DNA of 64,000 nt. It comes from an uncultured Acidobacteriaceae bacterium. Its GTDB lineage: Bacteria; Acidobacteriota; Terriglobia; Terriglobales; Acidobacteriaceae. The stretch's first letter is position 1. Every line of letters begins with the position of its first letter. The notes under the pieces are model-generated. The model was not told the DNA's origin and did not search any database. It saw only the letters and a list, made by a program, of their open reading frames with translations. Positions 1 to 64,000 of the stretch are shown here, piece by piece. The position numbers were made by a program, and so were the translations under genes. The stretch is taken from assembly GCA_903842065.1 (NCBI GenBank), contig CAIMKZ010000048.1:62001-126000 (forward strand), read 5' to 3'.

Positions 1-1
1 A

Positions 2-1645
2 GCTTCTGCCGGAACTCTTGTAGGCAACGGCCTGCTGGCAACCACCGGCAACAACCAGAACTTTGCTGTTACTCCGTCCAATAAGATGACCATCGGGGGC
101 AGCGTGAACTGGATTAAGACCGGCTGGTGGGGCTCACATGAGTTCGAGGCTGGAATCTTTATTCAGCCTTCGTTGCATTTGACGACCCGGACTGTCTATC
201 TGAACGGGGGATATGTCCTCCTGGAAGAGGTCCTGAATACTCCGGGCAACCTGACTTCCGGATATAAGCCGTTCCACAAGAGATACATGGATCCCACTAA
301 CTTGAACTACACCAGCGCGGATTCAAATTCGCGGGACTATGCCGAGTACATTCAGGATAGTTGGAAGCCAGTTCCGCACCTGTCGATCGTTGCGGGCTTC
401 CGGATGGATCACATCTGGGCTTACGACAACTTGTTCAAATCACAGACCCAGTCCAGCTATGAGCCGCAGCCTCGCGTGGGTGTGACGTACTCTCTGGGAA
501 AGGCGGGCAAGAACGTGATTCACGGCAGCTACAGCAGAATCGCTGCCAAGCCGGAGCCGGCATTTCTTCCTTCGCTGGGTGGTACGGTGACCACCACTTC
601 GACAGACTATTACGACACCGCAGGCAACGGCACTTTCTCTACCGTGCTGGTCACTCCGGCGCAATCGACCGTTTCCGCTGCCAAACGTATCGATCCAAAC
701 CGTCATCAGGAGCACACAGATGAGTTTCTGGTTGGATTCCGCCGTCAGTTCCCCGCACAGATCAGCTTCGACGGTTCATTCATCCAGAGGTACTATCGAG
801 ATATGCCGGCCCAGATCGATGTGAACGGCATCTATCAAAACAATTTGTTTGTCGGATACTCCGATCCGACGCAAAATGCAATTCTCTTGCAGACCAACAA
901 CGTCTGGAACACACCGGTTTATACCGCGTTTGAATTCACTGCCCAGCAGAGAACGAGTAAGTCCCAGTTCATCATGGGTTACACGCGTACCTTCCAGCAC
1001 CTGGAAGGTACCTATCAACCCACCGACCCGGCGCTGTACATCCAGCCCAGCACATTTGCCGACAATGCCGGAATCGGCACCATTCGCGGCAACGAGAATA
1101 ACAGCCTCTCCGGTACGGCCGAGACCCGCAATCCAATGTGGATTCCTCACGTGTTTCGAGTCGCAGGTTCCTATAACCTGCCCCGTGGGTTCATAGTCTC
1201 CAGTAACTTCAACCTGATGGCGGGCGCATGGACAGGGCCGATCGTCAAGTATCTGGCCTCGCCCGATCCGGCGTTTGGTCCTTCAACCATCACCTTGTCT
1301 AACGGGCGCGTCGTCTCGAACCCGCTTGCGACTACGGTACGCTTTGCCTACTCAGATCGCGGCACAGGACAACTCCAGGCGCCGACTCTCCTGTTCTGGG
1401 ACAGCCGGTTGAGCAAGACCTTCAGGATGTCTGATTCGAGAAGTTTCGAGGTCGGCGCAAACATCACGAACATTACCAACAATGCCGCCCAGCAGGAGTT
1501 TCTTGGCGGCGGGACAACCACTGCAAGTACAGGCAGCAACCAGATCGGAAGCATCAACTTCGCATATAACGCTCAGGGCGTCTTCCAGGGACAAAATCGG
1601 CAGGCTGCCCGGGCCTTTCAAATCACAGGCAAGCTTGTGTTCTAA
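2..1645 (+). CDS. TonB-dependent receptor, C-terminal part (partial at window start)
   Basis: The reading frame is open from base 2, so the ORF-track start at 86 is only an internal methionine and the gene begins before the window. The visible 547 residues are rich in alternating aromatic and polar strands (for example YAEYIQDSWK, SFDGSFIQRYYRDMP) and end in a strand-like KLVF terminus ending in Phe, as outer-membrane barrels do. The DSW..P.LSIVAGFR stretch is typical of the barrel of acidobacterial TonB-dependent receptors, which usually carry an N-terminal carboxypeptidase-regulatory domain and a plug; both would lie upstream and are not visible. Role inferred: energised uptake of a large substrate across the outer membrane, possibly one handled by the catabolic genes downstream. 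A hairpin follows the stop codon. Confidence 0.85.
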   Translation, partial: ASAGTLVGNGLLATTGNNQNFAVTPSNKMTIGGSVNWIKTGWWGSHEFEAGIFIQPSLHLTTRTVYLNGGYVLLEEVLNTPGNLTSGYKPFHKRYMDPTNLNYTSADSNSRDYAEYIQDSWKPVPHLSIVAGFRMDHIWAYDNLFKSQTQSSYEPQPRVGVTYSLGKAGKNVIHGSYSRIAAKPEPAFLPSLGGTVTTTSTDYYDTAGNGTFSTVLVTPAQSTVSAAKRIDPNRHQEHTDEFLVGFRRQFPAQISFDGSFIQRYYRDMPAQIDVNGIYQNNLFVGYSDPTQNAILLQTNNVWNTPVYTAFEFTAQQRTSKSQFIMGYTRTFQHLEGTYQPTDPALYIQPSTFADNAGIGTIRGNENNSLSGTAETRNPMWIPHVFRVAGSYNLPRGFIVSSNFNLMAGAWTGPIVKYLASPDPAFGPSTITLSNGRVVSNPLATTVRFAYSDRGTGQLQAPTLLFWDSRLSKTFRMSDSRSFEVGANITNITNNAAQQEFLGGGTTTASTGSNQIGSINFAYNAQGVFQGQNRQAARAFQITGKLVF

Positions 1646-1666
1646 AGCTTGCTGATACACGGCACT

Positions 1667-1730
1667 TCGATAGCGGGCAGGCGGGCAGCTTCAGATTATC
1701 TCTGATTTTGCCTGGCTTGCCCGCTATCGA
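1667..1730 (+). terminator. Long inverted repeat after the TonB receptor gene
   Basis: TCGATAGCGGGCA (1667-1679) is perfectly complementary to TGCCCGCTATCGA (1718-1730), and three more pairs (one G-T) extend the stem inward. The 32-nt loop contains a second small hairpin, TCAGA-ttatc-TCTGA (1691-1705). There is no T-run afterwards, so it may be a transcript-end or processing structure rather than a classical intrinsic terminator. Confidence 0.55.
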
Positions 1731-1825
1731 GCGTTTGACGATCCTCGAAATCTCTGTGAATCACAGCTTCGATCGACGCCCAGATTGCTTCCAGCCAGTT
1801 GAATACCAGGCATTCGCGACGTTTG

Positions 1826-1854
1826 TTGTGATAGCCCCGCGTGAATGATAGAAT
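1826..1854 (+). promoter_or_regulatory. Putative extended -10 promoter giving a leaderless transcript
   Basis: TTGTGA (1826-1831), a 17-nt spacer and TAGAAT (1849-1854) preceded by TGa form an extended -10 type promoter. The expected transcription start is about base 1861, exactly the GTG start codon of the next gene, and no Shine-Dalgarno sequence is visible before that codon. Promoter and leaderless status are inference from spacing. Confidence 0.4.
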
Positions 1855-1860
1855 TCCGGC

Positions 1861-3237
1861 GTGATCACGGAGCAAGAAGCTGCACGCTTACAAATCGATA
1901 AAATCCTTGAGAGCGAGACGTTTCGGACCTCCCCTGTTTTGCGTCGCCTGTTTGCTTTTCTCGCTGAAAAATCGCTTTGCGGTGAAGGCGAAACCATAAA
2001 GGAATACACGATCGCTATCGACGGGTTAGGCAAGCCTCATTCCTACGACCCGCAGCAGGATTCAACAGTAAGAATTCAAGTCGGAAGGCTCCGTCAAAAA
2101 CTCGCGGAGTACTACCGCTTAGAGGGTTCCGGGGATTCATTTCAGGTTGAGGTCCCCAAGGGGAGCTTCAACCTGAGGTGCGAAAAGCGGCGTCAAACAG
2201 CAGAGTCCAACCGGGCCACTCGGATGGGCACAGGCTCGGGAGCCACAGAACCCGAGGCCGATACTACGCCGCAGCCACGCCCGGCAACAGACAACTTCCG
2301 TAGTCTCGCGAAGTCACCCACTACCCTGGCTTTGGCGGCCCTGCTAGTTGCAAGCCTTGTCTGGGGGGCAATCACTACCGTACAGCTCTCGAACGAACGC
2401 TCGGCGAGAGCTGCGCAAGCTTTGTGGTCTCCTGAAATTGAACAGTTGTGGGGACGGTTCGTGGATCCGAAACGGCACGTGCTGGTTTCGATGGCCTCGC
2501 CTCTTTACATCGGCTTTCAGGGGCAGGGCGTATATCGGGACCTCACACTCGATCACTGGGACGATGTCCTCAAGTCCAAGAAGATCCAGGCAATTCAAAA
2601 GTTCCTCGGCAGCCCCCGAATCGTTCCTCGCTACTACTACACAGGATTTGGCGACGCGGAGGCGGCCTTCGAAGTTGCCAGAGTTCTCGGCGCCAGGCAG
2701 TCAGAGTTGTCGGTGGCTAGAAGCAATGAGCTTACCTGGCAGCAGCTTGCCGATAATAACGTGATCTCGCTCGGCCCGGCACGGTTCTTCGAAGACGAGC
2801 TTCAAGGCCTGTCAAAAGATCTTGAATTCTCGATGGATAGTCGAGGCATAACGAACCTCCATCCGCGTCCCGGCGAACCTGTGACTCTGCGCGATAGTTA
2901 TTCGTCGATTCAGGATGTGCAGGTTACCAAGGTGCCGGATGAGGGTGAAATCTATGTCCTCATTACCAGCACCCCGGGGCCACTAGGCAAAGGCGAGGTT
3001 CGGAGCTTTAATTGCAGCCATAACCCAGGGCTATATGCAGCGATGCAATGGTTTACGAATCCACAGTTCGCAAAAGTCCTGGTTGACAAGCTAAAAACGC
3101 CTTCGGGTAATGTACCCCATTTCTTTCAGCTGGTACTCGACGTCCAATACAAGGATTCAGTTCCCACGCAGGTTTCCTACGTCATGCATCGTGAATTGCA
3201 CATCCCCGATGCCACGCAGGACCAAGGCCATCCGTAG
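1861..3237 (+). CDS. Single-pass membrane protein with acidobacterial conserved N-terminal domain
   Basis: 458 residues starting at GTG. Residues 15-105 match a domain I recognise from many acidobacterial proteins, with the pattern FRTSPVLRRLFAFL, IKEYTIAIDG, YDPQQDSTVRIQ, RLRQKLAEYY and PKGSF. It is usually found in front of a transmembrane segment and a TPR or other sensor part, and a DNA-binding or signalling role is often assumed. A Thr/Pro/Glu-rich linker (110-150) leads to one transmembrane helix (about 155-176). The remaining 280 residues should be periplasmic and match no family I can name. The gene lies between a TonB receptor and the tannase-type esterases, so it may sense substrate. 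No RBS is visible; a promoter-like -10 lies 6 nt before the GTG. Specific function unknown. Confidence 0.7.
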   Translation: MITEQEAARLQIDKILESETFRTSPVLRRLFAFLAEKSLCGEGETIKEYTIAIDGLGKPHSYDPQQDSTVRIQVGRLRQKLAEYYRLEGSGDSFQVEVPKGSFNLRCEKRRQTAESNRATRMGTGSGATEPEADTTPQPRPATDNFRSLAKSPTTLALAALLVASLVWGAITTVQLSNERSARAAQALWSPEIEQLWGRFVDPKRHVLVSMASPLYIGFQGQGVYRDLTLDHWDDVLKSKKIQAIQKFLGSPRIVPRYYYTGFGDAEAAFEVARVLGARQSELSVARSNELTWQQLADNNVISLGPARFFEDELQGLSKDLEFSMDSRGITNLHPRPGEPVTLRDSYSSIQDVQVTKVPDEGEIYVLITSTPGPLGKGEVRSFNCSHNPGLYAAMQWFTNPQFAKVLVDKLKTPSGNVPHFFQLVLDVQYKDSVPTQVSYVMHRELHIPDATQDQGHP

Positions 3238-3382
3238 CGGAAATCCCTCATTTTACCTGCTTTCAGATGTAACGTACTGTGAGTCACAGGCAAGCTACAT
3301 CAATTGCCTATCCACGCAACGCCGACCCATCTACACTGGGTTGGTTGGTAGTTGATTCCGGCCGGTTTTGGAGGGTGACAGC

Positions 3383-4969
3383 TTGACGAAATTGAAACTT
3401 GCTATCAAGGCAGGACACCGCCAGGGAAGATTTGCCCTGCTGCGGATTCCGGCACTCGTGGGTCTTTTTGTGACCGCATCCATCTCAGGATTGTGGGCGC
3501 AGACGGCGGACCCATGCCAGAAACTTGCTACATTGACGCTGCCCGACACCTCCATCACGCAGGCGGCCCCGGTTGAGGCTGGAGCGTTCCCTGCGCCGGC
3601 CGGTGGCGAACAGGCAGGCGCCGCTCGCGAAGCCTACAAAAAGCTGCCTGCGTTCTGCCGGGTCGCGGCTACAGTCCGGCCTACCTCGGACTCCGAGATC
3701 AAGATGGAGGTCTGGCTCCCCATCTCCGGCTGGAATGGAAAGCTTCAGGTGGTTGGGAATGGCGGCTGGTCAGGCTCTATCTCCTACCCCGCGATGGCAC
3801 GAGCCTTGGCCGCGGGCTATGCCACCGCCAGCACCAATACCGGTCACGATGGCGGGCGGGCGAGTTTTGTTCCGGGCCATCCGGAGAAGTTTGTCGACTT
3901 TGCATGGCGTGCAGTGCATCTGACCACTGTTCAATCCAAGGCGGTCGTGAAGAGCTATTACGGAAATCCCGCTCACTACTCCTACTGGAATGGGTGCTCC
4001 ACGGGCGGCAGGCAGGGGCTCAAGGAAGCGCAACGATTCCCCGACGACTTTGACGGGCTGATTGTTGGCGACCCGGTGAACAACTGGGTGCATCAGAAGG
4101 CGGCGGACGTGGCTATGTATCAGTTGACGCACGTCAAGCCGGAGAGCTTCATCCCGCTATCGAAGTATCCGATGATTCACAAGGCGGTGATGGATCAATG
4201 CGATGCCATGGATGGAGTGGTGGACGGCGTTCTTGAGAACCCGCGCCTGTGCCATTGGGAGCCGGCATCGATCCAGTGCAAGGGCGAGGATGGGCCGAAT
4301 TGCCTGACCGCGCCGCAGGTGACTGCATTGACCAAGCTCTATGCGCCTACCCGGATTCCCAAGACCGGAGAGATTATCTTCCCGGGGATGGAGCGGGGAA
4401 CGGAGCTGGCAATGGGCGTGCTGATTGGAAACGAGCCGCATCTGACGGCTACCGATCTGTTTACCTATGTCGTCTTCAACGATCCGAACTGGGACCAGAT
4501 GACGTTCAATCTGGACACGGATGTGGCGCTGGCCGACAAGATCGATGCGGTGGTAAGCGTTTCCGCAACCAATCCAGATCTCGGGCCGCTGTTTGAGCAC
4601 AACGGCAAGGTGATCCTGTATCACGGATTCAGCGACCAGATGGTAATGCCGGGCAACAGCATCGACTATTACAACAGCGTAGTCGAGAAGTTGGGCGGGC
4701 TCAGCAAGACAACAAACGCTATTCGTCTGTTTATGGTGCCCGGCATGGGCCACTGCGCGGGCGGCGAGGGCCCCAACCAGTTCGACATGGTGACGGCTCT
4801 GGATCAGTGGGTGGAGAAGGGCAAGGCTCCGGAGCGGATCGTCGCTTCTCGTATTACTGACGGCAAGGTGACACGGACGCGGCCGCTCTGCGTATATCCG
4901 CAGGTAGCCAAATACAAGGGCTCAGGGAGCACCGACGACGAAGCGAACTTCGTGTGCCGGGCCCAGTAA
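3383..4969 (+). CDS. Secreted tannase/feruloyl esterase family hydrolase
   Basis: TTG start chosen at 3383 because GGAGG (3370-3374) sits 8 nt upstream; the ORF track starts 5 codons earlier. A charged N-terminus and hydrophobic segment ending in LWAQ form a signal peptide, so the protein should be periplasmic or extracellular. The mature part carries the tannase-family CS-D-HC signature: GCSTGGR (Cys205-Ser206, the nucleophile and its disulfide partner) and GMGHCAGGEGPN near the C-terminus, with HGFSDQM holding the likely catalytic Asp. Family members cleave ester bonds of gallate or hydroxycinnamate. Length (528 residues) is normal for the family. A second homologue lies at 8695. Exact substrate cannot be read from sequence. 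Confidence 0.88.
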   Translation: MTKLKLAIKAGHRQGRFALLRIPALVGLFVTASISGLWAQTADPCQKLATLTLPDTSITQAAPVEAGAFPAPAGGEQAGAAREAYKKLPAFCRVAATVRPTSDSEIKMEVWLPISGWNGKLQVVGNGGWSGSISYPAMARALAAGYATASTNTGHDGGRASFVPGHPEKFVDFAWRAVHLTTVQSKAVVKSYYGNPAHYSYWNGCSTGGRQGLKEAQRFPDDFDGLIVGDPVNNWVHQKAADVAMYQLTHVKPESFIPLSKYPMIHKAVMDQCDAMDGVVDGVLENPRLCHWEPASIQCKGEDGPNCLTAPQVTALTKLYAPTRIPKTGEIIFPGMERGTELAMGVLIGNEPHLTATDLFTYVVFNDPNWDQMTFNLDTDVALADKIDAVVSVSATNPDLGPLFEHNGKVILYHGFSDQMVMPGNSIDYYNSVVEKLGGLSKTTNAIRLFMVPGMGHCAGGEGPNQFDMVTALDQWVEKGKAPERIVASRITDGKVTRTRPLCVYPQVAKYKGSGSTDDEANFVCRAQ

Positions 4970-5243
4970 GCTGTTATCGCAGGTGGATCAGGCGAATCCG
5001 CAGGCTTGCCTTCGACTGTTCTTTGATGCAGCCGTGGACGGCGTGCGTGTATCTCGTCGGCGCAGGGTATGGGCATTGCAATCCATGTCTGTGTTTGACT
5101 CCTATGGGAGAGCCTGGAGCCTGGGCAAGAGTACGATTTACCGTCCATGCTGGGCCGTGCTACCGTTGCGTCATGACCGAGGCTCGTGGAAGTGATCTTA
5201 GGTCAATCCAAAGCAATTCACTGCATCTGAGAGGCGAACAGGG

Positions 5244-6044
5244 TTGATAATCCGCTCGATCTGCTATCTGCTTCCGCTGGTTTCGCTCGCTGTTCTGTCC
5301 AGCATCAAGGGAGTGGCGGCTGCTCCGGCAACCGATATCCAGAAGGTGCTGGCGCCGACCGGGACGCTCCGGGTGGCGGTATATACAGGCACGCCCACAT
5401 CCGTGCTGAGCGCTACGGACCTGCGCGGCGTGGGATACGAACTCGGCGTAGAGTTGGCGCGGCTGATGCATGTTCCCTTTGAGCCGATTGTGTTTTCAAA
5501 GAACGCCGATGTTCTGGCGGCCGTAAAAGAGGGGCGCGCCGATGTCGCATTCACAAATGCTTCCGTCGAGCGCGCCAAGGACATGGATTTCACGCAGCCC
5601 TATCTGCTGATCGAGTTGGGGTACCTGGCAAGGGAGAACGCGCCTGTTCGTTCCCTGGCCGATGTGGACAAGCCTGGTGTGCGGGTGGGGGTAACAGAAA
5701 AAAGCTCCTCAGAAGCAGTGCTATCACGCGACCTGAAGAACGCGAAGGTGGTTCCGGCTGAGACGGTTAAGATCGGCATCCAGATGCTGTCGTCTGGAAC
5801 GCTTGACGTCTACGCGACCAATAAGGCAACCCTGTTCGAGATGGCTGATCAACTGCCCGGCTCGCGGGTGCTCGACGGCACCTGGGGCGACGAGAAGCAT
5901 GCGCTGGCCATCCCTAAAGGGAGAGACAGCGGGCTATCTTACTTACGCGCCTTTATCGCGGACGCTGTCGCAACCGGGCTGGTAAAGTCGGCAGTCGAGA
6001 GGGCTGGATTGCGGGGCGCGGTCGTGGCGAGTTTACAACCGTAA
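5244..6044 (+). CDS. Periplasmic solute-binding protein, SBP_bac_3 type
   Basis: 266 residues with a TTG start and an N-terminal signal peptide (hydrophobic stretch ending about VAAAPA). The body follows the family-3 extracellular solute-binding fold: GTLRVAVYTGTP, GVGYELGVELARLM, VKEGRADVAFTNASVERAKDMDFTQPY and GVRVGVTEKSSSE. These proteins bind polar amino acids or small acids for ABC transporters, and some relatives are enzymes such as cyclohexadienyl dehydratase. No ABC permease or ATPase gene is nearby; the next gene is an MFS carrier only 84 nt downstream of the stop. It may work as an orphan binding protein, a sensor partner or an enzyme. Confidence 0.75.
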   Translation: MIIRSICYLLPLVSLAVLSSIKGVAAAPATDIQKVLAPTGTLRVAVYTGTPTSVLSATDLRGVGYELGVELARLMHVPFEPIVFSKNADVLAAVKEGRADVAFTNASVERAKDMDFTQPYLLIELGYLARENAPVRSLADVDKPGVRVGVTEKSSSEAVLSRDLKNAKVVPAETVKIGIQMLSSGTLDVYATNKATLFEMADQLPGSRVLDGTWGDEKHALAIPKGRDSGLSYLRAFIADAVATGLVKSAVERAGLRGAVVASLQP

Positions 6045-6128
6045 CCGAACCTGCATTTGCTAACCGTACAAGATATCTATGACTGTCCAATACAGAGTGG
6101 TGTGCTTGGCGGTCAGCTCTGGAGCGTA

Positions 6129-7439
6129 ATGTCAGAATCTTCATCACAAAACAATTCCAAACGCGAAGGACATTCCGGTTCTCGCCCTGGCAACGAGAGA
6201 TCTGCCCTGGGATGGTTCAGCCGTCTGACCAATGATGAGCGACATGCCTGGTTCGCGAGCTTTGGCGGGCTGGGGCTGGACGCGATGAACCAGCAAGCCT
6301 ATGCTCTCGTGCTTCCATCGCTCATCCTCGTCATGCACTTATCCACCGCACAGGCAGGAACATTTGCGACAGCCGCGCTGGTGGGTGGTGGACTTGGCGG
6401 CTGGGCCTTCGGACGGCTGGCGGATTTGTTCGGCCGCATTCGCATGCTGCAACTTACGATCCTGCTGGTGGCGGTTTCAACGTTTTTCTCGGCCTTTGCA
6501 ACAACCTTCTGGCAGTTGCTCGTAGCGCGATCGTTTCAGGGCATTGGATATGGCGGCGAAGCAGCAGTGGGCGCGGTACTGACGAGCGAGATCATTCGCC
6601 CCATGCTGCGCGGCCGGGTTACGGCCTCAGTGCAGAGCGGCTACGCGATTGGATACGCCATTGCCGTCGGTTTCATGGCAGTTGTGTTTCATCTCTTCAG
6701 TGAAGCAATTGCGTGGCGTGTGTTGTTTGCTCTCGGCATCCTTCCGATCTTCTTTCTGATTTACATCCGCCGCTGCGTTCCGGAATCTCCGCTGTTCGAG
6801 CAGGCCAGAAGAAAAGCGATATCCCATCACACGAAGTCAAACTTTAGCGAGATCTTTCGCCCTCCGTTGCTCAAGCGGACCGCGGTGGCAACCATGCTCG
6901 CCACGGCGATCTTCGGCGCCGCGTACGTCCAGATCACGTGGCTGCCTATGTATCTCCGCACCGTGCTTCACCTCAACGTGACCACCACTGCGGGATACCT
7001 TATTCTCAATATCCTTGGATCGTTCGTCGGCCCACTGCTGCTGGGGCCCATCAGCGACAAAATCGGACGGCGCTTGAGTCTCATACTCTTTCTCGTGTCG
7101 CAGGCTGTTGCGGTGGGCGTCTTCACGATGGCGCCGATTACGCATGGCACGGCATCGCTTCTCGGCTTCGTTGTCGGCCTGCTCCAGGGCGGGCTCGCGT
7201 CGAGTATGCTGCCGGCGTTTGCCGAGATATTTCCGACGCAGGCGCGCGGGCACGGACAGGGTTTTTGCCTCAGTGTCGGCAGGGGGCTTGGATCGCTGGT
7301 GCCGGCGACGGTTGGCATAATTGCAAAGACCATTCCGCTGGGAACGGCAATGGGCGTGTGCGCCATCGGCTCCTATGTAGTGGCAATGGCAGCCACATTG
7401 CTTTTCCCTGAAACTGTTGGAAAGAACCTACAGGACTGA
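6129..7439 (+). CDS. MFS transporter, organic/aromatic acid symporter type
   Basis: ATG at 6129 chosen because GGAG lies just upstream and the residues before it in the longer ORF are not transporter-like. The protein has 436 residues and about twelve hydrophobic helices. The MFS signature between helices 2 and 3 is visible as GRLADLFGRIRMLQ, and its equivalent in the second half as GPISDKIGRRLSL. FGGLGLDAMNQQAYALVLPSL and RSFQGIGYGGEAAVGAVL resemble the aromatic acid:H+ and sialate/shikimate carriers. It lies between two orphan binding proteins and two esterase genes, so import of an aromatic or organic acid product is a fair inference. Substrate not proven. Confidence 0.85.
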   Translation: MSESSSQNNSKREGHSGSRPGNERSALGWFSRLTNDERHAWFASFGGLGLDAMNQQAYALVLPSLILVMHLSTAQAGTFATAALVGGGLGGWAFGRLADLFGRIRMLQLTILLVAVSTFFSAFATTFWQLLVARSFQGIGYGGEAAVGAVLTSEIIRPMLRGRVTASVQSGYAIGYAIAVGFMAVVFHLFSEAIAWRVLFALGILPIFFLIYIRRCVPESPLFEQARRKAISHHTKSNFSEIFRPPLLKRTAVATMLATAIFGAAYVQITWLPMYLRTVLHLNVTTTAGYLILNILGSFVGPLLLGPISDKIGRRLSLILFLVSQAVAVGVFTMAPITHGTASLLGFVVGLLQGGLASSMLPAFAEIFPTQARGHGQGFCLSVGRGLGSLVPATVGIIAKTIPLGTAMGVCAIGSYVVAMAATLLFPETVGKNLQD

Positions 7440-7474
7440 CGATCGTTAAAGTGGTTAATAAGGAGAACAGTCTC

Positions 7475-8320
7475 TTGAAATTAACACGGAATACTCTTTG
7501 TTCGCTTGCGCTCGCCGCGGCACTTCTCCCAGTCACCATGGCAGAAGCCCAGGATCTGACGGTGATGACTTCCGGTGGATTCGCGGCGCCTGTCGAGCAG
7601 CTGACGCCGAAGTTTGAGGCATCCACTGGCTTGCATGTGGCGATCGTGCATGGCGCATCCATGGGCACTACCACGACTGCAATTCCCATGCGCCTGGCGC
7701 GCAACGAACCGGCCGAAGTCGTCATCATGGCCCGAAGTGAACTCGATTCCCTTGCCAAAAACGGCTTGGTAATTGAAGGCAGCCAGGTGGATCTGGTTCG
7801 ATCTCGGATCGGCATGGCAGTGAAGGTGGGTGCTCCGGTTCCCGACATCAGCACTGTAGCGGCGTTCAAGAGGACGCTACTGTCCGCCAAGTCCATTGCT
7901 TACTCCGACAGCGCGAGCGGAGTATATATCTCATCGGAGATGTATAAACTGCTCGGAATAGAAGTTGAAGTAGCCCCCAAGAGCAGGAGAATTCTGGGAG
8001 ATCCCGTTGGTGGAGTAGTTGCGAAGGGTGAAGTAGAGATTGGCTTTCAGCAGATGAGCGAGCTGAAGCCCATCGCCGGAATTACCATCGTGGGGCCCAT
8101 CCCCGACGACGTTCAGAAAGTGACCATCTTCTCCGCCGGAGTTGTCGCGTCAAGCCAGCATAAGGACGAGGCTCGCGCATTCATCAACTTCCTTGCATCC
8201 ACAGCAGTCTGCCCGGTGATCGTAGAAGACGCACTTGAACCAACGGCGTGCGTGCCTGACAAAATGATAGACGCGAGCAAGTCCCTGAGAAGCGGACCGC
8301 AAGTGAGTCCAGGAAAATGA
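7475..8320 (+). CDS. Periplasmic ModA-like (SBP_bac_11) substrate-binding protein
   Basis: TTG start at 7475 preferred: AAGGAG (7460-7465) is 9 nt upstream and in-frame GTG 7451 has no such site. A signal peptide ends near MAEAQ. The body resembles molybdate/anion binding proteins: LTVMTSGGFAAPVEQL, HGASMGTTTTAIPMRL, AEVVIMARSELDSLAKNG, YSDSASGVYISSEMYK and DDVQKVTIFSAGV. No ModB or ModC is present, so transport of molybdate by this locus is not supported. Similar orphan ModA-like proteins occur beside catabolic genes in proteobacteria and acidobacteria. Function here may be binding of an organic acid or a regulatory role. Confidence 0.75.
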   Translation: MKLTRNTLCSLALAAALLPVTMAEAQDLTVMTSGGFAAPVEQLTPKFEASTGLHVAIVHGASMGTTTTAIPMRLARNEPAEVVIMARSELDSLAKNGLVIEGSQVDLVRSRIGMAVKVGAPVPDISTVAAFKRTLLSAKSIAYSDSASGVYISSEMYKLLGIEVEVAPKSRRILGDPVGGVVAKGEVEIGFQQMSELKPIAGITIVGPIPDDVQKVTIFSAGVVASSQHKDEARAFINFLASTAVCPVIVEDALEPTACVPDKMIDASKSLRSGPQVSPGK

Positions 8321-8694
8321 ACGGATCGCTCAGTCGCTCCGTTTGCTATTGGTTGCGATTGCGGTTGCTTTCATCCAAATATTCCTGTGAATTGGAAGAA
8401 GCCGTGGCTTAGATGGAATGGAAACGCGGATTCGCTTTGAGGGAGTTGCCGCCGCTGCCGGGCGGAGACGCGGAGTTTGGCAGCCAATACAGAGGGCATC
8501 GCAGCCTGGCAACTTCCAATAGCTGAAGGAGTCATTGCGAAGTCCGTGCTGCGTGCCTTGCAATACAGGATTTGACAGTATTACAAGCACAGGACCGCGC
8601 GGGCATCCCTATAGCAGGGTTAAGTGTCAACTTGACATAGCTGTTATATAAACCATTAAATCGACCTGTACATTTTCCCAGGGTCGGAGCCTCC
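8321..8694 (+). other. Intergenic region before the second esterase, with promoter-like sequence
   Basis: A 374-nt stretch without a credible gene. TTGACA at 8632-8637 is a perfect -35 hexamer, followed after 17 nt by ATTAAA (8655-8660), with an AT-rich TTATATAAA between them. This is the best candidate promoter for the esterase gene that starts at 8695. Nothing else recognised. Confidence 0.4.
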
Positions 8695-10383
8695 ATGAAA
8701 CCTACTTTTCTGTTGAGCCTTGCAGCCGCCGCTGCGGCTATTGTCTTCCCGGTGAACGCACTTGTTGCCCAGCAAGCCGCGGGAGGCAAGTGTGAGAGCA
8801 TGGCCCAGTTCCATGCGCCGAATGTGACCATCTCGAGTTCAGTAGCGGTTACAGCGCCGCTCAAGGTCGGCAATGGCCCGATGGTGGTGACGATATCGAA
8901 GCCGTTTTGCCGGGTAAACGGGTTTCTGACGCCGACGAGCGATTCGCATATCGGCTTTGAGCTCTGGCTGCCTGAAGCTGCGGCGTGGAATCACAAGTTC
9001 GAGGCGGTGGGCAACGGTGGCTTTGCCGGCAGCCTGAACCTGCGCGCCATGCAGCCGGGCTTCGAGCGCGGATACGCCACGATGGCGACCGATCTGGGGC
9101 ATCTGGGCCAGGGCGTCGAGGACATCACCTGGGCGCTCAATCACCCGGAGAAATTTATCGACTATTCGTATCGCGCGGCGCACCTGACGACCGAGGTGTC
9201 GAAGCAGATTATCGCGGCCTACTACGGAACGACCGCGGCGCACTCGTATTATTCAGGATGCTCGGCCGGCGGGATTCAGGGCATCACCGAACTGCTGCGC
9301 TATCCGAAGGACTACGACGGCTACATTGTCGGCGACGGAACGCCGGACCATATGGGTCAGGAGATTGGCGCGTTCTGGAATACGATCGCCGCCTCAGGCC
9401 TGATGAATGCGGCCGACGCTATCCAGCCGGCGCAGATTTCGATGCTGCACGACGCGATTCTGAAGCAGTGCGCGGGCAAAGACGGCGGACTGGCGACTGA
9501 TGCCTTTCTCACTGAGCCTGAGCTCTGCAAGTTCGACACGAAGACGCTTGCCTGCAAGCCGGGGCAGGATGCGGCTGCGTGCCTCACGCCGGGGCAGATC
9601 GCCAATGTGGACAAGATCTTCAAGGGTGGGCCGATTGATCCGGTTACGCACAAGCAGTTTCTTGCGCCGGTTTCGGTGGGCGGCGAGGCGATCTGGGACC
9701 GCTACATCAGCGGCAAGAAGAATCCGGTGGGCTTCGAGCGGCCGTGGGCGGGCTTTATGGCCTACGTTGTCGAGAGCGACGCGGATTATCTGAGCCAGCA
9801 GAAGTATCTGACCTTCAACTTCGGCACCGATCTGGCCGCCGCCCGCAACCTGAAGTTGAGCGGGCAGACGCTGGACGCGGTCTTCAATACACAAAGCCGC
9901 GATCTGGAGGCCTTCAAGGCCGCCGGTGGGAAGGTGATTCAGTACCACGGGTGGGACGACTCGAACATTCCGCCGCTTGAGGCTGTGAACCTGTTCAATG
10001 AGGTTGTGGCCGATCAGGCCAGGCACCACAAGATCACCCCCCAGCAGGCACAGGAGGCGACCGAGAAGTTCTACCGCCTCTTCATGGTGCCGGGCATGGG
10101 GCACTGCTCGGGCGGCGAGGGCCCGAACGTCTTTGGGCAGACCGGCGGAAGCGGCCTGAAGGCCGAACCCGAGTATGACACGCTGCTTGCTCTGGAAGCA
10201 TGGGTTGAGAAGGGAACTGCTCCGGAGCAGTTCATCGGTTCCCACGTGGACCAGAAGACGAAGACCACAACGATGACTCGGCCTCTGTGCGTGTATCCCA
10301 AGGTGGCGATTTACAAGGGCAGCGGCGATCCAAACGATGCCGCGAGCTTCACCTGCGGGAAGGCGTCGGCGGCAAAGCACTAG
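8695..10383 (+). CDS. Secreted tannase/feruloyl esterase family hydrolase (second copy)
   Basis: 562 residues; ATG start, with a signal peptide (LLSLAAAAAAIVFPVNALVAQQ). The tannase CS-D-HC signature is complete: GCSAGGIQG (Cys189-Ser190), HGWDDSNIPP with the likely Asp, and GMGHCSGGEGPNVFG with the His-Cys pair. It resembles the product at 3383 but is clearly diverged and about 30 residues longer, with an insertion before the last motif. Role: ester hydrolysis of phenolic or similar esters outside the cytoplasm. It stands alone between a promoter-like region and a strong hairpin, so it is probably its own transcription unit. Confidence 0.88.
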   Translation: MKPTFLLSLAAAAAAIVFPVNALVAQQAAGGKCESMAQFHAPNVTISSSVAVTAPLKVGNGPMVVTISKPFCRVNGFLTPTSDSHIGFELWLPEAAAWNHKFEAVGNGGFAGSLNLRAMQPGFERGYATMATDLGHLGQGVEDITWALNHPEKFIDYSYRAAHLTTEVSKQIIAAYYGTTAAHSYYSGCSAGGIQGITELLRYPKDYDGYIVGDGTPDHMGQEIGAFWNTIAASGLMNAADAIQPAQISMLHDAILKQCAGKDGGLATDAFLTEPELCKFDTKTLACKPGQDAAACLTPGQIANVDKIFKGGPIDPVTHKQFLAPVSVGGEAIWDRYISGKKNPVGFERPWAGFMAYVVESDADYLSQQKYLTFNFGTDLAAARNLKLSGQTLDAVFNTQSRDLEAFKAAGGKVIQYHGWDDSNIPPLEAVNLFNEVVADQARHHKITPQQAQEATEKFYRLFMVPGMGHCSGGEGPNVFGQTGGSGLKAEPEYDTLLALEAWVEKGTAPEQFIGSHVDQKTKTTTMTRPLCVYPKVAIYKGSGDPNDAASFTCGKASAAKH

Positions 10384-10403
10384 CGCAGGCCTTATACCTG
10401 TCT

Positions 10404-10431
10404 GATTCCGGCCGCGAAAGCGGCCGGAATC
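10404..10431 (+). terminator. Perfect 12-bp hairpin with GAAA tetraloop
   Basis: GATTCCGGCCGC-GAAA-GCGGCCGGAATC lies 20 nt after the esterase stop codon. There is no long T-run, but the stem is strong and the position fits a terminator. Confidence 0.65.
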
Positions 10432-10645
10432 GTTGGGTGTGGATATGCGGTAACTTGCTTGTCCGCAATGGTTTCCGCAACTCTATACCTTTGCTGGAAC
10501 AGTTCAATCTACTGTTTGCCACTTTCGCATGTCCAAAGTTCCTTGTATATTCATCCATCGATAGCGAGTCTTCCCTGGCTGTTCCCCGTTGTTCCAACAG
10601 CTAACTGTTTCAACTCGACCGTAGCAATGCGTCAAAAGGACCGAA

Positions 10646-11857
10646 ATGTCTATCAATGAAGCTGCATCTTTCCGCAACGGACTCCAGCGGCGGGACTTCC
10701 TCAAGCTGGGTGTGGCGGCCACAGCCGCCGGAATCGCCGCGCCACAGGCGTCGGCCGCCGCTCCTCCGGCCAGCCTGGCGGGCGAGAACAGCTACGCAGC
10801 CAAGCTGACCGCCGCGAGCGTAATGCCGTCGAATGTTCCGCAGCGCCCGGGCCCGCCGATTTCGATCGATGTCCACTGCCATTGGGCGCCGGAAGTGTAT
10901 ATGAAGGCGAAGGCCGATCTGGGTCGCCCGGACTTTATCAGCCCCACGAATCACGATCTGGACGCGCGGGCCAAGTGGATGGACGCGCATGGGGAAAAGA
11001 TGCAGGTGCTTACGCTGGGCGGCTTCATGCCCTGGCAGTGGGTGACGCCGGAGCAGGGAGAGCATATCGCGCAGATCACCAACGATGCGGCGATGGAAGC
11101 GCACCTGTCTCATCCCGATCGTTTTCTGTTTGGCATCGAGCTGCCGGTGGGTTATGCCGAGGGTTCGCTGAAGGAGCTGAACCGCGTGGCCGGTAAGAAG
11201 GGCATGGTGGCTGTGCATCTGCCCAACTCGCTGGCCGGGCGCGAGTACCTCTTCGAGGATCGGTTCGCTCCCGTGCTGGCGCGGATTCAGGAACTGGGCC
11301 TGCCCATCCTGATGCATCCTCTGGACGGCGAGCCGAACTGGTATGCCGGGCACAGGCTGAACGATGAGTACTCCGGTGGCTCGCCCGCTGGAGTGGGGTC
11401 GCTGTTTCCCGGACTGACGAACTCTATTGGCGAGACGTTTGAGCAGGCAACCACGGTTGCCAAGCTCATCGTCAGCGGAACCATGGACAAGTATCCGGAG
11501 TTGCAGATCGTTATCAACCACGCGGGCGGAGCGTTTCCGTATGTCGTGGGCAGAATGGATCGCAGCGGCGGCAAGCTGAAGCAGCCCGTCCACGCCTACA
11601 TCCGCCGGTTCTACTACGACAACCTGGCCTGGTATCCGCTTTCGCTGAAGTACCTGATCGACCTGGTCGGGTCAGACCGCGTGGTGGTGGGAACCGACAA
11701 CATGGGCGCTACGACCGGAGCGCAGAACGCTGCCGGAGCCGCACCGGCAGGCGGTCCCGTACCGGGGCCACATTCCGTCCTCGATCAACTCGACCTTTCG
11801 GCAGAAGACCGCGACCTGATCCTGCGAGGGAATCTGAATGCGCTCTTCCATCTGTAA
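10646..11857 (+). CDS. Tat-exported ACMSD-type amidohydrolase/decarboxylase (copy 1)
   Basis: 403 residues. The N-terminus carries a twin-arginine signal (RRDFLKLGV followed by an Ala-rich segment). The body is an amidohydrolase-2 TIM barrel with the full ACMSD metal set: IDVHCHW (HxH on strand 1), LMHPLDGEP, INHAGGAFPYVVGR and GTDNMG with the final Asp. Relatives decarboxylate ring-derived acids such as aminocarboxymuconate semialdehyde or gamma-resorcylate, or hydrolyse C-C or lactone bonds; the sequence does not settle the substrate. Export of this family is unusual. A second Tat-exported paralogue at 16667 shares motifs such as GGFMPWQW and LPNSLAGREYLFE. First gene of a close series of same-strand genes. 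Confidence 0.85.
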   Translation: MSINEAASFRNGLQRRDFLKLGVAATAAGIAAPQASAAAPPASLAGENSYAAKLTAASVMPSNVPQRPGPPISIDVHCHWAPEVYMKAKADLGRPDFISPTNHDLDARAKWMDAHGEKMQVLTLGGFMPWQWVTPEQGEHIAQITNDAAMEAHLSHPDRFLFGIELPVGYAEGSLKELNRVAGKKGMVAVHLPNSLAGREYLFEDRFAPVLARIQELGLPILMHPLDGEPNWYAGHRLNDEYSGGSPAGVGSLFPGLTNSIGETFEQATTVAKLIVSGTMDKYPELQIVINHAGGAFPYVVGRMDRSGGKLKQPVHAYIRRFYYDNLAWYPLSLKYLIDLVGSDRVVVGTDNMGATTGAQNAAGAAPAGGPVPGPHSVLDQLDLSAEDRDLILRGNLNALFHL

Positions 11858-11917
11858 ATAGCAACCCAACAGTAACGGGGGAGACCGCACACTTCGCCCC
11901 AACTCAAGGAGTTTCGA

Positions 11918-12562
11918 ATGCAAAAAGCAGTATTCGCTGTTCTTCTTCTCTCCGGCGCGCTCGCTGTCGCGCAGGGTCCGGCGGCACGCTCGGGCCAAAT
12001 TAGCCCCGGAACCGCCGGCGCAGGCACGCACGGCGACAAGCTCTTCACGGTCGCACAGATGCAAGAGATTCTGGCCAAGGGACCGGTGAAGAACGGCCAG
12101 CCCGCCGGCCTGAGCACGCGCCTGTTTGGCACCAACACTTATAGCTGCGCGTTTATCCGCATCAGCGAAGCCGACCAGCCGCACAGCCACGGCGAGTGGA
12201 GCGAGGTCCTCGTCATTACGCAGGGCACCGGCACCATTGTTACCGGCGGCACTATGAAGGGGCCGTGGACCTCGGGCAGCGCCGTACATCAGACGCTGTT
12301 TGTGGACGCCAGTGGAAATAAGACTACAGGCGGGCAGCAGCTTGGACCTGTGGTTCACCAGGGCGATCCGCCGCCGGAGGCCGACGCTTCGGGAACTTCG
12401 ATTGAAAGCGGCAACGCGTGGGAAGTAAAGCCCGGCGATCTCGTGCTGATTCCCGCCGGCACACCGCACCAGTGGACGAAGCTGAGCGGGCCGGTTGTGT
12501 ATCTCGATATCAAGTTCCCCAAGGCGACCGAGAAGGCAGCCGCAAAGCCGGCCAGCGAATAA
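11918..12562 (+). CDS. Secreted cupin-domain protein
   Basis: 214 residues with a Sec signal peptide (AVFAVLLLSGALAVAQG) and an RBS (AAGGAG) before the ATG. A cupin barrel is visible: QPHSHGEWSEVLVITQGTGT (first cupin motif with two His and a Glu) and KPGDLVLIPAGTPHQW (second motif with the closing His). The metal set looks complete. Cupins include dioxygenases, isomerases and binding proteins, so the reaction is open. It sits 60 nt after the amidohydrolase and before the PrpD-type gene in the same operon-like series, which suggests a step in the same extracytoplasmic pathway. Confidence 0.78.
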   Translation: MQKAVFAVLLLSGALAVAQGPAARSGQISPGTAGAGTHGDKLFTVAQMQEILAKGPVKNGQPAGLSTRLFGTNTYSCAFIRISEADQPHSHGEWSEVLVITQGTGTIVTGGTMKGPWTSGSAVHQTLFVDASGNKTTGGQQLGPVVHQGDPPPEADASGTSIESGNAWEVKPGDLVLIPAGTPHQWTKLSGPVVYLDIKFPKATEKAAAKPASE

Positions 12563-12659
12563 ATGCGAACGGCGATCGCTCGCATCAATCAACAACGAGA
12601 TCGAAGCTCCTATCCCGCATGAAACGCGGGATGGGAGCACGCAAAGGGGACTTTTCGGC

Positions 12660-14123
12660 ATGGTCATAAAGAACTCATTTACACGGCGCAGCCTGCTAAG
12701 TAATTCAAGTTATCTTCTTGCCGCTTCTGCGTTGCCGCGATTTGCGCGCGGTCAGGCGATTACGCCGATGATGCAGCGGCTCAGCACTTATATGGCAGAA
12801 GCCAAGGACAAGGCACTGCCGGAAGAAGTGGCGGAGAAGGCCAAGCAGCATATTCTCGACACCTTCGCGGCAATGGTTTCCGGAGCGACGCTGGCTCCAG
12901 GCGCGGCTGCGTTCAAATTTGCCCGCGATTATGGTGCGAGCGGAAAGCCCTACTCGACGGTTGTGGCCTCGAATATGGTTCTCGATCCCATCAACGCGGC
13001 GTTGATCAACGGTCAGTTGGCGCACTCCGACGAGACCGACGACTCGCACGCGCCTTCGCAGTCGCATCCCGGTTGCGGGGTTGTTCCGGCGGCGTACGCG
13101 GCAGCCGAGCGGTTCGCTGTATCGGGCACGCACTTTCTACGCGCGGTTGCGCTGGGCTACGACGTGGGTACGCGGGTGACGATGACACTCGGCGCAGAGC
13201 CTTACGAGAACGAGAGCCACCGCTCGACGCACATGATCTCGCCCTTGTTCGGAGCGGCGGCCGCGGCGGCTTGCGCTGCCTCGCTCACTGTGCAGCAGAT
13301 GCGCTGGGTTCTGAACTACGCAGCCGAGCAGGCCGGCGGAATCGCGCTGTGGAACCGCGACCCCGACCACATCGAGAAGGGCTTTGACTTTGCAGGTGGG
13401 CCGGCGCGCGACGGCGTGGCCTCCGCCATGTACGTTTACTCCGGCTGGACCGGGCTCGACGATGTTTTCACCGGGCCGCACAACTTCTTTCTCGCCTTCA
13501 ACCCACATGCCGATCCCAACGGGTTGATCGACAAGCTGGGCAGCGAGTTTCAGGTTGCGCGTACTGACATCAAGCGCTGGACCATCGGCATGCCGATCCA
13601 AGCGCCCATCGACGCCATGGAGTTTATTCGCCGCGAGAACTCGTTCACGCCGGCCGATGTGAAGTCGATCGCGGTGCGCATCGCCCCGCAAGAAGGCGCG
13701 ATCGTCGACAATCGTGCATTGCCCGACATCTGCATGCAGCATCTGCTTGCGGTCATGCTGCTCGACAAGACCATCACCTTCAAGACCGCGCACGATGCCG
13801 CGCGCATGAAGGACCCTGCGGTTCTGGAGCAGCGCGCCAAGGTGAGCATCGTCAACGACGAAGAGCTGGGCAAACTGATGCCGCATCGCCAGGCCACGGT
13901 CATTCTTACGTTGAACGACGGGCGCAGCTTCTCAAAACACGTGGACTCGGTTCGGGGCACGGTATCGAACCCCATGACCAGCGACGAAGTGAAGACAAAA
14001 GCACGCGATCTGATGGCGCCCACGCTGGGCGCGGAGAAGACCACGAAGTTTATCGACGGCATCTTCGCAATTGAGAAGCTTGGCGATATCCGCGAGCTGC
14101 GAGGCCTGCTGCAAACGCCGTAA
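12660..14123 (+). CDS. Exported MmgE/PrpD family protein
   Basis: ATG at 12660 chosen: AGGGGA lies 9 nt upstream, and the longer ORF would overlap the cupin gene by 68 nt. 487 residues. The N-terminus has a twin-arginine-like signal (RRSLLSN and a hydrophobic stretch). The rest is MmgE/PrpD: QHILDTFAAMVSGA, INGQLAHSDETDDSHAPSQSHPG and VALGYDVGTRV. Characterised members are 2-methylcitrate dehydratases, iminodisuccinate epimerase and cis-aconitate decarboxylase, all cytosolic as far as I know. The signal peptide is therefore unexpected. A dehydratase or decarboxylase role on an acid intermediate is inferred. Confidence 0.8.
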   Translation: MVIKNSFTRRSLLSNSSYLLAASALPRFARGQAITPMMQRLSTYMAEAKDKALPEEVAEKAKQHILDTFAAMVSGATLAPGAAAFKFARDYGASGKPYSTVVASNMVLDPINAALINGQLAHSDETDDSHAPSQSHPGCGVVPAAYAAAERFAVSGTHFLRAVALGYDVGTRVTMTLGAEPYENESHRSTHMISPLFGAAAAAACAASLTVQQMRWVLNYAAEQAGGIALWNRDPDHIEKGFDFAGGPARDGVASAMYVYSGWTGLDDVFTGPHNFFLAFNPHADPNGLIDKLGSEFQVARTDIKRWTIGMPIQAPIDAMEFIRRENSFTPADVKSIAVRIAPQEGAIVDNRALPDICMQHLLAVMLLDKTITFKTAHDAARMKDPAVLEQRAKVSIVNDEELGKLMPHRQATVILTLNDGRSFSKHVDSVRGTVSNPMTSDEVKTKARDLMAPTLGAEKTTKFIDGIFAIEKLGDIRELRGLLQTP

Positions 14124-14149
14124 TGAGGTACACCCGGGAGGGAAAGCAG

Positions 14150-14677
14150 ATGCTTGTTCGACCCATGAAAGTAGTCGCCGCGAGAGCCGTTTTCGCAATA
14201 CTGGTATGCGCGGCAGGGCAGGTCGCGATTTCAGCACAGAATCTCGACACGCACGGGATGCCGTCTCAACAGCAGCTATCAACGCCGGAATATCTGAAGA
14301 CGGTTCTGATCAAGGTGACGAAGCGCGAGTATGACATCAAGAAGCTGGTGTCTGCGCCGTCGCTTTCTCCCGAGGCGAAGGTGGGGCAGGCGCTGTGGCA
14401 GCAACGCTGCGGATACTGCCACGACGGCATGGGGCAGCCCACTTACAAGACCATGGGCAGCTGGATCGACTCCGACATGGTGAAGGATCTGGGCGCCGAC
14501 ACCGTGAAAGCTTTCATCTCAAACGGCGTGGACCGGATGCCTGCGTTCAAGTATGGACTCGACGACAAGCAGATCAACGCCATCGTCGAATTTCTCAAGA
14601 CGGTTTCTCCCAAGCTGAAGCCCACGGCGGCACAGCTGGCGGGCAAGCTGGATGGCCCCGGCAGCAACGCGGAATAA
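14150..14677 (+). CDS. Secreted monoheme c-type cytochrome
   Basis: ATG 14150 chosen because GGGAGG is 7 nt upstream; an alternative ATG at 14123 overlaps the stop codon of the previous gene by one base. 175 residues, with a signal peptide ending near ISAQ. One heme site, CGYCH, follows VGQALWQQR, and RMPAF supplies the likely axial methionine, as in class I cytochromes. Position directly behind the PrpD-type gene and before another heme-binding protein suggests it takes electrons from an oxidation in the periplasm. Confidence 0.85.
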   Translation: MLVRPMKVVAARAVFAILVCAAGQVAISAQNLDTHGMPSQQQLSTPEYLKTVLIKVTKREYDIKKLVSAPSLSPEAKVGQALWQQRCGYCHDGMGQPTYKTMGSWIDSDMVKDLGADTVKAFISNGVDRMPAFKYGLDDKQINAIVEFLKTVSPKLKPTAAQLAGKLDGPGSNAE

Positions 14678-14708
14678 CGCATCGATCCACGGCATAAATG
14701 AGGCAATG

Positions 14709-16601
14709 ATGAAGAAGTTATCTATCGCGATCGTTCTGGCGTTGGTGGTGATTGGGCTTGCGGCCTGGACCGCTGTGTACACTCGCTCAGCTGAGGCTGC
14801 CAGCGAGCACCCTGCCCTCATAGGCGCAATTCACAGCGCCGGTGGAAAGGCGATGGGCGGCGTGGCCGTATCGGCGCGCTCATCGGAGCAGACATTTAAC
14901 ACAACGGTATACACGGATGAGACCGGCGAGTATGTGTTTCCCGCTCTGGCCAGTGGCAACTACAAGATCTGGGCGCAGGCGGTGGGTTTCTCGATCGACC
15001 GCGCCGAGGTGAAGCTGGATGGAGCCGCGACGGCTCGCCAGAACTTCTCGCTCAAGCCGATCGACAACTTCGAGATGCAGCTCACCGGCTCGGAGTGGCT
15101 CGCGGCCTTGCCCGAGGACACGGCTCAACACAAGAAGATGAAGCAGGTTCTCTACGTCTCCTGCACGGGCTGCCACGGACTCGATCTGGTTCTGAACAAC
15201 CGCTTCGACGAAGAGGGCTGGCGGTTGCAGGTGAAGTCGATGGAGTCGGCCGACTACCGCGGCTATCGCGGCGCAGACGACATGCCGGCCGGCAACCTCG
15301 GCTGGGAGGGTCAGGTCATCCGGCATCATCGCGACGAGCTTGCAAAGTATCTGGCCGAGATGCGCGGCCCCGGCCCCTCACCGATGAAGCTGAAGCCCTT
15401 CCCGCGGCCTACCGGCGAAGCTGCCCGCGCGGTGATCACCGAGTACGATCTGCCTAACGAAATTATTCCGACCGAGATGGGACGCAACTACGGCGACGAC
15501 TGGACGCTTGGCCCCTCTACCGGCATGCACGGGCAGGTCGGCATCCACGATGTGGTCGCAGACAACCTGGGCAAAGCCTGGATTACGTCGAGCCGCGAGT
15601 CCTTTGAGACCAACCGCCAGCTAATCAAGCTCGATCCCAAGACCGGAGCGATGACGCTGATCAATGTTCGGAACGCCAACGGTGGTGCGATGTACTACGA
15701 GCAGATCACGCAGCCCGATCCCAAGGGATATATATGGATGCACGGCGGCGGTAACTTTGTGCGCATCGATCCGGCCACCGATACGCTCACGGCTTATCCC
15801 ATTCCGCGCGTCTATGGCGGGACGATGAATTCGATCGATCCTGACTCCAAGGGCCGGGTGTTTGCCAACGGCCACTCGGGCACGGTCGAGTTCGATCCAG
15901 CTGGGCAGGATGCAACCGGCATCATTTATCCCGGCTGGCACTACTACCAGCAAATTACGCCGGGCAACAGCACCACCTACGGAATCTCTGTCGATTCGGA
16001 AGACAATCCGTGGTGGTCTGAGAGCTATTCGAGCAAGGTGGCTGTGCGCAACATGAAGACCGGCAAGGTGACCGAGTTCGACATGCGCGATCCTGGTTAC
16101 GAGGCTCGCAAGGCGCTCTTCAAGTCCGACTTAGCCTTCTACGAGTCAATCGGCGGAGAGATCTGGTCCGGCACTTCGGGCACTCCGCTGCCGTATGGCG
16201 AGTTCCCGCGCAGGCTGGCGGCGGACAAGACCGGCGACACAGTGTGGATTCCGAACTGGGCGCAGACGAATATCGCCGAGATCAACATCCACACGATGAA
16301 GGTGACGTATCACGAGTTGCCGCTGCAAATGCATCCTTATAAGACCATCGTGGACAAGTTCCACAATGTCTATACGGACACGCAGGTGGGCGACGGGCTG
16401 TACAAGTTCACTCCTTCAACTCAGAAGTGGACTTACTTCCAACTGCCGACGCATGGATGCAGTTCACGGCACATGAGCTTCGATGACAACCTGAACGAGG
16501 CATGGATTCCCTGCGATCAGGCCGACACCGTCGATCGTGTGCAGTTCCGCACCGCCGAGCAGGTGCGTGCGCTGAAGGCAGCGGCAATTCCAGCGAAATA
16601 G
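14709..16601 (+). CDS. Heme-binding carboxypeptidase-regulatory plus Vgb-like beta-propeller protein
   Basis: Tandem ATGs at 14706 and 14709; the second has better spacing to GAGG. About 630 residues. A signal anchor (KKLSIAIVLALVVIGLAAW) leads to a carboxypeptidase-regulatory Ig-like domain (about residues 35-105, AIHSAGGKAMGGVAVSAR to NYKIWAQAVGFS). Then comes a single heme site, CTGCH, in a short cytochrome-like segment. The rest (about 215-630) is a propeller with the streptogramin-lyase style repeats (KAWITSSRES, GYIWMHGGGN, NEAWIPCDQADTVDR). Lyase activity is not implied, since such propellers often only bind. The combination with a heme site suggests an electron-accepting sensor or dehydrogenase-like subunit in the periplasm. 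Confidence 0.75.
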   Translation: MKKLSIAIVLALVVIGLAAWTAVYTRSAEAASEHPALIGAIHSAGGKAMGGVAVSARSSEQTFNTTVYTDETGEYVFPALASGNYKIWAQAVGFSIDRAEVKLDGAATARQNFSLKPIDNFEMQLTGSEWLAALPEDTAQHKKMKQVLYVSCTGCHGLDLVLNNRFDEEGWRLQVKSMESADYRGYRGADDMPAGNLGWEGQVIRHHRDELAKYLAEMRGPGPSPMKLKPFPRPTGEAARAVITEYDLPNEIIPTEMGRNYGDDWTLGPSTGMHGQVGIHDVVADNLGKAWITSSRESFETNRQLIKLDPKTGAMTLINVRNANGGAMYYEQITQPDPKGYIWMHGGGNFVRIDPATDTLTAYPIPRVYGGTMNSIDPDSKGRVFANGHSGTVEFDPAGQDATGIIYPGWHYYQQITPGNSTTYGISVDSEDNPWWSESYSSKVAVRNMKTGKVTEFDMRDPGYEARKALFKSDLAFYESIGGEIWSGTSGTPLPYGEFPRRLAADKTGDTVWIPNWAQTNIAEINIHTMKVTYHELPLQMHPYKTIVDKFHNVYTDTQVGDGLYKFTPSTQKWTYFQLPTHGCSSRHMSFDDNLNEAWIPCDQADTVDRVQFRTAEQVRALKAAAIPAK

Positions 16602-16666
16602 AGAACGAGGCTGGCGATGTATTCTCAGCTCATCGAGTTGAACATGCATCGCCGGGGAGACTAGCA

Positions 16667-17860
16667 ATGACGAAAGAAACGGGATATTTGAACCGTCGGG
16701 ACTTTTTTAAGGTTGGAGCAGCGGTAACGGCGGCCACCGCAATCACCGGCCCCGAGGCAAAGGCGCAGACGTGGGCGCAGAGCTATGCGGGCGAGAACAG
16801 CTATGCCGGAAAACCAATACCGCAGGGCACGCCGAAGCCCTGGAATGTGCCGCAGATTCCAGGCCCGCCCATTTCGATCGACGTGCACACGCACTGGTCG
16901 CCGCAGGGCTATCTGGATCTGAAGGCCAAATGGGGGAAGCCCGACAATCTGACGCCTTCCAACTACGACATGGAGAAACGCATCCAGTGGATGACGGCGA
17001 ACGGCGAGAAGATGCAGGTTCTCACGCTGGGCGGATTCATGCCCTGGCAGTGGACTTCTCCCGAGCAGGCGCTCCAGGTGGCGCAGGTTGTCAATGATGC
17101 GGCCATCGAGGTTCACGCAAAATATCCAGATCACTTTCTTGCTGGAATCGAGCTGCCGGTCAACGCGCCCGATCTGGCGCTCAAGGAACTGGATCGCGTG
17201 GCCGGCAAGCCGGGTATGGTGGGCGTGCATCTGCCTAACTCGCTGGCGGGGCGCGAGTATCTGTTTGAGCCCGCGTTCGCGCCGGTGCTGGCGCGCTGCG
17301 ACGAGCAGAAGATACCGCTGCTCATCCATCCGCTGGACGGCGAGCCGAACTGGTACGCCGGACACCGGCTTGCCGATCCCTACTCGGGACCGAATCAGAC
17401 CGGGTTGTTTCCCGGGCTGACCAATACGGCAGGCGAGACGTTTGAACAGGCGACGACGATTTCGAAGCTGATCGTCAGCGGCACGCTCGACAAGTATCCC
17501 AACCTGGACATCGTTGCGGCGCACTCCGGTGGAGCGTTCGCCTTTATCGCCTCGCGCATCGACTGGCGCGGCGGCGACAACGGCCTCAAGCACCCCTTCC
17601 TGAGCTATGTGCGCCGGTTCTACTTCGATGCGCAGACGTATTATCCGCTGGCGCTGAAGTTCCTGATCGAGTTTGCCGGGGCCGACCGCATCGTGGTCGG
17701 AACGGACAACATGGGTCCGCAGGCCAACACCAACGCCAACAACACGAACGCCAACCGGCCGCAGGGAGGACCGCACTCCCTCATCGACCAGGTAGGGCTT
17801 TCGGCAGGAGATCGCGATCTGATTCTGAGAGGGAACCTCACGCGTCTCTTCAAGCTGTAG
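16667..17860 (+). CDS. Tat-exported ACMSD-type amidohydrolase/decarboxylase (copy 2)
   Basis: ATG at 16667 chosen because GGGGAGA lies 6 nt upstream; the longer ORF overlaps the previous gene. 397 residues. Twin-arginine signal NRRDFFKVGAAV. Metal ligands as in copy 1: IDVHTHW, LIHPLDGEP, AAHSGGAFAFIASR and GTDNMG. The two copies share long stretches (GEKMQVLTLGGFMPWQW, LPNSLAGREYLFE), so they arose by duplication and may act on related substrates or form a mixed oligomer. A strong terminator hairpin follows, ending this operon segment. Confidence 0.85.
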   Translation: MTKETGYLNRRDFFKVGAAVTAATAITGPEAKAQTWAQSYAGENSYAGKPIPQGTPKPWNVPQIPGPPISIDVHTHWSPQGYLDLKAKWGKPDNLTPSNYDMEKRIQWMTANGEKMQVLTLGGFMPWQWTSPEQALQVAQVVNDAAIEVHAKYPDHFLAGIELPVNAPDLALKELDRVAGKPGMVGVHLPNSLAGREYLFEPAFAPVLARCDEQKIPLLIHPLDGEPNWYAGHRLADPYSGPNQTGLFPGLTNTAGETFEQATTISKLIVSGTLDKYPNLDIVAAHSGGAFAFIASRIDWRGGDNGLKHPFLSYVRRFYFDAQTYYPLALKFLIEFAGADRIVVGTDNMGPQANTNANNTNANRPQGGPHSLIDQVGLSAGDRDLILRGNLTRLFKL

Positions 17861-17871
17861 TGCAATGTAAG

Positions 17872-17913
17872 GGCGCGGGGCAGGCGGGTCTAACGGGCCG
17901 CCTGCCCCGCGCC
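17872..17913 (+). terminator. Perfect 16-bp GC-rich hairpin
   Basis: GGCGCGGGGCAGGCGG (17872-17887) pairs fully with CCGCCTGCCCCGCGCC (17898-17913), with a 10-nt loop. It lies 11 nt after the stop codon of the second amidohydrolase and is followed only by ATTTGC. Probable terminator or strong 3'-end protection within the gene series. Confidence 0.75.
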
Positions 17914-18081
17914 ATTTGCATTTACAGGTAACTTCCATGACGATGGTCACCGGAGCCAGTGGCTCCTGCGGATAAAGTGTTATGAAGCAACCAATCGCGG
18001 AGACAGCCGCGTTCTCCGGCAGGCGGATGAATCGCGGAAGCGGCTCGCGGAATTTATCCGGCCGATCACGGGAGTTCAACC

Positions 18082-19368
18082 ATGAAGTGGACACGCAGAA
18101 CACTGTTGCAACGGGGATTGACCGCAACGGCAGCGGTGGCCGCATTGCCGCAGTTTGCACAAGAGGCAACGGGCCAAAGTCCGGCGGCGCAAACTGCTCC
18201 GGGAGCTGTCACGGTAGATACGATTCCTGCCGCTGCGCGCATTGCCCTCACGGATCTGATCGACCATGGCGCGCATCTTCATTCGGGGCAGAAGGTGCTT
18301 CTTGTGGCCTACCTCGACGGGCTCTATGGCGGCGACAATCTTGTCGATCGTCAGGCCATGCTCTGGCTGCAAAGGTCGATTGAGGAACGCGGAAACAAGG
18401 TCGAGGTTCTGTGGGTCGATGAGATCACGCGCGTCAACGAGTGGAAGTTTCCCACCTACGTGCGCGCCGCTATGGACCGCGCCGACGTGGTCTTTAACCA
18501 CTCCTTCGATCTGACCATGGAGGAAGTGCTGGAGTTCCGCAGCTACATTGAGCACGAGCGCAAGGGCCTGCCCATGGTGCGCAACTTTGCCACAACAGTT
18601 CCCTTGCTGTGCACTACCTGGGCGCAGACGCCGCAGGAACTGGTGAGCGAGATTAGGTACCAGGCATCGACAAGAATCGTCTCAGGGCTCAAGTGGGAGC
18701 TGACCGACCCTAATGGCACACATCTTGAGGGAACGGTGAAGCCCGCGCAGAACGTGACTAACGCGGCGCATAGCTACGCGGTCCGCCGCGAAGACTCGAA
18801 CAGCTACTATCCCTGGCCGGAGTGGGTATGCCCGCCCATCGTGCTGGCCGGAACCAACGGAACTTTTGTCTTCGATCGTATGTTGAGCTGGTGGTCGCGC
18901 TACATCGGCATCTCGCCTTATTTCAAAAGTCCGATCACGCTCACCATTCGAGACAATCGTATAGAGAAGATCGAAGGCGGCGCTGAGGCCGACGCACTGC
19001 GGCGCTTCATGGCTTTCCTGCACAGCAAACTGGGCGACAGCACGTATGTCTTCGACACGTTGCATTTCGGAGTGCATCCGCAGGCCCGAGTTGCACCGCA
19101 GCAGTGCCCCAGCGTCCTCTACCGGCGCATGATCGAGCACTCCGACATTCACAACCTGCACGTGCACGTAGGCTCGGGCGTCGCTACAAAGGAATATCCT
19201 TACTGGCCGCACATCACCGGAGATCTTCGCCAGCCGACTTTCCGCATCGGCGACCGGCTGGTGCACGAAAACGGCCGGCTCACCGCGCTCGACGATCCTG
19301 AGGTGAAGGCCATTGCGGCAAAGTATCCCGGCCACCCTGGGCTCGATCCGGAACCGTATCAGGGGTGA
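18082..19368 (+). CDS. Tat-exported NicX/M29-like metalloprotein
   Basis: 428 residues; ATG with GGGAG upstream. The N-terminus (KWTRRTLLQRGLTATAAV) is a twin-arginine signal. The C-terminal half resembles 2,5-dihydroxypyridine 5,6-dioxygenase (NicX) and M29 aminopeptidases: GTFVFDRMLSWW, SPITLTIRDNRIEKIEGGAEAD, DTLHFGVHPQAR. In NicX the Fe(II) ligands are two His and an Asp (H-x-D in the last motif). Here the first His is in TLHFG, and the last motif reads LHVHVG, with His where Asp is expected. A ring-cleaving dioxygenase or peptidase-like role is possible, but the ligand change makes this uncertain. Start of a new segment after the terminator. Confidence 0.65.
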   Translation: MKWTRRTLLQRGLTATAAVAALPQFAQEATGQSPAAQTAPGAVTVDTIPAAARIALTDLIDHGAHLHSGQKVLLVAYLDGLYGGDNLVDRQAMLWLQRSIEERGNKVEVLWVDEITRVNEWKFPTYVRAAMDRADVVFNHSFDLTMEEVLEFRSYIEHERKGLPMVRNFATTVPLLCTTWAQTPQELVSEIRYQASTRIVSGLKWELTDPNGTHLEGTVKPAQNVTNAAHSYAVRREDSNSYYPWPEWVCPPIVLAGTNGTFVFDRMLSWWSRYIGISPYFKSPITLTIRDNRIEKIEGGAEADALRRFMAFLHSKLGDSTYVFDTLHFGVHPQARVAPQQCPSVLYRRMIEHSDIHNLHVHVGSGVATKEYPYWPHITGDLRQPTFRIGDRLVHENGRLTALDDPEVKAIAAKYPGHPGLDPEPYQG

Positions 19369-19494
19369 TTTTGAGTTGAACGGTGCGGCTACATATCATG
19401 AATACGACTCATTCAACTACTGAGAAAGCGAAGCAAAGCCCTTCGCGGCTTTTGCCGGCGTTTTCCCGTCTATAAGGACAGAGGAAGATACGCA

Positions 19495-20394
19495 ATGATT
19501 ATCGATACCCACCAGCATTTCTGGAACATCGAACGGCCCTGGGCCAAAGGCGTGCAGGACTACAGGATTCTGGCCGAGCCCGAGGGCATCACGGGCACAA
19601 TTCTGCGCCTGGAAGAAAACGAGACGGCTCTTGAGATTGCGAACCAGAATCCCTTTGTCGTCGGCGTTTGCGGCGAAGTCATTCCGGGGCCGGAGTTCGA
19701 GGCCAAGCTGAATCACTACGCGGTGGACCCGCTCTATCGCGGCATTTGCCTGTTTGGGCCCGTGCTGGCTGATGTGGGCAAAGACCCGAAGATGTTTCTC
19801 GGCTGCATGGAGCAGTTGGCGGCAAAGCAACTGCCGCTCGAACTGCTGCGCGCGCTTCCCGGATTCTGGGGCGGGCCGAAGGCGATGCAGAAGTTTCAGG
19901 GGACTAAAGAATCCGTCGAAGGGCTGATCGCAATCGCCGAGGCCGTTCCCGATATGCCCATCGTGGTTCAGCATATGGGCGGGCTGCCGATCGACGGCAA
20001 GCCACTTACGCCGGAGTGGGAAGAGAAGTTCCAGATGCTGGCCAAGTATCCGCAGATCGTGATCAAGGTCTCGGGCCTGATGCGCGGCGACGCCACGCGG
20101 GCGCAGAACGAACGCTCCAGCGAGTCACTGGGCTTCTACCGGCCGGTGCTGGACGCTGTGTGGCGGATCTTCGGCGAGGACCGGCTGATGTACGGCAGCA
20201 ACTGGCCGGTCAGCGAGCACGAAGGCGATTTTATTTCTCAAGGCATGAGGCTGGTGCGGCGCTACTTCTCAGAGAAGGGCCAGGTGGCCCTGGAGAAGTA
20301 CTACTGGAAGAACTCGCTCCACGTCTACAAGTGGAAGCCGCGTATGCTGGCACAGACCTACGAAGGCAGCCCGGCGCCCATCACCGCGGCATAA
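19495..20394 (+). CDS. Cytosolic amidohydrolase-2 family hydrolase (COG3618-like)
   Basis: 299 residues, no signal peptide; starts directly with IIDTHQHFWN, the strand-1 HxH motif. VQHMGGLPIDG gives another likely metal His. The last motif reads MYGSNWPVSE, where most lactonases of this group have GSDWP. Relatives hydrolyse 2-pyrone-4,6-dicarboxylate or sugar lactones. Located after the exported enzymes and before cytosolic small proteins, so it probably handles an imported lactone or ring-derived acid. Confidence 0.75.
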   Translation: MIIDTHQHFWNIERPWAKGVQDYRILAEPEGITGTILRLEENETALEIANQNPFVVGVCGEVIPGPEFEAKLNHYAVDPLYRGICLFGPVLADVGKDPKMFLGCMEQLAAKQLPLELLRALPGFWGGPKAMQKFQGTKESVEGLIAIAEAVPDMPIVVQHMGGLPIDGKPLTPEWEEKFQMLAKYPQIVIKVSGLMRGDATRAQNERSSESLGFYRPVLDAVWRIFGEDRLMYGSNWPVSEHEGDFISQGMRLVRRYFSEKGQVALEKYYWKNSLHVYKWKPRMLAQTYEGSPAPITAA

Positions 20395-20429
20395 CTGCCG
20401 CCGATCATTGATTGAAAGGGACGAAGACT

Positions 20430-20834
20430 ATGGCAGACGAAAGCACAGAGCAGAGAAAAGAGAAGTTGCTCGCGGATATGGCAGCCGAGAGGGGATTCCT
20501 GCCCAAGGAGTGGCAGTGGGTCGCAGATCAGGACCTGGATTATCTCGAGGCTTATAACAATCTCTGGCGTCAGGCATCGAACGAAGGCAAGTATCTATCT
20601 GTCAAGACGCGCGAGCTGATCGTCATCGGGATTCTTGCCTTCCGCGGCTCGGAAGGCGCGGTGTACTCGCACTGCCAGCGCGCGCTCAAGTTCGGCGCCA
20701 CCATTCCGGAGTTGCTGGAAGCCTTCGAGACGATGGTCGTGACCGGCGGCGCTCCGACGTTTGCCCTCGGGCTGAAGGTGCTGATGCGCATTCTTAAAGA
20801 GCAGGAAGAGCAGAACGAGCAGGCGAAGAAGTAG
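20430..20834 (+). CDS. Carboxymuconolactone decarboxylase-like protein
   Basis: ATG 20430 preferred (AAAGGGA upstream) over the TTG six codons earlier. 134 residues, all-helical. VKTRELIVIGILAF, YSHCQRALKFGATIPELLEAFE and VTGGAPTFALGLKVL follow the CMD/AhpD-like fold. The CxxC pair of AhpD is absent: only one Cys, next to the His, is present. It is therefore not likely to be a peroxidase of the AhpD kind; a ring-acid decarboxylase or structural role is more plausible. It lies 35 nt after the amidohydrolase gene. Confidence 0.75.
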   Translation: MADESTEQRKEKLLADMAAERGFLPKEWQWVADQDLDYLEAYNNLWRQASNEGKYLSVKTRELIVIGILAFRGSEGAVYSHCQRALKFGATIPELLEAFETMVVTGGAPTFALGLKVLMRILKEQEEQNEQAKK

Positions 20835-20863
20835 CCGGGCAGCGGTTGCGAGAGGAGATTCAT

Positions 20864-21181
20864 ATGGCGGAACAGGATGAACAAAAGCCCGGATTCATCG
20901 GCCCCGGACACTATCCGGTGAAGGTGGAAATCATCAGTCAGAAGGGCCACTGCCATCTGGGCCACAAGGTCGGCGACACATGGACCGTGAGTCACGTAAC
21001 ACCCGGCGGCATGTGCATTGGGGCGTTCCAGGCGATGGCGCTCCAGTTGAAGATGTTGGAGTTTGGAGGCGGGTTCCCGTGGGCGCCGGACAAGGACTCG
21101 CACGAGTGCGCCTGCCCGGATGGCAACAATCCCATCATCTTCAAATTAACGAGGCTCCGCGAGCAACCTCCGAAAGAGTAG
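20864..21181 (+). CDS. TIGR04076-type small protein
   Basis: ATG 20864 chosen for AGGAGA upstream; 105 residues. KGHCHLGHKVGDTWTV, GGMCIGAFQAM, HECACPDGNNPIIFKLTRL match the small Cys-rich family I know as TIGR04076 (function not established). Cysteines with a His could hold a metal. It sits between the CMD-like and the S15-type hydrolase genes, 29 and 15 nt away, so it is cotranscribed with the catabolic genes. Confidence 0.7.
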   Translation: MAEQDEQKPGFIGPGHYPVKVEIISQKGHCHLGHKVGDTWTVSHVTPGGMCIGAFQAMALQLKMLEFGGGFPWAPDKDSHECACPDGNNPIIFKLTRLREQPPKE

Positions 21182-21196
21182 GCAGGGAGAACGGGT

Positions 21197-22975
21197 ATGG
21201 CAGAGTCCACGGCGCAGGCTCCGCAGATCATCTGGAAGAAAGAGACGATCGGCGGTGAAGAGATCGAGGTCGCTTACCGCGAGGCCATGCGGCCCGAGCC
21301 GCTGGGCACCGCTGCCAGCCGTGCGCCGAAGGGCAAGCTGCCAACCTACGTAGTTGACGGCTGGGGCGACTTTCCTCCGCTCAATCCCCGCACGTACGAG
21401 ATCGCGCCCGGAATTATCTGCGAGCAGGACGTGGCCATTCCCATGCGGGATGGCATCATCACTTACTGCGATATCTATCGTCCGGCAAACCAGACCAACA
21501 TCCCGGTCATCATTGCGTGGAGCTACTACGGCAAGCGGCCGAGTGCGGACTCGCTGCACATCGAGTGGCAGACGCGCGGCGTGCCTTACGGCTCGCACTC
21601 GAACCACGCCAAGTTCGAAGGGCCCGACCCCGAGTACTGGTGCCACAAGGGCTACGCCATCGCCAACTACGACATGCGCGGAGTGAACAACTCCGAGGGC
21701 GATCTCTGTTTCTGGGGCAAGTACGAGCGCAGCGACGGCTACGACCTGATCGAGTGGCTCGCCGAGCAGGAATGGTGTAACGGCAAGGTGGGCATGGCTG
21801 GCAACTCCGCGCTGGCCATGGCGCAGTGGCGGATCGCCGCCGAGCAGCCGCCGCATCTGGCCGCTATCGCGCCGTGGGAAGGTGCGGCCGACGCCTATCG
21901 CGAACTCTACAACATGGGCGGGTTCACCGAGTACGGATTCCGCAAGTTTATGTGGAAGGCCTTCAAGGGCAAGAACCTTGTCGAAGATCCCTTCGCGATG
22001 ATTGAGCGCTATCCCCTGTTGAACGCCTACTGGCAGAGCAAAATCCCCGACTTCGAGAAGATCGAGGTTCCCGCATACATTACGACCGGATGGAATCACT
22101 TCCATAATCGCGGCGCGGTGAATGGATTCCGGCTCATCGGGTCAAAGCAAAAGTGGCTGCGCACGCACCGGGACTTCGAGTGGCCCGATCAGTACTCGCG
22201 GGAGGGGATCGACGACCTGACGCGATTCTTCGACCGCTATCTCAAAGGCATTCGCAACGGCTGGGAGTCAACGCCGCGTGTGCGCATCGAAGTTATGGAC
22301 GCCTACGACTTCGACGATCAAACCTCGCGGGCCGAAACCGATTTTCCGCTGGCGCGAACGGAGTATCGCAAGCTTTATCTCGATGCCGCGAAAAATGCGC
22401 TGAGCCAAGTTCCTGTCGAAGTTGAATCGCAGTGCCGATACGATGGCAACACAGGCAAAGCCACGTTCGACATCACATTCAACGAGGAGACAGAGCTCAG
22501 CGGCTATATGAAGCTGCATCTGTGGGTCGAGGCCGACGGCAACGACGAGATGGATCTGTTTGTGGCGATTCAGAAGCTTGACGCGAACGGCAAATGGCTG
22601 CCGACGAACGCACTGGGCAAGTCCCACCCCGGCACTCCCGGCAAGCTGCGCGTGTCGCTGCGCGAGACCGATCCGGAGAAGTCGACCGAGTTCCAGCCTT
22701 ATTACCCGTACAACAATCCGCAGAAACTCAAGCCGGGAGAGATCGTTCCTGTCGATATTGAAATTTGGCCGTCGAGCCGGACCTGGCACGCCGGCGAGCA
22801 GTTGCGCGTGGAAGTCATGGGGCACTACGAACGCATCGACTGGTTTGAGCCTTTTGCCTGGAATACCGACAACAAGGGGACGCACATCATCCACTCGGGC
22901 GGCCGGTACGATTCGCATCTACTGGTGCCGTATATTCCGCCGAAGTATGTTGCGGGCAACCGAGTTTATCGCTAA
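21197..22975 (+). CDS. CocE/NonD family (S15-like) hydrolase
   Basis: 592 residues without a signal peptide. An N-terminal alpha/beta-hydrolase domain shows VAIPMRDGIITYCDIYRP, YAIANYDMRGVNNSEG and GKVGMAGNSALAMAQW (the nucleophile Ser in GNSAL). The C-terminal jelly-roll typical of X-Pro dipeptidyl-peptidase-like hydrolases follows (LPLHLWVEADGNDEMDLFV-type region at about 430-570, and RTWHAGEQLRVEV). Family members cleave esters or amides, for example cocaine esterase and glutaryl acylases. As the last gene of the series, it probably hydrolyses an ester or amide taken into the cytoplasm. A convergent terminator follows. Confidence 0.82.
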   Translation: MAESTAQAPQIIWKKETIGGEEIEVAYREAMRPEPLGTAASRAPKGKLPTYVVDGWGDFPPLNPRTYEIAPGIICEQDVAIPMRDGIITYCDIYRPANQTNIPVIIAWSYYGKRPSADSLHIEWQTRGVPYGSHSNHAKFEGPDPEYWCHKGYAIANYDMRGVNNSEGDLCFWGKYERSDGYDLIEWLAEQEWCNGKVGMAGNSALAMAQWRIAAEQPPHLAAIAPWEGAADAYRELYNMGGFTEYGFRKFMWKAFKGKNLVEDPFAMIERYPLLNAYWQSKIPDFEKIEVPAYITTGWNHFHNRGAVNGFRLIGSKQKWLRTHRDFEWPDQYSREGIDDLTRFFDRYLKGIRNGWESTPRVRIEVMDAYDFDDQTSRAETDFPLARTEYRKLYLDAAKNALSQVPVEVESQCRYDGNTGKATFDITFNEETELSGYMKLHLWVEADGNDEMDLFVAIQKLDANGKWLPTNALGKSHPGTPGKLRVSLRETDPEKSTEFQPYYPYNNPQKLKPGEIVPVDIEIWPSSRTWHAGEQLRVEVMGHYERIDWFEPFAWNTDNKGTHIIHSGGRYDSHLLVPYIPPKYVAGNRVYR

Positions 22976-22999
22976 AAACCGCTTTGCGGCGCAAAGAGT

Positions 23000-23032
23000 G
23001 AATCCCCACGGACATTGCGCCTGTGGGGATTC
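23000..23032 (+). terminator. Bidirectional terminator between convergent genes
   Basis: GAATCCCCAC (23000-23009) pairs with GTGGGGATTC (23023-23032), followed by TTGTTTTCT. A smaller hairpin CTTTGC-ggc-GCAAAG lies just before it (22982-22996). It separates the S15-like hydrolase from the minus-strand MFS gene. Confidence 0.8.
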
Positions 23033-23052
23033 TTGTTTTCTGAGCAGGACGT

Positions 23053-24369
23053 TTACGCTGCTGACAACTTTTTCTTTGCGAGGCTGCGCATCAATATTGC
23101 CATCATGCCCGCTGCGGCAAGCGCGGCGACCATCAAGCCCCGGAGGCCGATGTTGTAGTTGCCGGATGCGTCCTTCATCACGCCCATCCAGTAGGGTGCG
23201 ACGAATCCGCTGAAGATGGCGATGGTGTTCATGGCGGCGATACCAGCGGCTGCGGCAGGGCCGGCCAGAAACTCCATCGGGACAGAGAGCGCCGGACCCC
23301 AGAGCGAGTAGGTGGCGATAAAGCTTACGGCCAGCGAGATTACAACCACCCACATATTGGCGGAGTAGCTGGCGATCAAGAAACCGGCGGCCATTACGAT
23401 GCAGGGCACGATGCAGTGCAGAGCGCGCTCACGTTTATGGTCCGAATGAATGCCGTTGAGCAGCATGGCTACCGCGCCGATGAGCGAGAAGAGCGCGATC
23501 ATCCAGCCGACAGCGCCCGCGCGCTGCCCGGTTGCTTCGGTGAGGATCAAGGGCAGCAGCAGAGTGAGACCGTAGGCGCAGATGCCGACGAAGAAGAAGT
23601 AGAGCCCGACGGTCCACACGCGGGGAGAGAGCAGCGCCTTGAGGATTCCGGCATCGTGGCCGAGGTGCGCTTTCTCGCCGTCGCGGGCGAGCTGCTCATC
23701 GAGCCAGTCGAGTTCCTCGCGGGTGAGCCATTTTGCCTGCTTCGGGGAGTCGGGCAGCAACCAGAAAATTACCGGAGCGAAGAAGACAGCGGGCAGGCCT
23801 TCGACGAGGAAGAGCCACTGCCAGCCGGCGAGTCCGAGATGGCCGTTGAGGCTCATGAGCCAGCCGGTGAGGCCGCCCATCAACACGGAACTCAGCGGCA
23901 GCGCGATGTAAAAGCGGCTGGCTGCGCGGGCGCGCATCGTGATGGGATACCAGAGGGTGAGGTAGTAGATCACTCCGGGATAGAAGCCGGCTTCGGCCAC
24001 GCCGAGCAGAAACCTGAGCGCGTAGAACTCGATGGGCGAGTGCACGAACATCATCGACGTGGCGACCAGGCCCCAGACGAACATGATGGTGGCCATGATG
24101 CGCTTGGCGCCGTAGCGCAACAGCAGCAGGTTTGAGGGCACCTCGGCCGCGGCGTTACCGATGAAGAACAGGCCTGCGCCAAAGCCGTAGATGGTCGCGG
24201 TGAAGTGCAGGTCGAGGTTCATGCTGAGCGCGGCGTAGCTCACGCTGGCGCGGTCCATGAAGGCCAGTCCGTAGCCGATGCCGAGGATCGGAAGCAGCCG
24301 CCAGCTGATCTTGCGCGCGGCGTTGTGGGCCAGCGCCTCTATTGCGGTCGCCTGTGGGTTCTGCGCCAT
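23053..24369 (-). CDS. MFS transporter, anion:cation symporter (ACS) type
   Basis: Start at 24369 chosen because AGAGGA precedes it and the 43 extra residues of the longest ORF are not transporter-like. 438 residues with about twelve helices. The first half shows RLLPILGIGYGLAFMDRASVSYA, EVPSNLLLLRYGAKR and RFLLGVAEAGFYPGVIYYLTLWYP, which are typical of the ACS family (tartrate, 4-hydroxyphenylacetate, hexuronate and phthalate carriers). Placed convergently at the end of the catabolic island, it is the most likely uptake system for an acid product of the exported enzymes. Confidence 0.88.
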   Translation of the reverse strand: MAQNPQATAIEALAHNAARKISWRLLPILGIGYGLAFMDRASVSYAALSMNLDLHFTATIYGFGAGLFFIGNAAAEVPSNLLLLRYGAKRIMATIMFVWGLVATSMMFVHSPIEFYALRFLLGVAEAGFYPGVIYYLTLWYPITMRARAASRFYIALPLSSVLMGGLTGWLMSLNGHLGLAGWQWLFLVEGLPAVFFAPVIFWLLPDSPKQAKWLTREELDWLDEQLARDGEKAHLGHDAGILKALLSPRVWTVGLYFFFVGICAYGLTLLLPLILTEATGQRAGAVGWMIALFSLIGAVAMLLNGIHSDHKRERALHCIVPCIVMAAGFLIASYSANMWVVVISLAVSFIATYSLWGPALSVPMEFLAGPAAAAGIAAMNTIAIFSGFVAPYWMGVMKDASGNYNIGLRGLMVAALAAAGMMAILMRSLAKKKLSAA

Positions 24370-24991
24370 TCGCGTTCCTCTCGACCGGGAGATTGGTTGG
24401 CGACGGATTTGAGCAGTCCGCGCGTCGAGATTTTTCTCATCTGGCAGGGCGGAGAGTTCAAAGAGGCGGGAACTCCCGTCCACCCACCCCCTTAACAATT
24501 TTGCATGTAATCCAAAATCAATGGTTTACAGGTGTGGTATCGTTGCAACTGCCAGAAAAGAAAGAGCTTGCTCACATGTAAGCCTAAATCAACAACTTAC
24601 GGCGGTTTTAGCGCCGATTTGCTTCCTGCGGCGGGGTTGAAGCGGTGGATGAGGATGCGGCATCCGGCCGTGGCGGGATCGAGAGAGCGCGGAGTTTTGG
24701 AGACTCGATCCATGACTCCAGTATGGGCAGAATTGGAGAAAAGATCGGCAAGGTGGATGTGCTTTGGAAGGAGGGGGTTGGGGGTTGGTGGGGGTTGACA
24801 GGGTTAGCGGAGTTGCTTTTTCTCTGGTCCCTAAATGCGTGGGATCTCGGGCCACCTGCGGAAGCGCCTGGTCGATGCTGTCGTGGAGATACGGAGATAA
24901 AGGTTGCCGACGAGTGCCGACGATAGAGACTTGACGCCGATACGCATCTCGAACGAAATATGGTGACAGGCCGCCGATCTATCGCAGAGCC
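24370..24991. other. Intergenic region, no gene seen; contains a G-rich tract
   Basis: About 620 nt between two minus-strand genes, upstream of the MFS gene. It contains an AT-rich stretch (about 24495-24545) that should hold the promoter of the MFS gene, and a guanine-run cluster (24773-24803). ORFs here have no recognisable protein character. Confidence 0.6.
24773..24803 (+). repeat. G-quadruplex-like guanine runs
   Basis: GGGGG at 24773-24777, GGGGG at 24780-24784, GGGGG at 24790-24794 and GGG at 24801-24803, separated by short TTG-rich loops. Four runs within 31 nt could fold into an intramolecular quadruplex on the plus strand. Confidence 0.5.
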
Positions 24992-25294
24992 TTATTCGCC
25001 GGCCATCGGAATTTGCACCTGCGGCGAGCCCGGTTTGCCGTAGCGCTTCAAGGCATAGGAGCCGGGGAGGAACGGGAAGCTGTTCAGGATGGGTTGAATC
25101 GAGCTGTAGAGGGAGTCCGCATTCGGGCCGTACATGTAGATGGTGCAGAAGCCGTCGCCGTATTCGTCGCGGTCGTATTCTCCGGTTTGCAACTCGTCGA
25201 TCTCCTCTTCGATGCGCTCTTCAAGTCCTTCGATGCGCTGCGTTTCCTCGGAACAGGCCGATTCGCCGGAAGGCAGTTTCAGCTTGAGGATCAC
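24992..25294 (-). CDS. Small conserved hypothetical protein
   Basis: GTG start at 25294 gives 100 residues; the 49 residues before it in the longest ORF look like translated intergenic DNA. The sequence begins MILKLKLPSGE and contains EGLEERIEEEIDEL, a strongly acidic middle, DGFCTIYMYGPNADSLYSSI and PGSYALKRYG. A small alpha/beta protein of this pattern, with a central YMYG-like strand and a PGSY..KRYG end, occurs in diverse bacteria, but I cannot name a function. No signal peptide. The RBS is weak, so the start is uncertain. Confidence 0.6.
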   Translation of the reverse strand: MILKLKLPSGESACSEETQRIEGLEERIEEEIDELQTGEYDRDEYGDGFCTIYMYGPNADSLYSSIQPILNSFPFLPGSYALKRYGKPGSPQVQIPMAGE

Positions 25295-25503
25295 GGCCTG
25301 ATCGTTGGCAGGATCGACGGCGGGCGGAGTTCTCCTGAAGCCGCGAAGCACACGCGTCGCTACTACGAAGACACGGAGGGCCTGAAAAAGTGGCTGGAGG
25401 CTCATGGCCTCAAGGCTAACACTGGTTTGCAGCCGGGCCAACGGGGTGAGGGTGTGCGGGAGTAAAATTCCCCGGTGTTCGTACTGCGGCTTCCCCTCAC
25501 TCT

Positions 25504-26862
25504 ATGACGAGCCTGTTTGAGATCTTCAAAATCGGAATCGGCCCTTCGAGTTCACACACCGTGGGTCCGATGGTGGCGGCGCGGCGTTTTGCGCTGCATC
25601 TGGATGAGGCTGGATTGCTTGCGTCCGCGGCTCGCATCCGCGTGGACCTGTTCGGGTCGCTGGCCCACACGGGCAAGGGCCATGGGACCGATACCGCGGT
25701 TCTGCTGGGCCTCGCCGGAGAGGTGCCGTATCTGGTGGATCCGTTGGCTGTAGAGCCTCTGATGGCCCGGCTGCACGCTACCCGCAGTCTCGAAGTTCTC
25801 GGCCGGCATAAGGTTGTGTTCGACTGCGAGTCGGACATCGTCTTCCATCTCGACCGCCAGTTGCCGCTGCATCCCAATGGAATGACGTTCACCGCCTTTG
25901 ACGCCGCGGGCAGGGAAGTCAAATCAGAAAACTTCTACTCGATCGGCGGCGGATTTGTTGTCGGCGACGAGGGACCCGCGCCCAAAGACAAGGCCGCCGC
26001 TGCGCCGCACCCGTTTGAGAGCGCCGCCGACCTGCTTGCCCGCTGCGATGCCCTGCATCTGCCTATCTGGAAGCTGGTTCTGTTGAACGAGTCGGCGCTT
26101 CGCACGGAGTTCGATGTTCTGGCGGGGATCGACCACATCTGGTGGACGATGCATGCCTGCATCGACCGGGGGGTGAAGGCGCAGGGAACGCTGCCCGGAG
26201 GCCTGAACGTGCGGCGGCGCGCGGCGGGCTTGTCCGAGCGGCTGCGCTCCAAGCCGGTCGGCGATCCGCTCATCCCTCTTGACTGGGTATCGGTCTTCGC
26301 CATGGCCGTGAACGAAGAGAATGCCGCCGGAGGCCGCGTTGTGACCGCTCCGACCAACGGCGCGGCGGGCATTGTGCCGGCGGTGGCGCGTTATTACTCG
26401 GACTTCTGCCTTGGCTCGGATCGCGAGGGGTTGCACCGGTACTTTCTTACCGCGGGGGCGATCGGCATCCTTTATCAGCAGAACGCTTCGATCTCCGGGG
26501 CGGAGGTGGGCTGCCAGGGCGAGGTGGGCGTTGCCGCATCGATGGCTGCCGGGGGACTGGTGGCCGCGCTGGGCGGGACCAATGGCGAGGTGGAGCACGC
26601 CGCCGAGATTGCCATGGAACATCACCTGGGCATGACCTGCGACCCGATCGCGGGGCTGGTGCAGATTCCCTGCATCGAGCGCAACGCCATGGGCGCGGTG
26701 AAGGCCATCAACGCCAGCCGCATGGCGATGAATGAGCCCGAGGGGCACAAGGTTTCGCTCGATCAGGTGATTGAGACGATGTACCGAACGGGGCTGGACA
26801 TGCAGTCCCGGTACAAGGAGACCTCGCAGGCAGGTCTGGCGCTGAACATTATTGAGTGCTGA
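25504..26862 (+). CDS. sdaA: L-serine ammonia-lyase, iron-sulfur dependent, single chain
   Basis: 452 residues from ATG. Converts L-serine to pyruvate and ammonia in the cytoplasm with an oxygen-sensitive [4Fe-4S] cluster. The beta-domain motif FKIGIGPSSSHTVGPM lies at the N-terminus, and the alpha domain shows TAPTNGAAGIVPAV, GAEVGCQGEVGVA, MTCDPIAGLVQIPCIERNAMGAV with the conserved cluster cysteines. Length and order match the single-chain form of E. coli SdaA. It is an isolated gene, with a convergent neighbour ending 10 nt away. Confidence 0.95.
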   Translation: MTSLFEIFKIGIGPSSSHTVGPMVAARRFALHLDEAGLLASAARIRVDLFGSLAHTGKGHGTDTAVLLGLAGEVPYLVDPLAVEPLMARLHATRSLEVLGRHKVVFDCESDIVFHLDRQLPLHPNGMTFTAFDAAGREVKSENFYSIGGGFVVGDEGPAPKDKAAAAPHPFESAADLLARCDALHLPIWKLVLLNESALRTEFDVLAGIDHIWWTMHACIDRGVKAQGTLPGGLNVRRRAAGLSERLRSKPVGDPLIPLDWVSVFAMAVNEENAAGGRVVTAPTNGAAGIVPAVARYYSDFCLGSDREGLHRYFLTAGAIGILYQQNASISGAEVGCQGEVGVAASMAAGGLVAALGGTNGEVEHAAEIAMEHHLGMTCDPIAGLVQIPCIERNAMGAVKAINASRMAMNEPEGHKVSLDQVIETMYRTGLDMQSRYKETSQAGLALNIIEC

Positions 26863-26871
26863 GGGGCGCGG

Positions 26872-27747
26872 CTATTTTTTCTTGTCGGTGCCCGGTGGCT
26901 GAGTGGCCGGCTGCTCGCCCTTGTTGGTAACGTCCTCGCCGTCGTAGATCACCTTGATGGTCGAGCCGTAGCGCTTGTAGTCGGTGTATTTGATCACGTC
27001 GCGGATGTACACGTCCTCTTCGACATAGCCGCTGCCGAAGTGCAGATTGCCTTCGGCCTTGGTGTAGATAGGGAACCAGTATTTACCGTCGATCTGTGCG
27101 CGCCACGTCATGAAAGGCGGATGCAGGTCCGCCTGGTCCTTCCTGGTGTCGTCGGGAACCATGCGGCCGTTGCTTACCACGACTTGCAGGTCCTTCGCGT
27201 CCACCCAGACGCGCCCGTCGAAGTAGCGCTTCTTCTTTTCGATGACCTTGGGCGCCACCTCGAAGACGTAGCAGTCCAGGTCGTCCACCTTCTGGCGGCC
27301 AACGTAGTTCACGTTGTAGGCAGGCAGTTCCTGAGCGGTAAACACAAACGCGTAACCGTGCTGGAGGTCCTGCAAGTCGGAGGGTGACATCATCACCCGC
27401 GTAAGCGTGCTCGGCGGCGCTGACACCACTCTCTCCATACGCGTGCCGTCGGGAGTGAAGATCACGTCGTCCACCTCGAACCACTCGCCGTCCACCTTGC
27501 CGGTATCTTCGTTGATCGTGTCCATGCGAGCGGTGCGCCGGTAGGTGTAGTGGTTGAGCGCCTCCTGAAACTCGGTCTCTTTGGCCGCGAACTCCCGGAC
27601 GATCTCCTCGGGGGGAACCGAGGGCGGGGTTACGTCCATCCGGCCGAAGCCGGCGTCGAGCGGCATGGGCGTAAAGCTGTCCTTGCCCTGAGCGGACAAG
27701 GCAGCCGCTCCGGCAGCAAAAGCAAAAAGCAGAACAAAAGCTCTCAT
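26872..27747 (-). CDS. Secreted hypothetical protein
   Basis: Start at 27747 chosen because it opens directly into a signal peptide (RAFVLLFAFAAGAAALSAQG). 291 residues. The mature part has FQEALNHYTYRRTARMDTI, EVDDVIFTPDGTRMERV, YVGRQKVDDLDCYVFEVAPK and GRVWVDAKDLQVV, which resemble beta-rich lipoprotein-carrier-like (LolA/outer-membrane lipoprotein-sorting) folds, though no lipobox is present. Common in acidobacteria; function unknown. The tail is Lys-rich (TDKKK). Confidence 0.7.
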   Translation of the reverse strand: MRAFVLLFAFAAGAAALSAQGKDSFTPMPLDAGFGRMDVTPPSVPPEEIVREFAAKETEFQEALNHYTYRRTARMDTINEDTGKVDGEWFEVDDVIFTPDGTRMERVVSAPPSTLTRVMMSPSDLQDLQHGYAFVFTAQELPAYNVNYVGRQKVDDLDCYVFEVAPKVIEKKKRYFDGRVWVDAKDLQVVVSNGRMVPDDTRKDQADLHPPFMTWRAQIDGKYWFPIYTKAEGNLHFGSGYVEEDVYIRDVIKYTDYKRYGSTIKVIYDGEDVTNKGEQPATQPPGTDKKK

Positions 27748-27896
27748 CGGCTTGAACCAGACCTCCGCGAAGCGTTCATCCCGGCCCGAAAACAGACGGA
27801 ATTCACCTCTTCTACAAACATTAGACGTTAGCCGGGCCTCCCGGGGAGTACACATTGGCAAACTACCCCTCTCGGCCTCCGTAGAATGAAATCTGG

Positions 27897-29951
27897 ATGT
27901 CTTTTTCTGAAAATTACGATGTCGTGGTTGTGGGGGCCGGTCACGCAGGCTGCGAGGCGGCGATGGCCGCTGCGCGCATGGGGCTGAGGACCGCGCTGGT
28001 CACCATGAACCTGGACTTGATTGCGCAGATGAGCTGCAATCCGGCTGTGGGCGGCGTGGCCAAGGGGCACCTGGTCCGCGAGATCGACGCGCTGGGCGGC
28101 ATCATGGGCGAAGTGGCGGACGCTGTCGGCATCCAGTTCCGGCTATTGAACGCCTCGCGCGGTCCCGCCGTCTGGAGCCCCCGCGCCCAGTGCGACAAGC
28201 AGCAATACCGCGTCAAAATGCGCGAGGTGCTGGAGTCCGAGCCGAACCTGCACATTCGGCAGGCGGAGGCCGTGGGCTTCGTCATGGAAGACAGGGAGCA
28301 GGGAACAGGGACTAAGGGACTGTGGGACTCAGGGACTAAGGAACTTGGCACAGGCGAGACTATGGGTGCCCCAGGTCTCGCTTCTGAGACCTGGGGAAGC
28401 TCGACACTAAACCAGTCCCGCCGAAAGATTCTGGGCCTGAAACTCCGCGACGGCCGCCAGCTCAAGGCTGGTGCAACCATCGTTACCACCGGCACATTTC
28501 TCAACGGGCTTGTCCACTGCGGTGAGGAGAGCTACTCGGCCGGGCGGTCGGGCGAGCCGGCAAGCGTTCTGCTTGGCGAGGCGCTGCGTGCACTTGGGCT
28601 TCGGACTTGCAGACTCAAGACAGGGACGCCGCCGCGTCTCGACGGACGCACGATCGACTGGAGCGCGTTTACCGAGCAGCCGGGCGACGCCGAGCCGACA
28701 CCCTTCAGCTTCCGCACGAAGAAGATTGAGCAGCCGCAGATAAGTTGCCACATCGCCTTCACCACGCCGGAGACGCTGGGCATTATCCGCGAAAACGTTC
28801 ACCGCTCGGCGATGTACTCGGGGCGCATCGAGGGCATCGGCCCGCGCTACTGCCCTTCGATCGAAGACAAGATCGTCAAGTTCCCGGACAAGACCCAGCA
28901 CCAGTTCTTCCTAGAGCCCGAGGGGCTGAATACGCACGAGGTCTACATCAACGGCATGTCGACATCGCTGCCGATGGAAGTGCAGTGGCAGATGGTGCAC
29001 TCGATTCCGGGGCTGGATCGCGCCGAGATTCTGCGGCCCGGCTACGCAATCGAATACGACGCGGTGGATGCGACCGAACTCGATCGAACACTGCGCGTAA
29101 AGAGCATCGAGGGTCTGTATCTGGCCGGGCAGATCAATGGGACATCGGGATATGAAGAGGCGGGCTGCCAGGGTCTGATGGCCGGAATCAACGCGGCGCT
29201 GTGGCTGAAGGGCGAGCCGCCGTTCACCATCGATCGCAGCGAGGGGTACACGGGGATTCTGATCGACGATCTGATCTCGAAGGGGACGAACGAGCCGTAC
29301 CGGATGTTTACGTCGCGGGCGGAGTTCCGGCTGCATCTGCGGATCGACAACGCCGACCGGCGTTTGACACCGCAAGGGCGGCGTCTCGGGCTGATCGATG
29401 ACAGCGCGTGGGCCGAGTATGAGCACAAGCAGGCCCGCATGGAAGCGCTTTCGGCTTTTCTGAAGGCAACGAAAGTCGATGCCGGGAAGCTGGAACGCGC
29501 CAGCCTGGGCGGACTCACCGCCATCGCGGGGCTTACATGGGCGCAGCTGCTGAAGCGTCCCGAGGTCGGCATGGGAGCACTGATCCCCGTGCTTGGCGAT
29601 GAGTTGCGCCGCGATCCTCTGCTTGCGGAGTTCGAGGCGGTCACAGAGCCGGTGGCGCGGGCGGCGCGCCGCAACGAGGCACGCGCGGTGGAGACTGAGT
29701 TCAAGTTCGAAGGGTATCTGGATCAGCAGAAGAAATCGATTGAAAAGCTCAAGGCCGCCGAGTCGGTTGCCATTCCCGAGTGGCTCGATTATGGCGCGAT
29801 CAGCGGCCTGTCTCGAGAGATGCGCGAGAAGCTGGAGCGAGTGAGGCCGGCGACGATCGGGCAGGCCGGCAAGATGCCGGGCGTGACGCCGGCTGCGCTT
29901 GGCCTGGTACACGTCTCGATCCGTCTGCAAAAGCCCCGCGGCAACTTCTAA
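27897..29951 (+). CDS. mnmG: tRNA uridine-5-carboxymethylaminomethyl modification enzyme MnmG, with insertion
   Basis: 684 residues. With MnmE it modifies the wobble uridine of several tRNAs, using FAD. The FAD fold is visible at the start ([16 protein letters not shown]), then [62 protein letters not shown] and [18 protein letters not shown]; the C-terminal helical domain is complete. The protein is about 55 residues longer than E. coli MnmG. The excess lies between VMED (about residue 132) and [12 protein letters not shown] (about residue 180), a Gly/Thr/Ser-rich stretch that corresponds to repeat-like DNA (separate entry). The reading frame is kept, so the protein may still be active. Confidence 0.95.
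28291..28396 (+). repeat. Repeat-like insertion inside mnmG: GGGACT tract plus perfect hairpin
   Basis: 28291-28345 repeats units like AGGGACTAAGGGACT and CAGGGAACAGGGACT. It is followed by GGTG and a perfect hairpin CCCCAGGTCTC-gcttct-GAGACCTGGGG (28369-28396). The same style of DNA occurs between genes in this window (GGGACC/GGGACTAG near 50143, GGTGCCCCA hairpin near 59945), so I infer an intergenic-type repeat that entered the gene in frame. Confidence 0.65.
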
Positions 29952-31888
29952 GCGGCCTTTAACTGCTCGGTCACTGTAAATTGGGCGGCGAGGTCGTCGA
30001 GGGATTTTCCGGCCTCGATCAACAGAGCAGATGATTTGATAACGCGCTCGGCGCCGCTGGCGCTCTCTCGCGAGCTGGTGGCAACCACCTGCATGGTCGC
30101 GGTGGCGGAATCGGCCGAGCCAGCTTCTTCGCGGGCGGCGGCGGCGATGCGAGAGATGCGATCGTCCACCTCGAAGACCAGTTGCTTGATCTCATCGAAG
30201 GTGCGGCTCAGTCCGTTGACAGCCTCGGCACCCTCGACGGCATGAGCGCAGGAGCCGCCGATCTCGTCGGCGGTACGCACGGTCTCAGCCTGAATGCCGG
30301 AAATCAGACCCGAAATCTGCTTTGTCGCGTCGGCGGTGCGTTCGGCGAGTCGCCTGACTTCGCCGGCCACAACCGCAAAGCCACGCCCCTGCGCGCCGGC
30401 CCTTGCCGCTTCGATGGAGGCGTTCAGCGCGAGCAGATTGGTGCCGGCCGCGATCTCCTCGATAACGCCGACGATCGTGCCGATCTCTCTGACGCGGACG
30501 TTGAGCGCGGATACGCGCTTCATGCTCTCCTGGGTTCCTTCCGCGAGCTGCTGAATTCTCAACGTGGTCTCCGCCACCTGCTGGGATCCGCTGCGCGCCG
30601 CTTCAGCCGCCGCCCTGGCGCGCACCGAGGCATCTTCGGTGTGGCTCGATGAGTTGGCGATCTGTTGCGATAGTGCGCTAACGACAGAAGATGCATCTTC
30701 AGCGCAACGGGACTGCTCCGCCATCGCGGTCGCGGCGTTGTGCGCAAATATATTGATCTCGTTCGATCGAGAGCGGGTAGCCGATGCCGTCTGCTGCACG
30801 TCGGCCAGTGCGGCGCGGATGCGGGAGACAAAGAGGTTGAAGCTTCGTGACAGTCCGCCTATCTCGTCGCAGCGGTTGCTCTCGAATACGGAGCCGAGGT
30901 TGGCGGATTCCAGGCGCGAGGTGAGATCCAGCACCGGGCGGACCACCATTCTGTTGAGCATGAACAGTTGCAGCGCGAAGATAAGGATCAGCAGGATCAC
31001 CGTCTCGACCGTCAACACTGTCAGGGTGCGAATCGTGCGCCAGATCAGATCGGAGTTCGGGTAGGCGGTAACGACCTTGTATCCCCACGCGGGATAGACG
31101 GCTTCGAACACGCTCCAGCCTTTGGGGGACTTGACCACAGCGCTCACAACGCCGGCCTGCGCCGAGCGGCTGTGCGCTACGATCTCGCCTTCCGGCCCGA
31201 GCAGCACCGCAAAGCCGTGGTCGAGGATCTGCGCGCTTTCAATATCCTGGCTAAGGGTCTCGATGGAATCCAGCCGGTAGCCAGTGAACAGTGCGCCGAT
31301 CAGCCTTCCATTGGCGTCGCGCAGCGGCTCATAGCGGGTTGTGTAAGGGATGCCGAGGATTTTATTGACGCCCTTGAACGGCTCGCCACGCGACAGCGCG
31401 GCGTATGCGCCGCCCGCCGCATCCAGAGAGGTTCCAATGGCGCGGGAGCCATCGGCTTTCTTCACGTTTGTGCTGACGCGGGTGAAAAGCGATCCATCCC
31501 AGGCGAACAGGGTCGCCATGGCGCCGGCAACCGATTGGACTCTGTCGACGATCTCAAAGTTTCCGGCCTGCGATCTGCCGCCCATCCGCAGATCGGGGAA
31601 CGCCGCGCCTTCCACCTCTACCGTTGTCCCCCGCGCTGCCTCGCCCTGGAGTCGGCACTCCTGCTCGAGCAAGTTCATGGCGGTGTCGACACGGGCGCTG
31701 GTGAGGGTATCGATCGCTTGCAACCGGGAGACGATGTGGCCGCTTTCGGTCTCGGCCTCGCGCTGGGCGTCCTGCGCGGTCCTGGCGGAAAAATAAAGCC
31801 AGGTAAAAATACCGAATACCACACATGTAACCGCTACCAGCAACAGCGTGGCTGAAACCAGCCGGGTGCCCAGGGTGCAGATCTTCAT
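29948..31888 (-). CDS. Methyl-accepting chemotaxis protein with periplasmic Cache domain
   Basis: 646 residues. Helix 1 (about 9-33) and helix 2 (about 290-312) flank a periplasmic sensor of the Cache 3/Cache 2 fusion type ([48 protein letters not shown]). A HAMP region follows (about 313-365), then the signalling domain with its conserved hairpin tip ([39 protein letters not shown]). The tip is the part that contacts CheA/CheW. It overlaps the convergent mnmG stop by 4 nt. Ligand unknown; small carboxylates are usual for such Cache domains. Confidence 0.92.
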
Positions 31889-32033
31889 AACTCGCCGGGT
31901 CCTCTTCCGGGCGTGCAGCGGGCCTTGCGCCCGAGGCTACGCCCCGTTCCGTTCCTGGAGGACATATCGGCAATTAGAAGCGCGGCGGTAGGCGAGAATG
32001 GGAGGCTTCAACAAGGGCGGGGGTTAAATCGCC

Positions 32034-32591
32034 CTAATTTTTGCCGCCAAACAGGGGGAAGTGGAACGGCTCGATCGCCGGGGAGGACTTCTTCTGTTTT
32101 CCGGCCGCATCTTCCTTGAGCGCCGTGCGCTGGGAGTTGATGCACACCCAGCCGCCATGGGCCCGCTCGTAGACATGAGTGAAGATGCCTTTTTCGTCGA
32201 CGATAGCCGAGTTGACCTTGTGGCGCATCGTATAGGTGCCGTTGGCTACGGCGATATCGCCAAGCATGCGTACCGTAATCACCTTTTGTGTGAGCGCCAG
32301 CGATTTGTCGTCGCCGCTGATGACGGCCACGATCTGCTGATTGCGCGTGGTGATGTCTCCGTTGGCGGCCACATCGACGAACAGCGCGGAGAGGACGTTC
32401 TCAAGGGCGTACTGGTCGCGCTGGGTGACGGCATTCGACCACTGGTCCTCGATCTTCTGGAACTGCTGCACCTCAGGGGTTGCCGTAGTGGTGACGTTGG
32501 GCTGGGCGGCGGAGGACGGGGAAGCAATCTGGGCCGCCAGAAAATGGCTGGCCAGTACCAGGACGGCAAGGCATGCAAGAAGACGGTTCAT
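32034..32591 (-). CDS. Secreted SnoaL/DUF4440-like protein
   Basis: Start at 32591 chosen: GGAGGA upstream and an immediate signal peptide (LLACLAVLVLASHFLAAQ). 185 residues. The mature part fits the NTF2-like cone fold of SnoaL/DUF4440 proteins: EVQQFQKIEDQWSNAVTQRD, LFVDVAANGDITTRNQQI, TVRMLGDIAVANGTYTM and THVYERAHGGWVCINSQRTAL. Such proteins bind small molecules or act as isomerases; no catalytic residues can be assigned. A Lys-rich, Pro-containing tail is present. Confidence 0.7.
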   Translation of the reverse strand: MNRLLACLAVLVLASHFLAAQIASPSSAAQPNVTTTATPEVQQFQKIEDQWSNAVTQRDQYALENVLSALFVDVAANGDITTRNQQIVAVISGDDKSLALTQKVITVRMLGDIAVANGTYTMRHKVNSAIVDEKGIFTHVYERAHGGWVCINSQRTALKEDAAGKQKKSSPAIEPFHFPLFGGKN

Positions 32592-32723
32592 AGGCAAAAA
32601 AACTTCCTCCACGGGAAGGACATCAGGGAAATCATACTCTTTGACTCGATTCCTCCGCATGAGAAAGCGCAGGAATCCTCATCCGGTCGAGATTGGCAGC
32701 TGGCGGGAGTTTGCCGCAACGAA

Positions 32724-32748
32724 AAGCCCCGGCTATAAGCCGGGGCTT
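32724..32748 (-). terminator. Terminator of the Crp/Fnr-type regulator gene
   Basis: AAGCCCCGGCT-ata-AGCCGGGGCTT, a perfect 11-bp stem with a 3-nt loop. On the minus strand it is followed by TTTTC. It lies 18 nt downstream of the regulator stop codon. Confidence 0.85.
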
Positions 32749-32765
32749 GCTGAGGTGAGAATAGC

Positions 32766-33521
32766 TTACGCGGACAGGGTCTGGAGCCTCGCCGGCTGAT
32801 GGACGGTGACGACCGAGTCCTCGATGGTGATCCAGCCTTCCTTGCGGAACTGGCCGAGGGTGCGGGTAACGGTCTCGCGAGTGGTGCAGGTCATCGAGGC
32901 CATCTCCTCGTGGGTGAGCAGAAGCGGGAAGCTGTACTCTCCTGACTCGGTATGCTCGCCGATCTGGTGAGAAAGCTCCATAATCAGCCGACCGAGGCGC
33001 ATGGCGACGGTATCGGAGAGCGCGATGCGGCAGGCATCCTGCAAGGCGAAGCGATACTCCTGACAGATGCATTGCACGGCTCGCATCTGGGCCTCTTTGT
33101 GGCTGCGCAGAAAGCTTAGGAAGCGCTCGCGCTCGACGGGGCGCAACTGGGCCATGGTAAGCGACTCTGCCGAAACCTCGTAGACGCCGTGCGAGAGCAC
33201 GGCGTAGAGACCCAGCATGGAGCCCGGACCTGCCACGCGCACAATCATCTGTTTGTCGTCGGAGCGGCCAGCCGTCAGCTTGAGGTATCCGCCGCAGATC
33301 AGGTAAAGGCAGCGCGCATCCTCGCCCTGCGAGAACAGCGATGCCTGAGCGGGGAGAGAGATCGTGCTTGTGGCCAGCTCAAGATCGGCTAAGACCGCGC
33401 TGCCCAGAGAGCAGAACCAGCCGGGGCGCCTGTTGGAACAGGCAGCACATCCAACCGGAGCCGGGCGCGAACCAGGTGTTGGACGCAAATGCGCTACAGC
33501 CGAAATACCAGAATTAGCCAT
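32766..33521 (-). CDS. Crp/Fnr family regulator with N-terminal cysteines
   Basis: Start at 33521 gives 251 residues and removes a disordered extension. An N-terminal cluster CAACSNRRPGWFC (Cys25, 28 and 37) precedes a cyclic-nucleotide-binding type barrel (LFSQGEDARCLYLICGGYLKL, GSMLGLYAVLSHGVYEV) and a C-terminal winged helix (LTHEEMASMTCTTRETVTRTL). The recognition helix has the R-E-x3-R pattern of CRP, which reads GTGA half-sites. The cysteines could hold an Fe-S cluster as in FNR, though the spacing differs (CX2CX8C). It is divergent from the electron-conduit genes and probably controls them. Signal inferred as oxygen or redox state. Confidence 0.85.
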   Translation of the reverse strand: MANSGISAVAHLRPTPGSRPAPVGCAACSNRRPGWFCSLGSAVLADLELATSTISLPAQASLFSQGEDARCLYLICGGYLKLTAGRSDDKQMIVRVAGPGSMLGLYAVLSHGVYEVSAESLTMAQLRPVERERFLSFLRSHKEAQMRAVQCICQEYRFALQDACRIALSDTVAMRLGRLIMELSHQIGEHTESGEYSFPLLLTHEEMASMTCTTRETVTRTLGQFRKEGWITIEDSVVTVHQPARLQTLSA

Positions 33522-33929
33522 CTTCCAGCCTTTGTCCGTACCGCCGCCCCCACCGGTCCGGACTCGGCCCGCCTGCGAGTACAAGAAAGGAGAAGACCTT
33601 GCACTCTCTCCATCGGGCCTGCTTTTCCTGAGTTTGCCGTACGAGCGGGGTGTCTGGATGTGACGGGCCTCACGTCGATGTCGGTCCAGCGCACATTCGG
33701 GAATGTGGAGTAATTCGATCAGCGTCACAACCTGGGCTAAAAGGGGATAAAAAGACTATTTTTTCCGATTTTGAGACGGTTGCACACTAAAGTGACGAAC
33801 ATCACCGCCTGTCGTGCAATCAACTCTCTAACCTCACGGGTAAGTAGTGATGCGCCGCACAACTCGCGTCTTCTTCGAGCCCTTTTAGAGAAGAAAGATG
33901 TGATGTGCATAGCAAGGTGGACTTTTTCT
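33522..33929. promoter_or_regulatory. Divergent control region with CRP-like operator GTGA-N6-TCAC
   Basis: About 400 nt between the regulator and the decaheme cytochrome gene, without a gene of its own. At 33792-33805 lies GTGA-CGAACA-TCAC, a perfect core of the CRP-type palindrome, about 125 nt before the cytochrome start codon. An AT-rich stretch (33750-33780) lies just upstream of it. No clean -10/-35 pair was assigned. Confidence 0.5.
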
Positions 33930-34898
33930 ATGAATAATCAAAGGCCTGTAACGCGACTGCCGATCTGTGCGGCTCCGGACCTGTGGCCGGGACTGCGTGT
34001 GTTCTTGATCCTGATTCTGGCCGCCGGATTTTTCAGCGCAGCAGCGCTGGCATCTCCCGCGAATGAAAAGAAGGCTGCCACGCCGGCAGCGGCGGGCCTT
34101 CCCGCCGGCTACGTCGGCTCGGAGACTTGTGCCGGATGCCACGAAGCGGTGGCGAAGGGTTTCGAGGACAATCCTCATACCAAGATGGTGTTGCAGCACG
34201 GCAGCAACGGCGTCACCTGCGAGAACTGCCACGGCGCCGGACAGGCCCACGTGGAAGGCGGCGGCGACATCTCCAAGATCTTCAACCCCGCCAAGCACTC
34301 CAATAAGGAAGTGAACGCGACGTGCGAAAAGTGCCACGCGTCGACGCATCCGAACTTCGATCGTTCGCCGCACGCCAAGGCCGACGTAGGCTGCATCAGT
34401 TGCCACAGCGTGCATGCGCCGGGCAAGAACACGGAGCATCTGCTTAAGGCCTCGCAGCCCACGCTCTGCTTCCAGTGCCACAATGACCAGAAGCCCCAGT
34501 TCAACATGCCCTTCCACCACAAGGTGAACGAAGGCGCCGTGAACTGCAGCGACTGCCATGACGTGCATGGCACGTTCGGAAACAGCAACCTCCGGTCGAC
34601 CGCCGATCAGAACGCCATCTGCACCAAGTGCCACATGGAAAAGCGCGGACCGTTCATCTTTGAACATGCTCCGGTGAAGGGCGATGGCTGCATCTCATGC
34701 CACACCCCCCACGGCTCGCAGAACGCCCGTCTGCTCAACGCTCCCAGTGTGAATGCAGTTTGCCGTCAGTGCCACTCGTCGGTGGTTGCCGGTTCGATGC
34801 ACAACCTGAACGCGGCTGGATCGAGCGACGTGACACCCTGTATTGACTGCCACACCATGGTGCATGGCTCAAACCTCGATCGATACCTGAAGCGTTAG
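33930..34898 (+). CDS. Periplasmic decaheme cytochrome, MtrA/DmsE/PioA type
   Basis: ATG 33930 chosen: AAGGTGG is 9 nt upstream. It gives 322 residues, close to MtrA. A signal anchor (LRVFLILILAAGFFSAAALAS) is followed by exactly ten CX2CH heme sites: CAGCH, CENCH, CEKCH, CISCH, CFQCH, CSDCH, CTKCH, CISCH, CRQCH and CIDCH. Spacing and linker motifs (VGSETCAGCHE, CHSVHAP, CHDVHGTFGN, CHTPHGSQNA) match the DmsE/MtrA family. In Shewanella and Fe(II)-oxidising bacteria this protein is threaded into an MtrB-type barrel and conducts electrons across the outer membrane. The barrel gene follows directly. Confidence 0.93.
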   Translation: MNNQRPVTRLPICAAPDLWPGLRVFLILILAAGFFSAAALASPANEKKAATPAAAGLPAGYVGSETCAGCHEAVAKGFEDNPHTKMVLQHGSNGVTCENCHGAGQAHVEGGGDISKIFNPAKHSNKEVNATCEKCHASTHPNFDRSPHAKADVGCISCHSVHAPGKNTEHLLKASQPTLCFQCHNDQKPQFNMPFHHKVNEGAVNCSDCHDVHGTFGNSNLRSTADQNAICTKCHMEKRGPFIFEHAPVKGDGCISCHTPHGSQNARLLNAPSVNAVCRQCHSSVVAGSMHNLNAAGSSDVTPCIDCHTMVHGSNLDRYLKR

Positions 34899-34904
34899 TC
34901 GGAC

Positions 34905-34944
34905 TTCCGCCTGCCTGGTGGCCTAAGCCTCAGGCAGCGCGGAA
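34905..34944 (+). terminator. Intercistronic hairpin between the decaheme cytochrome and barrel genes
   Basis: TTCCGCCTGCCTG pairs with CAGGCAGCGCGGAA with one bulged base; loop of 13 nt. No T-run follows. More likely a processing or partial attenuation element than a full stop, since the barrel should be made together with the cytochrome. Confidence 0.45.
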
Positions 34945-35000
34945 ATGCTGCCAACAGGTTTTCAGAAACGACAAGCGACTTTAAGAAGTGAGGCATTCCA

Positions 35001-37670
35001 ATGAAATATAGCTGCTTGACACGGCTACTTAGTGCTCGGAGCGCCCGCCTGGCTTTGTTTGCCGCGGGACTGGCCATCGTCCTGTCGATGACCACGAGCC
35101 TCGCAGCGGCACAGGACCCTGCGAAGAGTACTAACACCATCTCCAGCAAATTCTCAGTTCCCGAGGGGTACACCGCGCATCATTCTATCGATGCAAGTGG
35201 CCGCATAGCCGATAAAGTCGGCTCGGGCGCAATGTACGACACCATGGTTAACCTGCAATCCGGACCCCGAGTTAACAGCGAGAGTCTCGATCTGCACAGG
35301 CTGGACTCGAACAAGAAGGGCTGGGTTGACAATGCCCGCATCTCCGGTTCGGGTTTTGGCGGCGATCCGTACAACTTCCTCAAACTCACCGCGGAAAAAG
35401 GTAAGTTCTGGGAGTTCACCGGCTCCTTCCGGCGCAACCGTCAGTACTTCGACTACGACCTGCTCGGCAACCCGAATATTCCCAAGGGCCTCACCGTGGC
35501 CATCGGACCTTCGTCGGCGCCCACAGGCAGCTTCGCCTGGCCGCAGGTGCAGCACTCCTCGTCGATGACCAACTCGGTCCGCCGCATGACCGACACCCAG
35601 TTGACGCTCTTCCCGGTCTCGAAGATCACCATCCGCATCGGATACTCCCAGAACGTCATGCAGGGTTCCTCGTTGCTGCCTGCCCGTTCGGCCGGCATCT
35701 TCAAGTACGCCCCCCTCCTGCAGCAGATGCAGCGCCACTCGACCGATGAGTTCAAGGCGGCTATCGAATGGAAGCCCGTTCCCCGGACCATGATCAGCTA
35801 CGAGCAAATCGTTCTCAAGAACAAGGAGAACAGCTTCTTTACGCTCGATCCCAATGGATTCCTCGCCCAGGAAGCCGACGGAACACCCGTCTATCTTGGC
35901 AACTGGAACTTCACATCGAACGGTTCCGCGACAGCGACGACGACCCTCGCGCCCTACAGCAGCGCGGCTTGCGCCAGCCCCGCCGTCGCCGGCCAGGCCT
36001 TCAGCGGTCTGTCCAGCACCGGTGTGCCGATCATCGATCCGACCTGCGCGGTAGCCACCGGCTATACCCGCACCAACCCAACCCGCACCACGATGCCGAC
36101 CGAGACGCTGCGCATCCAGTCGACCAGCATCAAGAACCTGGCCATCAACGGACAGGCCACCTACGGCGTGTTCAACCTCAACATGCCCTCCTACTATGAG
36201 AGCACTACGGGTCTGAACGCCGCGCTCCGCCAGGAGTACTGGGCGGCTAACGGCAGCGCCAAGCGGGAAGTCTACAACGCCGATCTCGGCCTTACCTGGC
36301 AGGTGGCGCCCACGTTTACCCTCTCCGATCAGGTCAGCCTGATGTCGAGCAGGGAGCCTGGCTCCATCACCTACCCCAACTACACCAAGCTGTCGACGCC
36401 GACCAGCCCGATTACCTCCGAGTCCATCAACTACACCGGCACGCTGATCACAACCGTCACCACGCCCAGCGCCACCGCTATCACCGGCGGCGTAGTGGCC
36501 GGCACCAGCCTCGGCACCACCAACGGCTTCTACGGTGTAAACCAGTTCACCAACACCGCAACCGCCGGCTGGACGGTCTTACCCAAACTGAACCTTTCGC
36601 TCGGCTACCGCTACGGCGTCCGCGACATCGGCCACAATACAGGCTTTATGCCAGCCTATGCCGTTACCGCCTCCAACACTGCGGAGCGCGACGAGGTTTC
36701 GATCATCGAGAATGCCGGCATCTTCAATGCCGCCTATCGTGTCAACGCCAACTGGGATATCAACGGGACCTGGGAAGTTGCCTACAACAACGGGTCCTAC
36801 ACGACCGCTACCCCGCGCCAAACCCGTCGCTATCGTGTCCACTCCAAGTTCCGTCCGGAAAAATGGGCCACCATGACGGTTGCTTTCAGTGACTCCGAGA
36901 AGCGCAACAACACCGGCGATGCCGCCGCGGACGTTCTTGCCGGCACCGTAGTTTCTTACGGCCAGCTCAAGCACGAAGAGCGTACCCGCACCGCCGGCAT
37001 CAACGGCATGTTGACGCCGAACGAGCACTTCGCGATCGACTTCGACTATGCCTACACCGATGTCTACACGGCGACCAACACCTGCTACACGGGTCACGAC
37101 AGCAGCATGTTGATTGGCACCTCAAACACAGCTACCAGCGTCAGCCCGCTCTTTGCCGCGGCTGTTTCTCTCAACGCCAGCGGTGCGCCGCAGACCTGCA
37201 AGGCGCCCACGGCCACCAGCCCCAGCAACTTCTACGCTCGCCTGTTCGCCGACGCTCCCACTCAGTACGGTTCGGTGGGAGTTCTGCTGAGCCCGAACGA
37301 CAAGGTGCAGGCCGGCCTCGGCTACCGCATCAACAAGGTTGCCGGCGATCAGTTCTTCATCGATGCCCGCGACGTGAATGGCGCCATGGCCTCGAAGTAC
37401 CAGACTCCCTACCTCAACGCCAGTTGGAAGGCTACGCCGGCGCTGACCTGGAAGGCCGAGTTCAACTACTATGGCTACGGCGAAGGCGGTCCCTCCGGTG
37501 CGAAGAATTGCACGCTGGCTGGAGTCGGCAACCCCAACCTGGCTTCGACCATTGTGCCCTGCGCAACCATGAGCGTTTCGACGGGCATGAATTCGGGATC
37601 GGCCGGCATGACCGCACCCCGGAGTTTCCACGCCAACAACATTACACTGGGATTCCACTACGAGTTCTAA
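35001..37670 (+). CDS. MtrB/PioB-type decaheme-associated outer-membrane barrel
   Basis: 889 residues with a signal peptide (LALFAAGLAIVLSMTTSLAAAQ). The N-terminal part after the signal shows the family pattern GYTAHHSIDASGRIADKVGSGAMYDTM, LDLHRLD, KLTAEKGKFWEFTGSFRRNRQYFDYD, and the C-terminus ends in ITLGFHYEF with terminal Phe. Long runs of alternating residues fit a 26-to-28-strand barrel. MtrB and PioB form the sheath for the decaheme cytochrome. Longer than Shewanella MtrB (about 700) and nearer PioB. No N-terminal CXXC is seen. It lies 102 nt behind the cytochrome gene and is closed by a terminator. Confidence 0.9.
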   Translation: MKYSCLTRLLSARSARLALFAAGLAIVLSMTTSLAAAQDPAKSTNTISSKFSVPEGYTAHHSIDASGRIADKVGSGAMYDTMVNLQSGPRVNSESLDLHRLDSNKKGWVDNARISGSGFGGDPYNFLKLTAEKGKFWEFTGSFRRNRQYFDYDLLGNPNIPKGLTVAIGPSSAPTGSFAWPQVQHSSSMTNSVRRMTDTQLTLFPVSKITIRIGYSQNVMQGSSLLPARSAGIFKYAPLLQQMQRHSTDEFKAAIEWKPVPRTMISYEQIVLKNKENSFFTLDPNGFLAQEADGTPVYLGNWNFTSNGSATATTTLAPYSSAACASPAVAGQAFSGLSSTGVPIIDPTCAVATGYTRTNPTRTTMPTETLRIQSTSIKNLAINGQATYGVFNLNMPSYYESTTGLNAALRQEYWAANGSAKREVYNADLGLTWQVAPTFTLSDQVSLMSSREPGSITYPNYTKLSTPTSPITSESINYTGTLITTVTTPSATAITGGVVAGTSLGTTNGFYGVNQFTNTATAGWTVLPKLNLSLGYRYGVRDIGHNTGFMPAYAVTASNTAERDEVSIIENAGIFNAAYRVNANWDINGTWEVAYNNGSYTTATPRQTRRYRVHSKFRPEKWATMTVAFSDSEKRNNTGDAAADVLAGTVVSYGQLKHEERTRTAGINGMLTPNEHFAIDFDYAYTDVYTATNTCYTGHDSSMLIGTSNTATSVSPLFAAAVSLNASGAPQTCKAPTATSPSNFYARLFADAPTQYGSVGVLLSPNDKVQAGLGYRINKVAGDQFFIDARDVNGAMASKYQTPYLNASWKATPALTWKAEFNYYGYGEGGPSGAKNCTLAGVGNPNLASTIVPCATMSVSTGMNSGSAGMTAPRSFHANNITLGFHYEF

Positions 37671-37684
37671 GTGGATGACAACCG

Positions 37685-37722
37685 GGGCGGACCCGATTTA
37701 TGATCGGGTCCGCCCTTTTTTT
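37685..37722 (+). terminator. Intrinsic terminator after the barrel gene
   Basis: GGGCGGACCCGAT-ttatg-ATCGGGTCCGCCC, a perfect 13-bp stem, followed directly by seven T residues. Confidence 0.97.
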
Positions 37723-37839
37723 CGCAACAAGATGTACGCCGGGCGGGTTTAAGTCTCCGGGAACAGCAGAATGGCCGCGGCGGTTTCCGCCTGCGATTTT
37801 AGCGGGCTTTGAAACAGGGCACGGCAAGGAGTGGTGATT

Positions 37840-38163
37840 ATGAGCAGCAAAGCTCTAACCGGACTGACACTGGCGGCGGCACTTCTTGGTGCCGCATACG
37901 TGTCCTTCGCTCAGTCGAACGGCGCAGCCGTCTACAAGACCAAGTGCAGCATGTGCCACGGTTTGCAGGGTACGCCGAACCCGGGCATCGCCAAGAACAT
38001 GGGTACGCGTGCGGCCAGCGATCCAGCCGTCAAGGCCATGTCGCAGGCGCAGATGATTACGATCACCACCGATGGCAAGGGCAAGATGCCAGCCTTCAAG
38101 AGCAAGCTGACCGCGGCCCAGATCAAAGATTCCGTTGACTACTTCCGCCTGTTTGCGAAATAA
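37840..38163 (+). CDS. Small monoheme c-type cytochrome (copy 1)
   Basis: ATG 37840 chosen: AAGGAG is 8 nt upstream; the ORF track uses a GTG three codons earlier. 107 residues, signal peptide ending VSFAQ. One heme site CSMCH and a likely axial methionine in GKMPAF. It is a class I type mini-cytochrome, and closely related to the gene at 38353 (shared pattern AVYKTKC.MCHG..G.PNP and ASDPAVK). As a soluble periplasmic carrier it could shuttle electrons between the membrane cytochrome downstream and the decaheme conduit upstream. Confidence 0.9.
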   Translation: MSSKALTGLTLAAALLGAAYVSFAQSNGAAVYKTKCSMCHGLQGTPNPGIAKNMGTRAASDPAVKAMSQAQMITITTDGKGKMPAFKSKLTAAQIKDSVDYFRLFAK

Positions 38164-38352
38164 CTACGGACATAGTCCGGCGAGTAGTTTGCGGATCTCT
38201 GGCGGCTGAAGCGCCGGTCTCCGCGGGGCGGCGGATATGAACTGCCTCAGAAAACAGGCCTGAGCGTAAAAGAATGCGCTCAGGGCAACAGGCGCAACCC
38301 AACCCGGGCGGCACGAGTGGCCGCAGCCGGTAGCTCATAAGGAGTCATACGG

Positions 38353-38679
38353 ATGAACTGGAGCATTCGCAATCTTGCTATCGTTGCATTGGCGGCTTCC
38401 CTCGCCGGTGCATGGAGCTTTGCCCAATCCTCGGGCGACGCGGTTTACAAAGCCAAGTGCCTCATGTGCCACGGGGCTACTGGTGTGCCGAACCCGGCGC
38501 TGGTCAAGGCGCTGGGCGTCAAGGACGCTTCCGATCCGGCCGTCAAGAAGCTCACGGTGGATGAGATCGTGAAGGTAATCAAGAGCGGCAGCCCCACGGG
38601 CAAGATGAAGGCAATCGCCGGCGTCAGCGATGCCGATGCCAAGGCCGCGGCCACCTACTTCAAGACTCTCGCAAAGTAA
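38353..38679 (+). CDS. Small monoheme c-type cytochrome (copy 2)
   Basis: 108 residues, signal peptide (LAIVALAASLAGAWSFAQ). One heme site CLMCH; the methionine candidate is in TGKMKAIAG, replacing the KMPAF of copy 1. The order of motifs matches copy 1 along the whole length, so the pair arose by tandem duplication and then diverged, perhaps in redox potential. A terminator follows. Confidence 0.9.
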   Translation: MNWSIRNLAIVALAASLAGAWSFAQSSGDAVYKAKCLMCHGATGVPNPALVKALGVKDASDPAVKKLTVDEIVKVIKSGSPTGKMKAIAGVSDADAKAAATYFKTLAK

Positions 38680-38702
38680 ACGCGGGCGGGAACCATGTAA
38701 CC

Positions 38703-38736
38703 CCGGCCCGCCTCTATTGGCGGGCCGGTTTATTCT
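38703..38736 (+). terminator. Intrinsic terminator after the tandem cytochromes
   Basis: CCGGCCCGCC-tctatt-GGCGGGCCGG, a perfect 10-bp stem, then TTTATTCT. Confidence 0.9.
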
Positions 38737-38790
38737 GAGCGGAAGCAGGCAGGCAGCCGGCTTCCGTATCACTAGAGCAAGGGGGGCATC

Positions 38791-40260
38791 GTGCCTTCGT
38801 TTAAGAATATTCGCGAACACTGGGTAAGACCGGCGTTGTTCTTCGGTAACAACCCCATCAGCCTAGCCGGCGGCGCCATTACAACGGCCTCCGCTGTCAC
38901 CATGATTGCCTACTGGCTTGTCGAACTGTTCGGTGTCGCCAGTCCGAACCCTTATCTGGGCATTATCTTCCTCTTCCTGCTTCCGGCGGTGTTCATCGCC
39001 GGCTTGCTGCTGATTCCGCTGGGTGTCTACGTGCGCCGCAAGAAGCTGCTTGCGGCTGGCGCCATTCCGTCGGTGTATCCCCGCATCGATCTCAACGATC
39101 CGATCTTCCGCCATGGCATAGACATTGTATTGATCGCGACGGTATTGAACCTGATCGTGGTGGCCTGGGCCAGCTACAGGGGCGCGGCTTATATGGATTC
39201 GCCCGAGTTCTGCGGCCAGTCGTGCCACGTGATGAATCCCGAGTTGGCGGCATACCGCGTCTCGGCGCACTCCCACGTCAACTGTGTTGAGTGCCACATC
39301 GGCTCCGGCGCACAGGCCTACTTCAGCGCCAAGGTCAACGGCACCAAGCAGCTGATCGAGGTTGCCGTTCACCCGATAGCAGGCCTCGCCCCCAAGCTGA
39401 TCCCCAATTACCCCACGCCGATTCCCTCGCCGGTGACCAGTCTGCGCCCGGCGCGCGACACCTGCCAGGCCTGCCACACGCCGACGCGGTTTGACGGCGA
39501 GAAGCTGCTGGTGAAGTCGCGCTTCGCCGACGACGAGCAGAACTCAGAGAGCCAGACGGTGCTGATTCTCCACCTCGGCGGCGTCGACTCGCTATCGCAC
39601 AAGACCGGCATCCACGGCATCCATCTCGGCCACATCGAATACATTTCCACGGACGAGACGCGCACCACGATCCCCTGGATTGAGCGCGACAATCCCGACG
39701 GCACGAAGAGCACGTATGTGGCCTCGGCGCTCAACGGCGCTCAGCCGCAGGGCGAGCGGCGCGTAATGGACTGCATCGACTGCCACAACCGTGCCTCGCA
39801 TACGTTTGTGACCCCCGAGGAGGCCATCAACCGCGCCATGGTCGATGGCGCCATCAGCCCCGAGCTGCCCTTTGTTCACAAGAAGGGCCTGGAATTGCTC
39901 AAGACCGACTACGCCAGCGAAGATCAGGCCCGGACGCAGATATCCCAGAAGCTTCAGGCCTACTACGCAGCCAGCTATCCCGCGATAGCCGGCCCGAAGG
40001 CGCAGCTCATCAAAGCCGCCGGCGACGAGCTGTATGTGCTGTGGAGCCAAAATGTGTTCCCCTACATGAAGATGACCTGGGGAACCCACCCGAACCACAT
40101 CGGCCACCAGGACTACCCGGGGTGCTTCCGCTGCCACGATGGCGACCATGTGACGAAGACGGCTGAGAGCATTACGCAGGACTGCGCGGCCTGCCACAAC
40201 CTGCTGGCGGTCGAAGAGGCCAAGCCGAAGGTGCTGGCCGACCTCGGCATTCAGCAGTAA
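38791..40260 (+). CDS. Membrane-bound NapC/NirT-type six-heme cytochrome
   Basis: 489 residues from GTG. Three N-terminal membrane helices (about 24-48, 55-80 and 109-128) precede a periplasmic domain. The first heme site is CGQSCHVM, a CX3CH form followed by Met as in NapC/NrfH-type quinol dehydrogenases. Five CX2CH sites follow: CVECH, CQACH, CIDCH, CFRCH and CAACH. Family role: takes electrons from the quinol pool (or returns them) and hands them to periplasmic cytochromes; CymA, ImcH and CbcL act this way. It lies right behind the conduit and shuttle genes, so it is the natural inner-membrane end of the chain. Confidence 0.88.
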   Translation: MPSFKNIREHWVRPALFFGNNPISLAGGAITTASAVTMIAYWLVELFGVASPNPYLGIIFLFLLPAVFIAGLLLIPLGVYVRRKKLLAAGAIPSVYPRIDLNDPIFRHGIDIVLIATVLNLIVVAWASYRGAAYMDSPEFCGQSCHVMNPELAAYRVSAHSHVNCVECHIGSGAQAYFSAKVNGTKQLIEVAVHPIAGLAPKLIPNYPTPIPSPVTSLRPARDTCQACHTPTRFDGEKLLVKSRFADDEQNSESQTVLILHLGGVDSLSHKTGIHGIHLGHIEYISTDETRTTIPWIERDNPDGTKSTYVASALNGAQPQGERRVMDCIDCHNRASHTFVTPEEAINRAMVDGAISPELPFVHKKGLELLKTDYASEDQARTQISQKLQAYYAASYPAIAGPKAQLIKAAGDELYVLWSQNVFPYMKMTWGTHPNHIGHQDYPGCFRCHDGDHVTKTAESITQDCAACHNLLAVEEAKPKVLADLGIQQ

Positions 40261-40277
40261 CGCAGTTTGAACCAATC

Positions 40278-40320
40278 CTCTCCCTGGAGCCGCTCTGGCC
40301 TCCGGGGAGAGTCTGTTTTC
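40278..40320 (+). terminator. Terminator after the NapC-type cytochrome gene
   Basis: CTCTCCCTGGAG and CTCCGGGGAGAG form a 12-bp stem with one wobble pair and a 10-nt loop, followed by TCTGTTTTC. Confidence 0.85.
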
Positions 40321-40549
40321 AGGCCTGATATGCACACATAACAGGCTCACTTACGGCCTGCGCGCAAGAAATCCGTATCTCCTTTGCCCTTCTCGTTCTA
40401 CAATCAGGTCGAAGCACGCGTATGGGTGAATGCACCGCCCCAAAAGGGGTAGGGGCAAGGCGTTGTCTCTAGGCGCAAGATGGTTAGAGCCCATTTTGGC
40501 TCTGAGGAACGCAAACGCATGCGCCAGCACTGTAGCGCAGCTGAGGACT

Positions 40550-43500
40550 ATGAAAAACATTCCTAGCCTGAGACGGATCGCGATGCTTCTACTGGCCAGC
40601 CTGGCTCCGGCCATGGCTCAGGCCCAGTTCTCTGCAAATCTCAGCTCCCGGCTGGCCGGCGACTGGCGCACCAGCGCACCGATCCGTATCGGCAGCGCGG
40701 CGCCGCTCAGCCTGCTGGGCAGCGATCAAGGCCCCGCGGCCGGCAGCCAGTCACTGGGTAGAATGCTTCTGCTTCTTCAGGCTTCGCCAGTGCAGCAGGC
40801 GGCGCTTGATGAGAGGCTTGCGGCTGTCACGAACCCCGCATCGCCCGAGTATCATCGCTGGCTTACTCGGCAGCAGTTCGCCGCGGCTTATTCAAACTCC
40901 GCCGCCGACGTGGCTGCGGTCGCAGTCTGGCTTGAGAGCCAGGGTTTTGTGGTTGCGCCGACGCCCGCGGGCCGCGGATGGATAGAGTTTTCGGGAACCG
41001 TCTCCCAGGTCGAGCAGGCCTTTGGCGCTTCTGTCCATACCATTGCGGCAGCCGGGGCAGCGCCGCGTCCGGTTCTGATGGGCGAAATTTCGATTCCGGC
41101 CGCGCTTCGGCCTGTGATTGCAGGTCTGGTATCGCTTGACGGCGTTCTCTCCACAGCCGCTCTGACTACGCCGGAGAGTCTCTCGGCAGCCGCGGCTTCA
41201 CAGCCGTTTACTCCCGCGCAATTGTCAAAGCAGCTTAACCTGCAGCCGCTGGCCGCAGCGGGAATCAGCGGAGCAGGCCAGTCGATCGCCATCGCCTCGC
41301 GCAGCAATCTGAATGCAGCCGATATCTCCGCCTTCAGCGCCGCCTACGGACTGCAGGCTCCATCGCTTGAGGTGATTCCCGACGGCGACGACCCGGGGCT
41401 GGCCGCTGACCGGCCGCTGGCCACATTGGCCGCATCGTGGGCCGGAGCAGCCGCGCCGGGCGCGAAGATCGTCCTCGTCCCTACAGCTACAACTCCGGCG
41501 ACCGACGGCCTCGACCTCTCGCTTGCGGCTATCGTCGATGGCAAACTTGCCACGACCGTGGCCGTTGCCTACTCTGCCTGCGAGGCCGGCATGAGCGCGG
41601 CGCATCAGGCCTTCTACTCCGCCGTTTACCGGCAGGCCGCGGCGGAAGGCATCTCGATCGTAGCGGCCTCTGGAGACAGCGGGCCTTCGGCCTGCGCTCG
41701 GCCCGCTCCGGGACCTGTCACGACCGGCTTCGGCGTCAATGCTCTGGCCTCTACGCCGTGGAACACCGTCGCCGGAGTGGCCTCATCCGACGCGGGCGCT
41801 CCCGCGGCCTACCGCGCCTGGTCGCAGCACAGTGCTTCCGATGCGGCTTATGCGGGTGGCGGCGGCCTCAGCACACTTTACAGCCAGCCGAACTGGCAGC
41901 CGGCACCGCAGAACGTAGCGGACGCAGTTCGCGGCACAACGACGCGCATGATGCCCGACGTGAGCCTGCCCACGGCATTCGATGCGACATCGCCCGGCCT
42001 GGTGTTTTGCCTGAGCGCGAGCGCGGAGCAGACCTCTGGCTGCAACTTCATGCGCAGCGGAGGCAGCGGCGTCGCGGCCAGTGTCTTTGCGGGAATCGCG
42101 GCTCTCAGGGCGCAGAACTTTGGCGCGCAGGGCAACCTTGCACCTACTCTTTACCAGCTCGGCGGCTCGGGCATCTTTCACGATGTGCAACTGGGCAGCG
42201 CGGAGCTGATTTGCACTCCAGGCAGCGACGGATGCGGCAGCGACGGGCAGATCGGCTTTGCGGCGTCGGCAGGTTATGACCTGGCCACCGGCCTCGGCGT
42301 ACCCGATGCGGCGGCGCTGGTACTGGCCCAGCCCATGGTTGGTTCGACGCCGGCTTCGATCAGCAACCTGATCACCGCGGGCCAGACCATCAACCCGTCA
42401 GGCTCGGTCGTGTTATCCGCTTCGGTTGGCGGGAGCGGTGGACTTGCGCCCACCGGCACCATCACTTTCTACGACGCATCGACCAGCAGCAATATCATCA
42501 CCATTGCGCTTACGCCCGGCGGCGGCGCGACCTCCAGCGCCTCGCAGACCGTTACCGGCGCTCTGGCGCAGGGGTCGCACAGCATCGTTGCCCAGTACAG
42601 CGGCGACACTACCTACGCGACCGGCAACTCGACCGCGGTCATCGTCATTGCGACGCCCAGCAATACCACCACGACAGTCACCCCAGCCAGCAACACACCC
42701 ACGGCGGGCAGCTCGCTTATCGTCAGCGCGGTCGTCTCCTCGGCTGCCGCGGGAACAGGCGCACTTGCCCCCTCAGGAACCGTGACCTTCAGTGTCGATG
42801 GCGTGAATCAGGGCTCGTCGCACCTCGTTGCCGGGCTTGCCTCTGGCGCGCAGACGAACTCCTCCACCAGCTACACCCTCACCGTTCCTTACGGCACCGG
42901 GGCGCACAACATCGTGGGCGTCTACAGCGGCGATATCAACTACAACAACTCCACATCCACGGCCGCCGCCATCAACGTTACCGCAGGCACTCCCGCGGTA
43001 ACGCTCACGCCCTCATCCTCGTCGCCTTCGACGGGCAGCAGCCTCACGCTTTCGGCCTCCATCGCGCCCCCCGGCGGGGGATCGGGGGCTACCGCGCCCA
43101 CCGGCACCGTGACCTTCACACTGAGCGGAGTCTCCTACGGGACGGTGGCGGTTGTGCCTGGCTCGGGATCATCGACCGCCAGCGTCACGTTCAACGCGCC
43201 GGCCATCGGAACCTATTCGGCGGTAGCCACCTATAGCGGCGACGTCAACTACACCAGCGCCGCATCGAGCGCCGTGACCATCAACGTGGGCAAGACAGCG
43301 ACCGCACTGGTGGTAACGCCCGCGACAACGACTCCAACGGCAGGCAGCTCCTTGCTGGTAACGGCGTCGCTCACGCCGGCAGCAGCCACGTCGAACACGC
43401 CCTCCGGAACGGTCACCTTTACGCTCGACGGCGTAACCGTGGGCACCGCGTCGCTGGTTGGCGGCAATACCGCCACAACGCATATCAGTGTTCCGCTGAC

Positions 43501-46500
43501 GGGCTCGCATATTCTGGCGGCCAGCTACGGCGGCGACGGCAACTTCTCGTCTTCGACGGCCAACTCCGTCACGATAACCGTTGCCAAGACCACTACGATC
43601 TCCACGGCCACACCCTCGACGCTTACCCCGGCGCTGGGCAGTACGCTCACGGTCGACTCGACGATTACGCCAGCGTCGTATGTGGCCACGAATCCCACCG
43701 GCACCATGACCTATACGCTCGACGGCTCGATGCTGCCCGTTCAGGTTGTGGTTCCCGGCACGCCCTCTATTGCCACTATCAGCTTCAACGTCTCCTCGGC
43801 GGGCACACATGCGATTGCGGCATCGTATAGCGGCGACACCTATTACGGTGCCTCGGCTTCGTCAACCGCCACCATTACGGTAGCCAAGCCGACTACGACG
43901 CTCACCATCTCACCGGCAACCACTACTCCATCCGATGCCTCGCTGCTGGGCGTTACAGCCACGGTTACAGCGGCCGGAGGCGGCTCGGTTTCCATGTCCG
44001 GCGTCGTAACGCTTACTTACGACGGCGCAACCATCGGCACCGCCAATATCAGCGGGGTCTCGCCCTCCGCCAATGTGGTTTCCTTTGTGGTTCCCACGGC
44101 AGGCACGCATGCGCTCGCCGCCGTGTACTCGGGCGACCTGAACTACGCTAACTCCACGGCAACACCGGTAACGCTCAACGTCAGCAAGAGCACGCCCGCG
44201 GTTGCGGTGGTTCCCGCCAGCTCGACGCCTGCCGCAGGCAGCAGTTTGCAGCTAACGGCGCAGATCACCCCGGGAGCGGTTGGCGCCACGCCGCCCACGG
44301 GCACGGCGGCATTCTTCATTGACGGCAACTCGGTTGGTACCGGCTCGGTCATCGCCAGCTCGCCGTCCACGGCTACGCTTTCGATCCCCGCGCCCAGCGT
44401 CGGCATTCACCTTGTAACAGTGACCTACGGCGGAGACCCGAACTACAACTCGGCCAGTTCGACTGCCGTTTCGATCAACGTAGTCAAGGCCACCACCACG
44501 GTTGCTGTAACACCTGCCAGCCCCACGCCCGCGCCGAATACCTCCATGCAGGTGACGGCTACGATCTCGGCCACCACCAGCGGCTCTACCGTTCCCACCG
44601 GCACCGTCAGCTTCACCATGGACGGCACTTCTGTGGGCTCTGCTACGGTCAGCGGCGGAACCACGGCCATCATTACCGTGTCGGTTCCGGCAACGGGAAT
44701 CCACTCGCTACAAGCCAACTATAGCGGCGATGCGAACTTCAACGGTTCTACCTCGGCCATCGCCACCTACACGGTCGCCAAGACGGCCTCGACCACGGTT
44801 GTTATACCCGCCACAACTTCTCCGGCCCTCGGAGCAACGCTCCAGGTAACGGCAAACGTCTCGGCAGCAACAGGCGGTTCCACGCAGCCCACCGGCAGCA
44901 TCACCTTTACGGTGGATGGAGTGAGCGCGGCCGTTCAGCCGCTCATCGCCGGAGTTCCCTCGACGGCGACGGTGACCCTGCCGGCGATGACACCGGGCGC
45001 ACACGCCATTGCGGCGGCCTACTCGGGCGACACGTACTACTCGGCCTCGACAGCCACTGCCGTTACGGTGACCGTTCCCAAGGCCGGCACCAACATGTCC
45101 GTTACTCCGGCCACCACGACACCGCCCGGAGGCAGCACGCTGGCGGTCTCGGCCAGCATCGTTCCGGCCACTCTGGTCAGCAGCCTGCCCAGCGGCACGG
45201 TCAGCTTCACGATCGATGGAACGGCGGCAGCGACCTCGGCTGTGGTATCCGGCAATCCGGCTTTGGCCACCGCCAACATCAACCAGATCACGCCCGGAAC
45301 GCACCTGCTGGCGGCCACCTATAGCGGCGACACGTACTATGCTGCCGCAACGGCGCAGGCCGTGACGCTCACTGTAGCCCGGAGCCCGAGCACCACTTCG
45401 ATTACGCCAGCCTCCACTACGCCATCCGGCGGAGCATCGCTGGCGGTTACGGTTGACGTCACATCGATCAGTCCCTCGACAGCGCTGCCCAGTGGCACCG
45501 TTACCGTGGCCATGGACGGAGTGGCGCAGGCCACCGGAACGCTGCTGGCCGGCTCGCCCTCGACGGTCCTCGTGACCATTCCCATGGTCTCGGCCGGTAC
45601 GCACCTGCTGACCGCCACCTACACGGGCGACACGTACTACACGGGATCGAATTCGACGACGGTCGCGGTAATCGCCTCCAAGGGCGTTACAACCACCGGA
45701 GTGACCGCAACACCCTCCACGCTCACCGCCGGAACCACCGAGACGTTGAGCGCCACCATCGCTCCGGCAAACCTGATCACAGGCGTCACGTACACCCTCA
45801 CCGGCACGGTGAGCTTCTACGACGGCACTAAACTGCTTGGCGTGGCCTCAGTGGTCAAGAACACGGCCACTCTCAGTGGCCTGGCGATGGCCATCAACGT
45901 GAACCACAACATCACGGCCGTCTACGGCGGAGACGCCAACTGGAACGGCAGCACGTCTGTGATTCTGGCGTTGGCCGCCGCCACTGCTCCGGACTTTATA
46001 ACGCTGACAGCGAACTATTCCGTCGCGCCTCCCGGAGCGGCGGTGATCCTTACCGCCAAGGTGACGCCCGCCACGTCCTCGCCGACGATTTCGACCGCCT
46101 ATCCCTCCGGCACCGTCGCCTTCTACACGGGAACCACTCTGGTGGGCACGGCGACCCTGGTGGCGCAGAAGGACTCGCTCGACTACTCTTCGGTCGCGTC
46201 GCTTTCGGTGACCAATCTGCCTGGCGGAGTCAACACGCTCTCGTCTATCTACCAGGGCGATCTGAACTATACCGTCGCCACCTCGAACCAGCTCACCATT
46301 ACGGTTCAGAACTTCGCAATCGGGGCTTCGGCTACCAACCCCTCGGCGAATATCAGCATCGTGCGCGGCAGTTCGGGAGCGATCTCGTTCGACATCACCG
46401 GCTACGGCGGCTACAACAAGCAGATCCAGGTTGTCTGCCAGGTGCCCACGCAGGACAACATGACCTGCACGCCCAGCCCGCAGCTGGTAACGGCTCCAGA

Positions 46501-46870
46501 TACTGTCACATTTGTCGTGCAGACCTTCACCTCGGGCGCTGCTCAGTTGAACACGCTGCCGACGCCGATGTGGCCTCGCGCAGCGGGTGGAGCGGCTCTT
46601 GCGGGGTTGTTCTTCTTCCTGCTGCCCTTCGGCCGCAGGGCAAGAACCATGCTGCGCCTGAGCGCGCGCCGCACCCTGGTGCTGGGGTTGATGCTTGTGG
46701 GACTTGCGGGAGTGGGAATTGGCTGCACCAGCACGACGCCGCTCACCGCGAACTCCACGGGAGCAACGCCGCTTGGTGTCGCAACTCTCAAGGTGATCGC
46801 GCAGGCCAACGTGGATGCGACCACGGTAAGCCAGAGCGCTTACTTCACGGTCAACGTCGTTACGAAGTAG
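40550..46870 (+). CDS. Giant S53-protease-like protein with Ig-like repeats
   Basis: ATG 40550 chosen (TGAGGA upstream, then a signal peptide LRRIAMLLLASLAPAMAQAQ). 2106 residues. A kumamolisin-type activation domain (about 30-190, SPEYHRWLTRQQFAAAY) is followed by a sedolisin-like domain (about 205-605; IVAASGDSGPSAC is conserved). The catalytic Glu-x3-Asp position reads LATLA, and the GTS motif before VFAGIAAL reads GSG, so the enzyme looks inactive. Thirteen bacterial Ig-like repeats follow, each ending in YSGD.NY or a variant. Near the end is a hydrophobic segment and a second one (about 2005-2055). A secreted or surface adhesin-like role is inferred. Confidence 0.85.
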   Translation: MKNIPSLRRIAMLLLASLAPAMAQAQFSANLSSRLAGDWRTSAPIRIGSAAPLSLLGSDQGPAAGSQSLGRMLLLLQASPVQQAALDERLAAVTNPASPEYHRWLTRQQFAAAYSNSAADVAAVAVWLESQGFVVAPTPAGRGWIEFSGTVSQVEQAFGASVHTIAAAGAAPRPVLMGEISIPAALRPVIAGLVSLDGVLSTAALTTPESLSAAAASQPFTPAQLSKQLNLQPLAAAGISGAGQSIAIASRSNLNAADISAFSAAYGLQAPSLEVIPDGDDPGLAADRPLATLAASWAGAAAPGAKIVLVPTATTPATDGLDLSLAAIVDGKLATTVAVAYSACEAGMSAAHQAFYSAVYRQAAAEGISIVAASGDSGPSACARPAPGPVTTGFGVNALASTPWNTVAGVASSDAGAPAAYRAWSQHSASDAAYAGGGGLSTLYSQPNWQPAPQNVADAVRGTTTRMMPDVSLPTAFDATSPGLVFCLSASAEQTSGCNFMRSGGSGVAASVFAGIAALRAQNFGAQGNLAPTLYQLGGSGIFHDVQLGSAELICTPGSDGCGSDGQIGFAASAGYDLATGLGVPDAAALVLAQPMVGSTPASISNLITAGQTINPSGSVVLSASVGGSGGLAPTGTITFYDASTSSNIITIALTPGGGATSSASQTVTGALAQGSHSIVAQYSGDTTYATGNSTAVIVIATPSNTTTTVTPASNTPTAGSSLIVSAVVSSAAAGTGALAPSGTVTFSVDGVNQGSSHLVAGLASGAQTNSSTSYTLTVPYGTGAHNIVGVYSGDINYNNSTSTAAAINVTAGTPAVTLTPSSSSPSTGSSLTLSASIAPPGGGSGATAPTGTVTFTLSGVSYGTVAVVPGSGSSTASVTFNAPAIGTYSAVATYSGDVNYTSAASSAVTINVGKTATALVVTPATTTPTAGSSLLVTASLTPAAATSNTPSGTVTFTLDGVTVGTASLVGGNTATTHISVPLTGSHILAASYGGDGNFSSSTANSVTITVAKTTTISTATPSTLTPALGSTLTVDSTITPASYVATNPTGTMTYTLDGSMLPVQVVVPGTPSIATISFNVSSAGTHAIAASYSGDTYYGASASSTATITVAKPTTTLTISPATTTPSDASLLGVTATVTAAGGGSVSMSGVVTLTYDGATIGTANISGVSPSANVVSFVVPTAGTHALAAVYSGDLNYANSTATPVTLNVSKSTPAVAVVPASSTPAAGSSLQLTAQITPGAVGATPPTGTAAFFIDGNSVGTGSVIASSPSTATLSIPAPSVGIHLVTVTYGGDPNYNSASSTAVSINVVKATTTVAVTPASPTPAPNTSMQVTATISATTSGSTVPTGTVSFTMDGTSVGSATVSGGTTAIITVSVPATGIHSLQANYSGDANFNGSTSAIATYTVAKTASTTVVIPATTSPALGATLQVTANVSAATGGSTQPTGSITFTVDGVSAAVQPLIAGVPSTATVTLPAMTPGAHAIAAAYSGDTYYSASTATAVTVTVPKAGTNMSVTPATTTPPGGSTLAVSASIVPATLVSSLPSGTVSFTIDGTAAATSAVVSGNPALATANINQITPGTHLLAATYSGDTYYAAATAQAVTLTVARSPSTTSITPASTTPSGGASLAVTVDVTSISPSTALPSGTVTVAMDGVAQATGTLLAGSPSTVLVTIPMVSAGTHLLTATYTGDTYYTGSNSTTVAVIASKGVTTTGVTATPSTLTAGTTETLSATIAPANLITGVTYTLTGTVSFYDGTKLLGVASVVKNTATLSGLAMAINVNHNITAVYGGDANWNGSTSVILALAAATAPDFITLTANYSVAPPGAAVILTAKVTPATSSPTISTAYPSGTVAFYTGTTLVGTATLVAQKDSLDYSSVASLSVTNLPGGVNTLSSIYQGDLNYTVATSNQLTITVQNFAIGASATNPSANISIVRGSSGAISFDITGYGGYNKQIQVVCQVPTQDNMTCTPSPQLVTAPDTVTFVVQTFTSGAAQLNTLPTPMWPRAAGGAALAGLFFFLLPFGRRARTMLRLSARRTLVLGLMLVGLAGVGIGCTSTTPLTANSTGATPLGVATLKVIAQANVDATTVSQSAYFTVNVVTK
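42340..46310 (+). repeat. Thirteen tandem Ig-like (Big_3_5-type) domain repeats
   Basis: About 100-codon units, each with a TTP...AGS or similar start, PTGTVTFT.DG strand and a closing Y(S/G)GD..Y motif: thirteen closings are visible, from AQYSGDTTY to SIYQGDLNY. At DNA level the units share stretches such as TATAGCGGCGACACGTACTA. They form a long stalk in the secreted protein. Confidence 0.9.
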
Positions 46871-46891
46871 AGAAATTAGGAGTTTGCAACA

Positions 46892-46931
46892 GAAACGCGC
46901 TAAGAGCTGGAACCGGCTCTTAGCGCGTTTC
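46892..46931. terminator. Bidirectional hairpin overlapping the rmuC stop codon
   Basis: GAAACGCGCTAAGAGC pairs perfectly over 16 bp with GCTCTTAGCGCGTTTC; 8-nt loop; followed by GCTTTCTTC on the plus strand. It ends the giant gene and contains the last codons of rmuC. Confidence 0.8.
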
Positions 46932-48317
46932 GCTTTCTTCGGCCTCGGCGGCTATCGCCAGCGTCTGCTCGCTGGCGTCGGCCATCTCGAGCAGCTTCCC
47001 GGGCAGCGCCTTGCTGGTCTTTACGCCCAGCTCGCGGAGCATCTCCACCTGACGCACCAGATTGCCGCGGCCCTCGCTCAGCTTCTTCATCGCCTGCACG
47101 TAGCTCAGGTCGGCGGCGCGCAGGTTCTTTCCTACGGATTCCAGATCGGCGACAAAGTTCACGAACTTGTCGTAGAGCTCTGAGCCGCGATCCATCACTT
47201 CCTTCACGTTACGGGCCTGCGACTCCTGCTGCCAGAGCACGTTCACGATGCGAATGATGTAGAGCAGAGTGGTCGGCCCGACCAGCAGAATCCCGCGCTC
47301 GTAGGCGTCGGACCAGAGCGCCGCGTCGTTTTGCAGGGCGAGTAGAAATGCCGGTTCGATGGGCACAAACAGCACAACGAAATCCGGCGACTCCACCCCC
47401 GGGAGCTTGTCGTAGCCGGCCTTGCTCAGATTCGTAACATGGCCGCGCACGCTGGCCAGATGCTGCTTGAGCGTGGCAGCGCGGGCGTCGTCCGTGGTAG
47501 CGCCAACGTAATCGGTATAGGCGGTGAGAGATACCTTGGAGTCGATTACGAGGCTGCGTCCGCCGGGCAGAGAGACGATTACGTCGGTCCGGGCTGTCCG
47601 CGTCCGTTCGCCGTCCTCGATGCCGGTGAAACTCTGCTGGAAGGTGTACTGCTCGCCCTCGCGCAGGCCGGACTTCTCCAGCAGGTCGCGCAGGATGAAC
47701 TCGCCCCAGTCGCCCTGGGTCTTGGAGGAGCCCTTCAGCGCCAGTGTCAGGTTCTCGGCCTTCTCGCTCATCTGCCGGCTCTGCTCGGCCAGCGCGCCGA
47801 TGAGCGTTTCGAGCTTTGTAACGCCCGTCTTGGAATCTCCCTGCGCCTGCTCTACTTTCTCGCGGAACTCTTTGATCTGCGTCTTGAGCGGATCGAGCAG
47901 CGTACCTAGTTCTTTTTTGCTGCCTTCGGCGAACATCTGCGAGTTCTTGGCCAGAATCTCCGCGCCGACGGACTGGAACTGAACTGCCAGCGTCTTCTTA
48001 GCCTCGTCGAGCAGCGTCAGCTTTTCCTGGTCGGCTCGCAGGGCGGCTTCGAGTTCTCCAATGCGAGCAGCGGACTTTCGCTCGGCCTCGATCCGGCCCT
48101 GCATCTCGGCGCGAAGGCTCTCCACGTCTGCGGTCATCCGCGAGATGGCCGAGGACCGCTCGGCGGCCAGCGCTTCGTATCCGGCTCGCGCCCCCGACTC
48201 CTGCCGCAACCGTTCGATCTCGGCTCTAGCTGCGCCCAACTCCCGGCCGCGCATCCAAAAGCCCACAACCGCACCAAGCACCAGCCCCAGAACAGCGCCA
48301 ATCACAGTCTCCAGCAT
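46920..48317 (-). CDS. rmuC: DNA recombination protein RmuC
   Basis: Start at 48317 (AGAGGA upstream) gives 465 residues; the longer ORF only adds intergenic translation. An N-terminal membrane helix (ETVIGAVLGLVLGAVVGFWMRG) is followed by a long coiled coil (about 25-200), then the RmuC core: LKGSSKTQGDWGEFILRDLLEKSGL, RTDVIVSLPGGRSLVIDSKVSLTAY, VVLFVPIEPAFLLAL and ILLVGPTTLLYIIRIV. The conserved Asp-x-Lys (DSK) is the nuclease-like motif of the PD-(D/E)xK fold. RmuC limits inversions at short repeats in E. coli. Faces away from acpP. Confidence 0.93.
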   Translation of the reverse strand: MLETVIGAVLGLVLGAVVGFWMRGRELGAARAEIERLRQESGARAGYEALAAERSSAISRMTADVESLRAEMQGRIEAERKSAARIGELEAALRADQEKLTLLDEAKKTLAVQFQSVGAEILAKNSQMFAEGSKKELGTLLDPLKTQIKEFREKVEQAQGDSKTGVTKLETLIGALAEQSRQMSEKAENLTLALKGSSKTQGDWGEFILRDLLEKSGLREGEQYTFQQSFTGIEDGERTRTARTDVIVSLPGGRSLVIDSKVSLTAYTDYVGATTDDARAATLKQHLASVRGHVTNLSKAGYDKLPGVESPDFVVLFVPIEPAFLLALQNDAALWSDAYERGILLVGPTTLLYIIRIVNVLWQQESQARNVKEVMDRGSELYDKFVNFVADLESVGKNLRAADLSYVQAMKKLSEGRGNLVRQVEMLRELGVKTSKALPGKLLEMADASEQTLAIAAEAEESETR

Positions 48318-48621
48318 CGGAAATCCTCTTCGCCGAATATACGCCTGACAGGTGTGGAATTCTGATGAAAATCGAGGTTTGGAATCTTGCGGCCCACTCC
48401 GGCCACAAATTCCTGTAGCGTCAAGCGTTTCCCGGCATCTGGGAGGCTTTACACACCCCCCCCGGGCCATTAGACTTAAAGTTCGGGACCGCGCGCGATT
48501 TTTTGCTCACGCGCAGGTTGTCCTTGCCCCCCCCGAACCGGTATCGTTAGGTTCGCGGGCAGGATAGGATTTGATCTCCCGAAGAATCGCTGGTTCGCAT
48601 ACCCCAATAGGAGAAGCACGC
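48318..48621. other. Divergent intergenic region rmuC/acpP
   Basis: About 300 nt, with two C8-type runs (48455 and 48527). TTGTCC and TATCGT, 18 nt apart around the second run, are a weak promoter candidate for acpP. No gene seen. Confidence 0.4.
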
Positions 48622-48864
48622 ATGGCCGTTGAAGAAAAGGTGAAACAGATTATCGTCGAGCAGCTTCAGGTGGACGAAGCCGAAGTTACTCCAGGCGCCA
48701 GCTTCCAGGAAGATCTGGGCGCCGATTCGCTCGACGTGGTCGAGCTCGTGATGCAGTTCGAAGAGGCCTTTGACATCGAGATTCCCGACGAAGACGCCGA
48801 GAAGATCAAGACCGTCAAGGACGCCGTCGAATACATTGAGAAGCATGCGAAAGGCGGCAAGTAA
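48622..48864 (+). CDS. acpP: Acyl carrier protein
   Basis: ATG 48622 chosen for the AGGAGA upstream; gives the usual 80 residues, highly acidic. Carries growing acyl chains on a phosphopantetheine attached to Ser in [12 protein letters not shown], the invariant DSL motif. Helices follow the canonical pattern ([19 protein letters not shown]). fabF starts 3 nt after the stop, so both are cotranscribed, the common acpP-fabF pair of fatty acid synthesis. Confidence 0.97.
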
Positions 48865-48867
48865 GGC

Positions 48868-50139
48868 TTGAGCCACCGAGAATCCAACGGACCGGCGCGC
48901 AGAGTCGTCGTTACTGGCATTGGCCTGATGTGCGGGTTGGGCAACACGGCCCCCGAAGTCTGGGGGCAGTTGCTTGCCGGCACCAGCGGTGTTGCGCCCA
49001 TCACGGGCTTTGACACCACCGGCTTTCCGGTGACCTTCGCAGCAGAGGTCAAGAACTTCGACCCGCTCAAATTCATCGACAAGAAGGAAGCGCGTAAGAT
49101 GGGGCGCTTCATTCACTATGCCTTTGCCGCGGTACACGAGGCCCTTGGCCAGTCTGGCTTCCAGATCAACGAAGCCAACTCCGAGCGCGTCGGTGTGGTG
49201 ATCGGCTCAGGCATCGGCGGATTCGAGGTCATCGAGCGCGAGCATACCGCCCTGTTGAATGGCGGCCCGCGCAAGATGTCGCCCTTCTTTATCCCTGCTG
49301 CCATCATTAACATGGCGGCTGGGAACATCAGCATCTCTTACGGAGCCAAGGGGCCCATCTCGGCCCCCGCCACCGCTTGCGCTACCAGCGCCAACGCCAT
49401 CGGTGACGCTGCCCGCATCATCCTGCACGGTGACGCCGATGTGATGATCGCCGGCGGCAGCGAGGCCGCGGTCACGCCCATGTCGGTAGGTGGATTCGCC
49501 GCTCTGCGCGCGCTGTCTACGCGCAACGACGATCCCACGCGGGCCAGCCGGCCCTTCGACAAGGATCGCGACGGCTTTGTTATCGGCGAGGGCGCGGGCA
49601 TCCTCATCCTTGAGGAGTTGGAGCACGCGAAAGCGCGCGGCGCAAAGATCCTGGCTGAGATCATCGGCTATGGAATGAGCGCAGACGCTTACCACATGAC
49701 CGGCATCGCCCCCGAGGGTCAGGGAGCCCAGCGCGCCATGCGCGCCGCTCTCAAGGACGCGGGTGTGGAACCCGGCCAGGTGGGCCACGTCAACGCGCAC
49801 GCCACATCTACGCCGGCCGGCGACGGCAACGAGTCGCAGGCCATCGAGGCTGTCTTCGGCGAACAGGCCACCAGCGGCAGGCTCAAGATCTCGGGCACCA
49901 AGTCCATGACCGGCCACCTGCTCGGCGGCGCCGGAGGACTCGAGGCAGGCATCACCATTCTGTCGCTCATCAACCAGATGCTGCCCCCCACCATCAACAT
50001 CGACAACGTCGATCCCGAGTGCCGTCTGGACTACGTGGCCAACAAAGCCCAGGCTCACAGCTTCGACTACGCGCTGTCGAACTCCTTTGGCTTCGGCGGC
50101 ATCAACGCCAGCCTTCTCTTCCGTCGCTGGACGGAGTAG
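48868..50139 (+). CDS. fabF: 3-oxoacyl-ACP synthase II
   Basis: 423 residues with a TTG start 3 nt behind acpP (TAAGG spans the stop). Condenses malonyl-ACP with acyl-ACP in chain elongation. The Cys-His-His triad is visible: PATACATSANAIGDA, VNAHATSTPAGDGNE and KSMTGHLLGGAGGLEA. N-terminal RRVVVTGIGLMCGLGN and the C-terminal SFGFGGINASLLF are typical. Length matches E. coli FabF plus a few residues. Ends in an intrinsic terminator. Confidence 0.97.
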   Translation: MSHRESNGPARRVVVTGIGLMCGLGNTAPEVWGQLLAGTSGVAPITGFDTTGFPVTFAAEVKNFDPLKFIDKKEARKMGRFIHYAFAAVHEALGQSGFQINEANSERVGVVIGSGIGGFEVIEREHTALLNGGPRKMSPFFIPAAIINMAAGNISISYGAKGPISAPATACATSANAIGDAARIILHGDADVMIAGGSEAAVTPMSVGGFAALRALSTRNDDPTRASRPFDKDRDGFVIGEGAGILILEELEHAKARGAKILAEIIGYGMSADAYHMTGIAPEGQGAQRAMRAALKDAGVEPGQVGHVNAHATSTPAGDGNESQAIEAVFGEQATSGRLKISGTKSMTGHLLGGAGGLEAGITILSLINQMLPPTINIDNVDPECRLDYVANKAQAHSFDYALSNSFGFGGINASLLFRRWTE

Positions 50140-50162
50140 GGCAGGGACCAGGGACTAGAGAA

Positions 50163-50196
50163 ACCGCTCGCAGCTAGACGCTGCGGGCGGTTTTTT
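50163..50196 (+). terminator. Intrinsic terminator after fabF
   Basis: ACCGCTCGCAG pairs with CTGCGGGCGGT (one wobble), followed by TTTTT. A short GGGACC/GGGACTAG repeat (50143-50160) precedes it. Confidence 0.92.
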
Positions 50197-50250
50197 GCCA
50201 CATTGCCCTTTTCACCAGTTTGCTCCCGGCGTTACACTCAAGCACCAGTT

Positions 50251-51486
50251 ATGACCAAAGGAAAACGCATCTTCTGGGGAGTCGCGGTTGTTCTGGGCGT
50301 CGTGTGGGTCTACCACCATTACCACCGCACTCCAGACGCGGCTGAGACATATACCAATCTGTCAAACCTCACGCCTGAACTGCTTGTAACCAACTGCGGC
50401 CCTGCCGATCAGGAGACCGCCGGTTTTGTTGTCGAAGAAGACGGCATCCGCGATCTGCGCTACAAAGACAAGTCGGGAAACCAGCTCTACTTCCGCTTCA
50501 TCTCCGACGACGACGATACCTGGCACGGTCTGGGCGCATGGGAAAACGTCAATGCGCCTGACGATCTTGGCGCGCCCATCGATGCCGTGGAAGCCGCACG
50601 CCGGTTGCCTTGCTCTATCAAAGGGGGCGCGTCGTCCTCTGCGGTTACATCGCCTTCATCGGCTTCGGCTTTGGCGGCTATCCTCCTCGGCCAGGAGTTC
50701 GGCGTCCCAGTCAGGCCGAATCCTCAGCCAATCCCGACGCCGATGCCCAGGCCAACCCCTCTTCCCACCCCCACCCCACTTCCGATGCCAACTCCGCTTC
50801 CAACCCCCATGCCGTTGCCGCGTCCCAGCCCACTGCCTATGCCAAATCCATTCCCCGGCGGCGGCGGCGCGCCCACGCCCCACACCGACGATGAGCCCAA
50901 GCCCGGCGGCGGAGGAGAAGGCGGCAGCGACGACTCGAACATGGGCGGCATGCCGGCCATCGTGCCCTGCCCGCCCGACGCCGATCCCTGCAAAGTGCTC
51001 GAATTTGCGGAGTTCGCCTTCGAGATGAACCAGGCAATTCAGGCCGAGCGGGAGAACAACTTCGAGAAGGCCATGGACATTGTGAAGCGCCAGGGCGTGC
51101 TGGTGGTCCATCTCCCCGAACTCACAGTGAATCGAGTGCAGGTGGTCAAGGCCATCTTCCAGCTTGAGGTCAAAGTCATCAACGCGGTCACGGCTCAACT
51201 GCACGCCGACGTGGTGAAACTTCAGCCCTTCCCGCAGGAGACTGCCGAGCAGAAGGCGCAGAAGATGGCGGTGGTCCAGCAGGACGATCTTGCCATGCGC
51301 CAGACGTGGCGTCAGGCGGTTGAGGAGAGCCGTCCGACCCGCCAGCAACTGGCCGAACAGCGCGCCGAGGAACGGGCCGAAGCCCACGCTGCCGCCCGCG
51401 AAGAACGCGAGTCCCGCACCATGAGCTTCCACAGCGACGCCTACAACCAGTTGGTCAACATTCACATCTCGGGCAACTGGCCGTAG
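50251..51486 (+). CDS. Single-pass protein with Pro-X repeat region
   Basis: ATG 50251 preferred; it opens directly into a membrane helix (RIFWGVAVVLGVVWVYHHYH). 411 residues. A small folded part (about 30-125: TPELLVTNCGPADQE, IRDLRYKDKSGNQLYFRFISDDDD) precedes a region of alternating proline (PIPTPMPRPTPLPTPTPLPM and onward, about 50 residues), a Gly/Ser/Asp stretch, and a C-terminal coiled coil with Arg/Glu-rich ends. The Pro-X rod could span the periplasm, as in TonB, but no TonB C-terminal domain is seen. Function unknown. Confidence 0.65.
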   Translation: MTKGKRIFWGVAVVLGVVWVYHHYHRTPDAAETYTNLSNLTPELLVTNCGPADQETAGFVVEEDGIRDLRYKDKSGNQLYFRFISDDDDTWHGLGAWENVNAPDDLGAPIDAVEAARRLPCSIKGGASSSAVTSPSSASALAAILLGQEFGVPVRPNPQPIPTPMPRPTPLPTPTPLPMPTPLPTPMPLPRPSPLPMPNPFPGGGGAPTPHTDDEPKPGGGGEGGSDDSNMGGMPAIVPCPPDADPCKVLEFAEFAFEMNQAIQAERENNFEKAMDIVKRQGVLVVHLPELTVNRVQVVKAIFQLEVKVINAVTAQLHADVVKLQPFPQETAEQKAQKMAVVQQDDLAMRQTWRQAVEESRPTRQQLAEQRAEERAEAHAAAREERESRTMSFHSDAYNQLVNIHISGNWP

Positions 51487-51514
51487 GCGTAAGAGAGTTG
51501 AGCGCAGGTTGTTT

Positions 51515-51541
51515 CCCGGTCCCCAAATGCTAGGGACCGGG
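51515..51541. terminator. Bidirectional hairpin between convergent genes
   Basis: CCCGGTCCC-caaatgcta-GGGACCGGG, a perfect 9-bp stem, between the Pro-rich protein gene and the esterase-like gene. No T-run. Confidence 0.6.
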
Positions 51542-51573
51542 GGCACCGGCAGTTACGGCGGGTGTTTTTCAAC

Positions 51574-52728
51574 CTACTTGAATGCGGTTTGCACCCACTG
51601 GACAAAGCAGCGGCGGAACGAGGGCCAGCCGTGCACGCCGTCGGTGGCGTACGTCGCTACTTTATAGCCGCGCTTTGTCGCTTCCTCGCCCAACTTCTTT
51701 GAGGCCGACATCGAAGCGTCGTTCCGCCCGTCGCCGAGGAAGAAGCGTATGTTTTTGATGTTGGCCGGATCGTCGAAGCGGCCCGGATACTGCTTCATCA
51801 AGGCATCGAAGTTGTCCGGGTCAGTACCGCCGCTGACGAAGAAGATGGTTCCGAACTTGCCCAGCGTGGGCCACACCACATCGGGCAGCATGGCGCGCCC
51901 GGCTCCGAGTCCGCCGATGGCGCGGTTCGACGCCCCGGGGAGAGCGCGTAAGTGGCTTTCGACCCAGGGGACCACGTCGCCCACTATGTCCTGCCAGAAG
52001 AGCTTTTCGTTCTCAGCGGCTTTACCGGCCGGGATCGGCGGGCCGAGGACATACAGGCTGGGCATCACGACGATCATCGGTTTGGCCTTGCCTTGGGCGA
52101 TGAGGTTGTCGAGCGCGAAGTTCGCCCGGCCGATATCGGTCCAGCCAAAGTCCTGCTCACCGCCGCCGTGGAAGAGATAGGTCACCGGATAGCGGAGCTT
52201 GCTCTGGTCGTAGTTGGGTGGCAGGTAAACATACATCCTGCGCGTCGTACCAGCCGTCTTCGACGCGTAGTAGACTACGCGCACTTCTCCATGCGGCACG
52301 GGCTTGCGCTCGTAGACATCCTCCTCCGGTCCGGGAACCGCAAACATGCTTTGTACCGGTGCATTCCCAGGCTTGATCCAACTGTTCACCGGGTCGGGGA
52401 AGCGTACCCCATCCACCGCGAACACGTAGCTATAGACATCGGGCGGCAGAGGGGCGGAGGTAAACGACCACACTCCGTCCTCGCTCTTCGTCATCTTGAT
52501 GCTCCGGCTCGCTTCTTCTGAAAAGTCTCCTGTAACCGTCACTTCGCCAGCCTTAGGCGCGCGCAGGCGGAAGACGACGCTGCGATCGGAGAGAACCTCC
52601 GGCGACACAACCGCGGGCAGCACGGCCGGCCGGGGATTCTGCGCAGGGGTTTGGGCAGGGGACTGGGCAGGGGGCTGAGCCACCGCCGCTACAGCAGACA
52701 GCAATGCAAAAACCATGAATAAACGCAT
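51574..52728 (-). CDS. Secreted CE1-like esterase family protein, nucleophile Ser replaced
   Basis: Start at 52728 opens into a signal peptide (RLFMVFALLSAVAAVAQ). 384 residues. A Pro/Gln-rich linker and an N-terminal Ig/E-set domain (about 40-130, VVFRLRAPKAGEVTVTGDF, YSYVFAVDGVRFPDPVN) precede an alpha/beta-hydrolase domain of the feruloyl/acetyl xylan esterase group (RRMYVYLPPNYDQS, YPVTYLFHGGGEQDFGW). The usual G-x-S-x-G elbow reads GGLGAGRAM, so Gly replaces Ser. The Asp (FLGDGRND) and His (GVHGWPSFRR) parts remain. It may be a non-catalytic binding protein or use another residue. Confidence 0.8.
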   Translation of the reverse strand: MRLFMVFALLSAVAAVAQPPAQSPAQTPAQNPRPAVLPAVVSPEVLSDRSVVFRLRAPKAGEVTVTGDFSEEASRSIKMTKSEDGVWSFTSAPLPPDVYSYVFAVDGVRFPDPVNSWIKPGNAPVQSMFAVPGPEEDVYERKPVPHGEVRVVYYASKTAGTTRRMYVYLPPNYDQSKLRYPVTYLFHGGGEQDFGWTDIGRANFALDNLIAQGKAKPMIVVMPSLYVLGPPIPAGKAAENEKLFWQDIVGDVVPWVESHLRALPGASNRAIGGLGAGRAMLPDVVWPTLGKFGTIFFVSGGTDPDNFDALMKQYPGRFDDPANIKNIRFFLGDGRNDASMSASKKLGEEATKRGYKVATYATDGVHGWPSFRRCFVQWVQTAFK

Positions 52729-52862
52729 GCAGGAATAGTACTCCAATCGGCAACGGTTTCCAGTCAGCGAACGCTGGAAAATCCGCCAGGTTCCGGGCAA
52801 GCCCGATCTAACGCGGCCGATCAAGATAAGTGCGTAAAAAGTTCGTCGAGAACCGGAAATCT

Positions 52863-53720
52863 TTACAGCTCGAGCAGAAACTCACCGAGCAGATTCGCGG
52901 CGACGCGGCGGCGGTACTCCGCCGTCGAGCGAATGTCGTCGATCGGTCGCACCTCATCGATCAGCGTTCGCCGGGCTTCGGCGACGGACTCGTGCGTCAA
53001 GTGTCTGCCCAGCAGCGCGGCTTCGGTCTTCGGCATGCGCGCCGGATACGGCGCAAGACTCGCCGCGGCGATGCGAATCTCAGTTACGACGCGGTCTTGC
53101 AACAGCGCCGTTCCGGCGAGCGCAACCTTTGAGATCGCCATCGCCCGCCGCGCTCCCACTTTCCGCAGATACTGCTGGTGCCCGGCGAAACGCCGCGGCA
53201 GATGCACGGCATATAGCAGCTCATCGGCCGCCATCACGTTCTTCTTGTAGCCGGTGTGGAACTCCGCATAGGGAATCATCCGCCGCCCGCGCACCGAGAC
53301 CAGTTCTATCTGCGCGTCGTAGACCAGCAGCGCCGGAGCCGAGTCCGCCGCCGGCGACCCGTTCGCCAGATTTCCCCCCAGCGTCGCGCGGCCCTGATTC
53401 GCAACCGCTCCAATCCAGCCCGCAGCCTGCGCCACCAGCGGCAGCTCCGCCGACAGAACCTCGTGCCTGCGCAGATCGAGAAACGTCGCCCCCGCTCCGA
53501 TCACAATGCTCTCGGGATTTGCATCGATGAAGCGCAGCTCATCGAGGCCCCACAGGCTAATGAGCTTTTTTGCCGCCAGGTGACCGGCAGAGAAGGCAAC
53601 CATCAGCTCGGTGCCACCCGCAATCGGCGTCCATACGCCCGGTTCGCGCGCCATCAGCTCCAGCACCGCGTCCAGAGTCGCGGGCGCGATCATCTCGTGG
53701 GCCAGGGCGTTACCGCGCAT
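52863..53720 (-). CDS. Molybdenum hydroxylase FAD-binding subunit (CoxM/XdhB type)
   Basis: Start at 53720 (GAGGAG upstream, overlapping the previous gene by 11 nt); 285 residues. FAD site motifs: PIAGGTELMVAFSAG, ATFLDLRRHEVL and QGRATLGGNLANGSPAADSAPALLVYDA. It passes electrons from the Fe-S subunit to the final acceptor via FAD. Third gene of a three-subunit operon. Confidence 0.93.
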   Translation of the reverse strand: MRGNALAHEMIAPATLDAVLELMAREPGVWTPIAGGTELMVAFSAGHLAAKKLISLWGLDELRFIDANPESIVIGAGATFLDLRRHEVLSAELPLVAQAAGWIGAVANQGRATLGGNLANGSPAADSAPALLVYDAQIELVSVRGRRMIPYAEFHTGYKKNVMAADELLYAVHLPRRFAGHQQYLRKVGARRAMAISKVALAGTALLQDRVVTEIRIAAASLAPYPARMPKTEAALLGRHLTHESVAEARRTLIDEVRPIDDIRSTAEYRRRVAANLLGEFLLEL

Positions 53721-54204
53721 CGGTCTTCTCCTCTTTGCGCGCGACAGCAGCCGCGACCGAATCAAAGATGCGCGTGAACCCCGTGCACCGGCAGAGGTTT
53801 CCGGCCAGCGCCTCGCGGATAGCATCAAGGTCCGGACGTGGATTGTGCTCGAGCAACTGCGCCGAAGCCATCAGCATCCCCGGCGTGCAGGCTCCGCACT
53901 GTGAGCCGCCCTGCTTGAGAAAGGCCTCCTGCAACGGATGCAGCTCGTTGTTCCGCGTCAGACCTTCGACGGTTTCGATCTCCGCTCCCTCGGCATGAAG
54001 CACGGGAATCAGGCAACTATTTACCAGCTCGCCGTTCATACGCACGGAGCACGATCCGCACTCGCCCTCGCCGCAGCCCTCCTTAGTGCCGGTCAGACGC
54101 AGATCCTCGCGCAGCACGTCGAGCAGACGCTTCATGGGAGGAACATCTACGGTGCGCGCGACGCCGTTTACCTTGAAGCGAATCGCGGGCCAGTGCGTGC
54201 TCAT
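53710..54204 (-). CDS. Molybdenum hydroxylase [2Fe-2S] subunit (CoxS/XdhC-like small subunit)
   Basis: 164 residues. Two [2Fe-2S] clusters: a plant-ferredoxin type site GCGEGECGSC with the later Cys in VNSC, and the second in CGACTPG and CRCTGF. The start overlaps the end of the large-subunit gene by 4 nt (ATGA), and its end overlaps the next gene; coupled translation is likely. Confidence 0.95.
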   Translation of the reverse strand: MSTHWPAIRFKVNGVARTVDVPPMKRLLDVLREDLRLTGTKEGCGEGECGSCSVRMNGELVNSCLIPVLHAEGAEIETVEGLTRNNELHPLQEAFLKQGGSQCGACTPGMLMASAQLLEHNPRPDLDAIREALAGNLCRCTGFTRIFDSVAAAVARKEEKTDAR

Positions 54205-56450
54205 ACAGTCGCTTCCTCCCGCGTATCAATAAGCGTCATCAAATCTTCGGGCAGCAGCGGCACGAAATTGACGGGCACTCCAATTGCATTGCGGATCGCG
54301 TTTCCGATCGCCGGCGGCGGTCCGTCGTGCGGCAGTTCGCCGATGCCCTTGGCCCCGTAGCCCCCGTATGCAAATGGCAGTTCGTGAAACGTAACGTGAA
54401 TCGGCGGCATATCTTCGGCGGTGGGAACGATGTAGTTCGTCATCTGGTTGTTCGCCATCCGTCCGCTCTCGTTCAGCACTTTCTCGTAGAGCGTGTAGCC
54501 GATGCCCTGCGCCACTCCGCCCTCGATCTGCCCCGGCGCCAGCACCGGATGCAGCACACGCCCTACCTCCTGCACCGCCCAGAACTCTTCCACCTCGGCC
54601 GTGTACGTAACCCGATCTACCGCCACCTGCGCCACATATATAGCCCACGAGTAGGCCCCATAGGCTTCGCCGTGATACTTCGCATCGTCCCAGAAGATTC
54701 CGGGCGGGGCCTCGTATCGCGCCTCTGCTTGCACCTTGCCGTGTTTAGCGCGATAGCGCTCGCAGGCCGCGAAGAAATCCTTGCGCGTGTAGCGCTCGCC
54801 AAGGCTCGCTTCTTCGCGCAGCTTCGTGAGTAACTGCCCACCGGCGCGCTCGACCAGCCTTCCTACGACCATCGAAGTGCGCGAAGCAACCGTTGGCCCG
54901 CTGTTCGGCACTGTCGTCGTGTCCGGCATTGCAATCGTCACATCGCCATACTCCAGGCCCAGTGCCTCGGCGGCGATCTGCGCCAGAATAGTGTTCGACC
55001 CCTGGCCAAACTCGGTGTTCGACACGAGCAGTTGCACGCGGCCCTCGGGCGTTACTACGATGCCTGCCAGCGAGTTCAGAAAAACCTCGCCCGACCCAGT
55101 AAATCCCGCGCCGTGATAGAAGGCCGCGAGGCCGATCCCGCGTTTCACATCGCTCGTCGCATTCTCACGGGCGAACTGCTTGCGCTTTGCATAGAAGTCG
55201 CTCTCGGTCAGCGCGCGGTCGAGCAGCTCATCCATCGGCACCGGCTCGCGCATCAACTGCTCGGTTGCGTTGGTATCGCCCGCGTGAAGGAAGTTTTTTC
55301 GGCGCAGTTCGACAGGATCGATTCCCAGTGCGGCGGCGATCTCGTCCATCTGCCGCTCCATGGCAAAGATCACCTGCGGCGCGCCGAAGCCGCGAAACGC
55401 GCCATACGGAACCTGGTTCGTCGCCCAGGCGCGGGACCGTACGCGAATGTTCGGGCACTTGTACGGCCCCGTCGAGTGCAGCGTGGCCCGCGAAAGCACT
55501 GTGGACGACAGCGTTGAGTAAGCTCCGCCATCGATGTCGAGCGTGATCTCGATGGCGAGCAGTTTGCCATCGCTGTCGAGCGCGGTTTTGTGCCGCACAC
55601 GGGCAGGATGGCGCTTTGTGGTGGCTGCCATGTCTTCGGCGCGGTCGTAGATCATCCGCACTTTGCAGCCGCTCTTTTTTGCAAGCAGCGCGGCGTGGCA
55701 GGCCAGCATCGACGGATAATCTTCCTTGCCGCCGAAGGCTCCGCCCGTCTCGGTCTGCGCCACGCGAATCTTTTCTTCCGGTAGCCCCATCACGCCCTTG
55801 AGCGACTTCAAAACGTAGTAGGGGCACTGCATCGAGCCGCGCACTGTTATGCCCGTCTCGTCGCTCCACTCGGCGATCACGCCGTTCGGCTCGATGTAAA
55901 GATGCTCCTGCGCTCCGGCCCGGTACTCGCCTTCGACAATATGCGCCGCGCCGGCCCACGCCGAGTCCACATCGCCCTTTTCAAGCAGGAACTTCTTGAG
56001 AATGTTTCCCCCGTCCCAGATGATCGTCTCCTGCTGCTCGCTCTCCTCAATGGAAAGCACTGCAGGCAGCGGCTCGTACTTGATCTTCACCGCATCCATT
56101 GCCGCGCGCGCCTTCTGCCTGTCGGCGTGGGCCAGCAGCACGATCGGCTCTTCGCAGTGGCTCACCTGATCCTCGGCGAGGCAGGGCTGGTCGGCAATGA
56201 TCAGTTGGATGCGGTTCTCTCCCGGCACATCGGCAGCGGTCACAATAGTGAACTCGCTCCAGTCGATTGCGGGGTCGAAGGTGATGGAGCGGATCAGTCC
56301 GCGGGGAATGGTGCTGCGGACCGTGAATCCATGCAACATGCCGTCAGCGGCGATGTCGTCAACGTAGCAGGCTCGGCCTGTGAGCTTGGCGAGGCCTTCC
56401 TTCCTGAGAACGGAGGCGCCAACCACGCGGGTTTCCTGCTTAGGATTCAT
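54201..56450 (-). CDS. Molybdenum hydroxylase large (molybdopterin) subunit
   Basis: Start at 56450 (AGGA upstream) gives 749 residues. Oxidises a purine, aldehyde or aromatic heterocycle by hydroxylation at the Mo-molybdopterin centre. Motifs: ACYVDDIAADGMLHG, AGAQEHLYIEPNGVIAEW, QTETGGAFGGKEDYPS, YGAFRGFGAPQ, EFGQGSNTILAQIAAEALG, and GIGELPHDGPPPAIGNAI with the catalytic Glu. Length is typical of XDH family large subunits with partner chains. Substrate not identifiable; no accessory gene (such as XdhC) lies in the window. First gene of the operon; the next gene on the plus strand starts 141 nt away. Confidence 0.93.
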   Translation of the reverse strand: MNPKQETRVVGASVLRKEGLAKLTGRACYVDDIAADGMLHGFTVRSTIPRGLIRSITFDPAIDWSEFTIVTAADVPGENRIQLIIADQPCLAEDQVSHCEEPIVLLAHADRQKARAAMDAVKIKYEPLPAVLSIEESEQQETIIWDGGNILKKFLLEKGDVDSAWAGAAHIVEGEYRAGAQEHLYIEPNGVIAEWSDETGITVRGSMQCPYYVLKSLKGVMGLPEEKIRVAQTETGGAFGGKEDYPSMLACHAALLAKKSGCKVRMIYDRAEDMAATTKRHPARVRHKTALDSDGKLLAIEITLDIDGGAYSTLSSTVLSRATLHSTGPYKCPNIRVRSRAWATNQVPYGAFRGFGAPQVIFAMERQMDEIAAALGIDPVELRRKNFLHAGDTNATEQLMREPVPMDELLDRALTESDFYAKRKQFARENATSDVKRGIGLAAFYHGAGFTGSGEVFLNSLAGIVVTPEGRVQLLVSNTEFGQGSNTILAQIAAEALGLEYGDVTIAMPDTTTVPNSGPTVASRTSMVVGRLVERAGGQLLTKLREEASLGERYTRKDFFAACERYRAKHGKVQAEARYEAPPGIFWDDAKYHGEAYGAYSWAIYVAQVAVDRVTYTAEVEEFWAVQEVGRVLHPVLAPGQIEGGVAQGIGYTLYEKVLNESGRMANNQMTNYIVPTAEDMPPIHVTFHELPFAYGGYGAKGIGELPHDGPPPAIGNAIRNAIGVPVNFVPLLPEDLMTLIDTREEATV

Positions 56451-56590
56451 AGAAATCCTGCCCGCATCCGCAAGCGGGTTATCGCCTAGCATACAACTCG
56501 CGGGAACTCCCGGAAAGTCTCTGACGCACACATCTCGGCGCACGCCCGATTTGCCGAACCACGCCCTCGCGCCGCAGACTTGAGGAAGCA

Positions 56591-57325
56591 GTGACACCAA
56601 TCGCGCAAACATGGATCGCGGGCCTCGGCACCGCAGCCGGTCTCGGCCTTGCCGCCGGGGGCTGGGCCTACGCCTCGCTCTATCCCGGCTCGCGCATCTT
56701 TGGCTCGGCGCTCATCGCCCCCAACAACCCCAAAGAGCTTGCCCTCACCTTCGACGACGGGCCCAACCCCGAGTTCACGCCTCGGCTGCTCGACATGCTG
56801 GCCGAACACGGAATCCCGGCAACATTCTTTTTGCTGGGCCGACACGCCGCCGCTCAGCCTGGGCTGGTACGGCGCATCGCTGCGGCAGGGCATCAGATCG
56901 CCAACCACTCCTTCAGCCATCCCAGCCTGGCCCGCAGCTCGGAAGCCCGCATCCGCCAGGAGCTGACCCAGGCCCGCGACACCCTGGAGCAGATCACAGG
57001 CGCACCGGTGAAGTTCTTCCGCCCGCCCTTCGGCGCGCGTCGGCCGGCAACCTTTCGGATCGCCCGCGAGTTGGGCCTTACGCCCGTCCTCTGGAACGCC
57101 ATGACCTCGGACTGGTCTTGCCCCTCCGCCGACCAGATCGCCGCCAAACTCACCGCCAAAATAGAAAAACTCAACCGCCGCGGCCGCGCCGCCAACATCG
57201 TCCTCCACGACGCAAGCCATCTGGACCAGACGGCCCATCGCGCGCCATCGCTCGAGGCTGCACGGCTGCTGGCCGAGCGCTACAAACCCACGCGCACCTT
57301 CGTTCGCATCGATTCGTGGGTCTGA
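56591..57325 (+). CDS. Polysaccharide deacetylase (NodB-like) family protein
   Basis: GTG start with GAGGAAG just upstream; 244 residues. An N-terminal helix (AGLGTAAGLGLAAGGWAYASLY) anchors or exports it. The NodB domain shows LALTFDDGPNPEF (catalytic and metal Asp), ATFFLLGRHA, IANHSFSHPSLA (two metal His), RPPFGARR and IVLHDAS with the final His. All five motif groups are present, so an active metal-dependent N-deacetylase of peptidoglycan, chitin-like or surface glycans is likely. Lies alone. Confidence 0.92.
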   Translation: MTPIAQTWIAGLGTAAGLGLAAGGWAYASLYPGSRIFGSALIAPNNPKELALTFDDGPNPEFTPRLLDMLAEHGIPATFFLLGRHAAAQPGLVRRIAAAGHQIANHSFSHPSLARSSEARIRQELTQARDTLEQITGAPVKFFRPPFGARRPATFRIARELGLTPVLWNAMTSDWSCPSADQIAAKLTAKIEKLNRRGRAANIVLHDASHLDQTAHRAPSLEAARLLAERYKPTRTFVRIDSWV

Positions 57326-57495
57326 ACTCGAACCCTTGTCCCCAACCGCGTTAAAATAGGAACAGCCATGGCTCTCCATCAGCCCATTCCGGCTCTTCTC
57401 TAGCGGCCCCGCCGCACATACCCTCTCCCTGCCATTTTCAAGACAAGAACCGCGCGCGGGCTGGCGCTTAGATTTACGAGCCCCAAGAGAACACC

Positions 57496-58569
<1,074 letters not shown>

Positions 58570-58573
58570 CGCT

Positions 58574-59422
58574 GTGACTCTGAAGAACTGGCTCGAACAG
58601 GGCGAGGCCCGCCTCCGCCAGGGGCCGCATCCGGAGCGCGCCCGCCTCGACGCCGAGGTGCTCCTGCTCCACCTCATCGGCCGCGACCGCGCCTTTCTCA
58701 TCGCTCACTCTAGCGATCTGCTCACCGCGGAATGCACGCTCCGCTACTACGCGATGATCGACCGCCGCCTCACCGCCGAGCCCATCCAGTACATCGTCGG
58801 CGAGGCCGAGTTCTACGGCCTGCCCTTCCGCGTCAACCGCGACGTGCTGATTCCGCGGCCCGAGACAGAGCACTCGGTTGAGAAGGTCCTGGAACTGGCC
58901 CGCGAACTGGAAAACCCGCGCATTGTGGATGTAGGAACAGGTTCGGGCGCCATCGCCGTAGCTCTCGCCGCACACCTGCCCAGCGCAGCCATCACCGCCA
59001 CAGACATTTCTCCCGCCGCCCTCGCGCTTGCCCGGGAGAACGCAGCCGCAAATACTGTCAGTGAGAGGATTCGCTTCTTAGCCGGAGACCTGCTTGCACC
59101 TGTTGCAGGCGAGCAGTTTGACGTCGTCGTCTCGAACCCGCCCTACGTCGCCGAGACCGACAACATGGGTCTCTCCGCGGAGGTTCGCGACTTCGAGCCC
59201 TGGCAGGCTCTCTTTGCAGGAGCGGATGGTCTCGCCATCTACCGCCGCCTCATCCCTCAGGCGTTTAACGTGCTCGTCCCCGGCGGCTCGATCGTTCTGG
59301 AAATCGGCTACGGCCAGCAGGAAGCGGTCGCCGAGCTCCTCGCCCAGGCCGGCTTCAGCGATCTTGCCTTCACGCCCGACCTGCAAGGCATTCCCCGCGT
59401 CGCCTCAGCCCGCCGTCTCTGA
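58574..59422 (+). CDS. prmC: Release factor glutamine methyltransferase
   Basis: 282 residues; GTG start 4 nt after prfA. Methylates the GGQ glutamine of RF1/RF2 with S-adenosylmethionine. AdoMet site VDVGTGSGAIAVALAAHLP, catalytic NPPY in VVSNPPYVAE; N-terminal helical domain RLDAEVLLLHLIGRDR; FRVNRDVLIPRPETE is also typical. Coupled to prfA. Confidence 0.96.
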   Translation: MTLKNWLEQGEARLRQGPHPERARLDAEVLLLHLIGRDRAFLIAHSSDLLTAECTLRYYAMIDRRLTAEPIQYIVGEAEFYGLPFRVNRDVLIPRPETEHSVEKVLELARELENPRIVDVGTGSGAIAVALAAHLPSAAITATDISPAALALARENAAANTVSERIRFLAGDLLAPVAGEQFDVVVSNPPYVAETDNMGLSAEVRDFEPWQALFAGADGLAIYRRLIPQAFNVLVPGGSIVLEIGYGQQEAVAELLAQAGFSDLAFTPDLQGIPRVASARRL

Positions 59423-59427
59423 AATGC

Positions 59428-59463
59428 GCAAAGCGCCGGCCCCCCTGGGGACCGGCGCTTTGC
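59428..59463. terminator. Bidirectional terminator between prmC and ndk
   Basis: GCAAAGCGCCGG pairs perfectly with CCGGCGCTTTGC (12 bp), and C/G pairs extend it inward. A poly-A run (59468-59474) lies to the right. Confidence 0.85.
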
Positions 59464-59477
59464 AATAGAAAAAAACG

Positions 59478-59894
59478 CTACAGCAGCTCGTAACCCGCGA
59501 ACCAGTAGCCGATCTCGAACGCCGCCGTCTCTTCCGCGTCTGAACCGTGGATCGCGTTCTCCGAGATCGACGCGGCGAACATCTTGCGGATGGTGCCCTC
59601 TTCGGCGTTGGCCGGGTTGGTTGCGCCCATCAGCTTGCGCAGGTCGGCGATGGCATTATCCTTTTCCAAAACCAAAAGAATAATCGGGCCTGAAGACATG
59701 AACGTGGTCAGCTCGCCAAAGAACGACCGCTCCTTGTGAACGTAGTAGAAGCCCTCGGCCTGGGTCTTCGAGATGGACTGCTTCTTGATGGCCACGATCT
59801 TGAACCCGGCCTTGGCGATCTCGGCCAGAATGGCGGCGGAGTTGCCCGCGCGAACCGCGTCGGGTTTCAGAATAGAAAACGTGCGTTGCGGCAC
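59478..59894 (-). CDS. ndk: Nucleoside diphosphate kinase
   Basis: 138 residues with a GTG start; AAGGAG is 9 nt upstream. Exchanges gamma-phosphate between NTPs and NDPs via a phospho-His. The active site is in [17 protein letters not shown]-terminal [15 protein letters not shown] and [17 protein letters not shown] are family motifs. Length is close to that of E. coli Ndk (143 residues). Confidence 0.97.
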
Positions 59895-59948
59895 TGGAAT
59901 ACTCTCCTTGGGGAATCATGTTCCGCATTTCATTCTAATGGCCTGGTG

Positions 59949-59990
59949 CCCCACCCTCGCCGCGTATTTGTTTTTGCGGCTAGGGTGGGG
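59949..59990. repeat. GGTGCCCCA-type hairpin between ndk and alaS
   Basis: CCCCACCCT-c-GCCGC pairs with GCGGC-t-AGGGTGGGG, one mismatch in the stem, 12-nt T-rich loop. Preceded by GGTG, as is the hairpin inside mnmG. Both look like members of one intergenic repeat family. Confidence 0.55.
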
Positions 59991-60028
59991 TGGGGTCCAC
60001 CTCCGCCGCCCTTTACACTGAAAGAGCC

Positions 60029-62731
60029 ATGCAAAACCGAACTGGAAACGAAATCCGCGAGCTATTTCTGCGCTTTTTTGAGACGAAGGGCCACCGCCGG
60101 GTGCACTCCTCCTCGCTGGTGCCTGCCAACGACCCCACGCTGCTGTTCACCAACGCGGGCATGAACCAGTTCAAGGACCTCTTCCTTGGCGCCGAGAAGC
60201 GCGAGTACAGCCGCGCCACCACGTCGCAGAAGTGCGTCCGCGCCGGCGGCAAGCACAACGATCTTGAGAACGTCGGCTTCACCCGCCGCCACCACACGTT
60301 CTTTGAGATGCTGGGCAACTTCAGCTTTGGCGACTACTTCAAGCGCGATGCCATCAACTACGCCTGGGAGCTCATCACCAGCCCCGAGTGGATGGGAATC
60401 CCCAAGGACCGCCTCTACGTGACCATCTTCGAGGGCGACCCGGCCAACAACGTCCCCCGCGACGACGAGGCCGCCAACTACTGGATCGCGGCCGGCGTAC
60501 CAAAGGACCGCATCCACCAGTACGGGCTCAAGGACAACTTCTGGCAGATGGGCGAGACCGGCCCCTGCGGACCCTGCTCGGAAATCTTCTACGACATGGG
60601 CCTCGAAGCTGCCACAACCCCCGGCGTCGATCTGCCCTTTGGCAAGGACGATGCCCGCTACGTCGAGATCTGGAACCTGGTCTTCATGCAGTTCGACCGC
60701 TCGGCCGAGACCGGCGCGGACGGCAAGACCATCTACAAGCTCGCTCCTCTGCCCAAGCCCTGCGTCGATACCGGCATGGGCCTCGAGCGCGCCGCCTCGG
60801 TCATCCAGGGCAAGGCTTCGAACTTCGAGACCGACATCTTCACGCCGCTGATTGCCGCCGCCGCAGAGCTTACCGGCGCAGCCTATGACCTCCAGAACGC
60901 CAGCCTGCGCATTATTGCCGACCACGCCCGTGCCGCCACCTTCCTTATCTCCGACGGCGTCCTGCCCTCAAACGAAGGCCGCGGCTACGTCCTGCGCAAG
61001 ATCATGCGCCGCGCCATCCGCCACGGCCGTTTGATCGGCCAGGAAAAGCCCTTCCTCTGCCAGATGGTCTTCGCCGTCCGCGATCTGATGCAGGGTGCTT
61101 ATCCCGAACTCATCGATTCGGCCGCCCGCGTCGCCAAGGTCGTCGAGGCAGAGGAGCGCCAGTTCGACCGCGTCCTCAAGTCCGGCCTCACCCGTCTCCT
61201 CGAAGAGATGAAGGGCGACTTCACCGGCGACAAGGCCTTCCACCTCTACGAGACCTTCGGCCTACCTCTCGACTTCATGACCGATGCCGCCCTTGACGCC
61301 GGTGTCGCATTCGACATGGAAGGCTTCGAGGCCGCCCGCAACGAAGAGCAGGCCCGCGCCCGCGCAAGCTGGAAGGGTGGCTCGCAAAAATCCGCCTCCC
61401 CCGCCTTCCGCGATCTCGCCCCCACGGCCTTTGAAGGCTACCGCCAGCTCAACTCCACTAACTGCCAGGTCCTCGCCATCGTCAGCAACGGCGCAGGCGT
61501 ACCCGCTGCCAAGGCAGGCGACGAGGTTGAGGTTGTACTCGACCACACCAGCTTCTACGGCGACTCCGGCGGCCAGACCGGCGACACAGGCCTTCTCCTC
61601 ACCCCCGACGGCAATGCCACCATCGCCGAGGTCATCGGCTGCACGCTGCCGGTCCAGGGAGTCCGCGCCCACAAGGCTCTTCTCAAGCAGGGAATTGCAG
61701 TCGGCGACCACGTTACCACCGCTGTTGACGCCCCCCGCCGCGACGCCATTCGCCGCAACCACACCGGCACGCACCTGCTCCACGCCGCGCTGCGCGAGGT
61801 TCTCGGCACCCACGTCAAGCAGGCCGGCTCGGCCGTCCACCCCGATCGTCTCCGCTTCGACTTCTCCCATTTCACGCAGGTGGCCGATGAAGAGCTTGAG
61901 CAGATCGAGACCATCGTCAACCAGCAGGTGCTGGCTAACTCCCGCGTCGACACACTCGAAGACGTGCCCATCGACGTGGCCGTCAACGAGTATCACGCCA
62001 TGGCTCTCTTCGGCGAAAAGTACGGCGACAAGGTCCGGGTCGTAAAAGTCGCCGGCGGATTTTCGACCGAACTCTGCGGCGGAACCCACACCACCGCCAC
62101 TGGCGAGATCGGCCTCATCAAAGTTACGGCGGAGACCTCGGTCTCCTCCGGCGTGCGCCGCATCGAAGCCATCACCGGCCTCGGTTCGCTTTCGGCCTTC
62201 CGCACGAACGCCGAAGTCGCTCACATCGCCGCTCAGGTAGCCGGGCCGGCCACTGCCGACATCAGCCTCTCCGACTCCCTACGCGCACGGCTTGCCGGTC
62301 AGGAAGACGAGCTCAAGCGCCTCCGCCGCGAGCTCGAAGAGATGCGCATGAAGTCCGCCGCCGGCGGTCTCGACGAAGCCATCGCGGGCGCAGTCGAGGT
62401 CAAGGGCGTCAAGCTCATCCGCCACCGGGCTGACAATTTGGACCGCGGCCAGCTCCGCACCCTCGTCGACAACCTCCGCCAGAAGGCCGGCGAATCCGTC
62501 ATCGTCCTCGCTTCGGCACAGCCCGAGGGCAAGGTCGCAATCATCGCCGGAGTCACACCGGGCCTCGTCAAGCGCATCCAGGCCGGCAAGCTGGTCGGAG
62601 CGGTGGCCAAGCTGGTCGGCGGCTCCGGCGGCGGCAAGCCTGACATCGCCGAAGCCGGCGGCAAGGACCAGTCGCAGATCGACGCCGCGCTCAAGGCCGC
62701 GCCAACGATCCTCTGCGAGTTGCTAGGCTAA
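60029..62731 (+). CDS. alaS: Alanyl-tRNA synthetase
   Basis: ATG 60029 preferred (13 residues after the track start); 900 residues. Charges tRNA-Ala. N-terminal class II core: [54 protein letters not shown] and [15 protein letters not shown]. Editing domain: [18 protein letters not shown] and [17 protein letters not shown] (metal His and Cys). The C-terminal part has a coiled coil ([19 protein letters not shown]) and a DHHA1 end ([17 protein letters not shown]). Confidence 0.97.
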
Positions 62732-62766
62732 TCAAACCGACTCAGGCGCACATCGCCGCAAATAAC

Positions 62767-62796
62767 AAGGGCCGCTCCCCCAAGGGAGCGGCCCTT
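62767..62796. terminator. Bidirectional terminator after alaS
   Basis: AAGGGCCGCTCCC-ccaa-GGGAGCGGCCCTT, a perfect 13-bp stem followed by TTC; A-rich on the left (AATAACAA), so it serves both directions. Confidence 0.93.
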
Positions 62797-62813
62797 TTCA
62801 ATTGCCCGTCAGG

Positions 62814-63686
62814 CTATCTGAATCCGAAGCTATAGCCCACGCCGAACGAGACGATCGGGTAAAACGGATATGGGTTCAGGCTGTTTCTATACTTGATGAT
62901 CTGCGCGCTCAGGTTCTGTTGCGCGGTGGCGTTGGTTGCCATGTTCACGCAGGTGGAGCCGTTCGTTGCGGCATCGGACGAGGTCAGGCAGGCGTTTCCG
63001 CTCAGCGTCATGCCCAACTCCGGCACTCCGGTATACACAATGCCGAGTTCAACCGGGAACGACCAGTGCCCGCCGGTGCGCGAGATCAGGTTGCCCCAGC
63101 CGATCGTCGCAGTGGGCAGAAGTTGATTTCTGTTCAGGCCCAGGCTCGCGACTATGGTCAGGGGATTCACGGCGTCTGAGTAGTACTTCTGCGATCCCAG
63201 GGAAAACGAACTTCCTGGCGAGGCCGTTCCGTTGGCCATGATGAGGTTCTGGTTGTAGAACTGCATGCCCGGGCTTAGCCGCAAGCCGTGTCGCGACCAC
63301 GGGTAGTAGTCCAGCGCTACACCGCCCGTGGCAAAGTTCAGGTTGCCGTTGATGGCGATGCCGTTTGCGCCGCCGCTGCCATTTACGGTGATGTTGTTGA
63401 CGTTATAGGCAAACACGGTGCCGATGCCGCGAATGTTCAGGTTCTTGGTGGCGTTCACTGCGATCTGCGCGCTGACGCCCATCGTAGAGACGCCCCCGCT
63501 CACGCCGATGCGGGAGAAGGGCGGAATGCCGCCCTTTCGGTTGGGATTCTGGTATCCGATCAGGTTACCTCTGTGGTCCGGCTGCTGGGGGGCGGGGATG
63601 TCGGTGGCCGATGGTGTTATCTGAGCCACAAGCAGGGGCGCAGCACAAAAAACGCCGAGCACAAGACGGGAGAGAAGTCGTTGCAC
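62814..63686 (-). CDS. Outer-membrane beta-barrel protein, function unknown
   Basis: GTG 63686 chosen: GGAGG is 7 nt upstream and a signal peptide follows at once (RLVLGVFCAAPLLVAQ). 290 residues. Alternating strands (VSGGVSTMGVSAQIAVN, TGGVALDYYPW, YFPIVSFGVGYSFGFR at the end in shorter form) give an eight-to-ten-strand barrel; the terminus is F-x-F-R rather than ending in Phe. Common in acidobacteria next to housekeeping genes; no function assigned. One Cys pair (NACLTSSDAATNGSTCVN) could form a disulfide in a loop. Confidence 0.75.
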   Translation of the reverse strand: MQRLLSRLVLGVFCAAPLLVAQITPSATDIPAPQQPDHRGNLIGYQNPNRKGGIPPFSRIGVSGGVSTMGVSAQIAVNATKNLNIRGIGTVFAYNVNNITVNGSGGANGIAINGNLNFATGGVALDYYPWSRHGLRLSPGMQFYNQNLIMANGTASPGSSFSLGSQKYYSDAVNPLTIVASLGLNRNQLLPTATIGWGNLISRTGGHWSFPVELGIVYTGVPELGMTLSGNACLTSSDAATNGSTCVNMATNATAQQNLSAQIIKYRNSLNPYPFYPIVSFGVGYSFGFR

Positions 63687-63954
63687 GGGAAAGCCTCCGA
63701 TACAAGTTCGATATTCACGTATGCACCTGACCATGAAATCATCCTGGTCCGGTTTCCCCACCTCCGCCTGCTGGATGCAGCGGTGTCAAGGCAGCGCACA
63801 GTTAAATGAATCGTACAATGCTCTGCCGGATGAATTGGAAGTAATTGCCGGAGGAATCAATGCTGGCACCGGGCAGTCTTGCCTGACTTCCCGCCGGGGG
63901 GGGCGAAAGGTTCGCATTGTCCACCCTTGGCGTGGTCGGTTAAGCTTTAGGGTG

Positions 63955-64000
63955 ATGCGTCATACCAAAATAATCTCAATAGTTGCCAGCCTGCTGGCAG
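63955..64000 (+). CDS. Start of a secreted protein gene (partial)
   Basis: ATG at 63955, preceded by TTTAGGGTG; the 15 codons seen (RHTKIISIVASLLA) look like the start of a signal peptide. The window ends inside it. Identity unknown. Confidence 0.45.
   Translation, partial: MRHTKIISIVASLLA

What the first reader, a model, noticed from the sequence alone, without database searches (positions are those of the whole stretch)
14709..16601. Fusion of a carboxypeptidase-regulatory domain, a CXXCH heme site and a Vgb-like propeller
A single CTGCH site sits between a regulatory Ig-like domain and a streptogramin-lyase-type propeller, directly after a free cytochrome c gene. This order suggests a periplasmic protein that passes electrons to the cytochrome, a role not assigned to Vgb-like propellers.
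Basis: partly seen in the sequence, partly recalled or inferred. Interest (0 to 1): 0.52.

Follow-up and report, generated by a model that had tools for sequence, protein, structure and literature searches.

The report
Secreted heme-propeller protein with cytochrome partner
A soil acidobacterium carries a gene for an exported protein that joins a small heme-binding domain to a seven-bladed propeller, and relatives in several bacterial phyla keep the same heme site and the same neighbouring cytochrome gene (sometimes fused into one protein), which points to an undescribed electron-transfer pair that probably serves breakdown of plant compounds.

Summary
Window 14709-16601 encodes a 630-residue exported protein: signal peptide, carboxypeptidase-regulatory Ig-like domain (39-116), a small helical domain with CTGCH (152-156), and a seven-bladed Vgb-like propeller. 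A cytochrome c of the same type lies beside the gene, or is fused to it, in 60 of the 64 relatives where this could be seen, against 3 of 677 non-adjacent genes. Fusions occur at either end of the protein, and at least six gains or losses of fusion are forced by well-supported tree branches. The propeller has the Vgb fold but fails Pfam's Vgb cut-off and lacks the Vgb catalytic histidine at the aligned blade; it has its own conserved central ring (His280, Tyr424, Arg501, Tyr544, Arg587). Best reading: a periplasmic two-heme electron-transfer module, here inside a tannase/decarboxylase-type catabolic cluster. Heme binding, electron direction and substrate are inferred. No description was found in the literature searched.

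The parts
14150..14677 (+). Free class I-type cytochrome c (CGYCH, distal-Met motif RMPAFKY), signal peptide; start more likely ATG 14150 (preceded by GGGAGG) than 14123
   Evidence: Pfam Cytochrome_CBB3 50.3 bits and Cytochrom_C 27.0 bits, both above cut-off; sequence; CXXCH and distal Met invariant in 32 aligned partners
14709..16601 (+). Heme-propeller protein, 630 aa: signal peptide 1-~31, Ig-like domain 39-116, heme domain ~121-240, seven-bladed propeller ~241-615
14823..15056 (+). Carboxypeptidase-regulatory-like Ig domain (residues 39-116)
   Evidence: Pfam PF13620, 46.8 bits
15162..15176 (+). CTGCH heme-attachment motif (residues 152-156)
   Evidence: sequence; C152, H156 63/63 and C155 62/63 in relatives
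15240..15242 (+). Met178, invariant, candidate distal heme ligand (with invariant Trp171)
   Evidence: 63/63 in relatives; helix 168-180 in the model; ligand role is inferred
15429..16553 (+). Seven-bladed propeller; conserved ring residues H280, Y424, R501, Y544, R587 (331 is His in most relatives, Glu here)
12642..14123 (+). MmgE/PrpD-family protein with a Tat-like signal, directly upstream; also upstream of the module in Novosphingobium rosa
   Evidence: Pfam; 43% identity to the N. rosa neighbour
8695..10383 (+). Tannase/feruloyl esterase family; a second one lies at 3368-4969
   Evidence: Pfam PF07519, E 3e-97 and 5e-115
16667..17860 (+). Amidohydrolase_2 family, Tat signal; closest solved relatives are ACMSD and resorcylate-type decarboxylases
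   Evidence: Pfam, PDB phmmer

Best explanation
The gene encodes an exported redox protein whose central domain is a divergent monoheme cytochrome c and whose seven-bladed propeller binds, and may oxidise, a small substrate. Electrons would pass from the propeller to its own heme, then to the dedicated cytochrome c encoded next door, and on to the respiratory chain. The pair is a portable unit found in different periplasmic catabolic clusters. In this genome it sits in a co-directional tannase / MmgE-PrpD / amidohydrolase-decarboxylase cluster, so an aromatic or tannin-derived acid is the likeliest substrate. Shown here: domain order, conserved heme motif and candidate distal Met, conserved partner cytochrome with repeated fusions, Vgb-type fold, conserved ring residues. 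Inferred: heme attachment, electron direction, catalysis by the propeller, substrate.
For: CXXCH, W171 and M178 conserved over 63 relatives at about 30-57% identity to the query. Partner cytochrome adjacent or fused in 60 of 64 testable relatives versus 3 of 677 non-adjacent genes. The fused state needs 7 changes on the tree, at least 6 forced by strongly supported branches; cytochrome at the N-terminus in L056, L070, L089, L108, L017, L008 and at the C-terminus in L060, L098. The heme-domain profile matches the partner-cytochrome profile (hhalign probability 89, E 2.3e-6), and Pfam cytochrome c models hit 36 and 28 of 48 members, weakly. Partner cytochromes keep CXXCH and a distal Met. Propeller = Vgb fold with a different, conserved ring at one position of successive blades. 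Neighbours include tannases, MmgE/PrpD, multicopper oxidase, PQQ dehydrogenases and TonB receptors. The genome has cytochrome c assembly proteins.
Against: Foldseek finds no PDB match for the isolated heme-domain model, and Pfam gives no match at all for the window's own heme domain. No known catalytic cofactor is recognised in the propeller. Neighbouring enzymes differ between lineages, so the module may only relay electrons for other enzymes. No relative has been studied, as far as the searched library shows.
Confidence: 0.62

Rival explanations
1. Pure electron relay: the propeller is a docking platform for separate periplasmic oxidoreductases (PQQ dehydrogenase, multicopper oxidase, GMC or other enzymes), and the two hemes only carry electrons from them.
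For: Neighbouring oxidoreductases differ between loci: PQQ dehydrogenases in L036, L040, L043, L097; multicopper oxidase in L055; GMC oxidoreductase in L086. The cytochrome is the only constant partner.
Against: A conserved central ring (H280, D281, Y424, R501, Y544, R587) suggests a substrate pocket rather than a mere surface. This window shows no recognisable PQQ, flavin or copper oxidoreductase among the neighbours examined.
Confidence: 0.22
2. Vgb-like lyase: the propeller opens a lactone or ester by elimination, and the heme is structural or regulatory.
For: Vgb is the closest solved fold; tannases in the cluster suggest ester and lactone chemistry.
Against: The Pfam Vgb cut-off is not met (21.8 against 50 bits). 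The Vgb position of H270 (whose H270A form is deposited as catalytically inactive) aligns with an invariant Tyr (Y544), not a His. A lyase does not need two co-inherited cytochromes.
Confidence: 0.08
3. Non-redox cytochrome role: as with TfcP and PilY1 in Myxococcus (PMC8833165), the hemes stabilise or sense, and the propeller is an adhesin, receptor or redox sensor.
For: There is a published precedent for a noncanonical cytochrome c supporting a partner protein without electron transport. Regulatory Ig domains of this Pfam family also occur in the TonB-type receptors encoded near several relatives.
Against: The partner cytochrome keeps ordinary CXXCH and distal-Met motifs, unlike the His/Cys ligation of TfcP. 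Neighbours identified are mostly catabolic enzymes and transport proteins.
Confidence: 0.08

Closest known systems
Virginiamycin B lyase (Vgb; PDB 2qc5, 2z2n; Pfam PF24684)
   Same: Seven-bladed propeller fold; best PDB match, TM-score 0.84 by target length
   Different: Single-domain, no heme; Mg2+ site in blades 6 and 7 (PMC8916777). Here the Pfam score is below cut-off, the catalytic His is replaced by Tyr at the aligned position, and Ig and heme domains are added
Quinohemoprotein amine dehydrogenase alpha subunit (PDB 1jju, 1jmx; Pfam Dehyd-heme_bind)
   Same: The heme-domain profile picks it among its top weak PDB hits, sharing the C..CH...R...W pattern; from general knowledge it also combines heme and Ig-like domains with a partner seven-bladed propeller
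   Different: Di-heme, with propeller and CTQ cofactor on separate subunits; E only 0.005; one heme site here and no gamma subunit found (uninformative control)
Thiocyanate dehydrogenase with cytochrome c552 (PMC9456337)
   Same: A periplasmic enzyme handing electrons to a dedicated monoheme cytochrome c; a propeller copper enzyme, from general knowledge
   Different: Copper enzyme without its own heme domain; no sequence relation tested
cd1 nitrite reductase NirS
   Same: Cytochrome c domain fused to a propeller in one exported protein (general knowledge; PMC7278500 listed)
   Different: Eight blades and a heme d1 cofactor (general knowledge); no cytochrome d1 Pfam model matches P0001
PQQ-dependent quinohemoprotein dehydrogenases
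   Same: Propeller plus cytochrome c domain, electrons passed to a soluble cytochrome (general knowledge); PQQ dehydrogenases are encoded near some relatives
   Different: No PQQ Pfam model matches P0001; domain order differs

Membership tests
Virginiamycin B lyase | Seven-bladed Vgb-type propeller | tested here: met
   Foldseek best hits 2qc5 and 2z2n; seven blade repeats at 280, 331, 374, 424, 501, 544, 587
Virginiamycin B lyase | Pfam PF24684 gathering score | tested here: not met
   21.8 bits against a cut-off of 50
Virginiamycin B lyase | Catalytic His270 and nearby Glu/Mg2+ residues | tested here: not met
   H270 aligns with invariant Y544; the E268 and E284 positions are not Glu in this protein. 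Sequence-level alignment; the Glu numbers are from general knowledge; a rotated blade register is not excluded (H280 sits at the same blade position)
Cytochrome c (class I-like domain) | CXXCH | tested here: met
   Second Cys kept in 62/63 relatives; the exception reads CGGRH (L093). L116 (in that set) and L019 (outside it) have a three-residue spacing
Cytochrome c (class I-like domain) | Conserved distal ligand | tested here: inconclusive
   Met178 is invariant 63/63, but its position relative to heme was not modelled
Cytochrome c (class I-like domain) | Cytochrome c fold / family score | tested here: inconclusive
   hhalign to partner cytochromes probability 89, E 2.3e-6; Pfam cytochrome models hit 36/48 members weakly but not the window's domain; Foldseek none
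Cytochrome c (class I-like domain) | Covalent heme | not testable with these tools
   Needs protein chemistry; assembly genes are present in the genome
Quinohemoprotein amine dehydrogenase | Two CXXCH in the alpha subunit | tested here: not met
   One CXXCH in P0001
Quinohemoprotein amine dehydrogenase | Gamma subunit with CTQ (PF08992) | tested here: inconclusive
   No hit in the genome, but controls rang nowhere either
PQQ quinoprotein dehydrogenase | PQQ propeller profile | tested here: not met
   No PQQ model hits P0001

The most novel reading that the evidence does not exclude
A new class of periplasmic oxidoreductase: a Vgb-fold propeller that oxidises its substrate with no known organic cofactor or with an unrecognised metal held by its conserved His/Tyr/Arg ring, wired through a built-in heme to a dedicated cytochrome c, and exchanged between acidobacteria and proteobacteria as a cassette.
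Probability: 0.3. Interest if true: 0.72.

Novelty: new variant of a known kind. Interest (0 to 1): 0.52.

Why it matters
It turns a set of proteins that domain annotation would call regulatory-domain or Vgb-like proteins into a coherent, testable redox module found in acidobacteria and proteobacteria, and probably in other phyla. It gives Vgb-type propellers a likely role in respiration-linked catabolism, and names a partner and specific residues to test.

Tried and rejected
A single-sequence scan of genome contigs found nothing; the family alignment then found 65 loci. A search of plasmids gave one weak hit. Foldseek with the isolated heme domain gave no meaningful match. A search for the QHNDH gamma subunit was uninformative because controls were silent. 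A conserved enzyme partner other than the cytochrome was sought by clustering neighbours; the next most common families reached only 13 (TctC) and 10 (TonB-type) of the 65 loci. Literature searches found no paper on this architecture. The original Vgb structure paper is not held.

Full report
WHAT IS THERE. At 14709-16601 lies one ORF of 630 residues. It starts with a signal peptide (MKKLSIAIVLALVVIGLAAWTAVYTRSAEAAS), followed by a carboxypeptidase-regulatory Ig-like domain (39-116, above Pfam cut-off), a helical stretch with CTGCH at 152-156, and a propeller. The model is confident (mean pLDDT 82.8, pTM 0.86), and its best PDB matches are the streptogramin/virginiamycin B lyases (TM-score 0.84 by target length). 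Seven blades can be counted from the sequence. The free cytochrome c gene upstream (CGYCH, distal-Met motif RMPAFKY) ends 31 bp before it. The genes from 10646 to 22975 run in one direction with mostly short gaps: amidohydrolase, cupin, MmgE/PrpD, cytochrome c, this protein, amidohydrolase, an unassigned Tat-signal protein, amidohydrolase, CMD-family protein, a short ORF and a CocE/NonD hydrolase.

THE HEME SITE IS CONSERVED. Homologues were collected from whole genomes (15 of 396 sampled genomes of the phylum) and from named genome contigs (65 loci). In an alignment of 63 sequences C152 and H156 are invariant, C155 is kept in 62, and W171 and M178 are invariant, while position 153 takes six different residues and position 154 is also variable. 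The exception (L093) reads CGGRH. Two relatives have a three-residue spacing, CGFGCH in L019 and CSTQCH in L116. The domain is most likely a divergent cytochrome c. Its profile aligns over most of its length with the partner cytochrome profile (E 2.3e-6, probability 89). Pfam cytochrome models match most members weakly, but not the window's own copy. Weak PDB hits are cytochromes c, CcoP and the heme subunit of quinohemoprotein amine dehydrogenase. Foldseek on the isolated domain found nothing, so the fold is supported by sequence rather than by structure search.

THE CYTOCHROME PARTNERSHIP IS REAL. In the 65 named loci a P0002-like gene lies directly upstream on the same strand in 47, directly downstream in one, and is fused in the same ORF in six. 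Four more (L099, L102, L110, L114) have a more divergent CXXCH protein directly upstream, one (L119) has the cytochrome upstream of a frameshifted copy, and in one (L064) it precedes the first of two tandem copies. That is 60 of the 64 loci where the upstream side is held (L101 is cut off). Among 677 non-adjacent genes of the same loci only three are P0002-like. The whole-genome set adds fusions in G270 and G196; the G196 gene is split into two overlapping frames. The cytochrome is at the N-terminus in most fusions and at the C-terminus in L060 and L098. On a quick maximum-likelihood tree the fused state needs seven changes, at least six of them forced by strongly supported branches (the careful search was not finished). 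Repeated fusion in both orders is good evidence that the two products act together.

THE PROPELLER IS NOT A VGB LYASE BY THE TESTS AVAILABLE. The Vgb Pfam model scores 21.8 bits against a cut-off of 50. In the profile alignment to 2z2n the catalytic H270 (its H270A form is deposited as catalytically inactive) aligns with Y544, which is Tyr in all 59 sequences that have the column. The family instead has its own set of residues at the same position of successive blades: H280, H331 in most (Glu here), Y424, R501, Y544 and R587, plus D281 and W265. Except for position 331 these do not vary where the column is filled, at about 30-57% identity to the query, which suggests a shared pocket. Because H280 sits at the same blade position as H270, a rotated register cannot be excluded. 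With two Arg, two Tyr and one or two His, the pocket could suit an anionic, perhaps aromatic, ligand (inference).

CONTEXT AND SPREAD. The module is patchy: 3 of 200 sampled genomes of the window's family (this count includes the window's own) and 1 of 201 in the family of Novosphingobium rosa carry a homologue at the thresholds used. Yet the N. rosa protein is the sister of the window protein on the tree (support 99) at 55-57% identity. N. rosa has MmgE/PrpD, tannase and a multicopper oxidase just upstream of the pair. This looks like a horizontally moved cassette linked to tannin or phenolic-ester use. A tannase is also near a relative in L045. Elsewhere the neighbours are PQQ dehydrogenases, TonB-type receptors, TctC-type binding proteins and dienelactone hydrolases, so the module is not tied to one pathway. 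Some record titles (Bordetella, Chitinophaga, Acidimicrobiia) belong to metagenome bins and should not be trusted; the 'Acidimicrobiia' contig VFZL01000033 has the same length as a contig of G418, which the genome tool places in the window's phylum.

HOW IT MOST LIKELY WORKS. Shown by sequence: export signal, conserved heme motif with an invariant Met and Trp, a nearly constant cytochrome partner with repeated fusions, conserved ring in a Vgb-type propeller. Inferred: heme is attached in the periplasm (assembly proteins are in the genome), the propeller binds the substrate or reductant, electrons hop to the built-in heme and then to the free cytochrome. The main open point is whether the propeller itself oxidises something or only docks other oxidoreductases; I put the two readings at roughly 0.62 and 0.22. 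A non-redox role has a precedent in TfcP/PilY1 (PMC8833165), but the partner cytochromes here have ordinary ligand motifs.

NOVELTY. Propeller-cytochrome electron transfer is a known kind (NirS, quinohemoproteins, thiocyanate dehydrogenase with cytochrome c552, PMC9456337). This domain combination, its dedicated partner and its spread do not appear in the papers searched, a library that lacks most subscription journals. I therefore call it a new variant of a known kind.

Noticed in passing
window 10646-22975: Much of the cluster appears exported: the amidohydrolases at 10646 and 16667 have Tat-signal matches in Pfam, and MmgE/PrpD (12642) and the protein at 18082 begin with Tat-like RR motifs. 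A largely periplasmic catabolic pathway built from normally cytoplasmic enzyme families would be unusual.
   Followed up: partly
window 18082-19368: 428-aa Tat-signal protein with no significant Pfam, NCBIfam or PDB match.
   Followed up: partly
L055:2-8487: Novosphingobium rosa carries a related cassette (MmgE/PrpD, tannase, multicopper oxidase, cytochrome c, heme-propeller, BNR protein), a likely horizontal transfer between phyla.
   Followed up: partly
L019, L116, L093: Odd heme motifs: CGFGCH and CSTQCH (three-residue spacing) and CGGRH (second Cys lost) at the otherwise conserved site.
   Followed up: partly
L009, L020, L029, L030, L032, L033, L060:8195-9934, L098:8213-9946: A second, more distant subfamily with the same domain order and a conserved CXXCH; in L060 and L098 a copy sits directly upstream of the fused form.
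   Followed up: partly
window 16458-16514 (residues 584 and 602): A Cys pair in the last blade, shared with the closest relatives L011 and L013 but absent from most others shown; possible disulfide.
   Followed up: no
L047:9027-11284: In G196 the fused cytochrome-Ig-heme part and the propeller are in two overlapping frames: either a frameshift or a natural split between heme domain and propeller.
   Followed up: no
window 40430-46870: Open reading frame of 2146 aa, not examined.
   Followed up: no
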